From: a virus | IMG/VR virus record: IMGVR_UViG_3300042691_050360 | Span: 102,523 to 166,522 of that record | Strand: one strand, 5' to 3' | Length of the DNA: 64,000 nucleotides | Part shown: piece by piece, positions 1-64,000 of the stretch | How the letters are laid out: every line of letters begins with the position of its first letter | Position numbering within the stretch: the first letter of the stretch is position 1 | Made by a program: the position numbers and the translations under genes | Notes under the pieces: model-generated | Database searches by the model: none | What the model was told of the DNA's origin: nothing | The model's input: the letters and a program-made list of their open reading frames with translations, nothing else

Positions 1-58
1 TCGAGTATGTTGACACTTGTTTCGCTAATTCTAGAAATCTTCTATCCCACTTGTTCAT
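1..58 (-). CDS. dCMP deaminase-like protein, N-terminus only (cut by window edge)
   Basis: Only the first 19 codons are in the window, starting at the ATG whose complement lies at 56-58. The visible peptide begins MNKWDRRFLELAKQVSTYS. This closely resembles the opening of phage deoxycytidylate deaminases, where a W-D-x-R-F-x-E-L-A helix is followed by a W/Y-S-K-D-P zinc-enzyme start. That family converts dCMP to dUMP for thymidylate supply. The start overlaps the stop of the upstream small gene (ATGA), so the two are probably translated together. No zinc ligands fall inside the window, so the call rests on N-terminal resemblance alone. Confidence 0.5.
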   Translation of the reverse strand, partial: MNKWDRRFLELAKQVSTYS

Positions 59-243
59 AACTTTACTCCAATTTTCACCCCAATTAAAGCAGGTGACCAT
101 GAATCATCAGGGTATTGTGTTTTTTCTTGGAAATCATACACTTCTGTGATTGAATATCTTTCATTATCAAATTCGACAAAAATTTCATCTTCATCAAGCC
201 AATCTAAATCATTTAATTTTTCACGCATTTCCTTAACTGTCAT
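55..243 (-). CDS. Small acidic hypothetical protein (62 aa)
   Basis: This 62-residue ORF is rich in Asp and Glu (DDLDWLDEDEIF-type composition), has no membrane segment or cysteine motif, and I do not recognise the family. Its ATG lies 5 nt after a TATAAA box on the minus strand, matching the promoter pattern of the neighbouring genes. Its TGA stop overlaps the ATG of the dCMP deaminase-like gene. A role linked to nucleotide metabolism is possible from position only. Confidence 0.6.
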   Translation of the reverse strand: MTVKEMREKLNDLDWLDEDEIFVEFDNERYSITEVYDFQEKTQYPDDSWSPALIGVKIGVKL

Positions 244-256
244 AACTTTTTATACG
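244..256 (-). promoter_or_regulatory. Candidate leaderless promoter, CGTATAAA box
   Basis: On the minus strand the sequence reads CGTATAAAAAGTT directly before the ATG. The TATAAA hexamer ends 5 nt before the start codon and there is no Shine-Dalgarno sequence. If it works as a -10 box, transcription would start at or within a base of the ATG. Confidence 0.5.
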
Positions 257-299
257 CTTTAGATGGAGGTTTTTCGGGCAAAAATAGGAAATTCAGATT

Positions 300-632
300 G
301 TGTGGTATAGGTATTCACAACAGCAAATTCTACCTCCAGTCCATGAAGGTTGCCATTGCTATATAGAAACCCTTCCCAGCGGAAACACAATCTGGCAATT
401 TTCTGGAAATACTTGTGACACCTGCAAGGCACTAGCTAGAGAATATAACAGCAAGCAAAACTCAATAATTAATGAGCCAGCCCAAATAGATCCAGTTATT
501 CCTGAGCCACCAGCTGTCATGGAAGATCCTGTGGAGCAACCTGAAGAAGAACCAGTAGCAGAAGATCCCACCACCCAGCCTATGCTATTTAGAAATCTCA
601 GATATACACCTAAAAAGTTTTACAATCTATAG
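300..632 (+). CDS. Small protein with HEGCHC motif and Pro/Glu-rich tail (110 aa)
   Basis: This is a plus-strand ORF with a GTG start, isolated among minus-strand genes. Residues 12-20 read PPVHEGCHC, followed about 20 residues later by TCDTCKALA. The H-x-x-C-x-C plus C-x-x-C arrangement resembles the C-terminal metal-binding motif of Mu gpF/SPP1 gp7-type head morphogenesis proteins, but here it stands alone without the rest of that domain. Residues 62-93 are a Pro/Glu-rich, probably disordered stretch. The GTG start lies inside a copy of the dispersed CAGATTGTGT word, and a weak AGGA precedes it. It converges on the next gene. The ORF is plausible, but the function is not established. Confidence 0.55.
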   Translation: MWYRYSQQQILPPVHEGCHCYIETLPSGNTIWQFSGNTCDTCKALAREYNSKQNSIINEPAQIDPVIPEPPAVMEDPVEQPEEEPVAEDPTTQPMLFRNLRYTPKKFYNL

Positions 633-643
633 TTTGTCAAATT

Positions 644-904
644 TTAATTCTTTTCGCCGCCAAAAAGTTCTATATACTCCGGGTATTCGTCGAGCTTAGA
701 CCTTAAAATATGCAATCTCGCCCGCGACTCTTCAATTGTCTTCACATTCAGAACTTCTTGCAAGGCAGCCCTGAGCCTTTGATCATTCACGATTAGCCTC
801 CAATTATCTTTGTATTGCGGAAATAAGAGTTGCTCAAGGATCTTAGTGACACTTTCATCCTCAGATAGTGTTCTTTTTCTGTCGTAAAATTCTTCTCTTG
901 TCAT
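644..904 (-). CDS. Hypothetical protein (86 aa), alpha-helical
   Basis: I take the start at the ATG complementary to 902-904 (MTREEFYDRKRTL). The longer reading frame upstream runs through the tRNA-Ala gene and is not credible. A TATATA box ends 5 nt before this ATG, and a CAGATTGTGT word lies just upstream (922-931). The product is charged, predicted helical, and without cysteines or transmembrane segments. I do not recognise the family. It is the first protein gene after the tRNA cluster in the direction of transcription. Confidence 0.65.
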   Translation of the reverse strand: MTREEFYDRKRTLSEDESVTKILEQLLFPQYKDNWRLIVNDQRLRAALQEVLNVKTIEESRARLHILRSKLDEYPEYIELFGGEKN

Positions 905-917
905 ATTTTTATATACG
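905..917 (-). promoter_or_regulatory. Candidate leaderless promoter, CGTATATA box
   Basis: The minus strand reads CGTATATAAAAAT directly before the ATG at 904, with a 5-nt spacer from TATATA to the start codon and no ribosome-binding site. It separates the tRNA cluster from the downstream protein gene. Confidence 0.5.
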
Positions 918-932
918 AATCCAGATTGTGTT

Positions 933-1009
933 TGGTGGAGCCGACGGGGTTCGAACCCGCAAGACTTCTGATTGCAAATCAGACGCTTTCCCAAATAAGC
1001 TTCGGCCCC
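933..1009 (-). tRNA. tRNA-Ala (TGC)
   Basis: This is a complete cloverleaf of 77 nt including encoded CCA. The acceptor stem GGGGCCG pairs with CGGCTCC and contains the G3-U70 wobble that identifies alanine tRNAs. The D stem is GCTT/AAGC. The anticodon loop TTTGCAA gives TGC, and the T loop is TTCGAAC. Confidence 0.95.
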
Positions 1010-1015
1010 GAAAAC

Positions 1016-1092
1016 TGGTCAGTTAGGTGAGATTTGAACTCACACACCTTTGAGTCACAATCAAAGGGCTCTACCATTTAAGCTACTAACTT
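1016..1092 (-). tRNA. tRNA-His (GTG)
   Basis: The anticodon loop TTGTGAC, on a stem CCTTTGA/TCAAAGG, gives anticodon GTG. The D stem is GCTT/GAGC, the T arm is GTGAG-TTCAAAT-CTCAC, and CCA is encoded. The acceptor stem pairs at six of seven positions, with an A-G mismatch at 1:72. The base before position 1 is C, so the usual encoded G(-1) of histidine tRNAs is absent and would have to be added, or the tRNA is aberrant. Confidence 0.85.
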
Positions 1093-1095
1093 GTG

Positions 1096-1172
1096 TGGTG
1101 TCGTGTGAAAGACTCGAACTTTCAAATTTCAGGTTCTCAACCTGTTGCCTCTACCAATTTGGCTAACACGAC
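1096..1172 (-). tRNA. tRNA with Leu anticodon (GAG), class I shape
   Basis: The acceptor GTCGTGT/ACACGAC is perfect, the D stem is GCC/GGC, the anticodon loop TTGAGAA gives GAG, the T arm is GAAAG-TTCGAGT-CTTTC, and CCA is encoded (77 nt). The anticodon would read leucine CTY codons. However, the variable loop has only about 5 nt, whereas bacterial and phage tRNA-Leu normally carry a long variable arm. Charging identity is therefore uncertain. Confidence 0.85.
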
Positions 1173-1175
1173 GTT

Positions 1176-1255
1176 TGGTACCAGCGGCGAGATTCGAACT
1201 CGCAAAAGCTACGGTTCTAAACCGTATTGTTGTACCATTCACTTGCCACGCTGGT
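1176..1255 (-). tRNA. tRNA or tRNA-like gene with Leu anticodon (TAG), D stem not formed
   Basis: The acceptor ACCAGCG/CGCTGGT, anticodon stem TACGG/CCGTA with loop TTTAGAA (anticodon TAG, reading CTA), T arm GCGAG-TTCGAAT-CTCGC and encoded CCA are all good. The 20-nt stretch where the D arm should be has no convincing stem, the molecule is 80 nt, and the variable loop is short (about 6 nt), unlike a normal leucine tRNA. It may be a degenerating or unusually folded tRNA. Confidence 0.75.
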
Positions 1256-1263
1256 AGAAATCT

Positions 1264-1348
1264 TGGTGGAGACAGTAGGACTCGAACCTACGAACCGATT
1301 AAAGCACTGGGTTACAGCCAGTTGTAATTGCCGCTATACGATGTCTCC
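1264..1348 (-). tRNA. tRNA-Tyr (GTA)
   Basis: The length is 85 nt with a perfect GGAGACA/TGTCTCC acceptor stem, D stem GTA/TAC, and anticodon stem ACTGG/CCAGT with loop CTGTAAC (GTA). It has a long class II variable arm, as expected for bacterial tyrosine tRNAs, a T arm GTAGG-TTCGAGT-CCTAC, and encoded CCA. Confidence 0.95.
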
Positions 1349-1357
1349 AGAAAAACT

Positions 1358-1436
1358 TGGTCTGCGTGACAAGATTCGAACTTGTGTGCTTGACCTCCCA
1401 AGGGCCACGAGGTAGACCAGACTCCTCAACACGCAG
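1358..1436 (-). tRNA. tRNA-Pro (TGG)
   Basis: The acceptor CTGCGTG/CACGCAG, D stem GAGG/CCTC, anticodon stem TGGCC/GGTCA with loop CTTGGGA (TGG), T arm ACAAG-TTCGAAT-CTTGT and encoded CCA are all present. This is the first tRNA of the cluster in the direction of transcription. Confidence 0.93.
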
Positions 1437-1549
1437 ATAAATTTTTGGCTGGATGAAGGTCGTCCTTAGTCATCCACTTACGGGTCACCACTTTGGAGAG
1501 TTTGATTTCAACCCTGGCACCACCCCGATATTTAATTGTCAATGTTCGT
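1437..1549 (-). other. Non-coding stretch with a CCA-ended hairpin, unidentified
   Basis: There is no ORF or standard tRNA here. On the minus strand the part nearest tRNA-Pro forms a perfect 7-bp helix, TGGATGA with TCATCCA (within 1450-1476), followed by G and CCA at 1446-1448, so it looks like an acceptor-type minihelix without a T loop. Upstream, GGGT and ACCC could pair, and GTGGTG occurs twice. It may be a decayed tRNA, a spacer RNA or part of the tRNA precursor. I cannot assign it. Confidence 0.35.
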
Positions 1550-1587
1550 AAAAGAAAAACCCCCGAAAGATTTTAGTCCTTCGGGGG
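1550..1587 (-). terminator. Rho-independent terminator
   Basis: The GC-rich hairpin CCCCCGAA (1560-1567) / TTCGGGGG (1580-1587) is followed on the minus strand by TTTTTCTTTT. It ends transcription coming from the 307-aa gene and from the structured RNA just upstream, before the tRNA cluster. Confidence 0.85.
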
Positions 1588-1665
1588 TTTGCAGCTTGTC
1601 GATACGCAACGAGCCACTACCCCGAAGAGGGGGCGAGTGCTGGATATAGATGGCTGAGCGTATTG
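1588..1665 (-). ncRNA. Unidentified structured RNA ending at the 1550-1587 terminator
   Basis: On the minus strand ATACGC (1658-1663) pairs with GCGTAT (1602-1607), enclosing a second stem AGCACT/AGTG(G)CT with one bulged G and an inner CCCC/GGGG hairpin. A terminator follows directly. No ORF covers the segment. This nested helix plus intrinsic terminator is what a small RNA or a structured 3' leader looks like. It does not match a tRNA, and I do not recognise it as tmRNA or another named family. Confidence 0.45.
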
Positions 1666-1736
1666 ATCATTTTTGTGTTCCTAAATTGTTTTACAAGAGT
1701 TAAGACGATTATTCCTCTAAGAAAGTTTCATCTTTT

Positions 1737-2660
1737 TTATTTTTTTCTAATTTTTTTCACAAGTTCGATAGGTTTTTTTTTAATTAGTTTACTTACTCTC
1801 GCGTCATTGTCAGAAACCTGCGGGTTGTTAGCATTTAAAAATTGTGAAAATGGAAGTTTTTTAATTTGTGCAAGATTGTGAATTTTGATTTCTCTTTGTG
1901 CCTTTTTTTGAATTTTTTTCAAAAAATTAAAAACAGGTTTAGTGTGCGAAATTTTTTGAAAAATCACTTCTTTGTACTGGGTTGGAAAAATGATTGTTTC
2001 CCTGTATGAATAAATTCCCCCGACATTTATTTTAAAATTGCCTTTAATATCTTCAAAAATCCAATCTTTATCAATGAATGATCGAGCATTTTTTTCTAAT
2101 TTACTCCACTCTTTTTCACCTTTCATTATAAAAGGATACTTGAATCTGCCAAAAGTTAAAAAATTGAGTTCATCTTCACTGATTTTATTATTTTTCATCA
2201 ACTTTTTTCGACTGAATTTACTTAAATTCGATACTTTTTCTTGAAAATATTCATCAGTTATGAAATTTGCCTCCTCACCCCCAATCCTCGTGAAAAAAGG
2301 TCCTTCAATGGCATATAGTTTACTAACCCAATTATTTACTTTGATCAAAGTTGCAATTTTTTTATCATATAAGTATTCTTGTAAAGTTTTTTTATTTTTG
2401 GTTTCAGGTATGCGTGAATCTAAAAATGAATTAAATTCGCCGCTGACTTCTATACTATGACTGAAATTTGCTAATGCAAGCATTTCTTCTTTATATAATT
2501 CACCACTGAAGCCATCTATTATTTCTGGTATTCCAGACAGTTCAGATTCTAAGTAAATAATTCTTTTTTCTGTTTCAGCAAGCACTTCAGATTTTGTTGA
2601 AATATTTTTTTTGCTTTGTCTTTTTTTTGCTGCTTTTTCCTCAAACACAATTTCGCTCAT
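1737..2660 (-). CDS. Hypothetical basic protein (307 aa)
   Basis: This lysine-rich, predominantly helical protein has an N-terminal charged stretch (KAAKKRQSKKN) and a basic C-terminus (KKKPIELVKKIRKK). No signal peptide, membrane segment or cysteine motif is visible, and I do not recognise the family. High Lys content at both ends would suit nucleic acid or virion-DNA contact, but this is only composition. The ATG lies 6 nt after a TATAAA box. Downstream on the same strand come the structured RNA and strong terminator, so this gene and the RNA probably form one transcription unit. Confidence 0.7.
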   Translation of the reverse strand: MSEIVFEEKAAKKRQSKKNISTKSEVLAETEKRIIYLESELSGIPEIIDGFSGELYKEEMLALANFSHSIEVSGEFNSFLDSRIPETKNKKTLQEYLYDKKIATLIKVNNWVSKLYAIEGPFFTRIGGEEANFITDEYFQEKVSNLSKFSRKKLMKNNKISEDELNFLTFGRFKYPFIMKGEKEWSKLEKNARSFIDKDWIFEDIKGNFKINVGGIYSYRETIIFPTQYKEVIFQKISHTKPVFNFLKKIQKKAQREIKIHNLAQIKKLPFSQFLNANNPQVSDNDARVSKLIKKKPIELVKKIRKK

Positions 2661-2674
2661 ATGTTATTTATACA
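2661..2674 (-). promoter_or_regulatory. Candidate leaderless promoter, TGTATAAA box
   Basis: The minus strand reads TGTATAAATAACAT and then ATG. A 6-nt spacer from TATAAA places the expected +1 on the A of the start codon, and there is no Shine-Dalgarno sequence. Confidence 0.55.
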
Positions 2675-2691
2675 CAATTGCAAAAATGCAT

Positions 2692-2736
2692 GGAAAAAAG
2701 TTTCATCTTTTTAAATATTTTTTAAAAACTTTTTCC
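2692..2736 (-). terminator. Terminator-like inverted repeat spanning a stop codon
   Basis: On the minus strand GGAAAAAGTTT (2726-2736) pairs with AAACTTTTTTCC (2692-2703), an 11-bp stem with one extra base and a loop holding the last codons and TAA stop of the nuclease gene. It is AT-rich and lacks a clean following T tract, so termination is likely but unproved. Confidence 0.5.
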
Positions 2737-4216
2737 AACCAGGCCATTCTGATTTATAGATTGAGTGAGGATTGGCTGGAATATAAGATGGTTTGCCTTT
2801 TCTTTTGACTAGCCAATCTTCGCCAGAAGCCACCCCATTTTCTATCATCCATTTCTTGCAATCTTCATAGCTGACAAAAACAGCCTTCTTAGATTGCACC
2901 TTATTCGTACCAAGAAAATCTCCCCAAGAAACCCATCCGTTGTTTTTGTAAGATATATTTGGCTCAAAAGGAACTCCTAGCGGCCTCTTATCCTTCAATC
3001 CTTTAAAATCTTTGACAGATTGTAAACCTAAATCTCTAATAATAGCTCTTGCCTCTTCGAAGCTTAGAAAGTTTCTGTTGACTGCCGCCTTTCTTTCAAG
3101 TAGTAAATCTACAGCGATTCCATAATATGCTAAAGCGTTCACGAGCTCTATTTCAAGATTGTGTTTGTAGGTGATTTCAACCAATGGAATATTGTTTTGC
3201 TCACAATAATCCTTTTTGATTTTGTCTCTTTTCTGTGTTTGTTTCATGGCCTCTTCTCCGCCATAAAACTCCACAGGCACGAAATGCTGAATTCCATGAA
3301 ACTCAATAAGCAATCTAACTTTTTGGTCTTCATCCATAATTGCAATATCAAACGGCAATGGCCTTAAATCAACACAATCTGAAAATGTGTATTGATGCAG
3401 ATGCTTGATATCGTTTGACGCCAGGATGCTACTGATCGTTTTCTCGCCCACACTAACATTTCTCTGATACCCAAGAAACTCGGGCCATCCCTCAAATTCT
3501 GGGTAGATCTCCCAAGGGTGCGACGGTACAGGTGTTGTTTTTTTATTTTGCGTGATCCATTTTTGAAATTCCATAATGGAATTTAATTTCAAGGAGTGGA
3601 CAAACTTTATGCATTCTTCAAAAGATAAGTATTCTTTAAAATGGTAATTTCCATTACCTAGGAAATCACCCATAGAAACGAAATCCACACCGTAAGTCTT
3701 TCTAGGAGACGCAGGTATATTATCCGGCCTTTCACTGGTTTTCACCCAGTCGTAGAATTCCCCCTCGTTGGTAAAGTTAAATTGAGATAGATACTCCTTG
3801 GCTTCTGAGTAATTCAGGAAGTTTTGATGCTTAGTGATATCCGCCACCCTATCTGTCCTGAAGAAAGCTCCCCATGATTTCCACTCTTCCATATAGGTCT
3901 TATCAGGCCTCGTTGGAACCAAGCTGTTTAGCTTAAGTTTCCGCCAAGATTCAAATTTTTCTTTTGAGTTTATTCCTTCCCTGAGTAAATAATCACTGCA
4001 CTCCGCATATGTCAAGAATTGCTTATCTTTTGCCGCTATATTTCCATTTCCTAGAAAATCGGGCCAGTTCAGGAACTCAACATAATCCCTATTTGGATTC
4101 CTCGGGATGCCAGATGGGATCTTCCCGTCTTTGAACAAAGAATAATACTCTTTGACCGATTTTATTTTCAGATTGTGTATGATGGATTTTGCTTTTTCAA
4201 ATTCTAAATACTGCAT
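2711..4216 (-). CDS. Nuclease-like protein with six integrase-type repeats
   Basis: Six repeats of about 55-60 residues can be seen, beginning near residues 3, 67, 133, 196, 383 and 447. Each has the pattern F-L-x-(Y/F)-x-E-A, then a helix, P-x-x-P-x-x-x-Y and W-x-(D/E)-F-L-G. This is the pattern of the 'phage-integrase repeat unit'. Between repeats 4 and 5 (residues about 255-370) lies a PD-(D/E)XK-type core: LPFDIAIMD (D290), LLIEFHGIQH (E305), then a T-x-x-R-D-x-I-K helix and a VEITY strand, resembling DUF559/Vsr-like nucleases of large viruses. The likely role is DNA cleavage, perhaps as a free-standing mobile endonuclease, with the repeats as the DNA-reading part. No integrase catalytic domain is present. 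Confidence 0.75.
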   Translation of the reverse strand: MQYLEFEKAKSIIHNLKIKSVKEYYSLFKDGKIPSGIPRNPNRDYVEFLNWPDFLGNGNIAAKDKQFLTYAECSDYLLREGINSKEKFESWRKLKLNSLVPTRPDKTYMEEWKSWGAFFRTDRVADITKHQNFLNYSEAKEYLSQFNFTNEGEFYDWVKTSERPDNIPASPRKTYGVDFVSMGDFLGNGNYHFKEYLSFEECIKFVHSLKLNSIMEFQKWITQNKKTTPVPSHPWEIYPEFEGWPEFLGYQRNVSVGEKTISSILASNDIKHLHQYTFSDCVDLRPLPFDIAIMDEDQKVRLLIEFHGIQHFVPVEFYGGEEAMKQTQKRDKIKKDYCEQNNIPLVEITYKHNLEIELVNALAYYGIAVDLLLERKAAVNRNFLSFEEARAIIRDLGLQSVKDFKGLKDKRPLGVPFEPNISYKNNGWVSWGDFLGTNKVQSKKAVFVSYEDCKKWMIENGVASGEDWLVKRKGKPSYIPANPHSIYKSEWPGWKKFLKNI

Positions 4217-4229
4217 ATTTATATATACG
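4217..4229 (-). promoter_or_regulatory. Candidate leaderless promoter, CGTATATA box
   Basis: The minus strand reads CGTATATATAAAT directly before the ATG of the repeat-nuclease gene, with a spacer of 5 nt from the first TATATA. No ribosome-binding site is present. Confidence 0.5.
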
Positions 4230-4240
4230 CTTTAAAATCT

Positions 4241-4268
4241 AAAAACACTTTTCCATGAATGTGTTTTT
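4241..4268 (-). terminator. AT-rich terminator hairpin
   Basis: AAAAACAC (4241-4248) and GTGTTTTT (4261-4268) form an 8-bp stem with a 12-nt loop. On the minus strand the GTGTTTTT arm is followed by AGATTTT. It lies downstream of the 687-aa gene and just upstream of the next promoter. Confidence 0.6.
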
Positions 4269-4314
4269 TAAAAAAAAATATGAAAAAAGTTTTTTATTTC
4301 AAATTTGAACCTGA

Positions 4315-6378
4315 TTACGAGGCTCCTCCCTTCCACAGCATTCTGAACATCCTGCTACGTCCGCCCGGCATAGCATACTCTGGAACTGTGATCGATCCCA
4401 TAATCGGTCTGACCGCAATCGGAAGCTTCTTGAGAAGCTCGTTAAATTCTTCCTTATACATATCTGCCGTGGTCTTGAGATTAGCTACAGCATCATACGA
4501 ACCACTATCTGGATCCATAACTAATAATCTTCGCTCTCTCTGGTTCAGTCCAACAATAAGCTGTCTTAAGAGGTAGTATGTCGCTCCAGATACCAGTGCT
4601 TGATCATACCAGAATGGCACACCGGCCACGGAGCTCATTTTATTTGTGCCAGGTTGAGAATTGATTGCTTGAAGGGCTAGATACAGTGCATTATTGATTT
4701 GCGTGTTCGTGAACATCTTGACATAATATGTCACTAAGATTGTGTCATATTCTTGTAGGCTCACAGGTTCGCCTAGTGAGTTGAAGAACATTAGTACACC
4801 TTGGTTATTGAATCTGTAGAATAGGCCACTAGGGTAGTTATCTAGTAATGAGCTTGGTGCACTAAAAGGGTCGCTAAGCGATTGGTCTAGGCTATTATAG
4901 AACCCTGTGTATGGATTGAGGACAAACATTGGTGATCTTTGCCCGTTGTTTGTCGAGCATGTTATTCTAACTTGCGGTGCTGGGTCTGTAACAATATCGC
5001 CGTAGGCAAGTTGAGCACTTGTTCTGTTATATCCAAATAATGGTTCTTCGTCATAAATCGGAACTCTAAGTAGTGCATTGAGTTCATATAGAACTGACGA
5101 CTTAAGCAAAAGCTCATCTCCGATTGTTGGCGGAATGGGGATAACGCTTGAGTAGTCAAGATTGGTTTGGACTATATAATAGACATCTGCTGGATTACCT
5201 TGACCATCTATGTATTCATTTAGCGGAGCTTGCACTGATGCAAGGAATGTCAATGCCGTAGGTATGTATGTTATTCGATTATTTCGGTCAATGACCATGA
5301 TATTGAATTCATTGTCTTCCGCCACACCAATCGGTGTATCAAATTGTTGATATCCCACTCCTTGAGAGCCTACGCGGTTTGTCACTTGTCCTGAGATGGA
5401 GCTAGATTGATCCGTAGACACAATCTGGTAACCCACGCCATTAAATCCGTATGTGTCTGTATTCACTGTTAGATTGGCACTAGCGATCACGCTTACATTA
5501 CTATTGTATGTATCCGTGGCTACAATGATACCGAAGTGATTATAGATAATATTAGACCAAACAGAATCTTGCGTAGGTGCCATCACATAATTGTTTGACC
5601 ATTGCGATGAGTTATTTCCGAGCGAAATATCACCATCATAAGCCCATTCGTAGACATTGTTCAGATTATCATATGCGGCAATTTTGGAGCTATCGTAGCA
5701 AGCAATTCCAATTAGTGTGGCTCCGCCTTCCACTCCATTGGTTGTGTTGATAATTTGCCCTCTGTTGCTTGTATTGAGAATGAAATTGCCGGTATATCCG
5801 CATCCATAAACTCCACCACCATATGTCAGGTAGACATTGTTATCATCCACTTCGATATATGAATTTGTGTAAATCCCAACGCTCAGTCCAGTGATATCGT
5901 TGTAATTTATTGTCTTGACATAATTTAGTGTAGACACTCCGTAGTTATATATTCTTGCTTGATTGGCTTGATCGTATCCGAGAAGTAGATACTCTGTAGA
6001 CCCTATTCCATATACTTTCAGGGTGTTGGGGAGAAATGCGGGCAAAGTTCCACCGGTGCTATTTGTGCTAAATATGGTGTTGAAATTCTCTTGTTGCTTT
6101 CTATAAACTACAAACTGGCTTTGAGTCATTAGGTAGTTGTATGTAGATCCTGCACCGATAGCAACTGGTCTTGTTAGTCTTTGTGTGGTTCCGCTCGTGG
6201 AGAGTGATGATACAACCAGGGGAAATCTGTAACCCGAGTTATCTATGCCTTTGAATATTAAAGATTGTGTAGTTGCATAGTTTATATTTGGATCCCACGA
6301 TACATACACGCCGGGGTTCCCGTGCGAATTATTGTATAGCCCAATTAGACCCTGTTGATATGGAACTGCACTTGGCAT
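4315..6378 (-). CDS. Probable virion protein with NHL-like propeller (687 aa)
   Basis: The first half (about residues 60-380) is a run of short beta motifs such as YLLLGYDQANQARIYNYG and the NHL-like blade near residues 347-370 (FDTPIGVAEDNEFNIMVID). The C-terminal third is a separate domain ending in a short motif, PEYAMPGGRSRMFRMLWKG. Composition (Ser, Thr, Asn, Gly rich, few Cys) matches the giant plus-strand proteins. I infer a tail or neck-associated structural protein. It is one of the few virion-like genes on this strand, separated from the main structural cluster. The ATG is 7 nt after a GTAAAG element, the least canonical of the promoter boxes in the set. Confidence 0.6.
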   Translation of the reverse strand: MPSAVPYQQGLIGLYNNSHGNPGVYVSWDPNINYATTQSLIFKGIDNSGYRFPLVVSSLSTSGTTQRLTRPVAIGAGSTYNYLMTQSQFVVYRKQQENFNTIFSTNSTGGTLPAFLPNTLKVYGIGSTEYLLLGYDQANQARIYNYGVSTLNYVKTINYNDITGLSVGIYTNSYIEVDDNNVYLTYGGGVYGCGYTGNFILNTSNRGQIINTTNGVEGGATLIGIACYDSSKIAAYDNLNNVYEWAYDGDISLGNNSSQWSNNYVMAPTQDSVWSNIIYNHFGIIVATDTYNSNVSVIASANLTVNTDTYGFNGVGYQIVSTDQSSSISGQVTNRVGSQGVGYQQFDTPIGVAEDNEFNIMVIDRNNRITYIPTALTFLASVQAPLNEYIDGQGNPADVYYIVQTNLDYSSVIPIPPTIGDELLLKSSVLYELNALLRVPIYDEEPLFGYNRTSAQLAYGDIVTDPAPQVRITCSTNNGQRSPMFVLNPYTGFYNSLDQSLSDPFSAPSSLLDNYPSGLFYRFNNQGVLMFFNSLGEPVSLQEYDTILVTYYVKMFTNTQINNALYLALQAINSQPGTNKMSSVAGVPFWYDQALVSGATYYLLRQLIVGLNQRERRLLVMDPDSGSYDAVANLKTTADMYKEEFNELLKKLPIAVRPIMGSITVPEYAMPGGRSRMFRMLWKGGAS

Positions 6379-6392
6379 AATATAACTTTACG
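6379..6392 (-). promoter_or_regulatory. Weak candidate promoter, CGTAAAG box
   Basis: The minus strand reads CGTAAAGTTATATT before the ATG. It keeps the position and CGTA start of the other boxes but lacks the TATAAT core. An alternative box is TTATAT, nearer the start. Confidence 0.3.
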
Positions 6393-6458
6393 GGATCAAC
6401 AAAGAAACCCCTGTCCTTATGGGAGCAGGGGTTTATGGATCTTCGGGATTAACTTTAA

Positions 6459-7277
6459 TTACTCTTCTTCGCTGATGATGATTTCTTCAGCAAAATCAGA
6501 ATCATCGTCAGAGATATCAAGGTCTAGATCAACTGAGTCTCTTTTGTAAACATGATCTGATTCGTCGTATCCAATAGAGTCCATGATATAGCTCGTCTTC
6601 ATTTCGATTTCGCCCTCGTCGGGTAGCATCATGGCGTCTCTGTTGAGCGTCTTCATGCTTGTTCTTACAACACCAGATGAAGTATTGTTGCCGTCTCCCG
6701 TAGGTGTGGCGTAGTATGCTGGCTTCGATTGTTTTTCAGCGGCGGCTTGTCTTGTGCTAGAAAGTAAAGCGGGCACAATATTTGGGTTGGATTCAACCAT
6801 CGTCGAGAACTCTTCAGCAGTGAGTAAATCGCCTCTTTCTGTGGCAATGTTTTGTGCAATTTCAAAAGCCGTAACATATGACATCGGGTGACTGGCTGTT
6901 CCAGTGATATCGATTGGGTCTTGCTTTTTCCTTCCCGTGAGCAAGTCAAAAGTATCCGCCGCGAACTCCTTGTCATCAACCTTCATGTTTTTGTATTCGC
7001 TCTTGGTTTTCTGTTCGCGTAGAAGTTGCTTTCTTTCCTTCTCGTATTGAAGCTTGACAGTCTTTTCGTACTCAGCTTCATTAAGTTGACGAAGTGTTCC
7101 CTCCCGAAGCGAGTTCTTTAAGTTAGACGATCTTTTTATAATTATTGGGTCTTCCCAAGTAAGATCCTTAACTTCTCTCGGCCCCCATGTCATATTGATG
7201 TCACTGCACACATGATAGAATGGTGTAATGTTTTGAACAATAAATGACGGCCTTTCATCCACGGCTGAATTATCCAT
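6459..7277 (-). CDS. Hypothetical protein with very acidic C-terminus (272 aa)
   Basis: The N-terminal 60 residues contain a compact FYHVCSDINMTWGPRE region. Residues 60-100 are a charged helix, probably a coiled coil (EYEKTVKLQYEKERKQLLREQ). The last 25 residues are almost wholly Asp/Glu (DLDLDISDDDSDFAEE). No known domain was recognised. Head- or tail-assembly factors and scaffold-like proteins often have this coiled-coil plus acidic-tail shape, and the neighbour is a probable virion protein, but that is inference. The ATG is exactly 6 nt after TATAAT. Confidence 0.65.
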   Translation of the reverse strand: MDNSAVDERPSFIVQNITPFYHVCSDINMTWGPREVKDLTWEDPIIIKRSSNLKNSLREGTLRQLNEAEYEKTVKLQYEKERKQLLREQKTKSEYKNMKVDDKEFAADTFDLLTGRKKQDPIDITGTASHPMSYVTAFEIAQNIATERGDLLTAEEFSTMVESNPNIVPALLSSTRQAAAEKQSKPAYYATPTGDGNNTSSGVVRTSMKTLNRDAMMLPDEGEIEMKTSYIMDSIGYDESDHVYKRDSVDLDLDISDDDSDFAEEIIISEEE

Positions 7278-7291
7278 AATTCAATTATACA
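7278..7291 (-). promoter_or_regulatory. Candidate leaderless promoter, TGTATAAT box
   Basis: The minus strand reads TGTATAATTGAATT and then ATG: a perfect TATAAT with a 6-nt spacer, so the expected transcription start is the A of ATG. No -35 element or ribosome-binding site is visible. Confidence 0.6.
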
Positions 7292-7303
7292 TTAAAAATA
7301 TAA

Positions 7304-7621
7304 CTAGCTGTCTCCGAAGAATCTTCCACCTGAATCAATGTCGAAGCAATGATAGTCATAATCGTCCTCTATGTAGTCATTAGGTATTATGTGAGCTATT
7401 TCACCAATATCTATTTCGTCTTTCATCTTTTGCACAAGTTCTTTTTTTGCTTTCACTTCGCTACGAATTGCGGAATCGAGAGAGAAATTTTTAACATTCT
7501 CATAAGCCCACAGTATGTAACTCGGATCAAATATGATTACTTCTGACCATGCTTTTCCCTTGTGTTTTCCGAAGGCTACGATGCTTCTGTCTATAGCCCC
7601 CTTTCGATTAGCTGGCTGCAT
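7304..7621 (-). CDS. ExoX C-terminal-like small protein (105 aa)
   Basis: Residues 16-41 read FGKHKGKAWSEV and then DPSYILWAYENV. This is the signature of the small domain found at the C-terminus of exodeoxyribonuclease X-like proteins and in stand-alone phage proteins: FGK-(H/Y)-KG-x-x-W/L followed by P-x-Y-(I/L)-x-W. The 3'-5' exonuclease catalytic domain itself is absent, so nuclease activity cannot be claimed. The remainder is acidic (DDYDYHCFDID). Its start overlaps the end of the upstream 60-aa gene by 14 nt, so the pair is probably translationally coupled and shares that gene's promoter. Confidence 0.7.
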   Translation of the reverse strand: MQPANRKGAIDRSIVAFGKHKGKAWSEVIIFDPSYILWAYENVKNFSLDSAIRSEVKAKKELVQKMKDEIDIGEIAHIIPNDYIEDDYDYHCFDIDSGGRFFGDS

Positions 7622-7790
7622 TTATTCTTCTCACTACATCTTTAAATCTTTCTTCGTGTGCTTCTCGCCTAGCTTTAGTTGATTCATCTGAAAGATATTG
7701 GGCGATGAAAGATTGTCTATTTTCCCGGCTTTCTTTAATTTCCTCGGGGGTTCTTTCTGGCTCATCTAAAAACTCAGTGAACATACACAT
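7608..7790 (-). CDS. Hypothetical charged helical protein (60 aa)
   Basis: A short, highly charged helix-forming protein (TPEEIKESRENRQ, KARREAHEERFKDVVRR) with no recognised family. Its ATG stands 6 nt after a perfect TATAAT box, and its end overlaps the ExoX-C-like gene by 14 nt. This makes a two-gene unit. Confidence 0.6.
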   Translation of the reverse strand: MCMFTEFLDEPERTPEEIKESRENRQSFIAQYLSDESTKARREAHEERFKDVVRRINAAS

Positions 7791-7804
7791 AATCTTATTA
7801 TACG
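7791..7804 (-). promoter_or_regulatory. Candidate leaderless promoter, CGTATAAT box
   Basis: The minus strand reads CGTATAATAAGATT and then ATG, with a 6-nt spacer after TATAAT and no Shine-Dalgarno sequence. It drives the 60-aa/ExoX-C-like pair. Confidence 0.6.
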
Positions 7805-7805
7805 A

Positions 7806-8135
7806 TCAAAAATCTGAGAGTTTTCTGTCACCATTCTTAAATTCATTTCCTAGCCAGAATTCATTGGATTTAGCCTCTCTGGAGTCTGGCGGAGCATCTT
7901 TCTTTCTTTTATTTGTCTCGTCTTTCATCCATTTTCCGCTGTCCAGTCTTTTCTCTGTAGCACCTTGTGATTTCTGGTTTCTGCTTCTTCCCTCTTTGGT
8001 TGCGAACGAGTCGAAAATTCTTTTCATTGTTCCTTTTCCACAAGGGCAAACGATCTCAGGTTTATAATCATTAGTAGATAGGTGAACTTCATGGATAGAA
8101 TTATCGCAACTGCATCTGAATCTAAACAAGGGCAT
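7806..8135 (-). CDS. FmdB-type zinc-ribbon protein (109 aa)
   Basis: The product starts MPLFRFRCSCD and continues with a VCPCGKGTMKRIF segment. This is the FmdB family layout (M-P-x-Y/F-x-Y/F-x-C-x-x-C ... C-P-x-C-G), although the first pair here is C-x-C rather than C-x-x-C. The family is a small zinc ribbon usually annotated as regulatory, with biochemical role unknown. The C-terminal half is charged and low in structure. I choose the start at 8135 instead of six codons upstream because it yields the conserved MPLF opening. Its first 45 nt lie antisense to the 5' end of the plus-strand gene at 8091. Confidence 0.75.
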   Translation of the reverse strand: MPLFRFRCSCDNSIHEVHLSTNDYKPEIVCPCGKGTMKRIFDSFATKEGRSRNQKSQGATEKRLDSGKWMKDETNKRKKDAPPDSREAKSNEFWLGNEFKNGDRKLSDF

Positions 8136-8291
8136 GACAAAAAATTTGTACACTTTTATTGTGTTAAGGCCCGAGATTTTTTTAAAACCAATATATACGA
8201 AGAAATTACTTTCAAGAATGGCAAGAAGGCTTTGAAGGCTGTCAATCCCACAAACAGTGTTGTTTCTTATCTAATCATTAAGCAGAAATAA
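8091..8291 (+). CDS. Small protein resembling DUF5679 but lacking most of its cysteines (66 aa)
   Basis: From residue 22 the product reads FVHFYCVKARDFF, then EITFKNGKKALKAVNPTNS. This parallels the DUF5679 pattern (Y-C-V-K-C ... T-x-K-N-G-R-x-A-x-x-G-x-C-P-x-C-G), but the second, third and fourth cysteine positions are Ala, Asn and Asn. It looks like a zinc ribbon that has lost its metal site. I use the ATG at 8091 because AGGTGA lies 6-7 nt before it and TATAAT lies at 8063; a GTG at 8082 is also in frame. The first 15 codons overlap the divergent FmdB-like gene. Confidence 0.55.
   Translation: MDRIIATASESKQGHDKKFVHFYCVKARDFFKTNIYEEITFKNGKKALKAVNPTNSVVSYLIIKQK
8136..8152 (-). promoter_or_regulatory. 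Candidate promoter, TGTACAAA box
   Basis: The minus strand reads TGTACAAATTTTTTGTC and then ATG, with a 9-nt spacer from TACAAA. It is the same YGTAYAA theme as the other genes, but with a short leader possible. Confidence 0.4.
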
Positions 8292-8293
8292 AG

Positions 8294-9226
8294 ATGAAAA
8301 AAATAGTTGTATCACAGCCCTTGCCTGCAGCTGCCCCAGGTGGTATGGGAGAAGCTGTAGACGCCGTAGTGGATATCGCCGGGGGCTCTGTTAAGCCAAT
8401 CGTTGATAAAGTGCGTAAGATAGATTTTAACAAAGATACACCTGGAAGCAATGCGTTAACAAACTACACGGAATTTAATGAATTAGCTAATACTTTTAAG
8501 AATGTTTTTCATGTAACTGATCCTAAATTTACTGATGCCGAAAAGCTAAGGGAGTATTTTTTAGATGCTGGTTTATTTAACGATCTTAAAGGCCTTGTTC
8601 CTTTCGCCACCAATCTTAAAGATACGCTATTTGCTATCTCTGGGTATTCCAGGTTTGAGCCGAATATTGCCCAATTACTGGCAAATTTCGCCCTTAACCT
8701 CTTAGATAGAACAAGAAGTTTTGACCAGGTTAACCGAAAACTCCAAGACATCAAAGACAAAGCATCTGACACCGAGCGACCAAAAGACGCTTATATTATT
8801 GCTTTATTAAAAGGTGATTATCAAACCGCAAGCTTACTCCTATTACTATCTGATATTGGCAAGATGGTTTCTACAACAACCCTAAAAGATATTCAAGAGA
8901 CACAGCAGCTTGCAAATAAATTATTGGGACCAAAATCCCAGGAACTTCTCGACGCACAATATCTTGACAATCAGCAGGCTGCAGCAAATGCTGCAGTTCT
9001 AAAAAATTCTCTAGCAAAGTTCCGTGCCATGATACCCATGGGTGTTCAGCAAGCTCAATGGCGTAAACAAATTAATCAGTTCGGTGAATCTTTTTTCAAA
9101 AGTGATGCGGGTAAAGGTATCTTAGCCTCTCCCATCGTGACTCAACTTGGTGCGGCTGCCGCTGGCTTTGAGTCACTCAAAGATGTTTATAAGTTTCCTT
9201 TAAAGGAAACATTTGGGGGTAAATAA
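8294..9226 (+). CDS. Hypothetical protein, possibly virion-associated (310 aa)
   Basis: A mostly helical protein with an N-terminal Ala/Gly/Pro stretch (QPLPAAAPGGMGEAVDAVVD) and a long helical body. No cysteine or catalytic motif is visible. It is the first of a tight plus-strand series: its TAA overlaps the next ATG by one base (TAATG). No good ribosome-binding site precedes the ATG, which lies 2 nt after the upstream stop. Position at the head of the structural run suggests an assembly or structural role. I do not recognise it. Confidence 0.65.
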   Translation: MKKIVVSQPLPAAAPGGMGEAVDAVVDIAGGSVKPIVDKVRKIDFNKDTPGSNALTNYTEFNELANTFKNVFHVTDPKFTDAEKLREYFLDAGLFNDLKGLVPFATNLKDTLFAISGYSRFEPNIAQLLANFALNLLDRTRSFDQVNRKLQDIKDKASDTERPKDAYIIALLKGDYQTASLLLLLSDIGKMVSTTTLKDIQETQQLANKLLGPKSQELLDAQYLDNQQAAANAAVLKNSLAKFRAMIPMGVQQAQWRKQINQFGESFFKSDAGKGILASPIVTQLGAAAAGFESLKDVYKFPLKETFGGK

Positions 9227-10206
9227 TGTTTAATTATAAGAAGTTTGTTTTCAAGAAGTTCTCCCAGGCCCAACCCGCTCAGACACAATCTGGAAAAATT
9301 TTAAATGAATTAGACCCAAATAAGTCCACTGGCAAGATCTTAGATGAATTAGATACAAATAAGTCCGTTGATAAAAAAGTTGAAGAGCAAGTTAGTGCTA
9401 GAGCACAAGAAAAAGCAAGGTCGGTTAATAATGCCAAGCGTCAGCTGGGTGTTTTTGAAGATACTTTTGAAAAGCTTGGTGAAGCCCTCCAAGAAGTCTC
9501 TAAGGACTCTCCTTTTGCATCGGTAGAGCCTGGCAACCTAGTTAAGGCATGCGATTCAGTCGCCAAGACTCTTAATAAAGAAAATGTCATTACTCCTGAT
9601 GAAATTCAGGATATATATCAACAATATATAGAAGCTTTCCAAAATATGCTATCAGCTTCGCAATCGCTTTTTACTGAATATGATGAAGTTAAAAACGACG
9701 ATGAAGTATTAAAGCTCCTTAATCTTGGCGGCGAGATCAGAAGCGATTCAGGGGCCCCGGCATCTCCTCAGACAAAAGTGAATGAACCAGATCGGTTAGA
9801 AATGAAATCGTTTCTTGATGCCGAGATTCAAAAAATACAAAACAAGATTAAGTTGAATGAGCTTAAGATCACAAAGCAACAACGCCAATTTATGCAGTTT
9901 GATATTCTGTATCAAGATATGTTTAACTATTATTCTTTACTTTCTAGAATTTGCGAGACAAAAACCCGATATGATGCACAGGTTGAGCAGTTTAAATTTG
10001 GGAGTCCTGAAGATTATCAGGCTTTGCTGAGCTATTATGAATATGGTATGTCTTTGCTTCAAATTATGGCACCGAAGGCAGCTAGTATCTTTCCCACGAA
10101 TGCAAAAAATATACAATCTTACTATTCGATGTTAATAGAACAGGCTCGGGCTGAAATTAGTAAGCTTTCCATTGATCCGCTTAAGGCACTGTACGGAAGG
10201 AAGTAA
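9226..10206 (+). CDS. Hypothetical helical protein with duplicated N-terminal motif (326 aa)
   Basis: Residues 20-50 carry a duplicated peptide, GKILNELDPNKS and GKILDELDTNKS, after a flexible QPAQTQS stretch. The rest is helical, with a clear coiled coil near residues 190-220 (EIQKIQNKIKLNELKITKQQ) and a Tyr-rich helical C-terminus. A copy of the ACACAATCTG word falls in the TQS codons. It is translationally coupled to the genes on both sides. No known family was recognised; an assembly or tail-tube-associated role is possible from context only. Confidence 0.65.
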   Translation: MFNYKKFVFKKFSQAQPAQTQSGKILNELDPNKSTGKILDELDTNKSVDKKVEEQVSARAQEKARSVNNAKRQLGVFEDTFEKLGEALQEVSKDSPFASVEPGNLVKACDSVAKTLNKENVITPDEIQDIYQQYIEAFQNMLSASQSLFTEYDEVKNDDEVLKLLNLGGEIRSDSGAPASPQTKVNEPDRLEMKSFLDAEIQKIQNKIKLNELKITKQQRQFMQFDILYQDMFNYYSLLSRICETKTRYDAQVEQFKFGSPEDYQALLSYYEYGMSLLQIMAPKAASIFPTNAKNIQSYYSMLIEQARAEISKLSIDPLKALYGRK

Positions 10207-10207
10207 T

Positions 10208-10846
10208 GTGGATTTCGAAGCTTTTGTTGAATTTTCAGATTTAGGGCTAGATGATTACATTATAGATCTTGATTGGGATATTGAAGCCAAGCGTTTCTTG
10301 CCATCTCATCATACCGCCGGGGACTTAAGAGCTATAAATGTCGGCCAAAAACAATCAAAGAAGCAAAAAGTTTTTAAGACTCTTGGGGCACTCAAGCGGG
10401 AAAACTCCGAGCCAGTAAATATTCACGACTCTGGCTATAACCTTGATGCCCCTGCTGTTGAGGGTAATCAAACACAATCTGATTCAGAAAGAAATGTTAT
10501 TCTGAACACCGCTGAAAAGATAACAGAAATCCTTGGCGACAAGATTGTAAATGAAGTGATTAACAACAGCTCTTTCAGTGAAAATGTAAATGTAAAAATA
10601 GAAGAGAGTGTAACAAACATATCTGATGTTCTTAATCAAAAAATAGAACAATCAAATTCATTTACCACTGAACAAATTACTGAATTAGAATCAAATATGA
10701 ATATGATCAATAATACTCATATTCATCCGCGTGAATTAAAAATAATAGAGGAGAGGGTCACCGAGCAAAATGAAAAAATCAAACAAGAAATTGATCGAAA
10801 GATTGAAAAGCAAAAAGATTTTTTCACGAAGTTCTTAAACTCATAA
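10208..10846 (+). CDS. Hypothetical coiled-coil protein, GTG start (212 aa)
   Basis: The GTG at 10208 lies 2 nt after the preceding stop and gives VDFEAFVEFSDLGLDDYIIDL as N-terminus. A longer frame starting at 10172 would overlap the upstream gene by 35 nt and adds a basic, unlikely leader. Residues about 105-205 are a long heptad-rich helix with repeated IEESV/IEQS/IEER segments, ending KQKDFFTKFLNS. The shape suggests a trimeric or dimeric fibrous connector. It abuts the next gene with a 1-nt gap. Confidence 0.65.
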   Translation: MDFEAFVEFSDLGLDDYIIDLDWDIEAKRFLPSHHTAGDLRAINVGQKQSKKQKVFKTLGALKRENSEPVNIHDSGYNLDAPAVEGNQTQSDSERNVILNTAEKITEILGDKIVNEVINNSSFSENVNVKIEESVTNISDVLNQKIEQSNSFTTEQITELESNMNMINNTHIHPRELKIIEERVTEQNEKIKQEIDRKIEKQKDFFTKFLNS

Positions 10847-10847
10847 C

Positions 10848-13800
10848 ATGCCAGATCCATATGAAAATCCAGATGTCACACCGTGTTTAGGCACTTACAC
10901 ATGGGTTCCCACCACGCCACCAAATTTTGGTGGATTTAACTTCACCAGGGGGTTTTCAAGTCTTATAATAGACAGGGGGTCTTTCAGGAACTATTGGTAT
11001 AAAAATCTTTTAGAGAAAAACATTCTAGTCAGAACCTTTTCAGATAATACCTCATCGGGATCTCCATATAATCCGATAAAAAACTCTACCAGGTCACTAG
11101 CATTAGGCTTTCCTGTAAAGATAGGAAATGGAGACAATGTTGCAATATCTGAAGTGAAAAGTGAAAGTTTAATAGAGTTTGATTTTCTCACTGACAGTCA
11201 GAAGAGGCTTTCTTGTATTCAAATTAATTATGATTTATCTGTTTTTGCTAATGATGAGAATTATAATTTTGATCTAAATCCCCCGGTTCCAGCTGTTTTG
11301 GTTTATGGCAAAACCTCTTCTGGTGCTGAAGAATTAATAACAACAGATGTTTTTAAGGGCTTGAATTTAACCAGAACCAGGAGCACCTTAAATGAATCAA
11401 ATTTAGTATCCGCAAATAATTCAGGCTCGCCAGATTCCGGCCCATATTTTGTTAATTTCAAAATAAAGATAAAAGAGGAGATCCTTGACAGATCTAAATT
11501 CCCTCAGTACAAAAGCGTAATTTTTAAGATAAATCCAGCTATTGTATCATTGCCCTCAAGCTTGGTTTTTGTTATAAAAAACATAATGTTCTTTACTGCA
11601 GATCGTGTTAATTTTAGGTTTGCGGCGGAGTCAGATCAATTGCCATGTAAGGCCCTTGGTTACTCGATGGCGATTGACGGAACTTTTTTTCCAGCACTTG
11701 CACTAGGGGCTTCATTGGCTTCAGCCGCTGGAGGAGTTCTTTCAGGAGTTTCAGTGGGCACAATGGGTTTATTTATTTGGCCATCGATCTTACCTGATAA
11801 TTGCAACATAGATGTGAAATTATTCAATCCCGATTTCATATCTAATTCACCAGGATTTGCTCATTCATTGAACCTTCATTTGTATATTTTCACTATGCCC
11901 GTTTTTGGGCCACTAGGTGATTTTTTACTTCCGGGAGTTTTACAGCCTCATTTTGGCGTAATATTGGGTCCAAAAAGCTTTACCCAGCAATGGATTTTTT
12001 ATGGAAATAGCAATAATAACAATCTTCAACTGGCGGTAATGAACTCCGCATTGTTCAAGAAAAATTCGGGCTTGGTGACATTGCTACAAGGAGAACAAGC
12101 CGTTGGAGAGGTAAAACAAATTCGACCCTTGGTCAGTGGTTTTTCTTCAATTGTAAAAAATCAACCTTACTATGAACAGCTCGGGGTTTCAACTACCGGC
12201 GGATTTAAAAATGATTATGTAGATGAATTTGGTATTCAGAGTCAATCTGAAACATATAATGGATCAGTTCCCCGCCTCACTCCATTCACGGCACTGGAAC
12301 CAGTGGCAAATTTCCCGAGAACCTCAAAACAACAATTCGCTTATTCAACATTTTTGTTTGAAACTGAGCCCGATTTATTTAATTTGTTTACAGAATCTGC
12401 ACCCTGTCTTTTGTTTAAGTGCTCAAGTTCATCAGGGTTTTCTGATAGCATATTTATAGAGCCAGGATTTTTATATGCATCTTTAAATTGTTTCTCAACA
12501 GATGCCTCAGGCATGTTTGACACTAAATTAGTTTACAGATTCTTTTTAGTATCTAAAGACGCCACTCCAACACCCACCGATCCATTAACTAAAACAATAA
12601 AGATACAAGAATCTGGAACTAATGATTCTTCTATAATAATTGAGCCAGTGGATCGCTCGTGGGATTTTTCAAACACACTGGTTACAGGAAATATAGTTGG
12701 TGATCTTAATACGGTAGAGACAGCTGAGATTATAAACCAGTCTCTAAGAACATTCAGTCCATTTGATGGCAAGCCTTATGATCTTTATTGCGGCGTTTAT
12801 GCTATGTCAAGCTTGAATGACAGCTTTTCTGGCTATGATTTAACAAAATATTCAACATTAGACTTGCCAACTGTTACTTTTTCAATCAATAATGATTTTA
12901 TCATCCAACTTCCAATTTATTACAGAAAATCTTATGCCAATGGCGGAACGCTGCAAGCACAAAGAGATTTTGGATTAAAAGGGCGATATACTTCGGATAA
13001 ATTAAGCTACACAATTATAACAGAAAAATACAACGGAAGTCCTTTTTCCGGGGGTACTTACAGCGGTAGCATAGACTCATTCGACGGTGTAAGCGGTTTG
13101 CTCACTTTTGTTGAAAGCTCCACTGCACCTTCTGATAAAACAAAATTTTCAATACAAGCCGGCGAGAATATTACCGAAACAGATTATGTCTTATTGGTTG
13201 AATCCACCTCCAATGCAAGAATTAATTCAGGGGAGTGGGTTTTAAGTTTTAGTGCGGACGTTAGTGCGGGCGGTTCTAACATTGAAGCTAAATTTGAAAT
13301 TGATTTGGTTGACAGAAGGAGTTCCAATTTAATATTGAAGGTTTTAAGCAGTGAGTTTCAGCCAATTTTTGCGTCAGTTGGTGACTCGCCTGCTTCAAAG
13401 ACTTGCACCGCCAATATCACAGTTCCCTTCTTTCTTCCGCAGAGCGAGGGTTTGTTGGTTGTAAGAATACTATTCAGAAATAAAACAGCTTCCTTAGCCA
13501 CTGTTTCTGTTGATAAAATCACCTTAGAAGAGAATACTCTTGAACAATTTAGTTTTATACCTCAGCAAATAAGAAATTATTTAATAGGATTTTATGAAGA
13601 CTTGCCAATTCAGCCCGATTCTTTTGTTTCAGGTTGTCAATCATTCATACTAAAGCTTGATATGGGCTCTGGAACGATCATATATGATCCGCAGAAGGGC
13701 CTCAGTATTACAGGCGTGATCTATAGCCCCACTTGGGCAGTGGATTTGCCGGAGAATATGGAGATTCAATACAATGCCACTCAAATCAACAAGAGCAGAA

Positions 13801-15164
13801 CTGGTAGTATTGTGAACGGAGTGGAACCATATAAAATATTCTTCAGAACTGGCCAATCTAATGATGTGAAAGTTATAGATACAAAGCGGCACCAAAATGG
13901 CTTGATTGTAACAATGGCTAATACTAAAACTAATACATCTGATAATGCTATACAACAGATTGTGTCTGAGAGTTTCTTTAGATTAACCACCTACACTGAT
14001 AAAGTCACCACGCCTTTAAGCAACTTAAATCTCGTTGAATTAGATTTAAAAAACCCAATCTTGTCAAAAAGTGATAACAACAACATTCAACTCGCCCTTT
14101 CCGGCCAGAATCTAAACAATGCAAATATAACAACTTTGCTCTTTAACAATGAAGCACCTGGATATTACTCCACTCAGCCAAGCGACGGCGGTACATTTAT
14201 GCCGATTAACGACCCCGGTTCTGTTGTAAGTAAGTCGGCTAATTGTGCTATAACCACTTTTGATTTCAAGGATGATAAATCCAATAATATAGGCGTAACT
14301 GCAGGTGGTAATTTAATATACTCCCTGAATCAATCTTCCTCTACATCTCAAGCTACTAATTTTACTTTAGTTGAGGGGGATCCAGCAAACAATAGCACCA
14401 ACGAAGAGCTTGGCAACTTTGATAACCTATATATTTCCTCAGGTGTTGATAACCAATATGTTTTTTGCGGCCCCGCTCAAGTCACTTTTCCTGGAATATT
14501 GCTTACGAGCCAGAATTGTGTTGTGTTTTATGTGTTTGCTAAAACCAACTCTTTATCCTCTCAGGCGAAATCAAACAGAGATTTTTTCAACATTAAACCC
14601 GGAACTGCCATTTATGGAAGATTTTTAAGTGGTGCCAGGATTTCCACTGTATTTTTAGTTTTTGATTTTGAGGGCTATTGCGAGCAAAACGGTGGAGTAA
14701 ATTTTGGCACAAACGAATTTCCAATTATTAATCAGATCACTGTTTGCAAGAATGATATTTATTCTTATGGTGAAAGCTTTAATTTAGTTTTTGATTGTGC
14801 TGGAAAAATATTTGTTGCAAGATCTGTGTTTACCCAAAACAACGCATTTACGTCCGGCCTTGGGATTGTTTATGGCAATCTTGAAACATCATCTGATGCC
14901 GCTGGTTCAAAATTTTTAAATTGTTTAAATAATATGGTTTCCAATTCTTCGCTTTATAAATTCAGATATAAAGACCGAAGTGGTATTCCTAAAGCTTTTT
15001 ATAATAAAGACTTAGATTTTTCACAAAAAATAGGATTTGTTGATTTTGACGGCGTTTACATGGGTGTACAATTTTACATAGGCTCAGATATTTATGAGAT
15101 TGTGATTGATAAATCTTATGTACTCGAAGGCGAGTACAGGAAAATCGGAGAAATTAATGAATAG
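10848..15164 (+). CDS. Giant beta-rich virion protein (1438 aa)
   Basis: Ser/Asn/Phe-rich beta-sandwich-like sequence throughout, with no signal peptide and no catalytic motif that I can see. A hydrophobic Gly/Ala segment near residues 280-305 (ALALGASLASAAGGVLSG) could be a membrane-active or buried helix. Residues about 790-890 look like a carbohydrate-binding-module-type sandwich (GEWVLSFSADVSAGGSN...). Size, composition and place at the start of the giant-protein run point to a tail, baseplate or fibre component. No specific family was recognised. It is followed after 6 nt by the next gene. Confidence 0.65.
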   Translation: MPDPYENPDVTPCLGTYTWVPTTPPNFGGFNFTRGFSSLIIDRGSFRNYWYKNLLEKNILVRTFSDNTSSGSPYNPIKNSTRSLALGFPVKIGNGDNVAISEVKSESLIEFDFLTDSQKRLSCIQINYDLSVFANDENYNFDLNPPVPAVLVYGKTSSGAEELITTDVFKGLNLTRTRSTLNESNLVSANNSGSPDSGPYFVNFKIKIKEEILDRSKFPQYKSVIFKINPAIVSLPSSLVFVIKNIMFFTADRVNFRFAAESDQLPCKALGYSMAIDGTFFPALALGASLASAAGGVLSGVSVGTMGLFIWPSILPDNCNIDVKLFNPDFISNSPGFAHSLNLHLYIFTMPVFGPLGDFLLPGVLQPHFGVILGPKSFTQQWIFYGNSNNNNLQLAVMNSALFKKNSGLVTLLQGEQAVGEVKQIRPLVSGFSSIVKNQPYYEQLGVSTTGGFKNDYVDEFGIQSQSETYNGSVPRLTPFTALEPVANFPRTSKQQFAYSTFLFETEPDLFNLFTESAPCLLFKCSSSSGFSDSIFIEPGFLYASLNCFSTDASGMFDTKLVYRFFLVSKDATPTPTDPLTKTIKIQESGTNDSSIIIEPVDRSWDFSNTLVTGNIVGDLNTVETAEIINQSLRTFSPFDGKPYDLYCGVYAMSSLNDSFSGYDLTKYSTLDLPTVTFSINNDFIIQLPIYYRKSYANGGTLQAQRDFGLKGRYTSDKLSYTIITEKYNGSPFSGGTYSGSIDSFDGVSGLLTFVESSTAPSDKTKFSIQAGENITETDYVLLVESTSNARINSGEWVLSFSADVSAGGSNIEAKFEIDLVDRRSSNLILKVLSSEFQPIFASVGDSPASKTCTANITVPFFLPQSEGLLVVRILFRNKTASLATVSVDKITLEENTLEQFSFIPQQIRNYLIGFYEDLPIQPDSFVSGCQSFILKLDMGSGTIIYDPQKGLSITGVIYSPTWAVDLPENMEIQYNATQINKSRTGSIVNGVEPYKIFFRTGQSNDVKVIDTKRHQNGLIVTMANTKTNTSDNAIQQIVSESFFRLTTYTDKVTTPLSNLNLVELDLKNPILSKSDNNNIQLALSGQNLNNANITTLLFNNEAPGYYSTQPSDGGTFMPINDPGSVVSKSANCAITTFDFKDDKSNNIGVTAGGNLIYSLNQSSSTSQATNFTLVEGDPANNSTNEELGNFDNLYISSGVDNQYVFCGPAQVTFPGILLTSQNCVVFYVFAKTNSLSSQAKSNRDFFNIKPGTAIYGRFLSGARISTVFLVFDFEGYCEQNGGVNFGTNEFPIINQITVCKNDIYSYGESFNLVFDCAGKIFVARSVFTQNNAFTSGLGIVYGNLETSSDAAGSKFLNCLNNMVSNSSLYKFRYKDRSGIPKAFYNKDLDFSQKIGFVDFDGVYMGVQFYIGSDIYEIVIDKSYVLEGEYRKIGEINE

Positions 15165-15170
15165 GAAGAA

Positions 15171-18100
15171 ATGGCAGTAGGCACTCAAATTCAAGAATCA
15201 AATTATTCAAATTTTGACTTCTCAGATAGTATTAATCTCAAAAAATCTCAATTGAACATTAAGATTGAGTTAGGTGTGCTGAATATTAAATCAAGATCTG
15301 GATTTCAGCAGTCCTACGCTGAAAATATTTCTGAAAATCAATTTTTTCCCTTAGCAGGTGGCAAACAGGCACAATCTTTTGTTTCCACTCCTACCTTGAA
15401 CCCAAATAAGTCTCAAACGCTGGTCTCCACAGTAAACGGGATTATGAATCAGCATTTTACTGTCACCGGTGCACCATATTGTACGTTTGTCGAGGGTACT
15501 CTTGAGGCTGGTGCCGAACACCCATATTATAATTTAATTAAGGGGCCGCCAACTGCTCCATTTTATGAATCTTCATCCACTCTGTCTTATGCCCCATCTA
15601 ACCCTGCGATATTAACTCAATTTTTTCAACAAAGTTATAATTCAGAGTCCTTGGTTTTTAATAAGGTGGGTAGCCCATTCATTCCTGGCACTACAAAAAC
15701 ATCTAACGCCGTGGACGAGAAAAAAAAAGCTGGGGCGATAAGCACAATAACTAGTTATAACATTTGGGAAGTAGAGAACCTTGGTGGAATAGACCCCAGG
15801 GATCCTAAGCAAAGAGAAAACAAAACTCAATTTTTTAATTTTCAAAGATATCTTGGCTTTCTTCCTAAGCCAGGTGCCACACTAGACAAGATTCAGCCAT
15901 ACGCACAAACGGTTTCCTTTAGTGACACCGCAGAGATACAAGTTTTTGCTTCTAACTCACAGGTTTCTCTTCGCAGATATTATCCCATGTCAAAAGATTA
16001 CGCTCATGAAAGTGGTTGTAAATATTTGATATATGACAGTGCTACTGGTTCCGCCCCTGAGCTAAAAGCTGAACCTCTCAAATTAGACAAGGTTTATTAT
16101 ACCCCAGACCCAAAAAAGCCAAATATAACCAAGAAGGTTCCAGCCGTGGGTTTTGTTTTGAAACTTTCCTCTGTTGTTCTGAATAATATACCGCCAACAG
16201 CAGCTCAGAATAACCCAACGATCCTCGCTGCACCTCAAATACTGGTTTCGTGGGGGAGAATTAATGCAAGTGAAGAAGAGCTTAAACAGGCTACTAAATT
16301 AGGCGAAATTTGCAAATACACGCTGAAGCTTTCTGCAAATGAAACCCCCACAGTGTATTTTAATATCACGGACAGGGAGCTGACTAACGATGTTGTCAGT
16401 GCTAATAATAAGTCTGTTAGCCTAACAGCACTTAAGGGTCTTGCATCTCAAGATGGTAATACCGGGGCGAAATCCCCTAATGATTTACAGATATTCGTTT
16501 ATTACACGGGGCCCTATATGCAAATCGGAAACACGCCAAACCCAGGCGAATGGCAGACTGTTGCCGCACCAGACGAAATTCCGCTCGATAACTATCCTGG
16601 TGAACCAGCTTCTCAACCTACAAAGAAATTGAGACACATGCTAGATGACACATCTGAAATAAGAATTTCAGCCCAATTTGTTAATTTTACGTTCTCTTAT
16701 GGCCCGCCATTATTTTCACCTTATGACCCGAACAATATTAATAAATTTTCAGCCAATCTTGCCAATACTTTGAATTTTATTTCAGGCGATGAGCCAGAAT
16801 CTGCAGAGGAAGCTCAATCTGAGCCGTCCGTTTTTAACGGTTTTTCCGTGTCGGCAACAGCTCGGACATCAATTGCAGAGAACATACTCAATAACTCTAT
16901 TCTAACCTTCGGCTCAGCAGAAGATTTAGATGTTAATGTGAAGCCAGATGACATTAATAATGAAATTACAGAGATAAACTCCGCCGCATTTATTGATGCA
17001 AGGGCTGATATTTCAGCCGCAGATTTTAGCTATGATACCGTGGCGTCAGGAACAAAATTTAAACTCACTTTTCCGAAAAACGCGGGAGGTTTTACCTTTA
17101 ACAATTTTAAGCCCGTTTTCGCCCCTGAGCCTGATATAAAAGAATCATACACCAACTATGAATTTAAGATTAGAAACTCAAAAGATACTATTTCTGAGAT
17201 ATTGTCAAATTCAGTTAAAAGTCTATCTTTAACAAAGAGGCTGGATGAGGACAAAAATGCTAGAATTTCTTCTGAGCTAGATATTCAATTTCTTAATCTT
17301 AACAAATCAGAGAGTGGCTTGAAAATCCTCCAATTTATGAGGCAAAATATCACTACCATTAGAGTTTCGGCTGGCTATGAGACTTTATATCCGTTCTTCG
17401 AGGGAATGGTTGAGGACATTAAAGTCACTGAGGGATTAAGTGAAACCATAGTCAAAGTTCAATCGAAAGATTTATTGCAAAAAATATTTGTTGATGATGA
17501 AACCATAATTGTTTCAACAGTTTACATGAACTTCCAGGGAATGAGATACAATAAGGTCATCAACCAAATGGTTTATTACTCGGAGCTCCACAATCACTTT
17601 AAATATGCTCTTGGTGATCCTACCGCAGCCGGGAAAGATGGACAAACGCTGGGGTATGCCTTCAATTTTAATGAATTTTATAGACTTCCACCTATTGATG
17701 TTTCTAGTTTAAGCCCGAAAGCCGCCTCTCTTAAAATTGTTCCGTATGATGACAAAGTTAATACATATTATAATTTACTCGCATATATAAAGAATCTATC
17801 TATCCAAATAAGTGACGGCAGATCTCAAAACAGTGTGAGGTTTGATGTGCCCATTTATTATTGGTACACTAGCGGTTCCGGTGAAGATAAAGATTTCCAA
17901 GGAACAAAAGAGGTGATCAGAGGAAATGGCATAGTAATGTCGTCCAGAACCATGAGTAAAGATACTGACACATTTTATCTTTCCAAGAAAAATATATCCA
18001 AAGAGATGACTACAGATATTTCTTCACTCCATGGCATGCTTTCTGGGAGCGAAGCTTTTACCTCCACCTCTAAATCTACTAATTTGTTTAGACAAGGGAA

Positions 18101-18638
18101 GTACAGATATATAGACAGCCAGCAAAAAGTCCACACCATTGATGTTTACAATGAAAAAGATATCGCCTTTTATGAAAAACTAATACAAAATCCAGAAGAG
18201 GCTTATATTGATAATATTGAGTCTTACATAGGCTATCAAAAGTTAATTATGTTTGATAACGCACCGCAAGAATTCGGGGAAAGCCAAATCCCCAATACTT
18301 TGATACCATCAAATAAATATGCCAAATCTTGGGTTGAGAGAATTTTTAAATCTGCATACACTGATGTTTATGAAACCATCAGTCTTAAAGCCTTCGTAAC
18401 AAAGCCCCTGAAGGAATGGGGTAGTTTTTATGTTGCTTTTGAAGAAGATGGGAGGCTATTTACTTTTGAGCAGGGCTCCGGGAGAATAATCGAATTACAA
18501 GATGATAAGAAATCCGGAGATGTCAGAATGCCCGATAGATACTTGTATCAATCGGTAACATACAATTTTGACATAGATAAAAATCTGATAACTGCTGAAA
18601 TTCAAGCTTCCAAGAAGGCTATTCAAGCACTTGATTAA
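15171..18638 (+). CDS. Virion protein with baseplate-hub-like region (1155 aa)
   Basis: A ribosome-binding site (AGGAAG) stands just before the ATG. Residues about 660-790 read like a tail hub or gpD-type segment: ISSELDIQFLNLN, then IRVSAGYETLYPFFEGMVE and VKVQSKDLLQKIF. That is the pattern of a rule-breaking beta barrel with 'G-x-x-x-x-F-x-G-x-V' followed by a (T/V)-x-x-x-x-(C/S)-x-D strand. The C-terminus (FEQGSGRIIELQDD ... NFDIDKNLITAEIQASKK) also fits hub-type proteins. I propose a baseplate hub or hub-associated protein with low certainty. Confidence 0.6.
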   Translation: MAVGTQIQESNYSNFDFSDSINLKKSQLNIKIELGVLNIKSRSGFQQSYAENISENQFFPLAGGKQAQSFVSTPTLNPNKSQTLVSTVNGIMNQHFTVTGAPYCTFVEGTLEAGAEHPYYNLIKGPPTAPFYESSSTLSYAPSNPAILTQFFQQSYNSESLVFNKVGSPFIPGTTKTSNAVDEKKKAGAISTITSYNIWEVENLGGIDPRDPKQRENKTQFFNFQRYLGFLPKPGATLDKIQPYAQTVSFSDTAEIQVFASNSQVSLRRYYPMSKDYAHESGCKYLIYDSATGSAPELKAEPLKLDKVYYTPDPKKPNITKKVPAVGFVLKLSSVVLNNIPPTAAQNNPTILAAPQILVSWGRINASEEELKQATKLGEICKYTLKLSANETPTVYFNITDRELTNDVVSANNKSVSLTALKGLASQDGNTGAKSPNDLQIFVYYTGPYMQIGNTPNPGEWQTVAAPDEIPLDNYPGEPASQPTKKLRHMLDDTSEIRISAQFVNFTFSYGPPLFSPYDPNNINKFSANLANTLNFISGDEPESAEEAQSEPSVFNGFSVSATARTSIAENILNNSILTFGSAEDLDVNVKPDDINNEITEINSAAFIDARADISAADFSYDTVASGTKFKLTFPKNAGGFTFNNFKPVFAPEPDIKESYTNYEFKIRNSKDTISEILSNSVKSLSLTKRLDEDKNARISSELDIQFLNLNKSESGLKILQFMRQNITTIRVSAGYETLYPFFEGMVEDIKVTEGLSETIVKVQSKDLLQKIFVDDETIIVSTVYMNFQGMRYNKVINQMVYYSELHNHFKYALGDPTAAGKDGQTLGYAFNFNEFYRLPPIDVSSLSPKAASLKIVPYDDKVNTYYNLLAYIKNLSIQISDGRSQNSVRFDVPIYYWYTSGSGEDKDFQGTKEVIRGNGIVMSSRTMSKDTDTFYLSKKNISKEMTTDISSLHGMLSGSEAFTSTSKSTNLFRQGKYRYIDSQQKVHTIDVYNEKDIAFYEKLIQNPEEAYIDNIESYIGYQKLIMFDNAPQEFGESQIPNTLIPSNKYAKSWVERIFKSAYTDVYETISLKAFVTKPLKEWGSFYVAFEEDGRLFTFEQGSGRIIELQDDKKSGDVRMPDRYLYQSVTYNFDIDKNLITAEIQASKKAIQALD

Positions 18639-18810
18639 TCTAGCTAAGCTACTCAGTATATTCTGTAATTCACCCCGCTCGCACAGGTATTTTGGTAGAA
18701 AAGATTAAATATTAACTTAGGGTGCTTGTGATTAGTCATGGGCTGAAAACTATATGAGATTCACAAGTTTGTCAGAAGCTATTAGATTTTACTCAAGAGA
18801 GGAGAATATT
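18639..18810 (+). promoter_or_regulatory. Intergenic gap with shared CTCAG element
   Basis: This is the largest gap in the structural run. Near its start it carries ACTCAGTATATTCTG (about 18652-18666), similar to ACTCAGAATATTTT before the 4203-aa gene and CTCAGAATTTCTTT before the protease gene. An internal promoter or processing site is possible. No clear hairpin terminator was seen. Confidence 0.3.
18800..18806 (+). promoter_or_regulatory. Ribosome-binding site deciding the 18811 start
   Basis: AGGAGA-type Shine-Dalgarno sequence with an AT-rich spacer to the ATG. It is one of the best in the window and the reason for preferring the shorter ORF. Confidence 0.6.
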
Positions 18811-18966
18811 ATGAATAATTTACCGCCATATTCATCCCTCGCGGCGGAGTTAAAAATAATTCCTCAAAACACTCATTCCGTGCCCCCTCCCCCAAATGTG
18901 CTTACCTACGGTCAATCCATTTGGGGGATTGGAAAGATTATAGAAATTTCTGAGCCTCAAGTATGA
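18811..18966 (+). CDS. Small proline-containing protein (51 aa)
   Basis: I choose the ATG at 18811 because GAGAGGAGA, a strong Shine-Dalgarno sequence, lies 5-6 nt before it. An in-frame ATG at 18754 would add 19 residues but has no ribosome-binding site. The product contains VPPPPNVLTYGQSIWGIG and ends EISEPQV. Its TGA overlaps the ATG of the 1679-aa gene, implying coupled translation. It may be a small accessory or assembly factor for that protein. The family is unknown. Confidence 0.55.
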   Translation: MNNLPPYSSLAAELKIIPQNTHSVPPPPNVLTYGQSIWGIGKIIEISEPQV

Positions 18967-21900
18967 ACGAAACTCCAATTTATCAATTAGGTTATTTTGT
19001 CCCCAATATGACAATGGGTAATAATCTCGATATGGACAAAAATCGCTTCACCACGATTGAAAATCAACTCTACAATGTTTATAATATTTTTGGAAACGGA
19101 ATTCTGTCTGTTTACGATTCTTCCGGTCAGCAAGTTTCATCTTGGGTTTTGTCGTCCGTTCCAAATGAAAGAAGTGTTCAGATTTCTTCAGGCAAGGGAC
19201 ATATAGCCTACAAGTACACTGAAACTACATCTGCTGAGAATATTGACTTAATTCTCCCAGGTGGCACCACTTCGGGAAGTTTTTGGTATTATTTATACGC
19301 CACACCCAATCTGCTCACTCCCACGGAAAAATCTGTAACATTTCTAGCCTCTTTAACGCAGATATCAGATCCTGTGAATTATATTGGCCTTGGAGCCGCG
19401 TTTTTATATATCAACCCATCCGATGGATCTTTCACAGTAACAGTTTACAATACATCAGATTACGGCCGACAGGAAATTTCATTATTTGCCTCCTTAACAA
19501 GTTTGGTTAAAAACCACGTTCATATAGGTGGGCCAAATAATCCATCCCCTATTGACCTTGGCAAACATGTCACTGGATTTCTTTCTTCAGAAAATATAAG
19601 CAACATTGATTTAAATAAGGTTACATCTGGAACATTAGATCCTAACCGACTCCCCTTAATAAATCATAATTCTTTAACGGACATTGGAACTCTTACGCAC
19701 GATCAGATTGATTCGTTGCTCGCGGCTTTGCAATATCCAGGGGCTAATTACAATCTTTCTGATTATGGAATTGTTAATCGCCTTCAAATAATCTTGGCAT
19801 TAAAAAAGCAATCTGGTTTTTTCAACATTGACGGTGAGCAGCTGAATTCTATTTTTTACCTACCATACCCTCAGTTGGAAAATTTTGTAGATAGAGCTAA
19901 TACCACTGCAGTTGTCAATAATGAAATTCACAGAGTTTACGGCGTTACGGGGCTTGCTAGACAATCAAACATTATTAAGATCAACACCACTCAGGATTTC
20001 AATACCGCATTATTTTACGCGGAAGACTCTGTTATAAATCCTCCTGTTTCTAACATCCAAGTTACAGGTGTTACTACCACATCATTGGCGGGGACGATCA
20101 ATATGCCTTACGGCTTAACTGGTTCAGCAAGCACAATTTATGTCTCAAGCTCTCAAGATTCCTATGTTTCCTCTTTCAGCACTTCTGGCACATTTATAAA
20201 CAGGAGAATAGATTTTGATCCCAATTTGAATCTTAACTCACCGCTTGGACTTTGGTACGACAAAGTTTCTGGTTATCTTTATATTGCAGACACATTTAAT
20301 CACCGAATTATCGTCACCGATTCAACCTTAACCAATCTGATAGCGAAGATAGGTGCCAATGACGCTTCTGGCATGCCAGGGCCTGGTTCAGGCAATGGCT
20401 TCAATTTTCCAAAGGGGGTTTATGGAATGGGAAATACTTTTTATGTTTCTGATTCCGGCAATAATCAAATTCAAAAATACATATGGCAATCTGGTAATGC
20501 AAATTGGCAACGAACATATCAATACTCTGATGGTACAATTTTCGGTCTTAACCAATCATTGAGTGATCCTCGTGGATTGTTTGCCACATCTGTGGGAACT
20601 CAGAATTTTCTTTTTGTTGCAGACTATAATAATCACAGAGTTTTATGCGGAATTGAGACTAACAATAGCTATAGCGTTTATCAGGTATTGGGGCAAAATT
20701 CAGCTGGCTTTGGGATCTTCAACACTAACCTCATCACATATGATGAGTCTCTTAATGTTGTTGGAACGGGCGTGGCGTTCACATTTAATAACACCATTGT
20801 TGGAACCATATCTACCATTGGGGTGGCAAATTCGGGCGTTAACTATTCAGATTTTGATACTTTTATTGTTTATTATAACGGAAACAACAATGGACTAATT
20901 AATGTTCTTACTGACGGTGCTGGGCATATCACCACAGCTTTTGTTTCATATGGATTTTCAACAACAAACAATCTTGGCTTTGATCACCCACAGGGTATAG
21001 CTTTCACCCAAATGGGCACAAATCTTAATCTTCTAATCACAGACACTGACAACAATCGAGTGGTTAGCTATAATGCATCTTCTGTGGGCGTAGGCACCAC
21101 TAATAATCAATTTAATTTTGGCTATACGTTCGGCACCGCAGGAAGTTTAAACGACACACCATCTCTTATTTACTTTAACAGACCAACTGGTATATATGCA
21201 CAACAGGGCTTCGGCACGGTTTTTGTTGCTGATAGCTTGAACAACAGGGTTCATGGACTAACTACAACTTTTACTACATTCTCAACATCGTCAATTTCTT
21301 CGCTATCTACATCTATTTTTGGAGTAGGAGATACTTCGCTCACTAGCGGAGGAATAACACTAACTCAACCTATTGGTTATGTTGGCATAGCCACTCCATC
21401 TACTGGCTTTGTTACTCCTCCCAATTGGTTTGTCGGCGAGCAAATATCTCAGGGTACACAGGTTCAGGCTGATATAATCGCCAGATATTCATATGTAACA
21501 TTTAGCACGAAAACATTTGACATCCAAGACACAATCGCTGTGGCAATCGGCACAATAAATGAATCAGCTAACCAGAACTTAGGTCAGATTGGGTGTTATT
21601 TAGTTTTTGATGACAATTTTAGCGATGGAACAAAAATAACATTTTCGCTAACTAATAATTCCGCAAAACCAAGCATCAGAATATCAAGCATATTTACTTT
21701 GCGACAGCAAGGCTTAACAAACAATCAGCTATTTAATTTCGTAGCTCTGTCTAATTTCACAACTCAGCCAAATCCATCCGTGATTGGATTCGGGTTTAAG
21801 TGGAGTACAGAAACTGGATGGGCAAATAGTGACATCCTTCAATTAGGTTGGTATCTGCCGGAATTTGATTCAAATCTTCTTAGGGTATCATATCCCAAAG

Positions 21901-24002
21901 TTCTGAACTACAGACAAAAATATGGATTTAAAAATAGCATCTTTGCATTCAATGCAAATCGTTACTCACCAACTGGAGTATTTGTTTTCAGGTTTGATTC
22001 CGGACTAAGCGGGGGAACTACATTTGATTATGGAAGTTTTATCTTTGCAAATCCTGTTTCCGCTGGTGGTGCATCTTCGATTCAATTTTATTACAGAACC
22101 GCTAATACACTCCAGGAGCTGAACACTTCTGGACAAAAAAATCAGATATTTCCAGTTTCGGGCGGAAGTGCTTCCATAAATGCCTCTGGTAGATTCATAG
22201 ATTTACTCTTCTATTTTAACGCATCTAATATTGATTCATTAGCAGCACCTGTATTGAGTAGCATTTCGCTTTACTATACGGTTTTTGGATCGGCAACAGG
22301 CATTATTTATGACACAAATGTTAACAATGCACCAGCTGGATCTTACCCTAGATTTAAATGGTCTCAGGGATCTCTTTCAAATATAGATATACTTCCCGTT
22401 CCAGGTGGCAATACACAATCTTATCAAATTGAGATATCTAATACTGAAAATCTCAATAAATACACATTCTTGTCTGCAAATAATTTGCAATTTGCTTCAG
22501 GTGATAATTCAAGTGGATTCGTTGATATCAATAATAATTTCTATCTTTCACCATACCAGGCTTTTGCCGGCCTTGAAAGTGGTCTTCTTAGCCCCCAGCA
22601 TTACGTTGCAAACAGCTCCAACGGATATTTCATAGCAGACACGGGCAATGATCGAGTGATAGAGGTGGATTCTGATGGTTCTATAGCAAGGGCGATCCAA
22701 GGCAATATTACTCTTCCAAGATGTGATCGGGCTTTTGCGGTTCTGGGGGCTTTCTATAACCAGAACACCAAGCAGCTCTATGTTCCATTTAGCCAGTACC
22801 TCTTTTTGCCCAATAGCTATCTTCAACAGCTGGCTATTTATATAAACGGCGTATCATATAATCTTTCAAATTCCGCGTTCTTTGTGCAGACTGACACCGG
22901 GCTTTTTGCTATCAATTCGAATAATCAATCTTCTACTTTTTACGCCACAGCAACCACCGCTATGGATGCGATAATCGGTGAGTATCCTGATGATATTAAA
23001 TTCCAGATACAAAATCCCCAACAAAACCCTCCATTCCAGGTTCCAACCACGGGCAGAAGTGATGGAAATGAGCCAGAAAATGAATCAATAATTTATGACA
23101 ACATTACATTCTCTGAGTTTGTTTCAAATAGAAATCAGGGAATTGGAACTGTATTGAATTTTGAAAATAACATTACAGAGGTTGTAATTGATCCAACCAC
23201 ATTTGGCACGGCTGATGCAACAACAACCGTTCTGTGGAGCTACTGGCAGGGTAATAATCAATTCCCTAACTATTCCACATTCTACTCAATTCCTGTAAAT
23301 GTATTCCCAATTTATTTTGACAATATTTTCAAGCCCTTACATCTGGATTACACAGAAAGCGAGACACTTGTCGTCTCAACTGTTGGCAACACTGCAGTCA
23401 GGGCGTATAATAACTTGTTCGAACTTGATTATAAAATTAGCATTGGTAATTTCAATTTTAATGAGAAGCTTGGCGGATCAACTGTTATTCTCGACAGGGG
23501 TGCTTTGGAGCCAGGTAATATTCTTCTAGTTGCAAATCCAGGAATAGGGACTACTACTATTATTGGAAATGTTTTTGTTTACAATAGAAACACCGCGTCT
23601 TTAATAAATAGATATCAGTATGAAAATCTTGATGCAGTTAAGGCCTATCCAAATAATGATAACTACCTTGTTCTATTAAATGACAGAATTGGTAGAATTA
23701 GATCTAAGCTTATAGAAATTAGCCAAGACGGAACAAATACATATTCTCTGTCTAACATTTTCACAAGACCTGTTTCTTTGGATATTCAAGAAAATGGCCT
23801 TTTTTATGTAACTGATATTACTGGGCAATATGGAAATATTTATTTCCGGACGTTTGTCGGTGATGGTTCAGGAAATTCAACAGGTCAATCAGGTGGCCCT
23901 TCTGGCGGTGGATCGGGCGGAAATACGGGTTCGCCTCCTGGAGGCAATGCAGGTGGATCTCTCATCGGTGGTGGTGGCGACGGAAGGGCATTATCGCCTT
24001 AA
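18963..24002 (+). CDS. Giant tail protein with NHL propeller (1679 aa)
   Basis: The N-terminal ~190 residues form a baseplate-attachment-like module (YFVPNMTMGNNLDMDKNRF ... IENQLYNVYNIFGNGI) ending in a KNHVHIGG element. The same module begins the 3066-aa protein. Residues about 376-767 hold at least six NHL-type blades, for example PLGLWYDKVSGYLYIADTFNHRI and PRGLFATSVGTQNFLFVADYNNHRV, with a further one near 1215 (GYFIADTGNDRVIEV). The C-terminus is Gly-rich (GGPSGGGSGGNTGS). NHL propellers bind ligands or partners in known proteins. Here I infer a host-contact fibre or baseplate component. Confidence 0.75.
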   Translation: MNETPIYQLGYFVPNMTMGNNLDMDKNRFTTIENQLYNVYNIFGNGILSVYDSSGQQVSSWVLSSVPNERSVQISSGKGHIAYKYTETTSAENIDLILPGGTTSGSFWYYLYATPNLLTPTEKSVTFLASLTQISDPVNYIGLGAAFLYINPSDGSFTVTVYNTSDYGRQEISLFASLTSLVKNHVHIGGPNNPSPIDLGKHVTGFLSSENISNIDLNKVTSGTLDPNRLPLINHNSLTDIGTLTHDQIDSLLAALQYPGANYNLSDYGIVNRLQIILALKKQSGFFNIDGEQLNSIFYLPYPQLENFVDRANTTAVVNNEIHRVYGVTGLARQSNIIKINTTQDFNTALFYAEDSVINPPVSNIQVTGVTTTSLAGTINMPYGLTGSASTIYVSSSQDSYVSSFSTSGTFINRRIDFDPNLNLNSPLGLWYDKVSGYLYIADTFNHRIIVTDSTLTNLIAKIGANDASGMPGPGSGNGFNFPKGVYGMGNTFYVSDSGNNQIQKYIWQSGNANWQRTYQYSDGTIFGLNQSLSDPRGLFATSVGTQNFLFVADYNNHRVLCGIETNNSYSVYQVLGQNSAGFGIFNTNLITYDESLNVVGTGVAFTFNNTIVGTISTIGVANSGVNYSDFDTFIVYYNGNNNGLINVLTDGAGHITTAFVSYGFSTTNNLGFDHPQGIAFTQMGTNLNLLITDTDNNRVVSYNASSVGVGTTNNQFNFGYTFGTAGSLNDTPSLIYFNRPTGIYAQQGFGTVFVADSLNNRVHGLTTTFTTFSTSSISSLSTSIFGVGDTSLTSGGITLTQPIGYVGIATPSTGFVTPPNWFVGEQISQGTQVQADIIARYSYVTFSTKTFDIQDTIAVAIGTINESANQNLGQIGCYLVFDDNFSDGTKITFSLTNNSAKPSIRISSIFTLRQQGLTNNQLFNFVALSNFTTQPNPSVIGFGFKWSTETGWANSDILQLGWYLPEFDSNLLRVSYPKVLNYRQKYGFKNSIFAFNANRYSPTGVFVFRFDSGLSGGTTFDYGSFIFANPVSAGGASSIQFYYRTANTLQELNTSGQKNQIFPVSGGSASINASGRFIDLLFYFNASNIDSLAAPVLSSISLYYTVFGSATGIIYDTNVNNAPAGSYPRFKWSQGSLSNIDILPVPGGNTQSYQIEISNTENLNKYTFLSANNLQFASGDNSSGFVDINNNFYLSPYQAFAGLESGLLSPQHYVANSSNGYFIADTGNDRVIEVDSDGSIARAIQGNITLPRCDRAFAVLGAFYNQNTKQLYVPFSQYLFLPNSYLQQLAIYINGVSYNLSNSAFFVQTDTGLFAINSNNQSSTFYATATTAMDAIIGEYPDDIKFQIQNPQQNPPFQVPTTGRSDGNEPENESIIYDNITFSEFVSNRNQGIGTVLNFENNITEVVIDPTTFGTADATTTVLWSYWQGNNQFPNYSTFYSIPVNVFPIYFDNIFKPLHLDYTESETLVVSTVGNTAVRAYNNLFELDYKISIGNFNFNEKLGGSTVILDRGALEPGNILLVANPGIGTTTIIGNVFVYNRNTASLINRYQYENLDAVKAYPNNDNYLVLLNDRIGRIRSKLIEISQDGTNTYSLSNIFTRPVSLDIQENGLFYVTDITGQYGNIYFRTFVGDGSGNSTGQSGGPSGGGSGGNTGSPPGGNAGGSLIGGGGDGRALSP

Positions 24003-24008
24003 GGAGAG
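24001..24008 (+). promoter_or_regulatory. Strong ribosome-binding site for a TTG start
   Basis: AAGGAGAG, beginning inside the stop codon of the 1679-aa gene, lies 4 nt before a TTG at 24013. It is the evidence for starting the next protein there. Confidence 0.7.
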
Positions 24009-24012
24009 TAAA

Positions 24013-25884
24013 TTGGCAGTTAACTTCAAATATGCTAAAAACGCTTTTCAAGCTTACAGTTTTACACCCAGTGAACAATCTGTTTTTAATGAATTCCCTC
24101 GTTATTCAATAACTTTCTACGACGATCAGGATTTTAAGTTTAAGAGACAATCTGTAAATGGTAAATCAGTTTTATCAAAAATCATCTCAGATGATTTTTA
24201 TCCTTTCAATCTATCTTATGAAGATAGAACAAATTACATATCTGGAAAAAGTAATGTATTAAAAGTATTTTTTGCTAAGATACTTGTTTACAAAACAATT
24301 ACACAAGATACTGTTGGCCAAACATCTAATGTTTTTTACCTGACTAGAACACAAACACTAGGCAACTCGACAACCCTGTATTATTCCGTGAGATGCATTG
24401 AGAAAAATTCTCAGTACACCGTGTATTCTTCTCGGATTTCTTTAAATAATTCAGATTTTGTGAATCAGTTTGACGGAGAAGCCTTTTTCACACTCGTTGG
24501 TGACTTTTCGGTAAACCTTGAGTATCCAATTAGTTTAACCTTACTGGACGCATCCACAACAAGCATTTTCATGACAACTACAACGCCCATCCTTAACACA
24601 ATAGATGCTAGTGTTAATAGTTTGAATTTTTACGAGAATGTCGTGGTGAATTTTGATTATTATCAATATTCAGATTCTTTTGATTATAATTTTGAGCCCC
24701 TTAACCTTACCCTAACTACTGAAGTTTTTTCGTCCAGCCCAAACTTGTACACCACTAACACAAGCGGAGGCACATCTATTAGATTTAACTTCTTTGAAGG
24801 ATATCCTGTATCTAACTTAACAAACTTTGCCCTTACCTTGACAAATGCTTCTGTGGGATATAATCCAAATACCGACACACTATTTACATTAACTTTTAAA
24901 TTCAGCAATGGAGATTTTATTTCAGTAAACGCATGCGAAATATTTAATAACTTCCAGAATAATTATTACAATATAGTTTTTAACTTCAGTGATGTTATTT
25001 GGCCCGATAATTTTATAAATTACTTTATACTTGAGATTAAGACGCTCGCTATATCTGTAACCGAGCCATACACGATTACTTATTTGAATTTTGTAAAAGA
25101 ACAGAGCAGTGTTAGTAGCTTTTCTTTTAAAAGCTTCTCAACACAATCTGAAGCTTCAATATACACATACAGCCCTGTAAAAACAAAAATAGATATAGAC
25201 AGCCTTGAGAATCAATCTTTAGTCCTTGGTAGTGATATTTTTTCTATAGTGGACACAGTATTTAAGATTAAAGATGATTCGAATTTTCAAATAACCACCC
25301 AATCTGGATCTGTTATTCTTCCAGAGTCTGCGTTGCTGAAGTCAGAGAATATATATATTCCTGTATTCAATCTGCAAAAGGGCACTAAAATAAGAACATT
25401 AGATTCTTTTGAGAGCATTACATCCATTAAAGTTCTTTCACCAAGCTTCATTGAAATGATAGACACTTATGCAGAAGAGGATTATTTCATTAATGGTTTT
25501 TTGGTTAAAAACCCATTCTTCACAAAGTCTGTAGAAAGAAGAATTTTGACTAAAAAGCAATATAATACAAATCTTGATAAGATTGAGATTGATCAGAATC
25601 TCATCCCGATGCATAGCGATGGTCTTTTTAGTTTCTTGAATAAAGAGCTTTTTTTCAAAGAAAATTTATCTAGCGAAATTATTGTTCATAGCCAATCCGC
25701 TTCCACCTTCAAGGCACTGATCGCATCTTCAGCTCCAGTCATAATGGAATACGATAAAAATGTAAAATTATTTAATAACAAAGAGATTATAGAAATAAAA
25801 TTAAAAAATGATTTAACCCCGATAATCTTGAAATCTACAAAGAGTTTCTCAATTAAAAAACTTTTAATAACCAATGAATTTTAA
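24013..25884 (+). CDS. Virion protein with partial Hint-like segment (623 aa)
   Basis: The TTG start at 24013 is set by the AAGGAGAG before it; an ATG at 23830 would overlap the upstream gene by over 170 nt. Residues about 17-180 and 235-370 align in motif order with the start of the next protein ([12 protein letters not shown] versus [27 protein letters not shown] versus [15 protein letters not shown]), so the two genes look like tandem paralogues. Residues about 440-500 (LPESALL ... [12 protein letters not shown] ... [13 protein letters not shown]) resemble the second half of a Hint domain, without the N-terminal Cys block. It overlaps the next gene by 11 nt. Confidence 0.65.
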
Positions 25885-28800
25885 TCTAGCTAAGAAGAAA
25901 GAAGGAGTGGAGCTCACATTCGGAGATCATGCCGTATGTGTTTTTGTAAACTCAAATCTTGTTGGCGAAAATATGATTATCTCAGATCGTGTTTCTATTT
26001 TAGCTAAGGAAGAATTAGAAAAAATAACATTTGATCTTTCAAGCACTGAATATGACATAGTAACACTGAGGTTCGATAAGGTTAAGAAAATCAAAGAAGG
26101 ATCTTACTATGTAGAAGTGGCAACGGGGCTGATAATAATCGAATGCGATAAAGCCTCTTTAATTTCGGATAAAAATTTAATCCTTAGTGTAAACGGGACG
26201 CTATCTATTACTTTCTCTGCTCAACAGAAATCGTCATCCGCTGTTTCAGCTTTTGCTGCTTCATTTTCTGCTTCTTCATTTTCGGCAGCATCATTTGTTT
26301 CGGAGGGTTTTTATGAAAAAAATCTACCATCGTTCTCTATCACATTTTATCGAGATTTTCAAAATGGTGAATTTATTGATAGATTTGATTCCTATAAGGA
26401 CCGTCAAATAATTAGCTCAAATAGTCCTTCGCAGGAACAAGCTGTATCTGTTTTTGTAAAAGTCATTAGCCACTTCTCTGACGAACTCGCCGCCGGAACA
26501 GTAAATCAAAATTATAAACTTGCCATATATTCTGATTTCTATACGAACCCAGATAATACAAGATATGCAGCTCTCACCAAGGTTATCAATACCCCGGAAG
26601 GATCTGTGTATTTTAGTTTGCTCTCCATCAACGCCGCAAATTATATAAACTTTTTTGACGGCATCAGAGAGTGCAGGGTTGAGGTTGAAAAATTTGTTTT
26701 CCAAAACACAATTAGTGTTCAGGCTAATATTGCAGGCGGCCCAAGCTCTCCCCCTCCCTCTTCTAATGTTAACGCCGGCCAGGACACGCTGACTGCACTC
26801 CCGTCACAAGGCTGTTGCTATCAGTTTTTAACTCAATTTGTGTCGCCACCTGGAACCGAGCCAATACCTTCATATACTGCTTCTTGGCCTTTGCTATCTT
26901 GGCAACTTGACAACGAAGGTTATTTATACGACTATTCAATTCCTGAAACCACAACTAATCGAAAAACCACATTCCCGTCTAGTGCAACAGCACCATACGA
27001 AAATGGAAATTATTATGCCGGAATAAACGCTAAATATGATTTTACAAACTTTGATTACAGGAGATATAATTGGATTTCATTATTTTTTGTTTCATATTCT
27101 GATATCCAAAACGCAAATTTTAACCCAGATACATACATTCTGGAATTCAATTATTTTTATGATGGGCTAAATCAGCCCGATGCATTTTCTGCATGCGGAG
27201 ATGAAGGTGTGATCACATCTTTCGTGAACTCTGACGTATCCGATGGAGGTCTTTATAACACCACATGCTATGGCCTTCAATATTATTTTGATTTTGCAGG
27301 TAATTTAAGATCCGATAAAATTCTTACAAGTTTTGAAGCTAGATTGAAAAAGATCACATCCACTTTTCCAGACGAATTCAGATTGTATGATTTTAAGATT
27401 TTTTCAATAAGTTGCTCTCCTTTACCCACTCCATCTCCAACACCCACGAGTGTTCCGATGGTTATTGAAAGCTACGATATAACTTCAACCAATCCGCTAT
27501 CTGTAAGAATGTTAAATCAGCCAGCTGACAATAATTTAGTTACCTCTGGAACAACTCAGTATACATTGAATTACAATTCTGGCTCATCTGTTCAGATTAC
27601 AGCACCTGTTAATGGATATTTCGTAGATCGAATAACATACCAAGCCGCACAATATACTTTTAATTATTGGATAGTTAATGGGTCAGCCACCCCAAATTAC
27701 AATAATGTTCAATCATTGAGCATTTCTTCTTTGGATTCAAATCTTTCCGCATATTATTCCAAAACACCCATCACCCCTGGTGTTCCTCCGCCTCCCACCG
27801 TCATATTTAACATAAAGGCGTTTGATCTAAATTCAGGGCACCCACTAGAAGCGGGGGTGTTCTGTTCGCCACAAGATCTTAATAATACTTTAACTTTTGT
27901 TACAGAAGCTAATTTAATTTATGCCTCTTCTCTAGTAAGCACAGCAACAATAACCACAAATAGTGGTACATACAGGGATTTAGCAACAGGAAATCTTGGC
28001 TCATATAATTTTCAATATTGGTCAGTTGATGGCTCGATCCAATACCAAAACACAATCATAGTGCCACTGAGCTCGAATCACAATCTGATCGCATATTTTG
28101 GCACGGGATCTCCTCAGCCCTCTCCGCCCCCTTCTCCACCGCCGCCCCAAACAGGCCTTGATGACTCCTGTTGGCCTAAATTCGGAAAAGATTTGGCTTC
28201 AACTGGTAAGTCAACTTGTAGCGGCACTGGAGGTGTGATGGGCAAAAAGTGGCAATACAGCAATGACTCGGATGGTATTATTGATACTCAGATTGTTGCC
28301 CCTGTAATTGATAAAAATCAAGTGGTGTACTATTTTTATAAAAAAACAAACACATCGCTAATGGCTTTTGTTGGTGTTAAAGATGTAAATAATTCACCTA
28401 GTTTAGTCTTTTCCACCCTTTTCCAGGCGGAGGCAATACAATCTACTCCAATAATTGACAAAAGTCAGCGTGTTTATGCCATTATTGATGCAAAAGTTAC
28501 CTGCTTTAGCCAGCCAACAAACCCATCCGCCCTCAATTCTTCTGTCGTATGGGTTTGCCCTGAGCAAGTTTTTTCAGAGAGCTTAACGATAGATTCATCT
28601 GGCAATCTATACGCTGTATCCTTGAATCGTGGGTTGATTTGTATTGATAAAACAGGTGTAGTTCAGTGGTCGCTTTTCTTCGGTTTTAGTCAAGCAAATC
28701 AAAGAATGATAACACCTTCCTATCTCGTGATAGGAACTAATGATCTGATATATTTTGCTTTCGGTATCCAAGACAGACTAAATCCAGACATATCAGGAGC

Positions 28801-31789
28801 GGTGTTTTACTTAGCCGCTGTTGATTATAATGGTAACACGGCTTGGATTAATGAGATTGGTGGAATTAATAACGATGTTCAAGGGATTTACAAAGATTTG
28901 GTGTTTGTTAGCTCTAATAATAATATAATTCTTGCACACTATCTGACAGAGTTTTTTTATCCTGCAGAATCAGGAGGTAGCGGTTACCCCGTGGTTGTTA
29001 GTTCTTATGATGATAGTGGAAATTTGCGTTGGAAGTTTGGTGATGACTTTAATAGCGGCCTTTTGGTTAACCGCATTAATCAGGGCTCAAATGGTAAATC
29101 AGCTTTTCTTTCGCTCAACAGTGGTTATATATACATAGTAATAAATTATGATGTATACAGCTCGTCCGCAAACTCTGGAGCTATATACCGAATTTCAATA
29201 GACGGGATTTTTAGTATATTTCCGGTAGTGTATTACGCAAACACTAATAATGTTAATTCTGATTTTCTAATCAGAAAAATAGCAATTGATTCATCGGGCG
29301 TGATGTATTTGTCTCCCTTTTCTTTCTTCTTGTCACCATCTTCGCTTTATACGTTTCCTGCTGGTTTTTTTAAACTCGGGGATTATTCTGGTATAGCAGT
29401 ATCTTCCGGCGTTAATTTCATTTTAGAAGCAAATGCCACACTCTATGCTTTAGGCCCTCAGTCCCCGCCGCCACCAACACCTCCATCTGTTCCATCTGTT
29501 CCATCTGTTCCATCTGTTCCATCTGTTCCATCTGTTCCATCTGTTCCATCTGTTCCATCTGTTCCATCTGTTCCATCTGTTCCATCTGTTCCATCTGTTC
29601 CATCTGTTCCATCTGTTCCATCACCATCACCTGTTCCATCACCTGTTCCATCACCATCACCTGTTCCATCACCTGTTCCATCACCATCTCCTGTTCCATC
29701 TCCTGTTCCATCTCCTGTTCCATCTCCTGTTCCATCTCCTGTTCCATCTCCTGTTCCATCTCCGTCGCCAGGCGTCACCCCGGTTCCCCCGCCAGCTCCT
29801 TCTCCGACAGAACCGTCCGCCCCACTGCCATCGGTTCCAGTCCCATTCTCCCCATCTCCGACTGAGCCATCTGTCCCAGCTGAGCCATTCGCCTTTGAAT
29901 CAGCTTTTAGGGCCTCATCTTTTTGTGTTATTTTCGGTACATCGATTAGGTTGTCAGATCAATCTGAAATTCCAATAGAAGATGTCAAGATTGACGACTC
30001 AGTTGTAGGATTGGATGAAAATCTTAATCATTCACTTTTTCAAATTGATGAAATCATCCACGCACAAGGTGAGTCTATTTATAAGATATCATTTGATGAT
30101 AAAAATATTTCTTGTTCAGAATCTCATTGTTTTTACGAAGTTTCTACTCAGGTATTTAAACATGCCTTTGAGCTGAAAACAGGAGATATGATTAAGGGAT
30201 TTGATGCAAATTTTGAAATTACGAAAATTGACATATTACAATCTGAGCCTGTTATTGGGCTCGTACTAAACAATAACGGATGCTACTACACAAATGATCT
30301 CTTGTCGCACTCGCAAAATACTCATCCTTCATTCATAACAAATAGTCTCAAGAACTCCGATAAATTAACACAATCTGCTGTTAAAAACTCAGAGCCCGCA
30401 TTGGCCTCGATTGATTTAGGCTCTCAAATAAATGTTTCGAAACATCGCACTATTAAGGCAAAAGATTTGAAAATTGGTGACACAATCTACGGAGCTTGTG
30501 AGCGAAACAAAAACAAAGATTACACAATAACTGAAATCAAGATAATTAACAATCAAATCGCTCACGCTATATATTGTGATGGATTATGCCTGGAATGCTC
30601 AGAGAATTATAGCGTTTTTTCTTTCACGGATAATGCCTTTAGATATCCTTGGCAGCTTTCAAAAGGAGATTTCATTAAAACAATCAACGGCATAAAATCT
30701 GTTGAAAAAGTTATAGCAAAAGATGTTAAACCAATGGTGTCAATTAAATTGTCCAACGGCGGAACATTATTCGCCAATGGTGTATTATCTCATTGTGATC
30801 TTGTTGCTCCCGAATATAACACGGATCTTGAAAACCCTCCCAAAAACACAATCTTTAGATCTCTTACAGAAGATTCACCGGCATCCAAGTCCTTAATGAC
30901 TTCAGGTGTTGGTTCGGATTCCTTATTGGATTCATCCAAAGCTCGCATTAAAGCCAATGAAGTATCTACTGGAGATACCATTTATGGATTCAATGAATTA
31001 TTTGAAAGAAATCTTTATAAAGTGCAAAACATAATCAAAACTCAGTCAGATTGTGTGGAGATTGTGTTTACGGATGGAACTTCAATAACAATAAGCAAAG
31101 CCTGCCCGATATTTTCTAATTCCCGGAAAAATTTCATCCACGCCTACAAGCTTAAACAAGATGAGTTAATCAAATTTGGATCTGAAGAAAAAACAATCAG
31201 CAACATTGTTGAAAAGAATAATCAAGCTGTTTATTCTATTGAGCTACAAGACAATGTCGGCTTTTTCTCAGATGGTGCATTGGTTCACAATAATGCTTCG
31301 GCTTTTAGCCATGATAAATCTACGGTAGTTGATTTGTCAGAGATTAACAAAATAATCAAACCTGAAATGAAGGCAATGCTCCCCTTATGGAAATACGACA
31401 GCCACAAAGATTGGAAGAAAGCATTTTATTTACTTGATTTCAACTTGGCTAAAGAAGACGCGGGATATTCATTTGGCATCAATGCATTGAGTGTCAATGC
31501 AAGCTTTAAGATCAAAGATCACAGTGCTGAAGTCTTGATGATTAAGATAAATGGATCAAATCCTGTCATGGATTTGAAATTTAATGGCATTAAACTAGAC
31601 AGTGAAATTGAATCATTTGCTTTTGGTAATTCCACATTCTTTTTTGTGAAACTAAATAGTCTTAATTCTACTCTTCCTGACTCATTATTTGAGTTCAAAT
31701 TCAAGAGCGAGTCAGATTGTTTGTTGACTAATTTGAATTTAATAAAATCTGATCAACATCTGGCAATTTTGAAATATTTTCAAGGTTAA
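25874..31789 (+). CDS. Multidomain virion protein with PQQ-like propeller and three tandem Hint domains (1971 aa)
   Basis: Order: N-terminal unit; Ser/Ala/Phe low-complexity stretch (about 120-140); a module shared with the upstream paralogue; two 'bacterial repeat' units (about 534-635 and 642-745, [11 protein letters not shown] and [11 protein letters not shown]); PQQ-like propeller (about 762-1190); Pro-rich repeat (1204-1300); then three Hint units. Hint 1 starts at Cys1351 (FCVIFGTSI), has SESHC in the position of the catalytic TxxH, and ends LLSHS (H1479). Hint 2 ends VLSHC (H1640) and Hint 3 ends ALVHN (H1805-N1806). Units 2 and 3 lack the leading Cys and the block-B His. The family does self-cleavage or ligation. 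I infer autoprocessing of a tail protein by Hint 1. Confidence 0.75.
29483..29769 (+). repeat. In-frame minisatellite coding (PSV)n then P-S-P/V repeats
   Basis: About 15 perfect tandem copies of the 9-mer CCATCTGTT (Pro-Ser-Val) occupy 29483-29617. They are followed by 12-18 bp variants mixing CCATCACCT and CCATCTCCT with GTT codons, up to about 29769. It encodes a stiff Pro-rich linker between the PQQ-like propeller and the Hint units. Near-perfect DNA identity indicates recent expansion by slippage or recombination. Confidence 0.95.
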
Positions 31790-31817
31790 GCAGGCTTAAC
31801 TCAGAATATTTTTATAG

Positions 31818-34800
31818 ATGTCTTGGAATCTAAAAATTATACCGAGGGGATTGCTTCTCAGTAAATATGTTAAGAATATTGTTTTGGTGAATCCTGACAG
31901 CATAAAAGACGTTGACCGCAATTCTCTAATTTCAGATCAGTATCAGACTTTTAATCAGGCAAGTAACACGGCAAACATTGTTTTTCAGCTTGCTTTGTTT
32001 AATAATGATCCACAGAATGAATCATCCGCTCCGGGAATCTCAGGAATCAATTATATTCAGATTTCAAACGACCCTGAGTTTAATGATGTATATACTGCTG
32101 CACCAATTAAATTCAGCTCAGAATACAATTTAAATACAAATTATTCTGTGGATTTAAACAGCTACATCACTCCTAGCACCACCTTACCAACGCTTCAGAG
32201 TATAACTTTCACCACTCAATCTGGAATTGGAAACATAAATGTTTTAAACTGGCCTCTTTCTGGTTCATCTGGTGCCAAAAAGGTATATATAGCCGTAAAT
32301 GTCACCCTTAGCAATGGTGACACTGCGACATACCCCCAGGGGCTGGATATATTTGACGAGATAACGGTTTGCTCAAGCATAATTGCTTCCCCGAACACTC
32401 CTGAGGCAATAAATGCCACAGTTGATAACTTCGCTGGTTCTCCTTTATATTATGAAGCAGATTCTGCCAGCAATGCAGGGACTACAAACAACGATGACTC
32501 TGGCGTGGCTTCTTATTTCTGGGATGGATTAATCCTCAACTCCACTTCAAATCTTGCAAGGAATAATTATTCCCAGGAAGGGCTTCAACTTTTCAAAACC
32601 GCCGATGTTCTGAGTGCTCAGAAAAACCAAGAGAATTTGCCGATTTCATTCTCGACAAGCTCTGTGCAACCATCTTGGTCTTCTAGCTTTTATAGAACGT
32701 ATAGATCAGCCACTCCATTTAAAATAAGTGCCACGGATAATATCTATTTCTTCGAGGCTTTTGTTAATAATAACCAGAACACTTTAAATTACATCTCTGG
32801 CTCAAGTTTCTTTTACGAATTTAATATTTCAAGCAGCACGGGTGCGACAAAATATCTCAGACAGCAGCTTGCTTTTGATAATACATTTAAAACTGTTACT
32901 GTTTACACGTCTGTAGACGATACCTCATGGTCATCAGATCCATCAAATGTTCCTTCGGCTTTCAGCAATACAGTAGTTATTACGAATCCTGATATTGTTG
33001 CACAAATCACCGGTGCGGGAATATTCACTACATTAGTGGAGCTTTTGAGCTCATCTGGCGGGATATATCAGGCTAAGCTGATCTTCAAGCCTCAAAATTC
33101 CAAAAATAATATTGTTGTTTCTGAATCATTTTTCTCATCTAGTCTACTGAACACAAGCGTTAATATCTACGGTGAATTCAGATTTTATATTCAGAACGCC
33201 ACATATAATGTAATTCTAGAATCAACACAATATGGAATTTGCCGTGGAACTATCTCAGCGGCTGTCATGCCAAATGACAAAATAAATACTAATTATAGTC
33301 TTCCCGTTGAAAATAATACAGCGAGTTTTTACGACTCTCAGAGCCTGAATACTTGGTTTACCCTTAACAATTCACCTTCCAGTGGCGTAACAAACAACGC
33401 AACCGTAAGTGGATTTCCAACAGTTCAATTTTATAACAATCAGGAAAATGATTCAGAAAATAATATTTCTGCAACTGAGATTCAATCTTCTATTCCAACA
33501 TTTTCAAATGAAGTTACTCTCACAGCTTCTTTTAATCTGCCTACTACAAATCCAAAAATCATTAACACAGCTTATTCTTTTGATTCAAATTTGGACTTTG
33601 AAGATTTTATATTTGATGATCTTTTGAAAACTTCTGCTGGGGTAACTCTTCCACAGAGCAATTCAAAATATAATTATTATGCGGCCATTAGCTATTCAGG
33701 ATCTAACAATCTTGAACTAAATGTTTTTGATGTTGGCACGGGACAAACATGTTCTATTACCACTTCTGCCACTTCGAATCTTTTCTTTTACTCACAAGAA
33801 AATAACACAGGCAATTTAACTCCGCCTTTAGTTGTACGAAGCGTGGGTAATCTTTCAACATCGGCAACATTCTCTGCGTGGATTGGAACGAGCGAGCCAT
33901 TTAACTACTCCACTTCTGCGTTGATTACGAATCTTATTACTGTCCAAAACCAAGGCAATGTTCCCATTTCAATCAATACTGGTGTAGGGCTTGGAATTAA
34001 CACAGTTGCCCCAGGTGAGCCTTATGTCACAAAACTTAGCTCAATAACAGCGAGCTCACCAAACACATTCATTATTTTGTCTAATAACTCAGCGATCACG
34101 TCTGGTGTTAATTTCTTGTATGATTTTGGTCAGCAGGGAACAATTACAGAACTAAACTTCACAGTTCAGATTGTGACTCCGCCTGAGTGCCCTTCTTCGC
34201 TTCCAAGTTTCAAGTATTCGATTGAAGTATCTAGTGATTTCATAAACTGGTCTTATGTTTCTCCAGCATCTGCAACAGATGTCTTCAGTCCTACCACCGG
34301 AAATGTCAAATTGACATTTGCTCTAAATCAGACTAATTGCAGATATGCAAGGATAAGAATTTATTACGATGTTGCTGTAACCTTCGATCCAAGAAACACT
34401 TATAGATATTCTTCGTTATCAGGAACTCAAACTCCAAATTCACTCGCGGCGAATACTGGCAAATTCATACTAGGATTCACAGACACGAGTGCTAAGAATT
34501 CATCTTTGGGGCAGCTATACAACCAGCCTACATACATGCGGCAGTTTTATACAAATAGCTCGACCTATGCCTCGGTGATTTTTGATTTCTCTGATTACCA
34601 AAATGACATAGCTGGCCCGGTATATCTTAGCCTTCTTACTAACAATGGAGAAGAAAGATTCCACACTGTAAATTCTGGTTTTAATTTAGGTTTAACCAAT
34701 ACACATGTTGTAACCCTGTCTGTTTCTAGAAAAGGCGTAAATGATGCATTCTACTTACAGCCAAGGGTAACTCTTGCCGTTAATAATTCGTCAACTCCGC

Positions 34801-37800
34801 TTGTTTTTGAGTTGGATGATGTTCTTTCTGAGCCAGGCGATACACAGGATCTTATTTTTGGCTACTATCCGTTCTTCTCGCTTGTAGGAAATGGGAATAT
34901 CTATCTCAGGTCTTCTGTCATTAAGGGAACTTACAATGCTTCACTTGATTACTCAAAAAATAAAACATATTTCTCTCTGTTCTCATCTGAAAACTCAGAC
35001 TATACAGCCAGCTATGGTAAAAACATATTAAGGCAAAATACTTATGATATTTCCACGTTTGACTATCCGCTGGTAAATACTTTCTTCCAATACAACACAA
35101 TCAAGGGTTTCTACTATGAAAATGTTACCTTTACAGTAAGGGCGGTTATCACCTCCCCTTCAGGTTTATTTGGTCCCGCCTATACAGATGGTGTCTATCT
35201 TCAAGCTTGCGATTATGTTTTGCTCGCCGGTCAACTAGATAAATCTTCAAACGGAGTTTATCAAGTTCAGGCTCGGCAATGGGTAAAAAAGAAAGCCAAT
35301 CCTTCTGGGTCTGGAAAAGCAGAGCCGACAGTTCTTGTTTCAGAGGGTAATGTTTTTGGTGATACTCTATGGATGCAAGATGTAATTTCCACAGAATGGT
35401 TGAGTAATACAATCGCATGCCCATTTGTTCTTGACAACAACACCTTGCTGAACACAGGGATATCAAGTATATACAAGTATCCTCAGTTCATAAAACTAGG
35501 TGTAGGAGTGAAGGCTATAAGTCAAATTAGCAGTTTGAATCAAGTGAGATTAAAGCTGCTCAATTCTCCAGCGGGATATGTAAGAGAGACAGACCTAGCC
35601 ACACAATGGAATTCTGTTTTTCAAAATGGAGAACTATATAATTTACAAGAGAAGTCAAATTCAAATAACACAATATTTATGAATTTTGCTATTTCAAGCT
35701 CGCAAATTTCTGGAATATCTACAAGCTTGCTTCCGTCCACTTACAACATGCTTGTGAGTTTCTCCGGAAATTTCGCCCCCGCGATAACTAATAATTCTGA
35801 TTTTATACTTCCAGATTATGGAAGCAGTTACAGATTGTTTACCAATCCTGAATTGATTTACCAGCTTTTCTCAACTTATGAGTCTATTACTCTAAGTGCC
35901 GCAAGCACTTCAATTGTCAACACAAGTGTGTACGGGTTGAGCGTTTCAAATATCAAAACCCCACAAACCGGCTTTAGTACCGATGTTGTTTTAGACGATA
36001 CTGCTCCGGTGGTTGGAATCCTTTCAAAGGCTGTTGATAATGCTAAAAGCGTTTACATGAGCATTTCTACTGCTGTTGACACAGGAGCAGGTCTGTCAAT
36101 CGCAAGAATCATTCAAAAGAATCCTGCAGGTGAAACCCTTTATGGATCTTGGTTCGGTTTTAATACTAATAGTTTTTCGGGTATTTCATCAGTGGTAGCC
36201 TATCCAAGTTTTGTTGCAAATCAATTTGGTGTTACCACGGGCGAACCACTTTCTGGCTATTATAGATACAGTCTTCAAGTTGCAGATAGAGTGGGAAATA
36301 TTTCTCAAACCAACTCAGTAGAGAGCTTCTACTATGAATCAGCTCTTGTTGATACACAAGGCCCAAGTGCGGCTGTTAATTTTGTCAATTCTGATACTTT
36401 TTCTCCGATTTCATTTACCACATCTAGCATTATAACTACTCAGCTACTGGCACAAGACTCTCTTTCAGATGTTAAAGCTTTTAGATACAGAATTTTGCCT
36501 AGCGGAGATTTTGGAAACTGGCTCGACTACAATGAATTCGCTCAGGTATTCTTGCCAGAATCAATTGAGGATGGCATTCTTTCGGTGCAATTCCAATTCA
36601 AAGATTATGGAAATAATGTTTTGTATAGCACTGCAACAATTTCCGGAGAACAAGTTTACATATATACCTGGAATATGGTATCAAAGCTAATTGCTAATGT
36701 TCTGTTTACGGTAATTGAATCAACAATATTCAACGACAATCCGGTTTTAATAATTGGTGCTTCTAAGTCTGACCAAGCCACTCTTTATGTCTGGGATAAT
36801 TCAAAACTCATTGAATTAACTTATCCTGGGTTGCTCGGATGTAAGGCTATCACCGCGATGCTTGCAGTGGATGGAAAAGTTATAATAGCAACCGAAAATG
36901 GAAGAACTTTTGTTTACGAAAACGGAATTATGACTGGCCCATTCGCTTCATTCACATGGGGCGGAACCACATTATCAATTTCCAAATTTGAGACTCATAA
37001 ATATCCAGAAGAATCAATTTCCTATGTTTACGCCACTACATTAAATATTCCAAGAATATATAGAACTCCTGTTGATAATTTAAAGAATCTATCTTGGCAA
37101 GTGGTTCAAACTCCACCAATTAGCGTGGACAGAATTGATGTTTTGAATTCAGGTCTTTGGTCTGGCACAGGATTTTCTTATTCAATCTCATCGAGCTACC
37201 AAGCCGCAACTCTTACACCGGGATTGCTTTACGGAATCTCAAGCGTGATTGTGACCAACTCTGGTTCGAATATTAATTCGATTCCAACCATAACTGTTGG
37301 CGGTCCGATGACCGGAGTGGGTCTGAGCCCTGTTCTACAAGGCTATATATCAAAACTCAATCTTCTATCGGGCGGAATAGGTTATACCGCTGGTGCTACA
37401 GTGACAATACAAGCACCTGCCGCTGGTGGTGTTCAAGCCACTGGCATTGCAATAACAAACTCAAACGGCACAATAACATCGGTAAGGCTTAATTCTGGCG
37501 GTCAAGGATATGGTTACACCAACACTAACCCGCTTGTGACTATCTCTGGCAATCTTGGAGTTGGAAGCCAGGCCACTGCTTCTTCAAGCACCCAGTTCGA
37601 TTCCATTTATTCAATCAATGTTACGTCGGCGGGAATTGGAACGACAAGCAGTATTACCCTGAGCTCACCAGGTGGTGCGGTATTAACACCAAGTTTCCTT
37701 TATAGAGTTAATCAATTAAATATCACAAGTCCAGGTTTTGGATATACCAATTCTCCCAGCGTTCTGGTTAATGGACTTTCAACGATTGCTTCTGCTACAG

Positions 37801-40800
37801 CTGAGTACGGATCTATACAATCTGTTACTGTAATCGGTTCAGCTGCAACATTCCCGGCCACTTTAGCTCCAGACATACAGCTCAGCGGGGGAGTGGCAAC
37901 AAATTGGGTTGGGGCTTTCTCAACATCAAGCATTTCATTCTCAACCGGTGCTTTAAATACTTTCCCCGGATTTGTGCTAAGCCAAGTTTCTGTTTCTGAA
38001 AGCGGATTCGGACTAGGCGTAGTGCCCTCGATCTCTTTCTCCACATCTCCGATTTATAATCCGGAATTTAAATTTATCTTGTCGGATGATATCACTTTAT
38101 ATTCCGCTTCCGGTTCAATTTATGATATTAAATCTTTTGACAACAAATTGTTCTTCACCAGCTCTACAAATGGAATTGTCAAACTAGGATTGTCAAGCGG
38201 CATTTTCTCTGCAACTCAGATTGAGCTGAACACATCTGCAAATAACTTTAACGCATTAAGCCCATATCAGCTTTCTTCCTACAATAGCGGTCTTGGCACT
38301 AATTTGTTCTTCTCTATTTCTGGTCAGCCACTGATTGGTAGAGTTGACAAATCAAACAAAGAATATGTGTTTCAAAGTTATAAAGACAATATTCTCATAT
38401 TCAAGCCTTATAATTTTGACATCCTTTCCAACTGGCAACTGAAGAAAATAATTAGCACAAACGGAGTGGGCACTGTTTCTCACGGTTCATCCGCTGATAG
38501 TTTATTAATTTACAGTCAAAATGCCCAAGTTTTCTACGAATCAACTAAAGATAATACTTGGTTTAATCGATGCCAAACAAGCAGCAATTATATGGTTACT
38601 CTTAATTTTGAGGCCATTGAGGGCACACAATCTTTAGAGATATCTACATTTGATACTACCTTAAAAGCGGCATTTACATTTGTCCCGGTTATCAACACTG
38701 GAATTGGCACCACCAATAACGCGGGTCAAAATAATTTAGCATCTTATGATGTCGATGTAAATTCTCTGGTTATTTCTTATGGTAACCAAAGTTATCAACA
38801 AATTATAATTGATGCAAAAGATATTTACAGCATTACTTTTGTGAAATCTGCCAACAATCTATTTGTTTATAACGACCAAGATCTTATTGCTCAGCAAAAT
38901 AATTTCTTTACGTCTATAGGCGTTAGTCCTATAATTAAGTTCGGAACTATATTTGAACCTACGACATTAATTGCCAATAACCAAAGCATCAATACTTTTG
39001 GTGTGCCTGAAACGATTAATACTTCTAACTTTATCTGGAAGCAGATTAAGTTTTCATTTAATATCGAAAATATTGATCTTGGTTCAGATAATTATTCACT
39101 GAGCATACCATATGTGGTGCCTAACTCTGCTGCTGTAAGAGTTCTCAAAACTATTGACAACAATCTTTACGCAGTTACTAAATCATTAAATGACAGCAGA
39201 TTTACATCTATGTTGCCAGATGTTGGCTCCAAAGTCTTTAGAATGGGGAGTGATATATGGACTGATGTTACTGGTAACTTTGAAACATACAATTCTGGAG
39301 ATAGCACATCTTATATTATAACCTCCCCCAATGATATAGGCAATTTAAATAAATCATTCTTTATTACCGGTGTTACCAAAACCATACAAAGCAGAAGCGA
39401 AATTGGGAATATCCTTGCTGGATTGTCAACGAGTATTGTTTATGAACAGGCAGAGAACGCCACGCTTGTAATTATATTCCCTCGAAATGCGAATCCGTCA
39501 GGTCAATCTGTGCTTGTCTCATCGAGCAACAGTTTGATTTATGTTCCTGGTTCCGTTTACTTCCCGAGTGATGTGTTCAGTAAGGTGATCAGCGTAGGCG
39601 TGGGTTCAACCGCTAATGCAACCTCTGCAATTATTTCTGTTACCGACGGCATCAGCACGTCTCAATCCCCGATCACTGTTTTCCCCATAGGAATTAGTAG
39701 CATCGGATTAAATACATCATCGTTTGTTGCTTATTCAGATGATCAAGTAATTGCAAATATTCAACTCAACGCCATAACGCAAAGCCCTGTAACTATTAAT
39801 TTAAATAGTACAGATTCAAGCAGGCTAAGGTCTCCACTTGGCATTGTCACAGTTCCTGCGGGATCTATAGGTATAATAACATCTCTTTCTGTGGGATTAA
39901 CGACATCAATTCAAAAGAATATTTCTATTATCGCTTCTTATCGAAGCACTTCTGGTATTGCAACGATTACCGCTTTACCATTTTCATTTAGTTTCAGCGT
40001 TAATAATAGGAACTTTGTCGGAAATCAGGGTGTAACCACAATAGGTGCAACAGCGTCTATTAACAGATCGCCGATTGGTGTCCTAACTGTTAATTTGAAT
40101 TCTACGGGTCAAACAATTCTAGGGGCACCTACAAGTGCATACATCTATCCTTCAACATTCAGCACATCTCAGGTTCTCTCTGTGGGAAGTGCTGTAACAC
40201 AAAACACAAATATTTTCATTACAGCTTTAATACCAGGCTCTGTTTCAACCAGCCTTTCAACTGCTGCACCATTTATTATCTCATCAGCAGTTTCTGATCT
40301 TCCCACTCCTGTTTTTGGGCTTCAAACCGCCACGGTTACTTTCACTATTAATTCAGCTCCTCTTTCCAATCTTTTGATAAGAAATATTGTAACCAGCACT
40401 ACTATGCTGAATACTGTATTCCCGAGCTTCTCAACAATTTTTGCTGGTTCTTCCACAACATCTTTTGGCGTTTCTACAGGACTTCAATATGGACAAGGCT
40501 TGGCTATAACTGTTCAAGGGGCTCCTCTTGGGTTTAATACATCTCCTACTCCCGCCCTCACTATGTTGAATGATAGGTGGAGAGTAACAAATCTTATTGT
40601 TTCTCCGAATAATATTGTTGGTGGTTCTGCCTACGCTGATGGTAGCGTACAGCAATTCGGTGTTACTGCTACATTAAATGTTGGACTTGCGACGACAGTT
40701 TATATTTCATCAAGCTCAACAAGGGTTGATACGCGGAACATTTCATTTGGAACTTCAGGAACTGGTGCGGCAACCTCAACTGGATACAGCACTGGTCTAA

Positions 40801-43800
40801 GCACGACAGCAATAACCGGATTTGCAATAACAGCCGTAGGGCCATATGGAATTACTACAACTGTAACCGGTCTTACTTTAAATCCATTTTTAATTTCAAG
40901 CTTCTCAACTAGCTATATCTGGAACGGTGTTGCAACCCAAAGTCCAGCTTATATCGTTGGGGGAATCGGAGCTACTGCTGTGGCTACAATTACCTTGAAC
41001 GCTTACGTTCTTACTGGGCTTCAGACTGTGTTATATTCAACAATAGGAACATTTATTACCAGGCCTGGTTTCGCTACACTCGGGGTTTCATCTATTTTAA
41101 TTGGCTCTAATTCCACCTCGATATTCCTGACATCACTAAGGGTGCCTTCAAGCTTTACGACGAGCGTCACCGCTCGGCTTGTTGGAGATGGAATATCTAC
41201 CGCATTTATTAACGTGCAACCTATACCAAGTTATTTCGCGGTCTTTGACCCGATTGTTTCTGGTTCGGCAAGCAGATTGTATCTATTCCCTTCAGCCCCC
41301 CTTCCGATTAGTCAGGGCGTTGCTGTAACTTATTCAAACGGGGTGACTGGAAACATAAGCTTAAACGCTAATGTAACCGGAATTGCAACAGAAATTCCAT
41401 TTAGATCGTTTGGTTTAAGCACAACATTTAAGGCAGAGGTTCAAACACTTGGCATAACTCAGACATATTATGTAACTGGATACAATACCTCCGGTAATGC
41501 ATTTTCTGTAGGATACAATTATTATGGCGAACTTTCTAAGAATTACCCTGTGATCGGGCCATTGATCGGTTCAGCAGATCGTGTATATATGGGTCTGTCC
41601 AGCGTTCTTAAGACCGCATCCGGCTATCATCACAATCTTGCACTAGATTCAAAAGGCGAAGTATTCAGTATTGGATTAAACACATACAATCAGCTTGGTT
41701 ATCTGGGTGCTTCCACAAATATATTCTATCAAGTTGGATTACCAACCACATTCAAGGTGAGAGATATTTTTGCACAGCGAAATAGCTCCTATGTGATCAC
41801 TGCCGACAACAATCTTTACGCTTGGGGCGGTAACAATCTTTATGCACTTGGAACATCTACTATTTCCATTTCTACATCGATGCCAAGATTGGTTGACACA
41901 AATGTTCAACTCTTTTCAGCTTATGAAGATAACGCGGCCTATGTTACATTTAATAATCAAACTGGAATACAATCTGTGTTCCAGTTTGGTGCTGGCAGAA
42001 CAATAGTTACGGGATTTGCGATCACCCAGCTTGCTATTTTTGGCTCGTCTAGACCCATAAGTAATTTAATTATAAGTGTTCTCGATCAAGGCCCAAATCA
42101 CACTGTGGCGGGTGGAACCTGGACGGACACAGCTACTGGCTTAAGCTCGAACGGTGTTTTCGCGTGGGGTGCAAATTCGTTCTACCAAACTGGTTTCACC
42201 TCCACTCTTGGTGTTTCCACTGTGCCGAATATCCTTATAGGATTTAACACGTTTAATCAGAAGGCTCTGATTCCATACAATCAACATATAATCGCCGACT
42301 ATAACTTCTCGCTTGTTGAGGGTGCTTATACCCCAACCAATCAATCTTATGTCTCCCAGGTTCAGATGCAAACCCTAGGCATCGGTTACACTGCCGCCCC
42401 ATTGATAACTTTTTCATCTCCGCCAAATTCAATTATTGCTGTAACTGCAATAGGAACTGCTACCTTGAACAATCTTGGGCAAGTCAGAAGCACAACAGTC
42501 CTTGCACAAGGCAGTGGCTATGTTTCGGGGGCTGGGGTTACGTTCTCAGATCCTACCGGCATTACTTCTAATCCTGTTACTGCTCTTGGAACAGCAATTG
42601 TTTCAGGAAACCAAGTGGTTAACATTCACATCACAAATCCAGGGTTTGGATACACCTCTCCACCATTGGTGATAATATCTCCTGTATCCGGTGGCGGTGG
42701 TGCAATAGGCATAGCTTCTATTGTCCAAGGTCAGATAACAGGGATTATAATCACAAACCCAGGCTTTGGATACACACAATCTGCAGTGGTTACTATTGGA
42801 ACATCTGCTGGCACACACATTGGATCAGGTGCTACGGCGTTGGTTGAGCTGGCCAGCTCTTCTGTTCCTGTGACTAATTTTACTATAGTTGGTGCCGCCA
42901 TATCTTCAAATAGTTCAGGGTTCGGCTTGGGTTTTGCCGCTACAAATGTGGGCAGAACTTTGTCGGCAAATACCCCAGATATTAACCTCACTAAGATAAT
43001 TAAGAACCCGCTCCACTATTATTGGCTTAATGCCAATGGAACAGCAATCGCTTCGGGCGGTGCAATACCGAGCGTTAATTTTGTGCCAGCTTCAATATCT
43101 AATTCACTCGTTTACTTGTTCCCGGCTAACAACTCGGGGCTTGAAAACTCTGAGCTTTATTCTTACGTTCCATCGATAATTGGTCAAGTTAACGGGTTAT
43201 ATACATATCGAGTGTTTGGCAATGATTTTGTTGGAACCACCCTTCAACCTTTGAATTTCTCGTTGCAACCTCACAGCTTTATTGGAGCATACACAATTGA
43301 TAGCTTTGGAGGGTTTGCCGCATCAGTTGATACAGGAAATTATCTTAACGTATTTTATCACGATACTGAGAATGAAGTTTCAGAATCATGGATTCAAGCT
43401 GCACAGCTTCCAGGGTTTGTTGATATGACTTTAGCTCAAGCGGATGTCACTCAGGTAGACCCAAGAGCAAAGAGAATTTATGTTACAACCCTGCAAGGCT
43501 CGGCAACAAACACAACGATTAGTATTTATATTGGTAATGTTATAACCGAAACACAATCTCAAAACTTCAATACCTCGCCTGTACAGGTTTTTGTAGCAAG
43601 GGGTAATCCAACAAAGATTGCTTCGGCTTATATCAGCCACTACAGGGGTGAGTATTTTACCCATAATGGGGTAACTTATGATTGGGTGAAGTCAGATGTT
43701 AATATTACTATTGGATATCAAGATGGGACAATTGAGCTTTATGGCAACGCCACACATTACACCGTGGATGGAGGAATTGTTCTTATTTCTTCGTGGTCAC

Positions 43801-44429
43801 CAAATGGCAATCCAATAACAGCTCTAGATTCAATCTGTGATTGGCAGTTCCCAAATCTTAAGTATCTATTCGCTGGAACGAGTAATGGTCAAATTTATTG
43901 TTATCAGGGTGATGGAGATCCGCTTGATACATACATACAGTCTCAGCTTTCGATAGCACAGTCTCCTGTGTTGCTCAACACATTAACACTTCCTGCGTTA
44001 TTTGGGTATGCAAAAGATATTCAGAATTTTATTGCTGGCGTAGTGATGGTGTCCACCTCGACAAATAAATTGGTCTTTATCAGGATTCAAGATCTGAGTA
44101 TAATTGGCTACATATCGGTGCCAGGCGTGATCACTTCTATGACATCAACAGTTAATTCAGAGAATGCTCAATTGCCGGTCTCATTATTAACTGACACTCC
44201 TGTTGCGTGTGTTACTGCACTCGCGGGCGGGGTTGTCACTCCTTACGAGTATTATGCCACTGCAATACAAAATTATGAAATGAGCCTGGACTACGCAAAT
44301 ATTGCTGGTGCCTATCAGACTGTTACAATTGACGGAACTGTAGTTGGTGCACCTATGACGAGCATTGTAGATATCTCAACAAATGACACATTCACAATCA
44401 TCGTTGATTCTTCCAATCCAGCAATATAA
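31818..44429 (+). CDS. Giant tail fibre/adhesin-like protein (4203 aa)
   Basis: No signal peptide. Visible modules: a discoidin-like segment (about 758-858, FKYSIEVSSDFINWSYV); the common tail-fibre element of the form 'G-D-x-V-L-x-x-x-x-x-x-x-x-N-G-x-Y' (about 1120-1165, SSNGVYQVQARQWV); two arrays of GxGYTxxPxVxI repeats (about 1795-2075 and 3510-3675); Calx-beta/Ig-like repeats (about 2540-3060); and RCC1-like blades (about 3218-3475, GEVFSIGLNTYNQLG, NNLYAWGGNNLYALG, GVFAWGANSFYQTG). Such mixtures are typical of long phage adhesins and of bacterial surface proteins. At 12.6 kb it is the largest gene here. I infer a side or tail fibre. Confidence 0.75.
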   Translation: MSWNLKIIPRGLLLSKYVKNIVLVNPDSIKDVDRNSLISDQYQTFNQASNTANIVFQLALFNNDPQNESSAPGISGINYIQISNDPEFNDVYTAAPIKFSSEYNLNTNYSVDLNSYITPSTTLPTLQSITFTTQSGIGNINVLNWPLSGSSGAKKVYIAVNVTLSNGDTATYPQGLDIFDEITVCSSIIASPNTPEAINATVDNFAGSPLYYEADSASNAGTTNNDDSGVASYFWDGLILNSTSNLARNNYSQEGLQLFKTADVLSAQKNQENLPISFSTSSVQPSWSSSFYRTYRSATPFKISATDNIYFFEAFVNNNQNTLNYISGSSFFYEFNISSSTGATKYLRQQLAFDNTFKTVTVYTSVDDTSWSSDPSNVPSAFSNTVVITNPDIVAQITGAGIFTTLVELLSSSGGIYQAKLIFKPQNSKNNIVVSESFFSSSLLNTSVNIYGEFRFYIQNATYNVILESTQYGICRGTISAAVMPNDKINTNYSLPVENNTASFYDSQSLNTWFTLNNSPSSGVTNNATVSGFPTVQFYNNQENDSENNISATEIQSSIPTFSNEVTLTASFNLPTTNPKIINTAYSFDSNLDFEDFIFDDLLKTSAGVTLPQSNSKYNYYAAISYSGSNNLELNVFDVGTGQTCSITTSATSNLFFYSQENNTGNLTPPLVVRSVGNLSTSATFSAWIGTSEPFNYSTSALITNLITVQNQGNVPISINTGVGLGINTVAPGEPYVTKLSSITASSPNTFIILSNNSAITSGVNFLYDFGQQGTITELNFTVQIVTPPECPSSLPSFKYSIEVSSDFINWSYVSPASATDVFSPTTGNVKLTFALNQTNCRYARIRIYYDVAVTFDPRNTYRYSSLSGTQTPNSLAANTGKFILGFTDTSAKNSSLGQLYNQPTYMRQFYTNSSTYASVIFDFSDYQNDIAGPVYLSLLTNNGEERFHTVNSGFNLGLTNTHVVTLSVSRKGVNDAFYLQPRVTLAVNNSSTPLVFELDDVLSEPGDTQDLIFGYYPFFSLVGNGNIYLRSSVIKGTYNASLDYSKNKTYFSLFSSENSDYTASYGKNILRQNTYDISTFDYPLVNTFFQYNTIKGFYYENVTFTVRAVITSPSGLFGPAYTDGVYLQACDYVLLAGQLDKSSNGVYQVQARQWVKKKANPSGSGKAEPTVLVSEGNVFGDTLWMQDVISTEWLSNTIACPFVLDNNTLLNTGISSIYKYPQFIKLGVGVKAISQISSLNQVRLKLLNSPAGYVRETDLATQWNSVFQNGELYNLQEKSNSNNTIFMNFAISSSQISGISTSLLPSTYNMLVSFSGNFAPAITNNSDFILPDYGSSYRLFTNPELIYQLFSTYESITLSAASTSIVNTSVYGLSVSNIKTPQTGFSTDVVLDDTAPVVGILSKAVDNAKSVYMSISTAVDTGAGLSIARIIQKNPAGETLYGSWFGFNTNSFSGISSVVAYPSFVANQFGVTTGEPLSGYYRYSLQVADRVGNISQTNSVESFYYESALVDTQGPSAAVNFVNSDTFSPISFTTSSIITTQLLAQDSLSDVKAFRYRILPSGDFGNWLDYNEFAQVFLPESIEDGILSVQFQFKDYGNNVLYSTATISGEQVYIYTWNMVSKLIANVLFTVIESTIFNDNPVLIIGASKSDQATLYVWDNSKLIELTYPGLLGCKAITAMLAVDGKVIIATENGRTFVYENGIMTGPFASFTWGGTTLSISKFETHKYPEESISYVYATTLNIPRIYRTPVDNLKNLSWQVVQTPPISVDRIDVLNSGLWSGTGFSYSISSSYQAATLTPGLLYGISSVIVTNSGSNINSIPTITVGGPMTGVGLSPVLQGYISKLNLLSGGIGYTAGATVTIQAPAAGGVQATGIAITNSNGTITSVRLNSGGQGYGYTNTNPLVTISGNLGVGSQATASSSTQFDSIYSINVTSAGIGTTSSITLSSPGGAVLTPSFLYRVNQLNITSPGFGYTNSPSVLVNGLSTIASATAEYGSIQSVTVIGSAATFPATLAPDIQLSGGVATNWVGAFSTSSISFSTGALNTFPGFVLSQVSVSESGFGLGVVPSISFSTSPIYNPEFKFILSDDITLYSASGSIYDIKSFDNKLFFTSSTNGIVKLGLSSGIFSATQIELNTSANNFNALSPYQLSSYNSGLGTNLFFSISGQPLIGRVDKSNKEYVFQSYKDNILIFKPYNFDILSNWQLKKIISTNGVGTVSHGSSADSLLIYSQNAQVFYESTKDNTWFNRCQTSSNYMVTLNFEAIEGTQSLEISTFDTTLKAAFTFVPVINTGIGTTNNAGQNNLASYDVDVNSLVISYGNQSYQQIIIDAKDIYSITFVKSANNLFVYNDQDLIAQQNNFFTSIGVSPIIKFGTIFEPTTLIANNQSINTFGVPETINTSNFIWKQIKFSFNIENIDLGSDNYSLSIPYVVPNSAAVRVLKTIDNNLYAVTKSLNDSRFTSMLPDVGSKVFRMGSDIWTDVTGNFETYNSGDSTSYIITSPNDIGNLNKSFFITGVTKTIQSRSEIGNILAGLSTSIVYEQAENATLVIIFPRNANPSGQSVLVSSSNSLIYVPGSVYFPSDVFSKVISVGVGSTANATSAIISVTDGISTSQSPITVFPIGISSIGLNTSSFVAYSDDQVIANIQLNAITQSPVTINLNSTDSSRLRSPLGIVTVPAGSIGIITSLSVGLTTSIQKNISIIASYRSTSGIATITALPFSFSFSVNNRNFVGNQGVTTIGATASINRSPIGVLTVNLNSTGQTILGAPTSAYIYPSTFSTSQVLSVGSAVTQNTNIFITALIPGSVSTSLSTAAPFIISSAVSDLPTPVFGLQTATVTFTINSAPLSNLLIRNIVTSTTMLNTVFPSFSTIFAGSSTTSFGVSTGLQYGQGLAITVQGAPLGFNTSPTPALTMLNDRWRVTNLIVSPNNIVGGSAYADGSVQQFGVTATLNVGLATTVYISSSSTRVDTRNISFGTSGTGAATSTGYSTGLSTTAITGFAITAVGPYGITTTVTGLTLNPFLISSFSTSYIWNGVATQSPAYIVGGIGATAVATITLNAYVLTGLQTVLYSTIGTFITRPGFATLGVSSILIGSNSTSIFLTSLRVPSSFTTSVTARLVGDGISTAFINVQPIPSYFAVFDPIVSGSASRLYLFPSAPLPISQGVAVTYSNGVTGNISLNANVTGIATEIPFRSFGLSTTFKAEVQTLGITQTYYVTGYNTSGNAFSVGYNYYGELSKNYPVIGPLIGSADRVYMGLSSVLKTASGYHHNLALDSKGEVFSIGLNTYNQLGYLGASTNIFYQVGLPTTFKVRDIFAQRNSSYVITADNNLYAWGGNNLYALGTSTISISTSMPRLVDTNVQLFSAYEDNAAYVTFNNQTGIQSVFQFGAGRTIVTGFAITQLAIFGSSRPISNLIISVLDQGPNHTVAGGTWTDTATGLSSNGVFAWGANSFYQTGFTSTLGVSTVPNILIGFNTFNQKALIPYNQHIIADYNFSLVEGAYTPTNQSYVSQVQMQTLGIGYTAAPLITFSSPPNSIIAVTAIGTATLNNLGQVRSTTVLAQGSGYVSGAGVTFSDPTGITSNPVTALGTAIVSGNQVVNIHITNPGFGYTSPPLVIISPVSGGGGAIGIASIVQGQITGIIITNPGFGYTQSAVVTIGTSAGTHIGSGATALVELASSSVPVTNFTIVGAAISSNSSGFGLGFAATNVGRTLSANTPDINLTKIIKNPLHYYWLNANGTAIASGGAIPSVNFVPASISNSLVYLFPANNSGLENSELYSYVPSIIGQVNGLYTYRVFGNDFVGTTLQPLNFSLQPHSFIGAYTIDSFGGFAASVDTGNYLNVFYHDTENEVSESWIQAAQLPGFVDMTLAQADVTQVDPRAKRIYVTTLQGSATNTTISIYIGNVITETQSQNFNTSPVQVFVARGNPTKIASAYISHYRGEYFTHNGVTYDWVKSDVNITIGYQDGTIELYGNATHYTVDGGIVLISSWSPNGNPITALDSICDWQFPNLKYLFAGTSNGQIYCYQGDGDPLDTYIQSQLSIAQSPVLLNTLTLPALFGYAKDIQNFIAGVVMVSTSTNKLVFIRIQDLSIIGYISVPGVITSMTSTVNSENAQLPVSLLTDTPVACVTALAGGVVTPYEYYATAIQNYEMSLDYANIAGAYQTVTIDGTVVGAPMTSIVDISTNDTFTIIVDSSNPAI

Positions 44430-44468
44430 TCTAGGCAAACAGGTCATTAATCGAGAAAAATAGATTGA

Positions 44469-47400
44469 ATGCTTACCGCCTCAGTGTCAAACACAAATTT
44501 GCTCATATTTTCATCAGCTGTTATTACAGGTGTAAATACAAATTTGTTCTATGTGTTTGACAACAATGTATTCAATACTATATCAACATATTCAATAAAT
44601 AACACTGTGTTGACCGCCACGCTTTCAAAATCTGTAAATATTGACGGGACTGTTAAGGTTAATTTGTATAGAGGTGGAATCACAACCACAGTGGGTGCCT
44701 ATGGAACATCGGTCATTTCTGTTACTAATTCCACTGTCTTTGAAGATAATACATCCCCTTCTTTGATGGAGATGATCGAGCAAAATAATTTCAACTTCAC
44801 AAGTTATGTTTTCTCAAACTTTATCACGGGGATAACATCTGACGCCAATTTCCCCACAGCAAATCTTACTCTTAAGAGAAGACCACCGACAGGAAAGGTT
44901 ACAATTAATGAGGGTTTTCTGGGGCCAATGCAAGTTCATAGGTTTGCGGCACTATCAAGCACGGTGTTTAATATTGCTCCGCTTTCTGGAGCTTCTCTAG
45001 CAAGATATTTTGCTTTTGATTTTAATGTTTTTGGCGACACAATAGTAAAGGAACTATCTATTTCAATTAACCCAACGAGTACCTTTAGCTCTACAGCAAA
45101 TGGTTATTTTACAATCAACCAAGATTATTTTGGTAATCCCTCACAGGTAGTTCTTGCTGAATCATCAGTGGTGAGTTTGGCAACAAGTAGTACCATTTAC
45201 AACTTCACTTTCGCATCGCCCGTAGCACTTAGCGAAGATCGTTACTGGTTTATATTCAATCCTTCAATCGGTTCTGAATTCGATTTAGGGAGGCCAATTT
45301 CGCTACCAGGTGCCCTAAGTGGTAATCTTTATACCACAACCCTGAAAGAGTCCGAGGATGGAGTTTTGTATACTAATCGGGCGAATTTTGGTGCCTCCTT
45401 CAGCTTAACAACAGAAAGAGGATTGGTAATACCCTCAGTAGACACCATCTATAACCAGCTTGATGAACCGCAAAACATACCTGTTGTTTATGGCGATCAA
45501 ACCAACTTAAATGTTTACACTCAGCTTGCTGTCCCAGTTACCTCTCATTATATTCAGAAAAGCATCTTAGATAATCAAACTCAGGTTTATGCTGTTGAAA
45601 CTTTAATAGACTCAACGGGGCAGAATCATTTTGATGTTAAGGGTGTTATCAAGACTGCCACAGAAACATACTATTCAATGATAGCAAACAATCTCACATC
45701 AAATGTGGTGAGATTTGATTTTTATAGTCCAAAGAGCCTTACTGGTTTAAGACTTGAGAGTCTTGGCGATTACTATACAAAGGGAAGTCAGGGTAAGATT
45801 CTTCTTTCAGCAACAGACTTTATGGGGATTAGTACCGTGCAAGTTTCTACTTCCCCGGAGTTTCCAGAAAGTGGAACTACAACCATTACCCTGCCCACTC
45901 CATTACAAAAATATATAGATAATGTAGACTATAATTTTGGGGATTTGGGTAAAAAATTCAGCACCATTGAGAGCTCTGTTGGATATCCTATTAAGAGAAT
46001 CTTCGCTGTTGTTGTTAACGGAATTTCAAGTTATCTTATAGTTTCTGAGAGCACTCTCGGCGTTTACTCAAATGGCATTTTTAGCACAGTATTTACTCTT
46101 TCTGATTCAGTATTTACAAGCTCTACCGTTGGCACAAATGGAATTCTTTTAACAGATACACTCGGCAAAATTTACAATTTCTCAGACAATCTTGTAACTA
46201 TTATTGGAACCGTGGTAAACATCCCCACAGCATCTGCAACACAATTAACGAGCAGTTTTATAGGAGTGTCTACGCTCATGGATAATAGCTCCGCCCAGGC
46301 AAGAAAAAGAATTTATAAACTCAGTGATGGTGTTTTGGCTCACCAAACCTGGTCTACACAAATTCCTGAAACACAGATCACGTTTATTTATAACACTTCG
46401 ATTGGATTGGTGATTGGATCTTACGATCAGGTTAAATTGGTTGGCAAGCTTTACATCTATAACAACTCAATCTTAACTGTGCTTTATGCCACTTATTTAA
46501 GACCGGATACAGCATATTTTTCAAGTTCAACAAATAGACTTTACGTTGCTTTTGCTGGCTCTATGTTGCTTTACTCTGCAGTTACCAATAGCAAACTTGG
46601 ATCATTCTTGGATACAGGTGTTGCCCTAGCCGGGGATGTTGTTACCGAAATTACAGCAACCAAAGCCTCAAATTCGATAATAGCTGTTACTAATTATTCT
46701 AGTTATATTTTTAATGAAACTAATTTTGTCACAACTCAATTATCCCTTCCGGGGTACACAGCAGATGATCAACAGGGGCTTTTGGTTTCTATTGAGACTG
46801 AGGATTTACAGCTTTCTAGAAATCTTTCAACAAAGATAACGCAATCTTATTCCAATATTAATTTTGACCCACTCCTAAATGGATTTAATTCATCTTTCGT
46901 ATATAGTGCAAAAGGGTATATCGTTTTCGCCGGAGTTAGCACTGGAATTTCCACGAGCTTCTACATTCAATATCCAGCCAATTCTCTGATAGTTAGTGCG
47001 ACACTTGAGGGGCAAAACATTTCTCTGGAAAATGATGCTTTTTCCTCAACATTCCAGCCCGATGTTCCAAAAGAATTTTCAGTTTCGATCAGGGGCATAG
47101 GAATTACGGGTATTGGAACAATAGCTCTTTACAATGGAGTATCAACATTCTCCCCAATTGTTGGAGTGGCAAGTTTTGTGGCACCAAAAACTATGAATTG
47201 GTACTACAGAACTGGCGGCACTCTGGACGTTTTTGGATTTGCTGATGGCTCACTAAGAGAGGCTAATACCACTGAGCTTTCCTCAAACGAATATAAAGTA
47301 TACGCGAGATTTACAGATATAAATGGCCTTACCACTTATGAGGAGCAATACGCAACTGACAACATTTATAATCAGATACAACAGCAGAAAAATAACCAAG

Positions 47401-48524
47401 CCTTGCCATCCGGTAGAATTCTCGAAATAAATCCCTTTATTGTGTCAAGTAATGTTACGCAATATGTGCCACCAGAGGGCAAGAATGACTTTATCTACTC
47501 AGGAACTAAAATTGTAAGAGAGAACGGGGTTTTTGAGTCTGACCCATATTACGCATCAGATGTTGTGGCCTGGAATCAAATTCAAGTTCTAGCTTTGATA
47601 CCAGGGGCTGTAAGTGAGGGCGAGCATGGCACGTCTGTTACATTGTTTGTTAAAACCGCTTCTAGCCTTGCTGATCTAAATGCGAGAATTTATACTAATT
47701 CTTATCAAGTGAGCACGATCAATAATGGCAATGATTACTCTGCTTCCGTTACTTCAATTTTAGCCAATATTCAAAGCTTGTCAGGAAAGTGGATTCAGTT
47801 TAAGTTAATTCTGACATCTGCTTCTGAGAACTTAACTCCAACGGTTAGAAGTGTGCTTCTAACCTACACTGGAGCTGGAAAATCTGTTTTTGTTACAAAG
47901 ACATTTGATACATCGATTCAATCAACTATAGATCCGTCTCCTCTTATTCGTCGAGGGATTCTCACTGCTAATTTTGTGGCGAATGGCGGAGAGATTGTGT
48001 TTGGTTATACCACAGATCCAAATGATGGTAACCCACTAAACTACACCGTAATCACACCTAATCAGATTTTCACATTACCCGCTCCATCTAGTACAATTAA
48101 GTTTGGTGTAATTCTGAAAACTGCAACTAGCGATCCTTGCTTCTTCGACGAATTTGGCGTCCAGTTAGACCTTGGCCCCAATGACGTTTACTTTATGCCA
48201 CCACAGCCCGCTTTTGAAATACAGCCTTACAGCAATCCTGTAACAGGACTTGCTATAACAGGAGCTTACCAGTTCGTAAATAAAACAATTGGAATAGTCT
48301 CCTCTTACAACTGGACTTTCGGAACGACCTTCCCACTGGGTATTATAACATACTATCCTGCCAATGAAGATCCAACTGAAGGGCCAGCTGCAAACAGGCT
48401 GAATCCTATAGTTGGGTTTGCAAATACTGGGCCATTTACGATAGGATTATTTGTTACTGGCTGGGTGCAAAGTAATGTCTTCTATAACTCAGAACTATAT
48501 ACTAAGTCCTTTATTGCAACCTAA
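44469..48524 (+). CDS. Giant beta-rich virion protein (1351 aa)
   Basis: Starts 39 nt after the 4203-aa gene. The first third is beta-sandwich-like. Residues about 500-780 are propeller-like (FAVVVNGISSYLIVSESTLGVYSNG; LVIGSYDQVKLVGKLYIYNNS; LYVAFAGSMLLYSA) and resemble a segment of the 4203-aa protein (LIIGASKSDQATLYVWDNSK), suggesting module sharing. The C-terminal part has Ig-like strands and a TDPNDGNPLNYTVI segment. No catalytic motif. Its TAA overlaps the next ATG by one base, so translation is coupled. It is likely part of the same fibre or baseplate assembly. Confidence 0.65.
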   Translation: MLTASVSNTNLLIFSSAVITGVNTNLFYVFDNNVFNTISTYSINNTVLTATLSKSVNIDGTVKVNLYRGGITTTVGAYGTSVISVTNSTVFEDNTSPSLMEMIEQNNFNFTSYVFSNFITGITSDANFPTANLTLKRRPPTGKVTINEGFLGPMQVHRFAALSSTVFNIAPLSGASLARYFAFDFNVFGDTIVKELSISINPTSTFSSTANGYFTINQDYFGNPSQVVLAESSVVSLATSSTIYNFTFASPVALSEDRYWFIFNPSIGSEFDLGRPISLPGALSGNLYTTTLKESEDGVLYTNRANFGASFSLTTERGLVIPSVDTIYNQLDEPQNIPVVYGDQTNLNVYTQLAVPVTSHYIQKSILDNQTQVYAVETLIDSTGQNHFDVKGVIKTATETYYSMIANNLTSNVVRFDFYSPKSLTGLRLESLGDYYTKGSQGKILLSATDFMGISTVQVSTSPEFPESGTTTITLPTPLQKYIDNVDYNFGDLGKKFSTIESSVGYPIKRIFAVVVNGISSYLIVSESTLGVYSNGIFSTVFTLSDSVFTSSTVGTNGILLTDTLGKIYNFSDNLVTIIGTVVNIPTASATQLTSSFIGVSTLMDNSSAQARKRIYKLSDGVLAHQTWSTQIPETQITFIYNTSIGLVIGSYDQVKLVGKLYIYNNSILTVLYATYLRPDTAYFSSSTNRLYVAFAGSMLLYSAVTNSKLGSFLDTGVALAGDVVTEITATKASNSIIAVTNYSSYIFNETNFVTTQLSLPGYTADDQQGLLVSIETEDLQLSRNLSTKITQSYSNINFDPLLNGFNSSFVYSAKGYIVFAGVSTGISTSFYIQYPANSLIVSATLEGQNISLENDAFSSTFQPDVPKEFSVSIRGIGITGIGTIALYNGVSTFSPIVGVASFVAPKTMNWYYRTGGTLDVFGFADGSLREANTTELSSNEYKVYARFTDINGLTTYEEQYATDNIYNQIQQQKNNQALPSGRILEINPFIVSSNVTQYVPPEGKNDFIYSGTKIVRENGVFESDPYYASDVVAWNQIQVLALIPGAVSEGEHGTSVTLFVKTASSLADLNARIYTNSYQVSTINNGNDYSASVTSILANIQSLSGKWIQFKLILTSASENLTPTVRSVLLTYTGAGKSVFVTKTFDTSIQSTIDPSPLIRRGILTANFVANGGEIVFGYTTDPNDGNPLNYTVITPNQIFTLPAPSSTIKFGVILKTATSDPCFFDEFGVQLDLGPNDVYFMPPQPAFEIQPYSNPVTGLAITGAYQFVNKTIGIVSSYNWTFGTTFPLGIITYYPANEDPTEGPAANRLNPIVGFANTGPFTIGLFVTGWVQSNVFYNSELYTKSFIAT

Positions 48525-51500
48525 TGTCCAAGTTAACCCCGATCTATAACTTTTTGTATCTTGAAGATGGAGATATCATTTATCCAGGCTATGACCAGGA
48601 TAATATGACCACTGCAGAAAATCAAATTTTCGGAATGTATGACTATCTTGGTCAGGGTGTCATTTCGGGATGGACGATTCATTGGATGGGTTGCACCACC
48701 GACGCATATGTATTGCAACAACGTCAGGCTTTAATTGATGCATATAGAACAGATCCTTTTTCTTATTTAGCCCTTCAATATCAATCTCTTGATTACCCCG
48801 TGACAGAAGATGACTGGAATCAGTGCATTGTGGTAAGCACGGGTCTTGGAATTGTTGGCGTCTATCATGCGGCAACCGAATACCCATCTTTCTTTAGATT
48901 TACTGCAACTGGTCAATTCTATGTATGGGCTGAAAAAAATGTTTGCACGAATACAGAATATCTGTGCTCCATCGTCGCACCTCAATATCCTGATGAAGAC
49001 TATGATTTAACTAATCCAGCGATATATCTTGGGGAAGTTTTCACTAACACGGTGAGCTCAAAAATCACTGTAACTCAAATTATCTATTCAGAGAGGAGAA
49101 GAGAACTTAAAAACGCCCAAGGAGACATACAAAGACTCCTTAATCAAGCCCTGGTTAATCACGTTCATTCTGGTGAAGGTGACATGCCTAGCAAGATTAA
49201 CCTCAACACCAATCTGACGATTAATATAAGTATTGTTGAATTCAGTAATACATTTACTATTGTTTACCCTTCTGGATTTTTAGCTTCAAATTATTCAATA
49301 CCTCAGGTGTTTTTGAATTCAACATTGCTTCTGCCTGAGCAGTATCAAATATCTGGAAATCTTATATATTTACAGAACAGCATTCCCATTTCGTCTACGC
49401 TTCAGATTGTGTATCAGATTGCACCTGGCCCGAATATTTTCATAACTGGAAGTCTTACTCCACCAAGAACCGCAAGAACATTGAGCTTTGATACGGTTTA
49501 CTACCTAACTAATGGTTCCACAAGAACACTGTCTGAAGATCAACAAGAATTTGTGGTTTGGTCTTGGAGCGATGAAGAGTATTCAAAAATTCAAGTGTAT
49601 TTAAATAGCGAAATACTAGATCCGACCACATACAATCTTTATCAAGTAAGTAACTCAATTAATAGCGGAGGGCGATTGCAATTTACTGGCCCGATTTTAC
49701 CATCTATCTCTAACTTTACTGAATTAGATATAGTTGTTAAATTCACTACCCCAAGCTTCCAGGTAGAAAATGAACTATCATCTGATAGAATTAAATCCAT
49801 TAATGCTTCTGCTTTTTCCCGAGGAACAGTTCCAACATCAAGATTGTCTGGATTGAGCCACCTGGGGCTTTTAAGAGTGGATGCTCCGGCGATCATAATT
49901 CCATATAAAAAGCTTTTAGACTCCGGGGATCATATTAGATTTTATCCAGAGATAGATAGCTTGATTCAACACTCTGATTATATTGTTCATGGCTCAGCAG
50001 TTCGATACATAAAGCTTGATGCCGCAGAATCCTCCACGCCTCCGAGAATTCTGGTATCCACTCCAAATGGCTTATACGCTACATCCGATTCCCCTGTTAA
50101 TTTTGAAAAAATAGTTCAACTACCTTGGAATTCAGATAATGGACTTGCTGATGTTTTCTCTGAAAATTATTTCGGGAATTTTATTACCTACAGGTTGCCT
50201 AACTTTGATACACAATCTTTAAACCCAAAAAACTTCTGGGCACTTAGTAAGTCGAAAAACCAATTCACTAATATTCTTTATATTTCTCAAGACTTTGGAA
50301 TTACTTATGCGAAAGTGAACTTGCCGTTTACGAGTGCCAATCAGATTGTGACTATAAATGATTTCATCTACACTGTTGATGTTTTTCAATTCACTACTGG
50401 TTCAGTTATTCTAACTCCCAGACTTGATGTAAGATATGTTTATTACATGGCTTGCACAGATGGCCTCTATACATCTACATTATCTAAAAATCAGAATAAA
50501 ACAAGACCAATATGGACTACTCCATCCAAGAATACAACAGACGCCGCAACTGGCTCAATAAATAAAATTTCTGAAGCTGTTAATGTAGGAACCACAACAA
50601 CAACTTATTCTGGCGGGTTGACGGAAAGAACTTACGTTAATTATAGAAACCTTTACGCGGCTTGTGATGAAGGCTTATTTGTTTTCGATGGAACAAACGG
50701 CTCAATCTTTTCAACAAATTCTACTGAGTACAATGTTGGTGGTGGTGCATTTAATTTTGTTTCTTGGTTAGGATTGGAAAGTTCATCCAATACCATCTTC
50801 GGTGTGATTTGGGGAGACGGTTACGGTATTTATTATTCTAATTCCGGTCAGCAAATTACAACATCTTCTTCTTCATCAAGTTCAACAACAACAACTGTTA
50901 CATATAATCAGCCGCTCACTAATGGCAACTCAAATCTTGTAACGGTGAATTGTGCCACATCGTCTCCTTTAGTTATTACAGATATTGTTACGTTTATAGA
51001 CAACCATCAATTAACGAACGGAGATTTAGTTCTTGTTAAGAATCAAGAGCAACCTAGCGAAAATGGTATCTATATTTGGTCTGTTGCCACACAAACTCTT
51101 CTGAAACAAAGCACCGGCTCCAGTAAAGTTTACGTTTTGAATGGCAATCAATCTGAAACAGAATGGATTGAAATTCAGCCACCGCAGGAAAACCCACAAT
51201 CAAGAGAGTATAAATTGTGGTTTGCAAATATAATACCACTAGAAGCTGGTGATAATATTGTTGACACCAAGCCCAATAATTCTGGTCGATCTGGTTATGA
51301 TAGCTCATTCTTTGTATGCACCACTAAATACATTTATAGAGTTTTTAATTCATCTGCTTCCGGCTATTTGCCGTTAGTAGAGCAAATCAACTGGGATTAT
51401 GAAAATAATGGACTTATCACGGGCATCCAACATCTCGGAGTATCTGATCCAGAAAACGGACTCCTCATCGTTTTCACCGAAAATGGTATTTTCAAATCCA

Positions 51501-54500
51501 CCCCTGCCGCTTTTGTTTATGGCCCCGTTGATGCACTTGGACAATTAATTCTTCCCAATGATTCTTATGTTAGATTCATAAATACTTTCACTACAACACA
51601 AGCTAGTCAAGCTACTGTTTATGATGATTATACTTTTGAAGAGTATACGGGGAAGATTCTGTCCATAGGTTTAACTACTTCAGTCACCTCTCTATCAGAT
51701 GGTAATTATTTAAATCAAAGAGTAAATGCAAGTGGCACCTCTGGGTCTGGTTTAACAGTTGATCTTTCGGTTAAATCAAATGCCATAACAGGCTTGTCTA
51801 TTAACAACCCTGGCTCTGGCTACTCAAACGATCTTTTAGAGCTTTTCACAAATGTAAATGGCACAGAAATAGTCAGACTCCAAAACGCTGTCACCCAGGG
51901 TATTTTTGAGGCAAATGCCGCTTCGCAGTATCTATTATTCAGTAAGCCAGCGGGAGTCAATCCCTCTAGATTGCTTTATGAAACGGAATATAAGACTTTT
52001 TACACAAAGCCTTGGAGTAATTTCCCATTAGTTATTACTAAAATAAATAATTCAATAACAGATTATACTTTTGGATATAATGGCGATCTGGGGCAAATCA
52101 ATTTCACAACATCTGTCCCCAAGCAATATAAAGACTCAGTTACGGTTACGTTAACAAACCAAGGTCAGTATATTTCCGACGTAGGAATTACCCCGCACGG
52201 CGAAGCTTTTAATGTGACAATATCTGATGCGGTACCCGCTGCTGGAATTTCTTCAACTTATGACCCCCTTTCTGCCCCTAATAACTTATTGTTTTTAAAT
52301 AAAATTGATAATACAAAATGGAGCTCAAGTATATCAGTTATTAAGGTTACGGGCCAAAGAGCCCCTACGCCATCTTCGCAATCACAACCTTACACAGAGA
52401 TCATTCAAGTGGGGGTGAGTACACAAAATGGACTAGCCGTATACATAAAATCTAAGCCAACCACTCTCCCTCTTACTCTTGGATCTAATGTTTATGTTGC
52501 AAGACCTTATTCAAATGTTCTTGGCATCGAAGATAAGATTACATTATCTAAATCAAAACTAACTTATCATATGGATTCTGTTAGCCACGCAAATGTTTAT
52601 AATCTTTCAAATGGATTATTAAATGTTGTGCCGGATATTTATGATTATCCTGTTTACCCCAATGAGGTTATCACTGGAGTAAATCGCGGATTACAAAATA
52701 CCATTGCACTTAACAGCTTAACACAATTTGATCCATCCGCAACTTTTATAGGTTACACATTTGGTGTGGATCCCTCGTCTTCAGACGTGGCCGCCGCCCC
52801 CTCCACAATTAATTTGATTCTTGATTTCTCTTACGGCAATAATCCTACATTCGCAACCGATAAGGGCATTTGGCAATATATAAGATCGAATAAATCATGG
52901 ATCAGAGTTGACACAATTGATAATTCTGAGTTGGTATATTTTGCTAATCAAACTCTCACCAACTCCCTTAATCAATCCAATGTGTACGCTGGGACAAACC
53001 AAGGTCTGTATTATCAATACAATGGGTTATATGAGCAGAATCCTCTTTTTGCGGAGCCTTTGCTTAGTATTTCGATGGGGTCTTGGTACACATCAAACAC
53101 CAAAGTCAGGAAGCGTTATGAGGCTTACGGCAAAAGCGATAGCATGTCGTTTGTCTTAAGAACAGAAACTATTGCTACCGGAGAAGTTAATCTTCAAAGT
53201 GATTTCTTTGATGGATATAACATATATTCGATATATTATAATGTTTTTAATCGCTATGATGATAAAGGAAATAAAACAGAGCATCCTGCTATTTATCTTG
53301 CTACAGATAGTAGTGTTTGGGCTTTTACCACAGATGCCTTAACGGGCTCACCCTCTGACCGAGGGCTAGGTCACACCTTGCTTGTCGGACGAGAGATGTT
53401 GGGGGCTAATATAATTAGGAATCCCAATTTGTTAAATCCTGGTTCTATCGGCTTAGCTTCAAAGATATTCACTATCGTTGAGGTTCCTTCGGGTGGAAGA
53501 GCCACATGGCTTGCATTGGGAACGTCGAATGGTGTTTATGTTGTTATTAACTGGAAGCAATGCGATGTAGGCAACCCAGACGGCTTAGACTTCTATCCGC
53601 AGAACTCCGGTAGTAATAACGCAAAGGGGCGTCAGTGTTACAAGATTATAAATAACACGATTGATCCTAGTGGTGCATCTTACTTCATGGCTACTGACAT
53701 AGGCGTGTATAAGTCTACCAATAGATGTTTCGATTGGTCGCCTGTTTCTAAATTTGGAGGACAAGAACTTTCTGTTAGCGACATAACATTCTTCACAAAT
53801 TCCGGCACAGGGTACCTGGTCGCAACTACGAACATAGGGCTTTGGATTTCCGATGACGAAGGTGATTCATGGGTAAAGCTTTCTGAGTATGCAGATGCAA
53901 GCCTTCAGATATTAAATGCACCTACATACGGTGTGTCGCTCGGAGAAACACCCAAGCAAACATTTAGCTCCGTTTCTTCTGGAATAATTTCCAAAGCCTT
54001 TGTGTATTTTAATCCAGTAAATCTATCTGGAATAACCACATTGTATGCATCCATTTCGAATGGCATTGCGATTACGCAATCGCAATCTTTTGTAACTCTC
54101 GGCTCTAGTAGCTATCCAGGAATGTACGGATTTGCATTTACAAACACCCCTTATGTTGCTAACACCTCTTATAGCCTTGGTATTATAACTGGGAACTCTA
54201 CATTCTCTACCCAGATTACTTGGGGATTGTCAAATCTAGATAATCCATTTTCAGGCGGCACTGCTACAACATCTGGTGGGACAATTACAAATAAGGATTT
54301 CTTCTTTAGGATTAACCTTAATACTCCAGCCACTCCTATTGAAACCATCGAGCCTGTTGGATTCTACAATACGAGCTTCCCAGTTGGCTTTGCAAATGGT
54401 AATTGGTCTGGGGCATCTATATCTTCTTCTGGCTATCTGTATTCTAATGTTGGCATCATCTGTAATGTGGTGCTAGATGCATCAAAATCTTTTGAAATTA

Positions 54501-57500
54501 ATGACACCGCTATTATCACGGAATCTGGCGTATCAACATCTTATGTGAGGGAGGCTGTAATTAACTCTCTTGTTCCTAGCGGAATTGACACCAACTGCCT
54601 GTCCACAAGACTACAAAATGGATTGGGTACGAGTAAATTTATAGCTTCTGTTTATGGATTTAACAATAAGATTAATGATTTACTTTTCTTCTCTACAGCG
54701 GATTCTTCCAGCTCATCAAACTGCTTAAATACATCTTCTCAGGTATACCAAGGTTACACAAACAATACAACGGTTATCCAGAATTCTATAGATTATGTGA
54801 GCAATACAGGTAGACTGTCAAGGCTATATGATGCCGTTCAATATAATGCAAGATTGCAATTCCCTGCAATTATTAATGGATACTATTCTGGGAACATCAA
54901 TGAAGTGGATTCAAACTATTTAAATATAGACGCTGTTAAATCAGAATATAAATCTGATTTTGAATTGTTCTTAAATCTGGATTTAACCTTCGCTTCTGGG
55001 TCCACTTACAATATAACGTATCAAGGAAATTCCAATAATTTTGTGTGGGTTGACGGCACATATGAATATAGCATGGTGATTTATTCAGATGGTACATCCT
55101 CAACAACATCTTTCACTTTAAGCCCCGGCAATGGCACACTCGTTAATTCTTATGTTTCCACTCCTTTGTATCTTTATCTGAGTAAAGATTGGAGTTTTGA
55201 TACGTCTATTGATGATTTATCAAGTAGCCAATCAGCTTGGCAACTATCGTCTCAGGCGGTTAATTTAGCATTGACACAATATGCATTTAGTTTTAAGCCT
55301 CTCATCATTGTTACTTCGGATGGAAACGATAATTCTCAAGCTGATGCCATTGGCGTTAATAGCACAATAAAAGTAGCATGGACGGGCTCCGGCACACAAC
55401 TTCTTGTGGTTGAACCATCCAAGTCAGGGAATGAAAATCACCTTCGAGAGATGATCGAAGACACTAATTCAAAAATCTTCAAATATATTTCTTACCCTGA
55501 AGATGATCTTAAGAATATTCTTTTTGAAGAAGATAGTTTGGATTTGTTTACGTCTGTTTGGACTAGGAATTTCGATTATGACTCTCCTACATTTATCAGT
55601 TATATTTTTGCATCCATTAGCACTCCTGGAAATTCCTTAGCTGATGTTTCTTTCAGCTGGTCATCTGATAGAATTAACTTTAGCAATTTTATTTCTTTAG
55701 ATTCAAATACAAAATATAATTTAAATCAGAAAGTTCTAAGTATTTATTACAAAATTAACTTTACTGAAGATTATGCATCTGGTGCTAGAATTTTGCCAGC
55801 AGTTACTAAATTATATCATGTGGTTGTCACTCCTGCGTTGCAAACATATTTGAGTTATCCCCAGAGTGTTACAGGACAAGTTTTTGAAACACTGGCGAAT
55901 GCTTCTTTCACCAATAGCGATCTTGTCAATATCACCCCGATTGTTGGCCGAACATCATCTGCTGACACATCTTACTATAACGAAGTTCAGCTAAACAGAA
56001 ATAGTGCATTACCAAATCTACAGCTTTCATATAGAATTACGCCCCCAGAGTCTGTTACAGGACTTAAATTGTTACCTCTCGTAAATGATGTCACAAATCT
56101 TGGTTACTATATAGTTGATAGTGAAGGTAATCTTTATACATGGACTATTGATGATACATTTAAGTTGTTTGTTACGGGCAATCAAGTTCCTCCATCGCCT
56201 CCTGGTAACTCCTACACCGCTGTTCCAGAAAGCGGAGTTATTTATGTTAATGCTAGTTTGTATACATTCGTGGATGGTGCTTATCTCTATGAGTCTTATT
56301 CAGCATCTATCGACTACATAGAGCGAAGAGAGAGTATAATCGGCGAGCCAACTATTACTTATGATTTCAAAACTTATTATTTTAGAAATGGAAGAATACC
56401 CACAGATGCTCAAGTTGTTATTCTTGTAAATCAAGAAGTTTACAAAGGAAATTATATTATCAGTGCTTATGATGGAACTGTCACGTTTGCCAAGACTTTG
56501 AATAGCACAGATTATGTTACCGCTTTTGTGAAATTCGCAGATGAATTCCGAGCAGGTCTTCAAATTGAAACATATTCCCCCGACAGTCTTTCCCTTCAAA
56601 GTTACAATTTTACATACACCAGTGTCCCGGATTTGCCTACATATTCTCAATCATTTGGCTACACTCAGCCGATTCTAATTGGCTCGCCATTGCTTTCTCC
56701 AAGCTTCCCTAACTTAGATCAGCAAATGAGTGTTTCGTATAATTATTTTGATGATTTCTTGGCACCAGAAAATAACACACAGATTAATTGGTGGAGGCAA
56801 AGAACTGGCATAGAGTATGTAACATTTAATCCTTCTCAAAGTCTGTCTGTCACAGGCGGCAGCTTATTTGGAGTTAACACGGTTAGTGTAAAATCATTTT
56901 ACAATCAGGATGTCGCCCCATTTATACTATCTGTGACTATTAATTCCACAGGAATTGCCACAAACATTATTAGTGTTTTGATCACGGACAGAGGTGCTGG
57001 TTTTATAGGAACCGGCACCAGTCTAGAAACAACAAGTATCTTGTCTCTTTCCAGCGGTGCAGGCAATATTGCTTTTTCTAATCTTGGGGTTGCTCTAACA
57101 GCATATACTCTTATTCCTTCATACACACCGGGGTTTGCTACTACCAGTGGCTTTGTTAGAATTAACCCATCTAGCCCCATTGGATACGCAAATACCCTTC
57201 TGGGCTTTAGCGGCTCACCTGTAATCACTCCTATGCCAAATTATGACGGAAGATTGTTTGAAAGAAGTGAAGATATATCAGCACGAACTTTATTTGACGC
57301 CAGAGATTTAATTTACGTTCAGGTCACACCCAGCAATGGTGTTAACGCGGGCAATTTGTACCAATCCAACACAATAACTATTCAGCCTTATTATACTCCC
57401 GTGATAAGCGGGTTGTCAATCGTTGGATCTATATCATCTTATAATGGAATCAGCACTTCATTATCTGTTGATAATGGGCAAGACCAGGTGGGAATATACA

Positions 57501-57724
57501 GTTATTTCTATGCCGCGAATCCATACACTCAGAACACCTCAATAAGCTGGTATAAACTTTCCACAACCAACCCAATCTTGATATCTAATTCCGCTACTTT
57601 GTCAAGTAGCTTAATTACTGTTTCTGATCAAATTTTTTATACTGCATATCCAGGCGTGATCAGATCTGATGGTACTATCGGCTTTGGTCAGACTGTGAGC
57701 TCTGATGTGTTCGCTGTTATCTAA
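48524..57724 (+). CDS. Giant tail protein with BNR-like propeller segments (3066 aa)
   Basis: The N-terminus (YNFLYLEDGDIIYPGYDQDN ... TAENQIFGMYDYLGQGVISG, then VNHVHSGEGDMPSKINL near residue 211) is the same module as in the 1679-aa protein, and marks the virion-attachment end. Residues about 800-880 have the tail-fibre element NGDLVLVKNQEQPSENGIYIW. Around 1710-1795 are BNR/sialidase-type 'Asp-box' strands (GIWISDDEGDSWVKL-like and VYKSTNRCFDWSPV), with another near 580 (LYISQDFGITYAKV). GSGYS and GVGIT strands recur. I infer a host-recognition fibre. No glycosidase active site could be identified. Confidence 0.75.
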   Translation: MSKLTPIYNFLYLEDGDIIYPGYDQDNMTTAENQIFGMYDYLGQGVISGWTIHWMGCTTDAYVLQQRQALIDAYRTDPFSYLALQYQSLDYPVTEDDWNQCIVVSTGLGIVGVYHAATEYPSFFRFTATGQFYVWAEKNVCTNTEYLCSIVAPQYPDEDYDLTNPAIYLGEVFTNTVSSKITVTQIIYSERRRELKNAQGDIQRLLNQALVNHVHSGEGDMPSKINLNTNLTINISIVEFSNTFTIVYPSGFLASNYSIPQVFLNSTLLLPEQYQISGNLIYLQNSIPISSTLQIVYQIAPGPNIFITGSLTPPRTARTLSFDTVYYLTNGSTRTLSEDQQEFVVWSWSDEEYSKIQVYLNSEILDPTTYNLYQVSNSINSGGRLQFTGPILPSISNFTELDIVVKFTTPSFQVENELSSDRIKSINASAFSRGTVPTSRLSGLSHLGLLRVDAPAIIIPYKKLLDSGDHIRFYPEIDSLIQHSDYIVHGSAVRYIKLDAAESSTPPRILVSTPNGLYATSDSPVNFEKIVQLPWNSDNGLADVFSENYFGNFITYRLPNFDTQSLNPKNFWALSKSKNQFTNILYISQDFGITYAKVNLPFTSANQIVTINDFIYTVDVFQFTTGSVILTPRLDVRYVYYMACTDGLYTSTLSKNQNKTRPIWTTPSKNTTDAATGSINKISEAVNVGTTTTTYSGGLTERTYVNYRNLYAACDEGLFVFDGTNGSIFSTNSTEYNVGGGAFNFVSWLGLESSSNTIFGVIWGDGYGIYYSNSGQQITTSSSSSSSTTTTVTYNQPLTNGNSNLVTVNCATSSPLVITDIVTFIDNHQLTNGDLVLVKNQEQPSENGIYIWSVATQTLLKQSTGSSKVYVLNGNQSETEWIEIQPPQENPQSREYKLWFANIIPLEAGDNIVDTKPNNSGRSGYDSSFFVCTTKYIYRVFNSSASGYLPLVEQINWDYENNGLITGIQHLGVSDPENGLLIVFTENGIFKSTPAAFVYGPVDALGQLILPNDSYVRFINTFTTTQASQATVYDDYTFEEYTGKILSIGLTTSVTSLSDGNYLNQRVNASGTSGSGLTVDLSVKSNAITGLSINNPGSGYSNDLLELFTNVNGTEIVRLQNAVTQGIFEANAASQYLLFSKPAGVNPSRLLYETEYKTFYTKPWSNFPLVITKINNSITDYTFGYNGDLGQINFTTSVPKQYKDSVTVTLTNQGQYISDVGITPHGEAFNVTISDAVPAAGISSTYDPLSAPNNLLFLNKIDNTKWSSSISVIKVTGQRAPTPSSQSQPYTEIIQVGVSTQNGLAVYIKSKPTTLPLTLGSNVYVARPYSNVLGIEDKITLSKSKLTYHMDSVSHANVYNLSNGLLNVVPDIYDYPVYPNEVITGVNRGLQNTIALNSLTQFDPSATFIGYTFGVDPSSSDVAAAPSTINLILDFSYGNNPTFATDKGIWQYIRSNKSWIRVDTIDNSELVYFANQTLTNSLNQSNVYAGTNQGLYYQYNGLYEQNPLFAEPLLSISMGSWYTSNTKVRKRYEAYGKSDSMSFVLRTETIATGEVNLQSDFFDGYNIYSIYYNVFNRYDDKGNKTEHPAIYLATDSSVWAFTTDALTGSPSDRGLGHTLLVGREMLGANIIRNPNLLNPGSIGLASKIFTIVEVPSGGRATWLALGTSNGVYVVINWKQCDVGNPDGLDFYPQNSGSNNAKGRQCYKIINNTIDPSGASYFMATDIGVYKSTNRCFDWSPVSKFGGQELSVSDITFFTNSGTGYLVATTNIGLWISDDEGDSWVKLSEYADASLQILNAPTYGVSLGETPKQTFSSVSSGIISKAFVYFNPVNLSGITTLYASISNGIAITQSQSFVTLGSSSYPGMYGFAFTNTPYVANTSYSLGIITGNSTFSTQITWGLSNLDNPFSGGTATTSGGTITNKDFFFRINLNTPATPIETIEPVGFYNTSFPVGFANGNWSGASISSSGYLYSNVGIICNVVLDASKSFEINDTAIITESGVSTSYVREAVINSLVPSGIDTNCLSTRLQNGLGTSKFIASVYGFNNKINDLLFFSTADSSSSSNCLNTSSQVYQGYTNNTTVIQNSIDYVSNTGRLSRLYDAVQYNARLQFPAIINGYYSGNINEVDSNYLNIDAVKSEYKSDFELFLNLDLTFASGSTYNITYQGNSNNFVWVDGTYEYSMVIYSDGTSSTTSFTLSPGNGTLVNSYVSTPLYLYLSKDWSFDTSIDDLSSSQSAWQLSSQAVNLALTQYAFSFKPLIIVTSDGNDNSQADAIGVNSTIKVAWTGSGTQLLVVEPSKSGNENHLREMIEDTNSKIFKYISYPEDDLKNILFEEDSLDLFTSVWTRNFDYDSPTFISYIFASISTPGNSLADVSFSWSSDRINFSNFISLDSNTKYNLNQKVLSIYYKINFTEDYASGARILPAVTKLYHVVVTPALQTYLSYPQSVTGQVFETLANASFTNSDLVNITPIVGRTSSADTSYYNEVQLNRNSALPNLQLSYRITPPESVTGLKLLPLVNDVTNLGYYIVDSEGNLYTWTIDDTFKLFVTGNQVPPSPPGNSYTAVPESGVIYVNASLYTFVDGAYLYESYSASIDYIERRESIIGEPTITYDFKTYYFRNGRIPTDAQVVILVNQEVYKGNYIISAYDGTVTFAKTLNSTDYVTAFVKFADEFRAGLQIETYSPDSLSLQSYNFTYTSVPDLPTYSQSFGYTQPILIGSPLLSPSFPNLDQQMSVSYNYFDDFLAPENNTQINWWRQRTGIEYVTFNPSQSLSVTGGSLFGVNTVSVKSFYNQDVAPFILSVTINSTGIATNIISVLITDRGAGFIGTGTSLETTSILSLSSGAGNIAFSNLGVALTAYTLIPSYTPGFATTSGFVRINPSSPIGYANTLLGFSGSPVITPMPNYDGRLFERSEDISARTLFDARDLIYVQVTPSNGVNAGNLYQSNTITIQPYYTPVISGLSIVGSISSYNGISTSLSVDNGQDQVGIYSYFYAANPYTQNTSISWYKLSTTNPILISNSATLSSSLITVSDQIFYTAYPGVIRSDGTIGFGQTVSSDVFAVI

Positions 57725-57759
57725 GAGGATTTGGCTCAGAATTTCTTTAAAAAGATAAC
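57725..57759 (+). promoter_or_regulatory. Short gap with CTCAGAATTT element before the protease gene
   Basis: GGCTCAGAATTTCTTTAAAA lies here, similar to the element in the gap before the 4203-aa gene. There is no ribosome-binding site near the ATG at 57760. It may mark an internal transcription start separating the structural run from the protease/chaperone genes. Confidence 0.3.
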
Positions 57760-58686
57760 ATGCCTGATAAAATTCGTTTCATCCCTGATTTGAAAGACAA
57801 AATCATTAACACAGTTAGTGTTCTTACAAATCAGCAGAACTGGGGGCTGGGTTTTATAAATGCACAAGAAGCATGGAATCACAGCAAGGGCGAGGGCGTC
57901 AAGGTTGCAGTTATAGACACTGGTTGGTCAAATCATAAAGATTTGGTACCTAATTTCATTGAAGGACATGATGCAACTGGCGGGAATGATTTCATAGACC
58001 ATAACAATTTCCACGGCGTACATGTGGCAGGTATTATTGCCGCGAATTGTGGAGGTGGTGTAGGGGTTATGGGCGTGGCACCGGCGGCGAAACTTATACC
58101 TATAAAAGCTCTGTCAGATGATGGGTCAGGTTCCTTCGATTATATCATTAAAGCTCTAGATATAGCAAGAAACCTAGACGTAGATGTAATCAATATGTCT
58201 CTAGGCACACCTGTTGATCCAGGTGATTCTAAGATGAGAAATCTTATTCAGGAAATTGCAAAACAAGGAAAAATTGTAGTTTGTGCGAGCGGAAATGATG
58301 GAGCCACTGTTAATTTTCCAGCAAAATATGACGAAGTAATTGCTGTTGCAGCAGTTGAATCCAGCGGACAATTAGCTAAATTTTCATCAAGGGGGCCGGA
58401 ATTAGACACCGCAGCACCAGGTGTAAAGATATATTCTACTTGGGGAAATAATCAATACACAAATTTAGATGGAACATCGATGGCTTGTCCATGCATTTCT
58501 GGAATGATTGCCCTGATTCTTTCATGGTATAAACTTAATCCTGATCCGAGTTTTATTAAAGATTACAAAAATATGATAAAATTGCTTTACGATCTGGGCG
58601 AGGCGTCTATCATTCAAACAAATGAGTATAATATAGGCGTACCCAAGTTTGCAAACTTTAATCCATGGAAGCCCGTAAATGCCTGA
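57760..58686 (+). CDS. Subtilisin-like serine protease (S8 family, 308 aa)
   Basis: All catalytic blocks of the S8 family are visible: Asp53 in VAVIDTGW, His85 in HGVHVAG, the oxyanion Asn179 in CASGND, and Ser240 in DGTSMACP. The catalytic domain starts almost at the N-terminus: there is no signal peptide and no usual inhibitory prodomain, so the enzyme would be made active in the cytoplasm or packed in the virion. It directly follows the giant tail proteins and overlaps the S1-type protease by 8 nt. Processing of virion proteins or of a host target is an inference. The family call is firm. Confidence 0.93.
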   Translation: MPDKIRFIPDLKDKIINTVSVLTNQQNWGLGFINAQEAWNHSKGEGVKVAVIDTGWSNHKDLVPNFIEGHDATGGNDFIDHNNFHGVHVAGIIAANCGGGVGVMGVAPAAKLIPIKALSDDGSGSFDYIIKALDIARNLDVDVINMSLGTPVDPGDSKMRNLIQEIAKQGKIVVCASGNDGATVNFPAKYDEVIAVAAVESSGQLAKFSSRGPELDTAAPGVKIYSTWGNNQYTNLDGTSMACPCISGMIALILSWYKLNPDPSFIKDYKNMIKLLYDLGEASIIQTNEYNIGVPKFANFNPWKPVNA

Positions 58687-59299
58687 AAAAGTAAAAGACA
58701 CTATACAAGAAGTTATTGATTCTTCAATTCCTGCATCTTGCACCATTTACTGCAAAACCCGAAAGCAGCAATGGTCTGGTAGTGGATTTCACATCGGCAA
58801 CGGTTATGTCTGTACAGCGGCTCATGTTTGCACCCCCGATCTCATCAATGAGGGTGAAGTTTCAATTACGTTCGATCAAAAAACATTCTTCAATGTCTCG
58901 GTTTTAAAAAGTGATCCAAATGTTGACTCGGCCATCCTCTCCATCAAAGGAGATTATGGAGATCTTCCGGGGGTTATGCTTGCTAATTCAGATTCTGTTT
59001 CGGTAGGCGAGATATGTGCTGTTATTGGTGCCCCAGAAGGCTGGAGCGACACTGTAACTGTTGGGCGTGTCTCAAACGTCAATCAGTCTATGGGGGATCA
59101 GGCACCCACTCCGGCCTGGAATGATGTCATCTTCGTGGATGCTAAAATATTACAAGGCGTTTCGGGTGGAATGTGTATAGGAACCGATGGATTGGTGATT
59201 GGCTCGATTATAGGAGTTACCGGTTCTCTAGCCGAGTATGGGATTGGGCAGAATGTTGTTTGCCCATCAAACAAAATAATCAATCTATTGAAGTCTTGA
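58679..59299 (+). CDS. Trypsin-like serine protease (S1/Deg-type fold, 206 aa)
   Basis: The chymotrypsin-fold triad is readable: His49 in VCTAAHV, Asp83 in NVDSAILS, and Ser162 in [11 protein letters not shown], where GVSGG replaces the usual GNSGG. No PDZ domain and no signal peptide are present, so it resembles a minimal Deg-type or phage cytoplasmic protease. The start overlaps the end of the subtilisin-like gene, making a two-protease unit. Substrate unknown. Likely partners, from position, are the giant virion proteins and the chaperones that follow. Confidence 0.85.
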
Positions 59300-59306
59300 C
59301 AATCTG

Positions 59307-59321
59307 TACAATATAAACATA
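59307..59321 (+). promoter_or_regulatory. Candidate promoter before dnaJ, TGTACAAT/TATAAA
   Basis: TACAAT (59307-59312) overlaps TATAAA (59312-59317), and the latter ends 4 nt before the ATG. No Shine-Dalgarno sequence. It is the same positional theme as the minus-strand genes. Confidence 0.45.
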
Positions 59322-60302
59322 ATGGATTATTATGCAATTTTAGGTGTGGCTAGAACAGCTTCACAAGAAGAAATAAAAAAAGCATACAGAAACTTGGCTA
59401 AACAATATCATCCAGATGTAAATCCCGGTGACACACAAGCTGAAGCTAAATTCAAAGAAGCTTCGGAGGCATATGAGGCTTTGTCCGATGAACAGAAGCG
59501 GGCGAATTACGATCAGTTTGGCAATACTACTGGCCCCACTGGATTTGGTGGTGGTGGCTTTGGGGGATTCGATCCATTTAGCGGATTTGGTGACGGTTCT
59601 ATTTTTGAAGAATTTTTTGGTCGCCCAAAGGCACATGTCGGCAATACTGACATTAACCTATCTGTTGATATAGCATTGAAAGACTTCGTTCTAGGCGGAA
59701 AAGTGAAAATTTCCTTCCAGAGGGTTATTTTCTGTGGCACTTGTAATGGCCAAGGAGGAACTGATGTTTCAACCTGTCAGCAATGTAATGGTAAGGGCTC
59801 CCAAGTCATGTCGGTTCAGAATGGCCCGTTTATTGTTCAGCAAATACTTCAGTGTAATTCATGCCAAGGTAAAGGCAAGACTGTAAAGAATGTTTGTCAA
59901 GATTGTGTGGGGGTGGGGAATAAAAATAATCTCGAAACGATAGATATTGAAATTCAGAAAAATTGCCCATTGCTTGCAACCCTTCAAATAGCCAATTATG
60001 GTAATCAAGAAAAGATTAATCACATGCCTGGTTCACTATTTGTTAAACTAAACCCAATCTTAACTCCCGATTTAAATTGTAGAAATGACGGAGATGTTAT
60101 TTCATTAAAAGAAATCTCTATGGAAGATTGGTATAATAACAGCACAGTGAATATAAATAGATTTGGAATTGAAGATATTAGCTATGATTTATCAAACTTG
60201 AGATCTTCAAATCAAGCAGTAACATTTGCTGGAAAAGGCGTAAATAGTGCAAATAATAACAGAATTGGGAATTTAGTCGTGGAATTCAGAATAAACAAAT
60301 AA
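59322..60302 (+). CDS. dnaJ: DnaJ-type co-chaperone (326 aa)
   Basis: Residues 1-65 are a full J domain with the HPD motif at 30-32 ([10 protein letters not shown]). A Gly/Phe-rich linker follows ([13 protein letters not shown]). Then come four C-x-x-C-x-G-x-G zinc-finger repeats ([32 protein letters not shown]) and a shortened substrate-binding C-terminal part. At 326 aa it is about 50 residues shorter than E. coli DnaJ. The family stimulates DnaK ATPase and delivers clients. A dnaK gene lies 2.3 kb downstream, so this phage carries both partners. Confidence 0.93.
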
Positions 60303-60307
60303 GGAGG
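60301..60307 (+). promoter_or_regulatory. Ribosome-binding site AAGGAGG
   Basis: A near-perfect Shine-Dalgarno sequence starts inside the dnaJ stop codon and lies about 6 nt before the ATG at 60314. It shows that this phage does use ribosome-binding sites for internal genes of operons. Confidence 0.7.
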
Positions 60308-60313
60308 AAAAAT

Positions 60314-60517
60314 ATGTCAATGATTAAAAGAGCACATTCAGGCGAAATCGAAGAGCTGGCAGGCGAAGGGATTGTACCTGAGCAAACAGCACCCGCAATG
60401 GAATGGGCACCAGATGTTGTCATCAAGGACGTTCTTGATGTTCCAACATCGAAAGAGAGCAACATCGACATCAATCTTGATGAAGATGATGAAGATGAAA
60501 TCGCCGTGAGAGTCTAA
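60314..60517 (+). CDS. Small acidic protein (67 aa)
   Basis: Translated from a strong AAGGAGG site directly after dnaJ, so probably made in step with it. The C-terminal third is Asp/Glu-rich (DINLDEDDEDEIAVRV). No known domain. Possibly a chaperone-linked or regulatory protein, by position only. Confidence 0.6.
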   Translation: MSMIKRAHSGEIEELAGEGIVPEQTAPAMEWAPDVVIKDVLDVPTSKESNIDINLDEDDEDEIAVRV

Positions 60518-60534
60518 AATTAGCCGCTTTTATT

Positions 60535-60547
60535 TCGTATAATAATA
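60535..60547 (+). promoter_or_regulatory. Candidate leaderless promoter, CGTATAAT box
   Basis: The sequence reads TCGTATAATAATA and then GTG. TATAAT ends 4 nt before the GTG start of the helicase gene, and there is no Shine-Dalgarno sequence. Confidence 0.55.
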
Positions 60548-62188
60548 GTGGTTTGTTTTAAACTAAATAATGACTATGTTACTGTCTCTGGGGACTACCC
60601 AAATACAGCCATGAGCATTATTACCGACCAATGTTCTTACACAGTCCCATCTGCCGAATGGAGTTTGAAATATCAAACTGGAGGATGGGACGGTAAGATC
60701 TCCCTTTTTAATAAAAGGTTGATGACTTTCCCTGCGGGCTTACTCCCCGTAGTTTTAGATAAGTTAAAAGATTCAAATATAGAATACACGGTAGAAAACG
60801 CCAGATTCAAGCCCAATGTGGAAAAGAAAGCTGTTGTTGATCTAGGGCCTCACTCGTTTAGAGATTATCAAGAAGAGGCTATCAGGAAGATTAAGGAAAA
60901 AACACGCGGGATTTTAGCTATGTGTACTGGTGCTGGAAAGACCAAGACATCGTGCGGAATTATATCTGAGCTTTCTGTTTACCCTGTCATTTTTGTTGTC
61001 CCATCTGTTTCATTGTTAAAACAGACCGTGAGGGAGTTCAATGACTCCCTAAAGCCTTTAACTGATGATTTCTTTATTGGAGAGATAGGTGGTGGGAAAT
61101 GCGACATAGCTCCAGGCGGAGTTAATGTCGCTACCTATCAAACTCTGCTCACTGCGTTTGATAGAAAATATTCTGAAAGTAAAAAGAAAGTGGTGGATAT
61201 CGAAAACGACAAAACTAGCCTGGATAGTCTTTTAGGACAAATGAAAATCCTCTCTATTGATTTGCTCAATTCACCGGCAGCGAAACACAAGTCTATTGAG
61301 AAAAAGATTAAAGATGTAAAGAAGAAGATCGAAGGCAAGCAAAAAATGCTTCAAAGCAAAGCCGATTTAAGAGATCTTGTGTCCAAATGCCAACTTCTTA
61401 TTATTGATGAAACTCACATTGCCGCTGAGATTATTGAAGAAATATCCCTGAAGGCGAAGAGTGCCTATTATAAGTGTGGTCTTTCAGGAACTCCTCAACG
61501 CATGGACAATCAGGATATCAGGATGTTTGGTGCCACAGGTCCCGTTATTCACAAAGTAACCTCATCTGACCTAATCAAGAGAGGCTTTCTGGTTCGCCCA
61601 TCGATTTATTGCATTGATGTTGAGTTCATCGACAAAACATCTGTATCATATCAAGAAACTTATAAAAATGCGATTGTTCAAAGCCAGCAAAGAAATGAAC
61701 TTATAAGGGATTTGGCTGAAGATATGCACTCACAGGGTAGACCCACCCTCATCATGGTTGAGAGGATAGAGCATGGTAAATTACTGGAAGAGATGATTGA
61801 AAACTGCCTCTTTGTCCCTGGCGGGGATGGATCTGATGATAAGCCTATACCCGACGAAGAATTGGACTACAGAAAATATCAACTTGATAGACTTGAGAAA
61901 AATGAGATAATTATGTGTGCCACATCATGGTGCTTTACAGGAATTGATGCACCAAAGATAAGCTGTATTATTCTCGCTTGTTCGCTCGGTTCACCCAATA
62001 CAATAACTCAGCAACTTGGTCGAGGTCTTCGAAAAGCAGATGGTAAATCAGATTGTGTTGTCTTTGATTTCAAGCATAAAGAAAAAAGCTTGAAATCACA
62101 ATTCTATTCTAGAAACAAAGTTTACAAGAGTGAAGAAGAATTTTATGTGAAAAGTTTTAAATATAAAGATGGATATTCTAGCAATTGA
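60548..62188 (+). CDS. UvsW-like SF2 DNA helicase (546 aa)
   Basis: SF2 motifs are clear: Walker A TGAGKT (Lys131), DEAH-type box IIDETH (287-290), motif III GLSGTPQR (311-318), motif VI QQLGRGLRK near 497. The N-terminal 100 residues (VSGDYPN ... KYQTGGWDGKISLFNKR) match the substrate-reading N-terminal domain of T4 UvsW, which rewinds and branch-migrates recombination or stalled-fork DNA. About 70 residues between motif I and motif II (roughly 205-275) form a Lys-rich coiled-coil insertion that T4 UvsW lacks. The GTG start is supported by the promoter box immediately upstream. Confidence 0.88.
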   Translation: MVCFKLNNDYVTVSGDYPNTAMSIITDQCSYTVPSAEWSLKYQTGGWDGKISLFNKRLMTFPAGLLPVVLDKLKDSNIEYTVENARFKPNVEKKAVVDLGPHSFRDYQEEAIRKIKEKTRGILAMCTGAGKTKTSCGIISELSVYPVIFVVPSVSLLKQTVREFNDSLKPLTDDFFIGEIGGGKCDIAPGGVNVATYQTLLTAFDRKYSESKKKVVDIENDKTSLDSLLGQMKILSIDLLNSPAAKHKSIEKKIKDVKKKIEGKQKMLQSKADLRDLVSKCQLLIIDETHIAAEIIEEISLKAKSAYYKCGLSGTPQRMDNQDIRMFGATGPVIHKVTSSDLIKRGFLVRPSIYCIDVEFIDKTSVSYQETYKNAIVQSQQRNELIRDLAEDMHSQGRPTLIMVERIEHGKLLEEMIENCLFVPGGDGSDDKPIPDEELDYRKYQLDRLEKNEIIMCATSWCFTGIDAPKISCIILACSLGSPNTITQQLGRGLRKADGKSDCVVFDFKHKEKSLKSQFYSRNKVYKSEEEFYVKSFKYKDGYSSN

Positions 62189-62246
62189 AATGTCACTTCC
62201 TAGTAGGCTATTAGCTCTTTTAGCTGTAAAATATTTGTAGGAGATC

Positions 62247-62597
62247 ATGTACAAATCTGTTTTCTTTGGAATGCCCGAAAAATGCCCTAATAGGAATTGT
62301 AGATCGATCTTCTATCGAGATTCTCACAAAGGCTTTCTACCAAAAAATGAGATTGAAATTTATGCAGTAATGAGATGTCCGTCATGCCGAGACACTTTCT
62401 TAATTTCACAAATGCTACACATGGTTCATGAATACAAAATGGAATTACCCGAGAGAACCGTGGAAAAGAATTCAATAAAATTATTTACATCTGACGATAA
62501 AGTTGTGTTTAGAAAAGAACTGTTCGCTGATGATAACCCGCTCTGGACACTCTATGACGGGTATTATCCAGGTTCCACAGACAATCCAGAGGATTAA
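62247..62597 (+). CDS. Zinc-ribbon-like small protein (116 aa)
   Basis: Residues 13-18 (CPNRNC) and 44-47 (CPSC) form a probable four-cysteine zinc site in the first half. The second half is acidic and ends PGSTDNPED. An AGGAG site stands 5-6 nt before the ATG, and a TGTAAAATA box lies about 15-20 nt upstream, so this gene has a conventional short leader, unlike its neighbours. The family was not recognised; a nucleic acid- or protein-binding adaptor is possible. Confidence 0.65.
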   Translation: MYKSVFFGMPEKCPNRNCRSIFYRDSHKGFLPKNEIEIYAVMRCPSCRDTFLISQMLHMVHEYKMELPERTVEKNSIKLFTSDDKVVFRKELFADDNPLWTLYDGYYPGSTDNPED

Positions 62598-62600
62598 AAT

Positions 62601-62613
62601 GTACAATTAAGCC
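62601..62613 (+). promoter_or_regulatory. Candidate leaderless promoter, TGTACAAT box
   Basis: TACAAT (62602-62607) is followed by exactly 6 nt and then the ATG of dnaK. There is no ribosome-binding site. Confidence 0.55.
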
Positions 62614-64000
62614 ATGGGCATAATTGTTGGTTGCGACTTGGGAACAACAAATTCTGTAGTTTGTTTCAGGGATAAGCTGGGTAAATCTATCTTCATAAAG
62701 GATGAATCTGGAAGTGTCTTAATTCCATCTGTTGTGTGCCATGGAGATAAATATTATGTTGGAACGGAAGCTGTCGAAAATGAAGAAAACTTTCCTCAAG
62801 AAACCATAAGGTCTTCCAAAAGATATATAGGCGATGCATCAAGCCCGATTGATGCTACTTCTGTTGCATCTAAAATACTAGCGTATTTAAAATCAATTAC
62901 AGAATCTCAATTAAAAGAAACAGTTGACGGAATTGTCATAACAGTTCCCGCTTATTTCAATCAGAACCAAAGACTTGAAACTAAGAAAGCCGCAGAATCT
63001 GCAGGGCTTAATGTCTTGAGAATCATTAACGAGCCCACAGCCGCTGCACTTGCTTATGGAGAGGAGGCTAAGCTTAATGAGCTTGTTTTGGTTTACGATC
63101 TTGGTGGTGGCACCTTCGATGTAACACTACTTGAGTTATCCGAAGATAATGTATACCAAGTTCTGAGTACGTCGGGTGATACAAAGCTCGGTGGAGACGA
63201 TTTTGATAACCTTCTGGCAGATTATATATCTAGTTCTATTCCACATCATGTGAAAACTTTTAAAGATTTTGATGTTAGGCTTAAAAAATTTGCAGAAGAA
63301 ATAAAGATACAACTTAATTACAAAACGCAAGTTGTAAAAACCCTTAAATATTGTGGCTCATTAGATGGCAAGCTGTATCACCACAAAGTTGATATTACCA
63401 AAGAAACCTATGAATGGATGATCCAGAATCTTCTCATTAAGACAAAATCTCACGTTCTTAATGCACTAAATGATGCTGATAGAAAAATATCACAACTTTC
63501 TAAAATAATCTTAGTTGGTGGAAGCACAAAGTCAAAATTTGTGAGAGATTATGTTTCTAAGAACTTTAATACAAAAATTTATTCTGATATCGACCCCGAT
63601 CTAACTGTGGCAGCTGGTGCGGCAAGTTTAGCCCACACAATCTCAGAGAAAACAGAGGGATCCGCGTTGCTTATAGATGTCACCCCGCTGTCTCTGGGCA
63701 TTGAAACCAAGGGCGGGCTGTTAAATAAAATCATCCCCCGCAATGCCAATATACCAGTATCTTCTGCTCAAGATTTTATCACAGCAGAAGATAACCAGGA
63801 AAGCGTAAATATTCGTATATATCAAGGTGAGCGTCCACTTGCTAAAGATAATGAGTTCCTTGGTGAATTTGTTCTTAGCGGTTTTGAAAAAAGACCCAAG
63901 GGTCAAACCAAGATTGTTGTTAAGTTTGACATAGATTCATCTGGTTTAATCACTGTATCTGCATTCGATAAAATATCCGGGATACAATCTGAAGTCACTC
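62614..64000 (+). CDS. dnaK: DnaK (Hsp70) chaperone, 3' end outside window
   Basis: The first 462 codons are present. Hsp70 signatures are intact: [11 protein letters not shown] at residues 5-15, [10 protein letters not shown], the [12 protein letters not shown] loop, [13 protein letters not shown], and [12 protein letters not shown]. The substrate-binding domain begins with [13 protein letters not shown] and continues to the window end. The nucleotide-binding domain appears shorter than E. coli DnaK in the IIB region. With the upstream DnaJ this makes a phage-encoded folding pair. No GrpE is visible here. The start is the ATG 6 nt after TACAAT. Confidence 0.93.

Follow-up and report, generated by a model that had tools for sequence, protein, structure and literature searches.

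Three tandem Hint domains in a giant phage protein

A 1971-aa protein of a tailed phage carries three consecutive Hint domains, which differ in the catalytic residues that they retain. Sequence and structural modelling together favour a reading, to which we assign a probability of about 0.55, in which the first domain is an N-cleaving Hint and the second and third are inert, structural duplicates of it. The encoding ORF occupies positions 25874-31789 (plus strand) of the stretch of DNA analysed, hereafter the window, which comprises the last 64 kb of the 166.5-kb virus record IMGVR_UViG_3300042691_050360 (G000:C1:102523-166522).

Residues 1351-1808 consist of three homologous units of approximately 130 residues each, starting at C1351, at about S1512 and at about residue 1681. 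The units are 23-27% identical and match one another in two-sequence blastp comparisons with E-values of 8e-18 (units 1 and 2), 6e-14 (units 2 and 3) and 7e-11 (units 1 and 3). We built a profile on 51 full-length viral Hints, of which almost all came from IMG/VR; to avoid circularity, sequences of the window and its relative were left out. It matched units 1, 2 and 3 with E-values of 1.3e-18, 7.9e-6 and 1.6e-9, respectively; 2000 shuffled decoy copies of the array gave no single-domain E-value better than 0.07. Pfam, NCBIfam and PHROGs gave only sub-threshold matches to the units (for example, 16.6 bits for unit 1 and 14.7 bits for unit 3 with Intein_splicing PF14890, whose cut-off is 35.8).

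The AlphaFold2 model of residues 1345-1815, computed with 13 aligned arrays and Hints, contains three separate folds joined by disordered linkers. Its mean pLDDT is 77, values of 80-95 prevailing within each unit and both inter-unit linkers falling below 50; the relative placement of the units in the model is not reliable (pTM 0.38). Foldseek matched the model to the BIL2 domain (6y75), the DnaB intein (1mi8), the bacterial intein-like (BIL) domain 2lwy of Clostridium and Hedgehog (1at0), with target-normalised TM scores of 0.78-0.84, as well as to the gp41-1 intein. The Foldseek ranking does not indicate which unit each match covers, and the strand pattern repeats three times. A profile search of PDB sequences returned the same families. 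Fold (AlphaFold2 with Foldseek matches to PDB Hints) and homology (the 51-Hint profile) both place the units in the HINT superfamily, so that the modelling and the sequence comparisons confirm the triple Hint proposed in the first-pass annotation. Its residue numbering is correct for C1351 (position 29924), the SESH sequence at 1415-1418 and the histidines H1479, H1640 and H1805. The GD-x-I-x-G-type strand that it described in every unit reads DDSVVG in unit 1, and the end that it gave for the array, position 31300 (residue 1809), lies just beyond unit 3.

Distribution of catalytic residues

The 51 reference Hints, a set biased towards intact domains because its members were picked by strong full-length matches, have Cys at position 1 in 50 cases, a [TSA]xxH sequence in the right region in all 51 and a terminal HN in 50. 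The residue after HN is Lys in 22, Arg in 10 and Cys or Ser in another 10 together. Since viral Hints carry Cys1, [TSA]xxH and HN, unit 1 can be described as having kept the first-step set and lacking the last step. This unit (residues 1351-1482; 29924-30319, plus strand), recognised by the profile, by a 41% identical ortholog and by AlphaFold2/Foldseek, has Cys1351 (codon at 29924-29926) aligned with position 1 of the viral Hints, the block B sequence S1415-E-S-H1418 (30116-30127), which is invariant within the CSESHC of the ortholog, and H1479. It has S1480 in place of Asn and ends in LSHSQ; the Asp/His pattern that typical members show in block F is missing.

Units 2 and 3 are degenerate. 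Unit 2 (residues 1512-1641; 30407-30796, plus strand) has Ser1512 at position 1, SENY in block B and H1640-C1641 at its LSHC end. Unit 3 (residues about 1681-1806; 30914-31291, plus strand), identified with the profile, has no recognisable position-1 nucleophile and has lost the block B and block F histidines; its end, G-A-L-V-H1805-N1806-N1807, is the canonical C-terminal VHN of inteins and BILs, and H1805-N1806 (31286-31291) align with the HN present in 50 of the 51 viral Hints. First-step residues thus survive in unit 1 only, and the last-step HN in unit 3 only.

The earlier view that the catalytic N-terminal residues are confined to unit 1 agrees with both the sequence and the structure of the units. 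The same annotation rightly singled out Cys1351 as a nucleophile and noted that unit 1 has no HN, but it missed Ser1512 at position 1 of unit 2 and overlooked the HN of unit 3. Its conclusion that unit 1 is not an intein is supported by the replacement of HN by HS in this phage and in its relative.

A related phage with a single-Hint ortholog

A 71%-identical stretch of the 3066-aa protein led to the one related record detected, the 347-kb viral contig IMGVR_UViG_3300042879_006196. Single-sequence scans of IMG/VR and tblastn searches of deposited phages with the array and the 684-aa and 1155-aa proteins as queries identified no relatives; scans with three ortholog alignments (A3, A4 and A10) returned nothing beyond the same 347-kb record, and no match among genome contigs.

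At the corresponding place, downstream of a homolog of the 684-aa protein, the relative encodes a 1281-aa ortholog (L021:6686-10531) that is 38.6% identical to the 1971-aa protein across the first 645 columns (blastp, E 2e-115). The region conserved between the two proteins corresponds to approximately residues 1-605 (25874-27688, plus strand). The only Hint of the ortholog shares 41% identity with unit 1 and retains Cys1, CSESHC and the unusual LSHSQ ending; the loss of the C-terminal Asn is thus old and common to both phages. A poly-Ser linker precedes this Hint, as VPS-type repeats precede unit 1, and a Gly-rich stretch and a Ser-rich linker stand where units 2 and 3 are found in the window protein. 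By eye, the ortholog also has a C-terminal region after the Gly-rich stretch. All four key residues are identical between unit 1 and the ortholog, an agreement expected by chance with p of about 0.03 at 41% identity and with two orthologs only, so that pairwise conservation by itself is modest evidence. The idea that CSESHC is an exceptionally long conserved run was not supported (longest-run p 0.31).

The relative also has a Hint inserted in the middle of a 317-aa protein (L119; G001:C1:264323-264709). This domain has no Cys at position 1, where Ser is aligned, and ends in VHN.

Divergence of the duplicated units

A maximum-likelihood tree of 56 Hints groups units 1-3 with the Hint of the relative in a supported clade (97/86). 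The end branches of units 2 and 3 (2.43 and 3.0, the latter the longest in the tree) are about three times longer than those of unit 1 (0.83) and the relative (0.78). Units 2 and 3 have evolved faster, which fits a loss of the constraint that would still act on unit 1. Because of these long branches their placement is less sure, and the order within the clade is weak (unit 2 groups with the relative at 83/47); the duplications are therefore possibly older than the split of the two phages. The proposal that units 2 and 3 are duplicates is upheld by their homology, their structure, the single-Hint ortholog and the long branches within a supported clade.

A further, probably fully degenerate Hint lies in the 684-aa protein encoded immediately upstream (25159-25527, plus strand), ends in FINGFLVKN and is conserved in the relative (L021:5977-6345), the two proteins aligning there at E 1e-4. 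When a profile of the 684-aa protein and its ortholog was compared with the viral Hints, hhalign gave a probability of 82 (E 1e-5) for a match over the C-terminal two thirds; the AlphaFold2 model of the region has a pLDDT of 44. These alignments suggest a Hint that has been kept in both phages without any catalytic residue, which raises the possibility that unit 1 is inert too.

Genome context and carrier protein

The source record is firmly assigned to a tailed phage from its gene content: upstream, it encodes a protein matching Mu-type portal proteins (E 2e-9) and a terminase-like ORF, whose match is weak, and the same record gives weak matches to a minor tail protein and a head-closure protein. 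The first-pass annotation had spoken of a phage tail-type protein; the portal and terminase-like genes bear out the phage, and the tail association of the 1971-aa protein is suggested by genome context only. The protein belongs to a run of very long plus-strand ORFs (684, 1971, 4203, 1351 and 3066 aa), and it is probably a giant modular structural protein. Those of the giant ORFs that were scanned against Pfam and PHROGs gave nothing informative, except for NHL repeats in a 1679-aa ORF; for the propeller that the first-pass annotation placed in the 1971-aa protein, Pfam gave no family at E-values up to 1. The N-termini of the 1679-aa (18963-24002) and 3066-aa (48524-57724) proteins look alike by eye (TxxENQ...Y..G.G), which suggests that the two are paralogous giant structural proteins.

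Ahead of the array, the 1971-aa protein has a low-complexity linker of VPS and PSPV repeats (29482-29763, plus strand), encoded by 9-bp and 12-bp tandem repeats that include 15.7 perfect copies of TCCATCTGT, plus others (Tandem Repeats Finder). Such perfect coding repeats are a likely site of length variation. Behind the array lies a C-terminal region (residues 1813-1971; 31310-31786, plus strand), delimited from the sequence, that would be cut off from the N-terminal part if cleavage occurs.

Directly after the giant ORFs is a subtilase gene (57760-58686; Peptidase_S8, E 6e-54), 71% identical in the relative, which is adjoined by a gene for a trypsin-like protease (58679-59299). These two enzymes could also process structural proteins. 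In locus L016, a DUF559 nuclease-like domain forms the C-terminal part of a portal ORF (Portal_Mu; 3-2171), and a minus-strand ORF (11981-12985) carries KAFTLIELLVVIAIIAILAAILFPVFAQAKAAA, a type IV pilin-like signal, near its start. It resembles signals common in Armatimonadota and may hint at the host.

Tandem Hint arrays in other viruses

A survey of 80 further viral Hint loci revealed large proteins with two to four contiguous Hints on ten other contigs, a count that treats an apparently duplicated pair, and a contig retrieved twice, as single entries. Four units are present in L043 (2859 aa), three in L006, L025 and L026, and two full units in L037, L042, L046, L058, L060 and L067. DUF4815 is carried by L043 and L058, phrog_358 and phrog_877 are matched by L043, L046 and L067, and the sequence DPLAQ(T/S)F directly follows the array in L043, L058 and L067. 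The units of these arrays mostly keep all catalytic residues. In several of them, HN is separated from the next Cys by one or two residues (Lys, Arg, Arg-Phe or Lys-Phe).

A tblastn search with three arrays against about 50,700 deposited phages matched mostly inteins of helicases, terminases, portals and reductases, with no evident array of this kind among the matches opened. Several of the top BFVD accessions looked like proteins of Salicola phage SCTP-2. This phage, considered as a cultured example of the architecture, was rejected, since the Hints that pair up there are two separate inteins in a RecA-like protein and the other matches lie within the large terminase. A full-text literature search for tandem or multiple Hint domains, whose coverage excludes most subscription journals, returned no description, and the architecture seems to be little described. 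Its presence on ten other contigs indicates that the tandem Hint array is rare but recurring.

A proposed N-cleaving Hint with two structural duplicates

In the reading that we favour, unit 1 is the ancestral single Hint, placed after a long flexible linker, and very likely retains the fold of a functional N-terminal half-site. Cys1351, aided by Ser1415 and His1418, would attack the preceding peptide bond in an N-S acyl shift, and the resulting thioester would be hydrolysed or handed to another nucleophile. A cut at F1350/C1351, as put forward in the first-pass annotation, is plausible on this chemistry and finds backing in the ortholog and the tree, and the 1350-residue N-terminal part would be cut off or transferred. 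Splicing is not expected, because unit 1 lacks a C-terminal Asn. Units 2 and 3 would be tandem duplicates that lost the first-step catalytic residues and evolved faster, and may plausibly be folded spacers that set the C-terminal domain apart from the cut site. We also weighed a composite active site formed by units 1 and 3 but dropped the idea, since the folds in the model are separate and their linkers disordered, although the relative placement of the units is not reliable.

It is unlikely that the array has decayed altogether, leaving three inert units that serve a long, fibre-like protein as rigid beta modules. Such a role would suit the probable Hint next door that both phages conserve without catalytic residues, and the loss of first-step residues from units 2 and 3, but unit 1 and its ortholog, only 41% identical as domains and both on short branches, agree in having Cys1, SxxH and the block G His. 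We consider it improbable that unit 1 cuts on its N-terminal side (F1350/C1351) and unit 3 on its C-terminal side (N1806/N1807, by Asn cyclisation), and equally so that the array is thereby freed as a block of 456 residues, with the N- and C-terminal parts released unjoined. The separation of first-step residues in unit 1 from the last-step HN in unit 3 speaks for these two cuts, as does the frequency of HN among viral Hints (50/51), and inteins lacking Cys1 can still cleave at their C-terminus, which counts in the same direction. Against this, unit 3 has the longest branch (3.0), has lost its block B and block F histidines and has no counterpart in the single-Hint relative, and N1806 is perhaps a mere leftover of the ancestral HN. 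The corresponding general claim, that the half-reactions of an intein are shared out over an array whose three-domain block excises itself without splicing and leaves two chains, is likewise improbable.

The fate of the thioester admits another outcome, namely its capture by an amine or another surface nucleophile, which would join the N-terminal part to a component of the virion or host. The closest solved structure, BIL2, is a Lys isopeptide former, and the replacement of HN by HS means that the thioester is not resolvable by normal splicing; hydrolysis is nevertheless the simpler fate, and no acceptor or acceptor-binding domain was identified; we consider this capture very improbable.

Relationship to known Hint systems

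The best reading of N-terminal cleavage by unit 1, by analogy, is that it would work like a B-type BIL, or like a Hog domain without the sterol part (definitions in PMC7765530 and PMC7664689). B-type BILs are defined by all intein splicing motifs but the C-terminal one; of these motifs, unit 1 has Cys1351, SESH and the block G His; HN is absent, also from the ortholog, as is the block F Asp. As in B-type BILs, the presence of Cys1 and block B and the absence of a C-terminal HN lead one to expect N-terminal cleavage, whereas unit 1 differs in being part of a tandem three-unit array of a phage structural protein; BILs sit in variable, non-conserved proteins (PMC7765530). The Hog-Hint of Hedgehog (1at0) shares the fold (Foldseek E 4e-5), Cys1, the absence of HN and the expectation of the first step only. 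In the window protein, however, unit 1 is followed by two more Hints and a phage-specific C-terminal region, and no Pfam family for a sterol-recognition region was found in the full protein at E-values up to 1.

BIL2 of Tetrahymena BUBL1 (6y75, 6tmm) is the best profile and structural match and is likewise not a simple splicer, since it forms a Lys isopeptide bond in place of ordinary splicing (PMC8616854). It differs in lying between ubiquitin-like domains and in having C1 and N143, whereas unit 1 has no Asn. Class 1 inteins (gp41-1, Ssp DnaB) share the fold and blocks A and B, but unit 1 lacks HN and a following nucleophile and the array is not in a conserved enzyme. A class 1 intein unites Cys/Ser1, TxxH, a C-terminal HN and a +1 Cys, Ser or Thr in one domain, and an A-type BIL unites Cys1 and HN ahead of a variable +1 residue; the array contains neither. 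Unit 1 ends in HS-Q, the HN-N of unit 3 comes without Cys1 or a block B His, and in none of the three units do Cys1 and HN occur together. The other arrays, from uncultured viruses, resemble that of the window in having two to four contiguous Hints in large viral proteins, some with DUF4815. They differ in that nearly every unit keeps Cys1, TxxH and HN, mostly followed by Lys or Arg, and their carrier proteins are not orthologous to the window protein.

Hint domains are usually described singly; the giant viral proteins considered here carry two to four in a row. Should unit 1 cut, no protease would be needed for the maturation of one of the phage's largest proteins. The array of the window appears to have caught duplicates in the course of losing catalysis while the fold stays, so that the fate of self-cleaving domains becomes directly testable.
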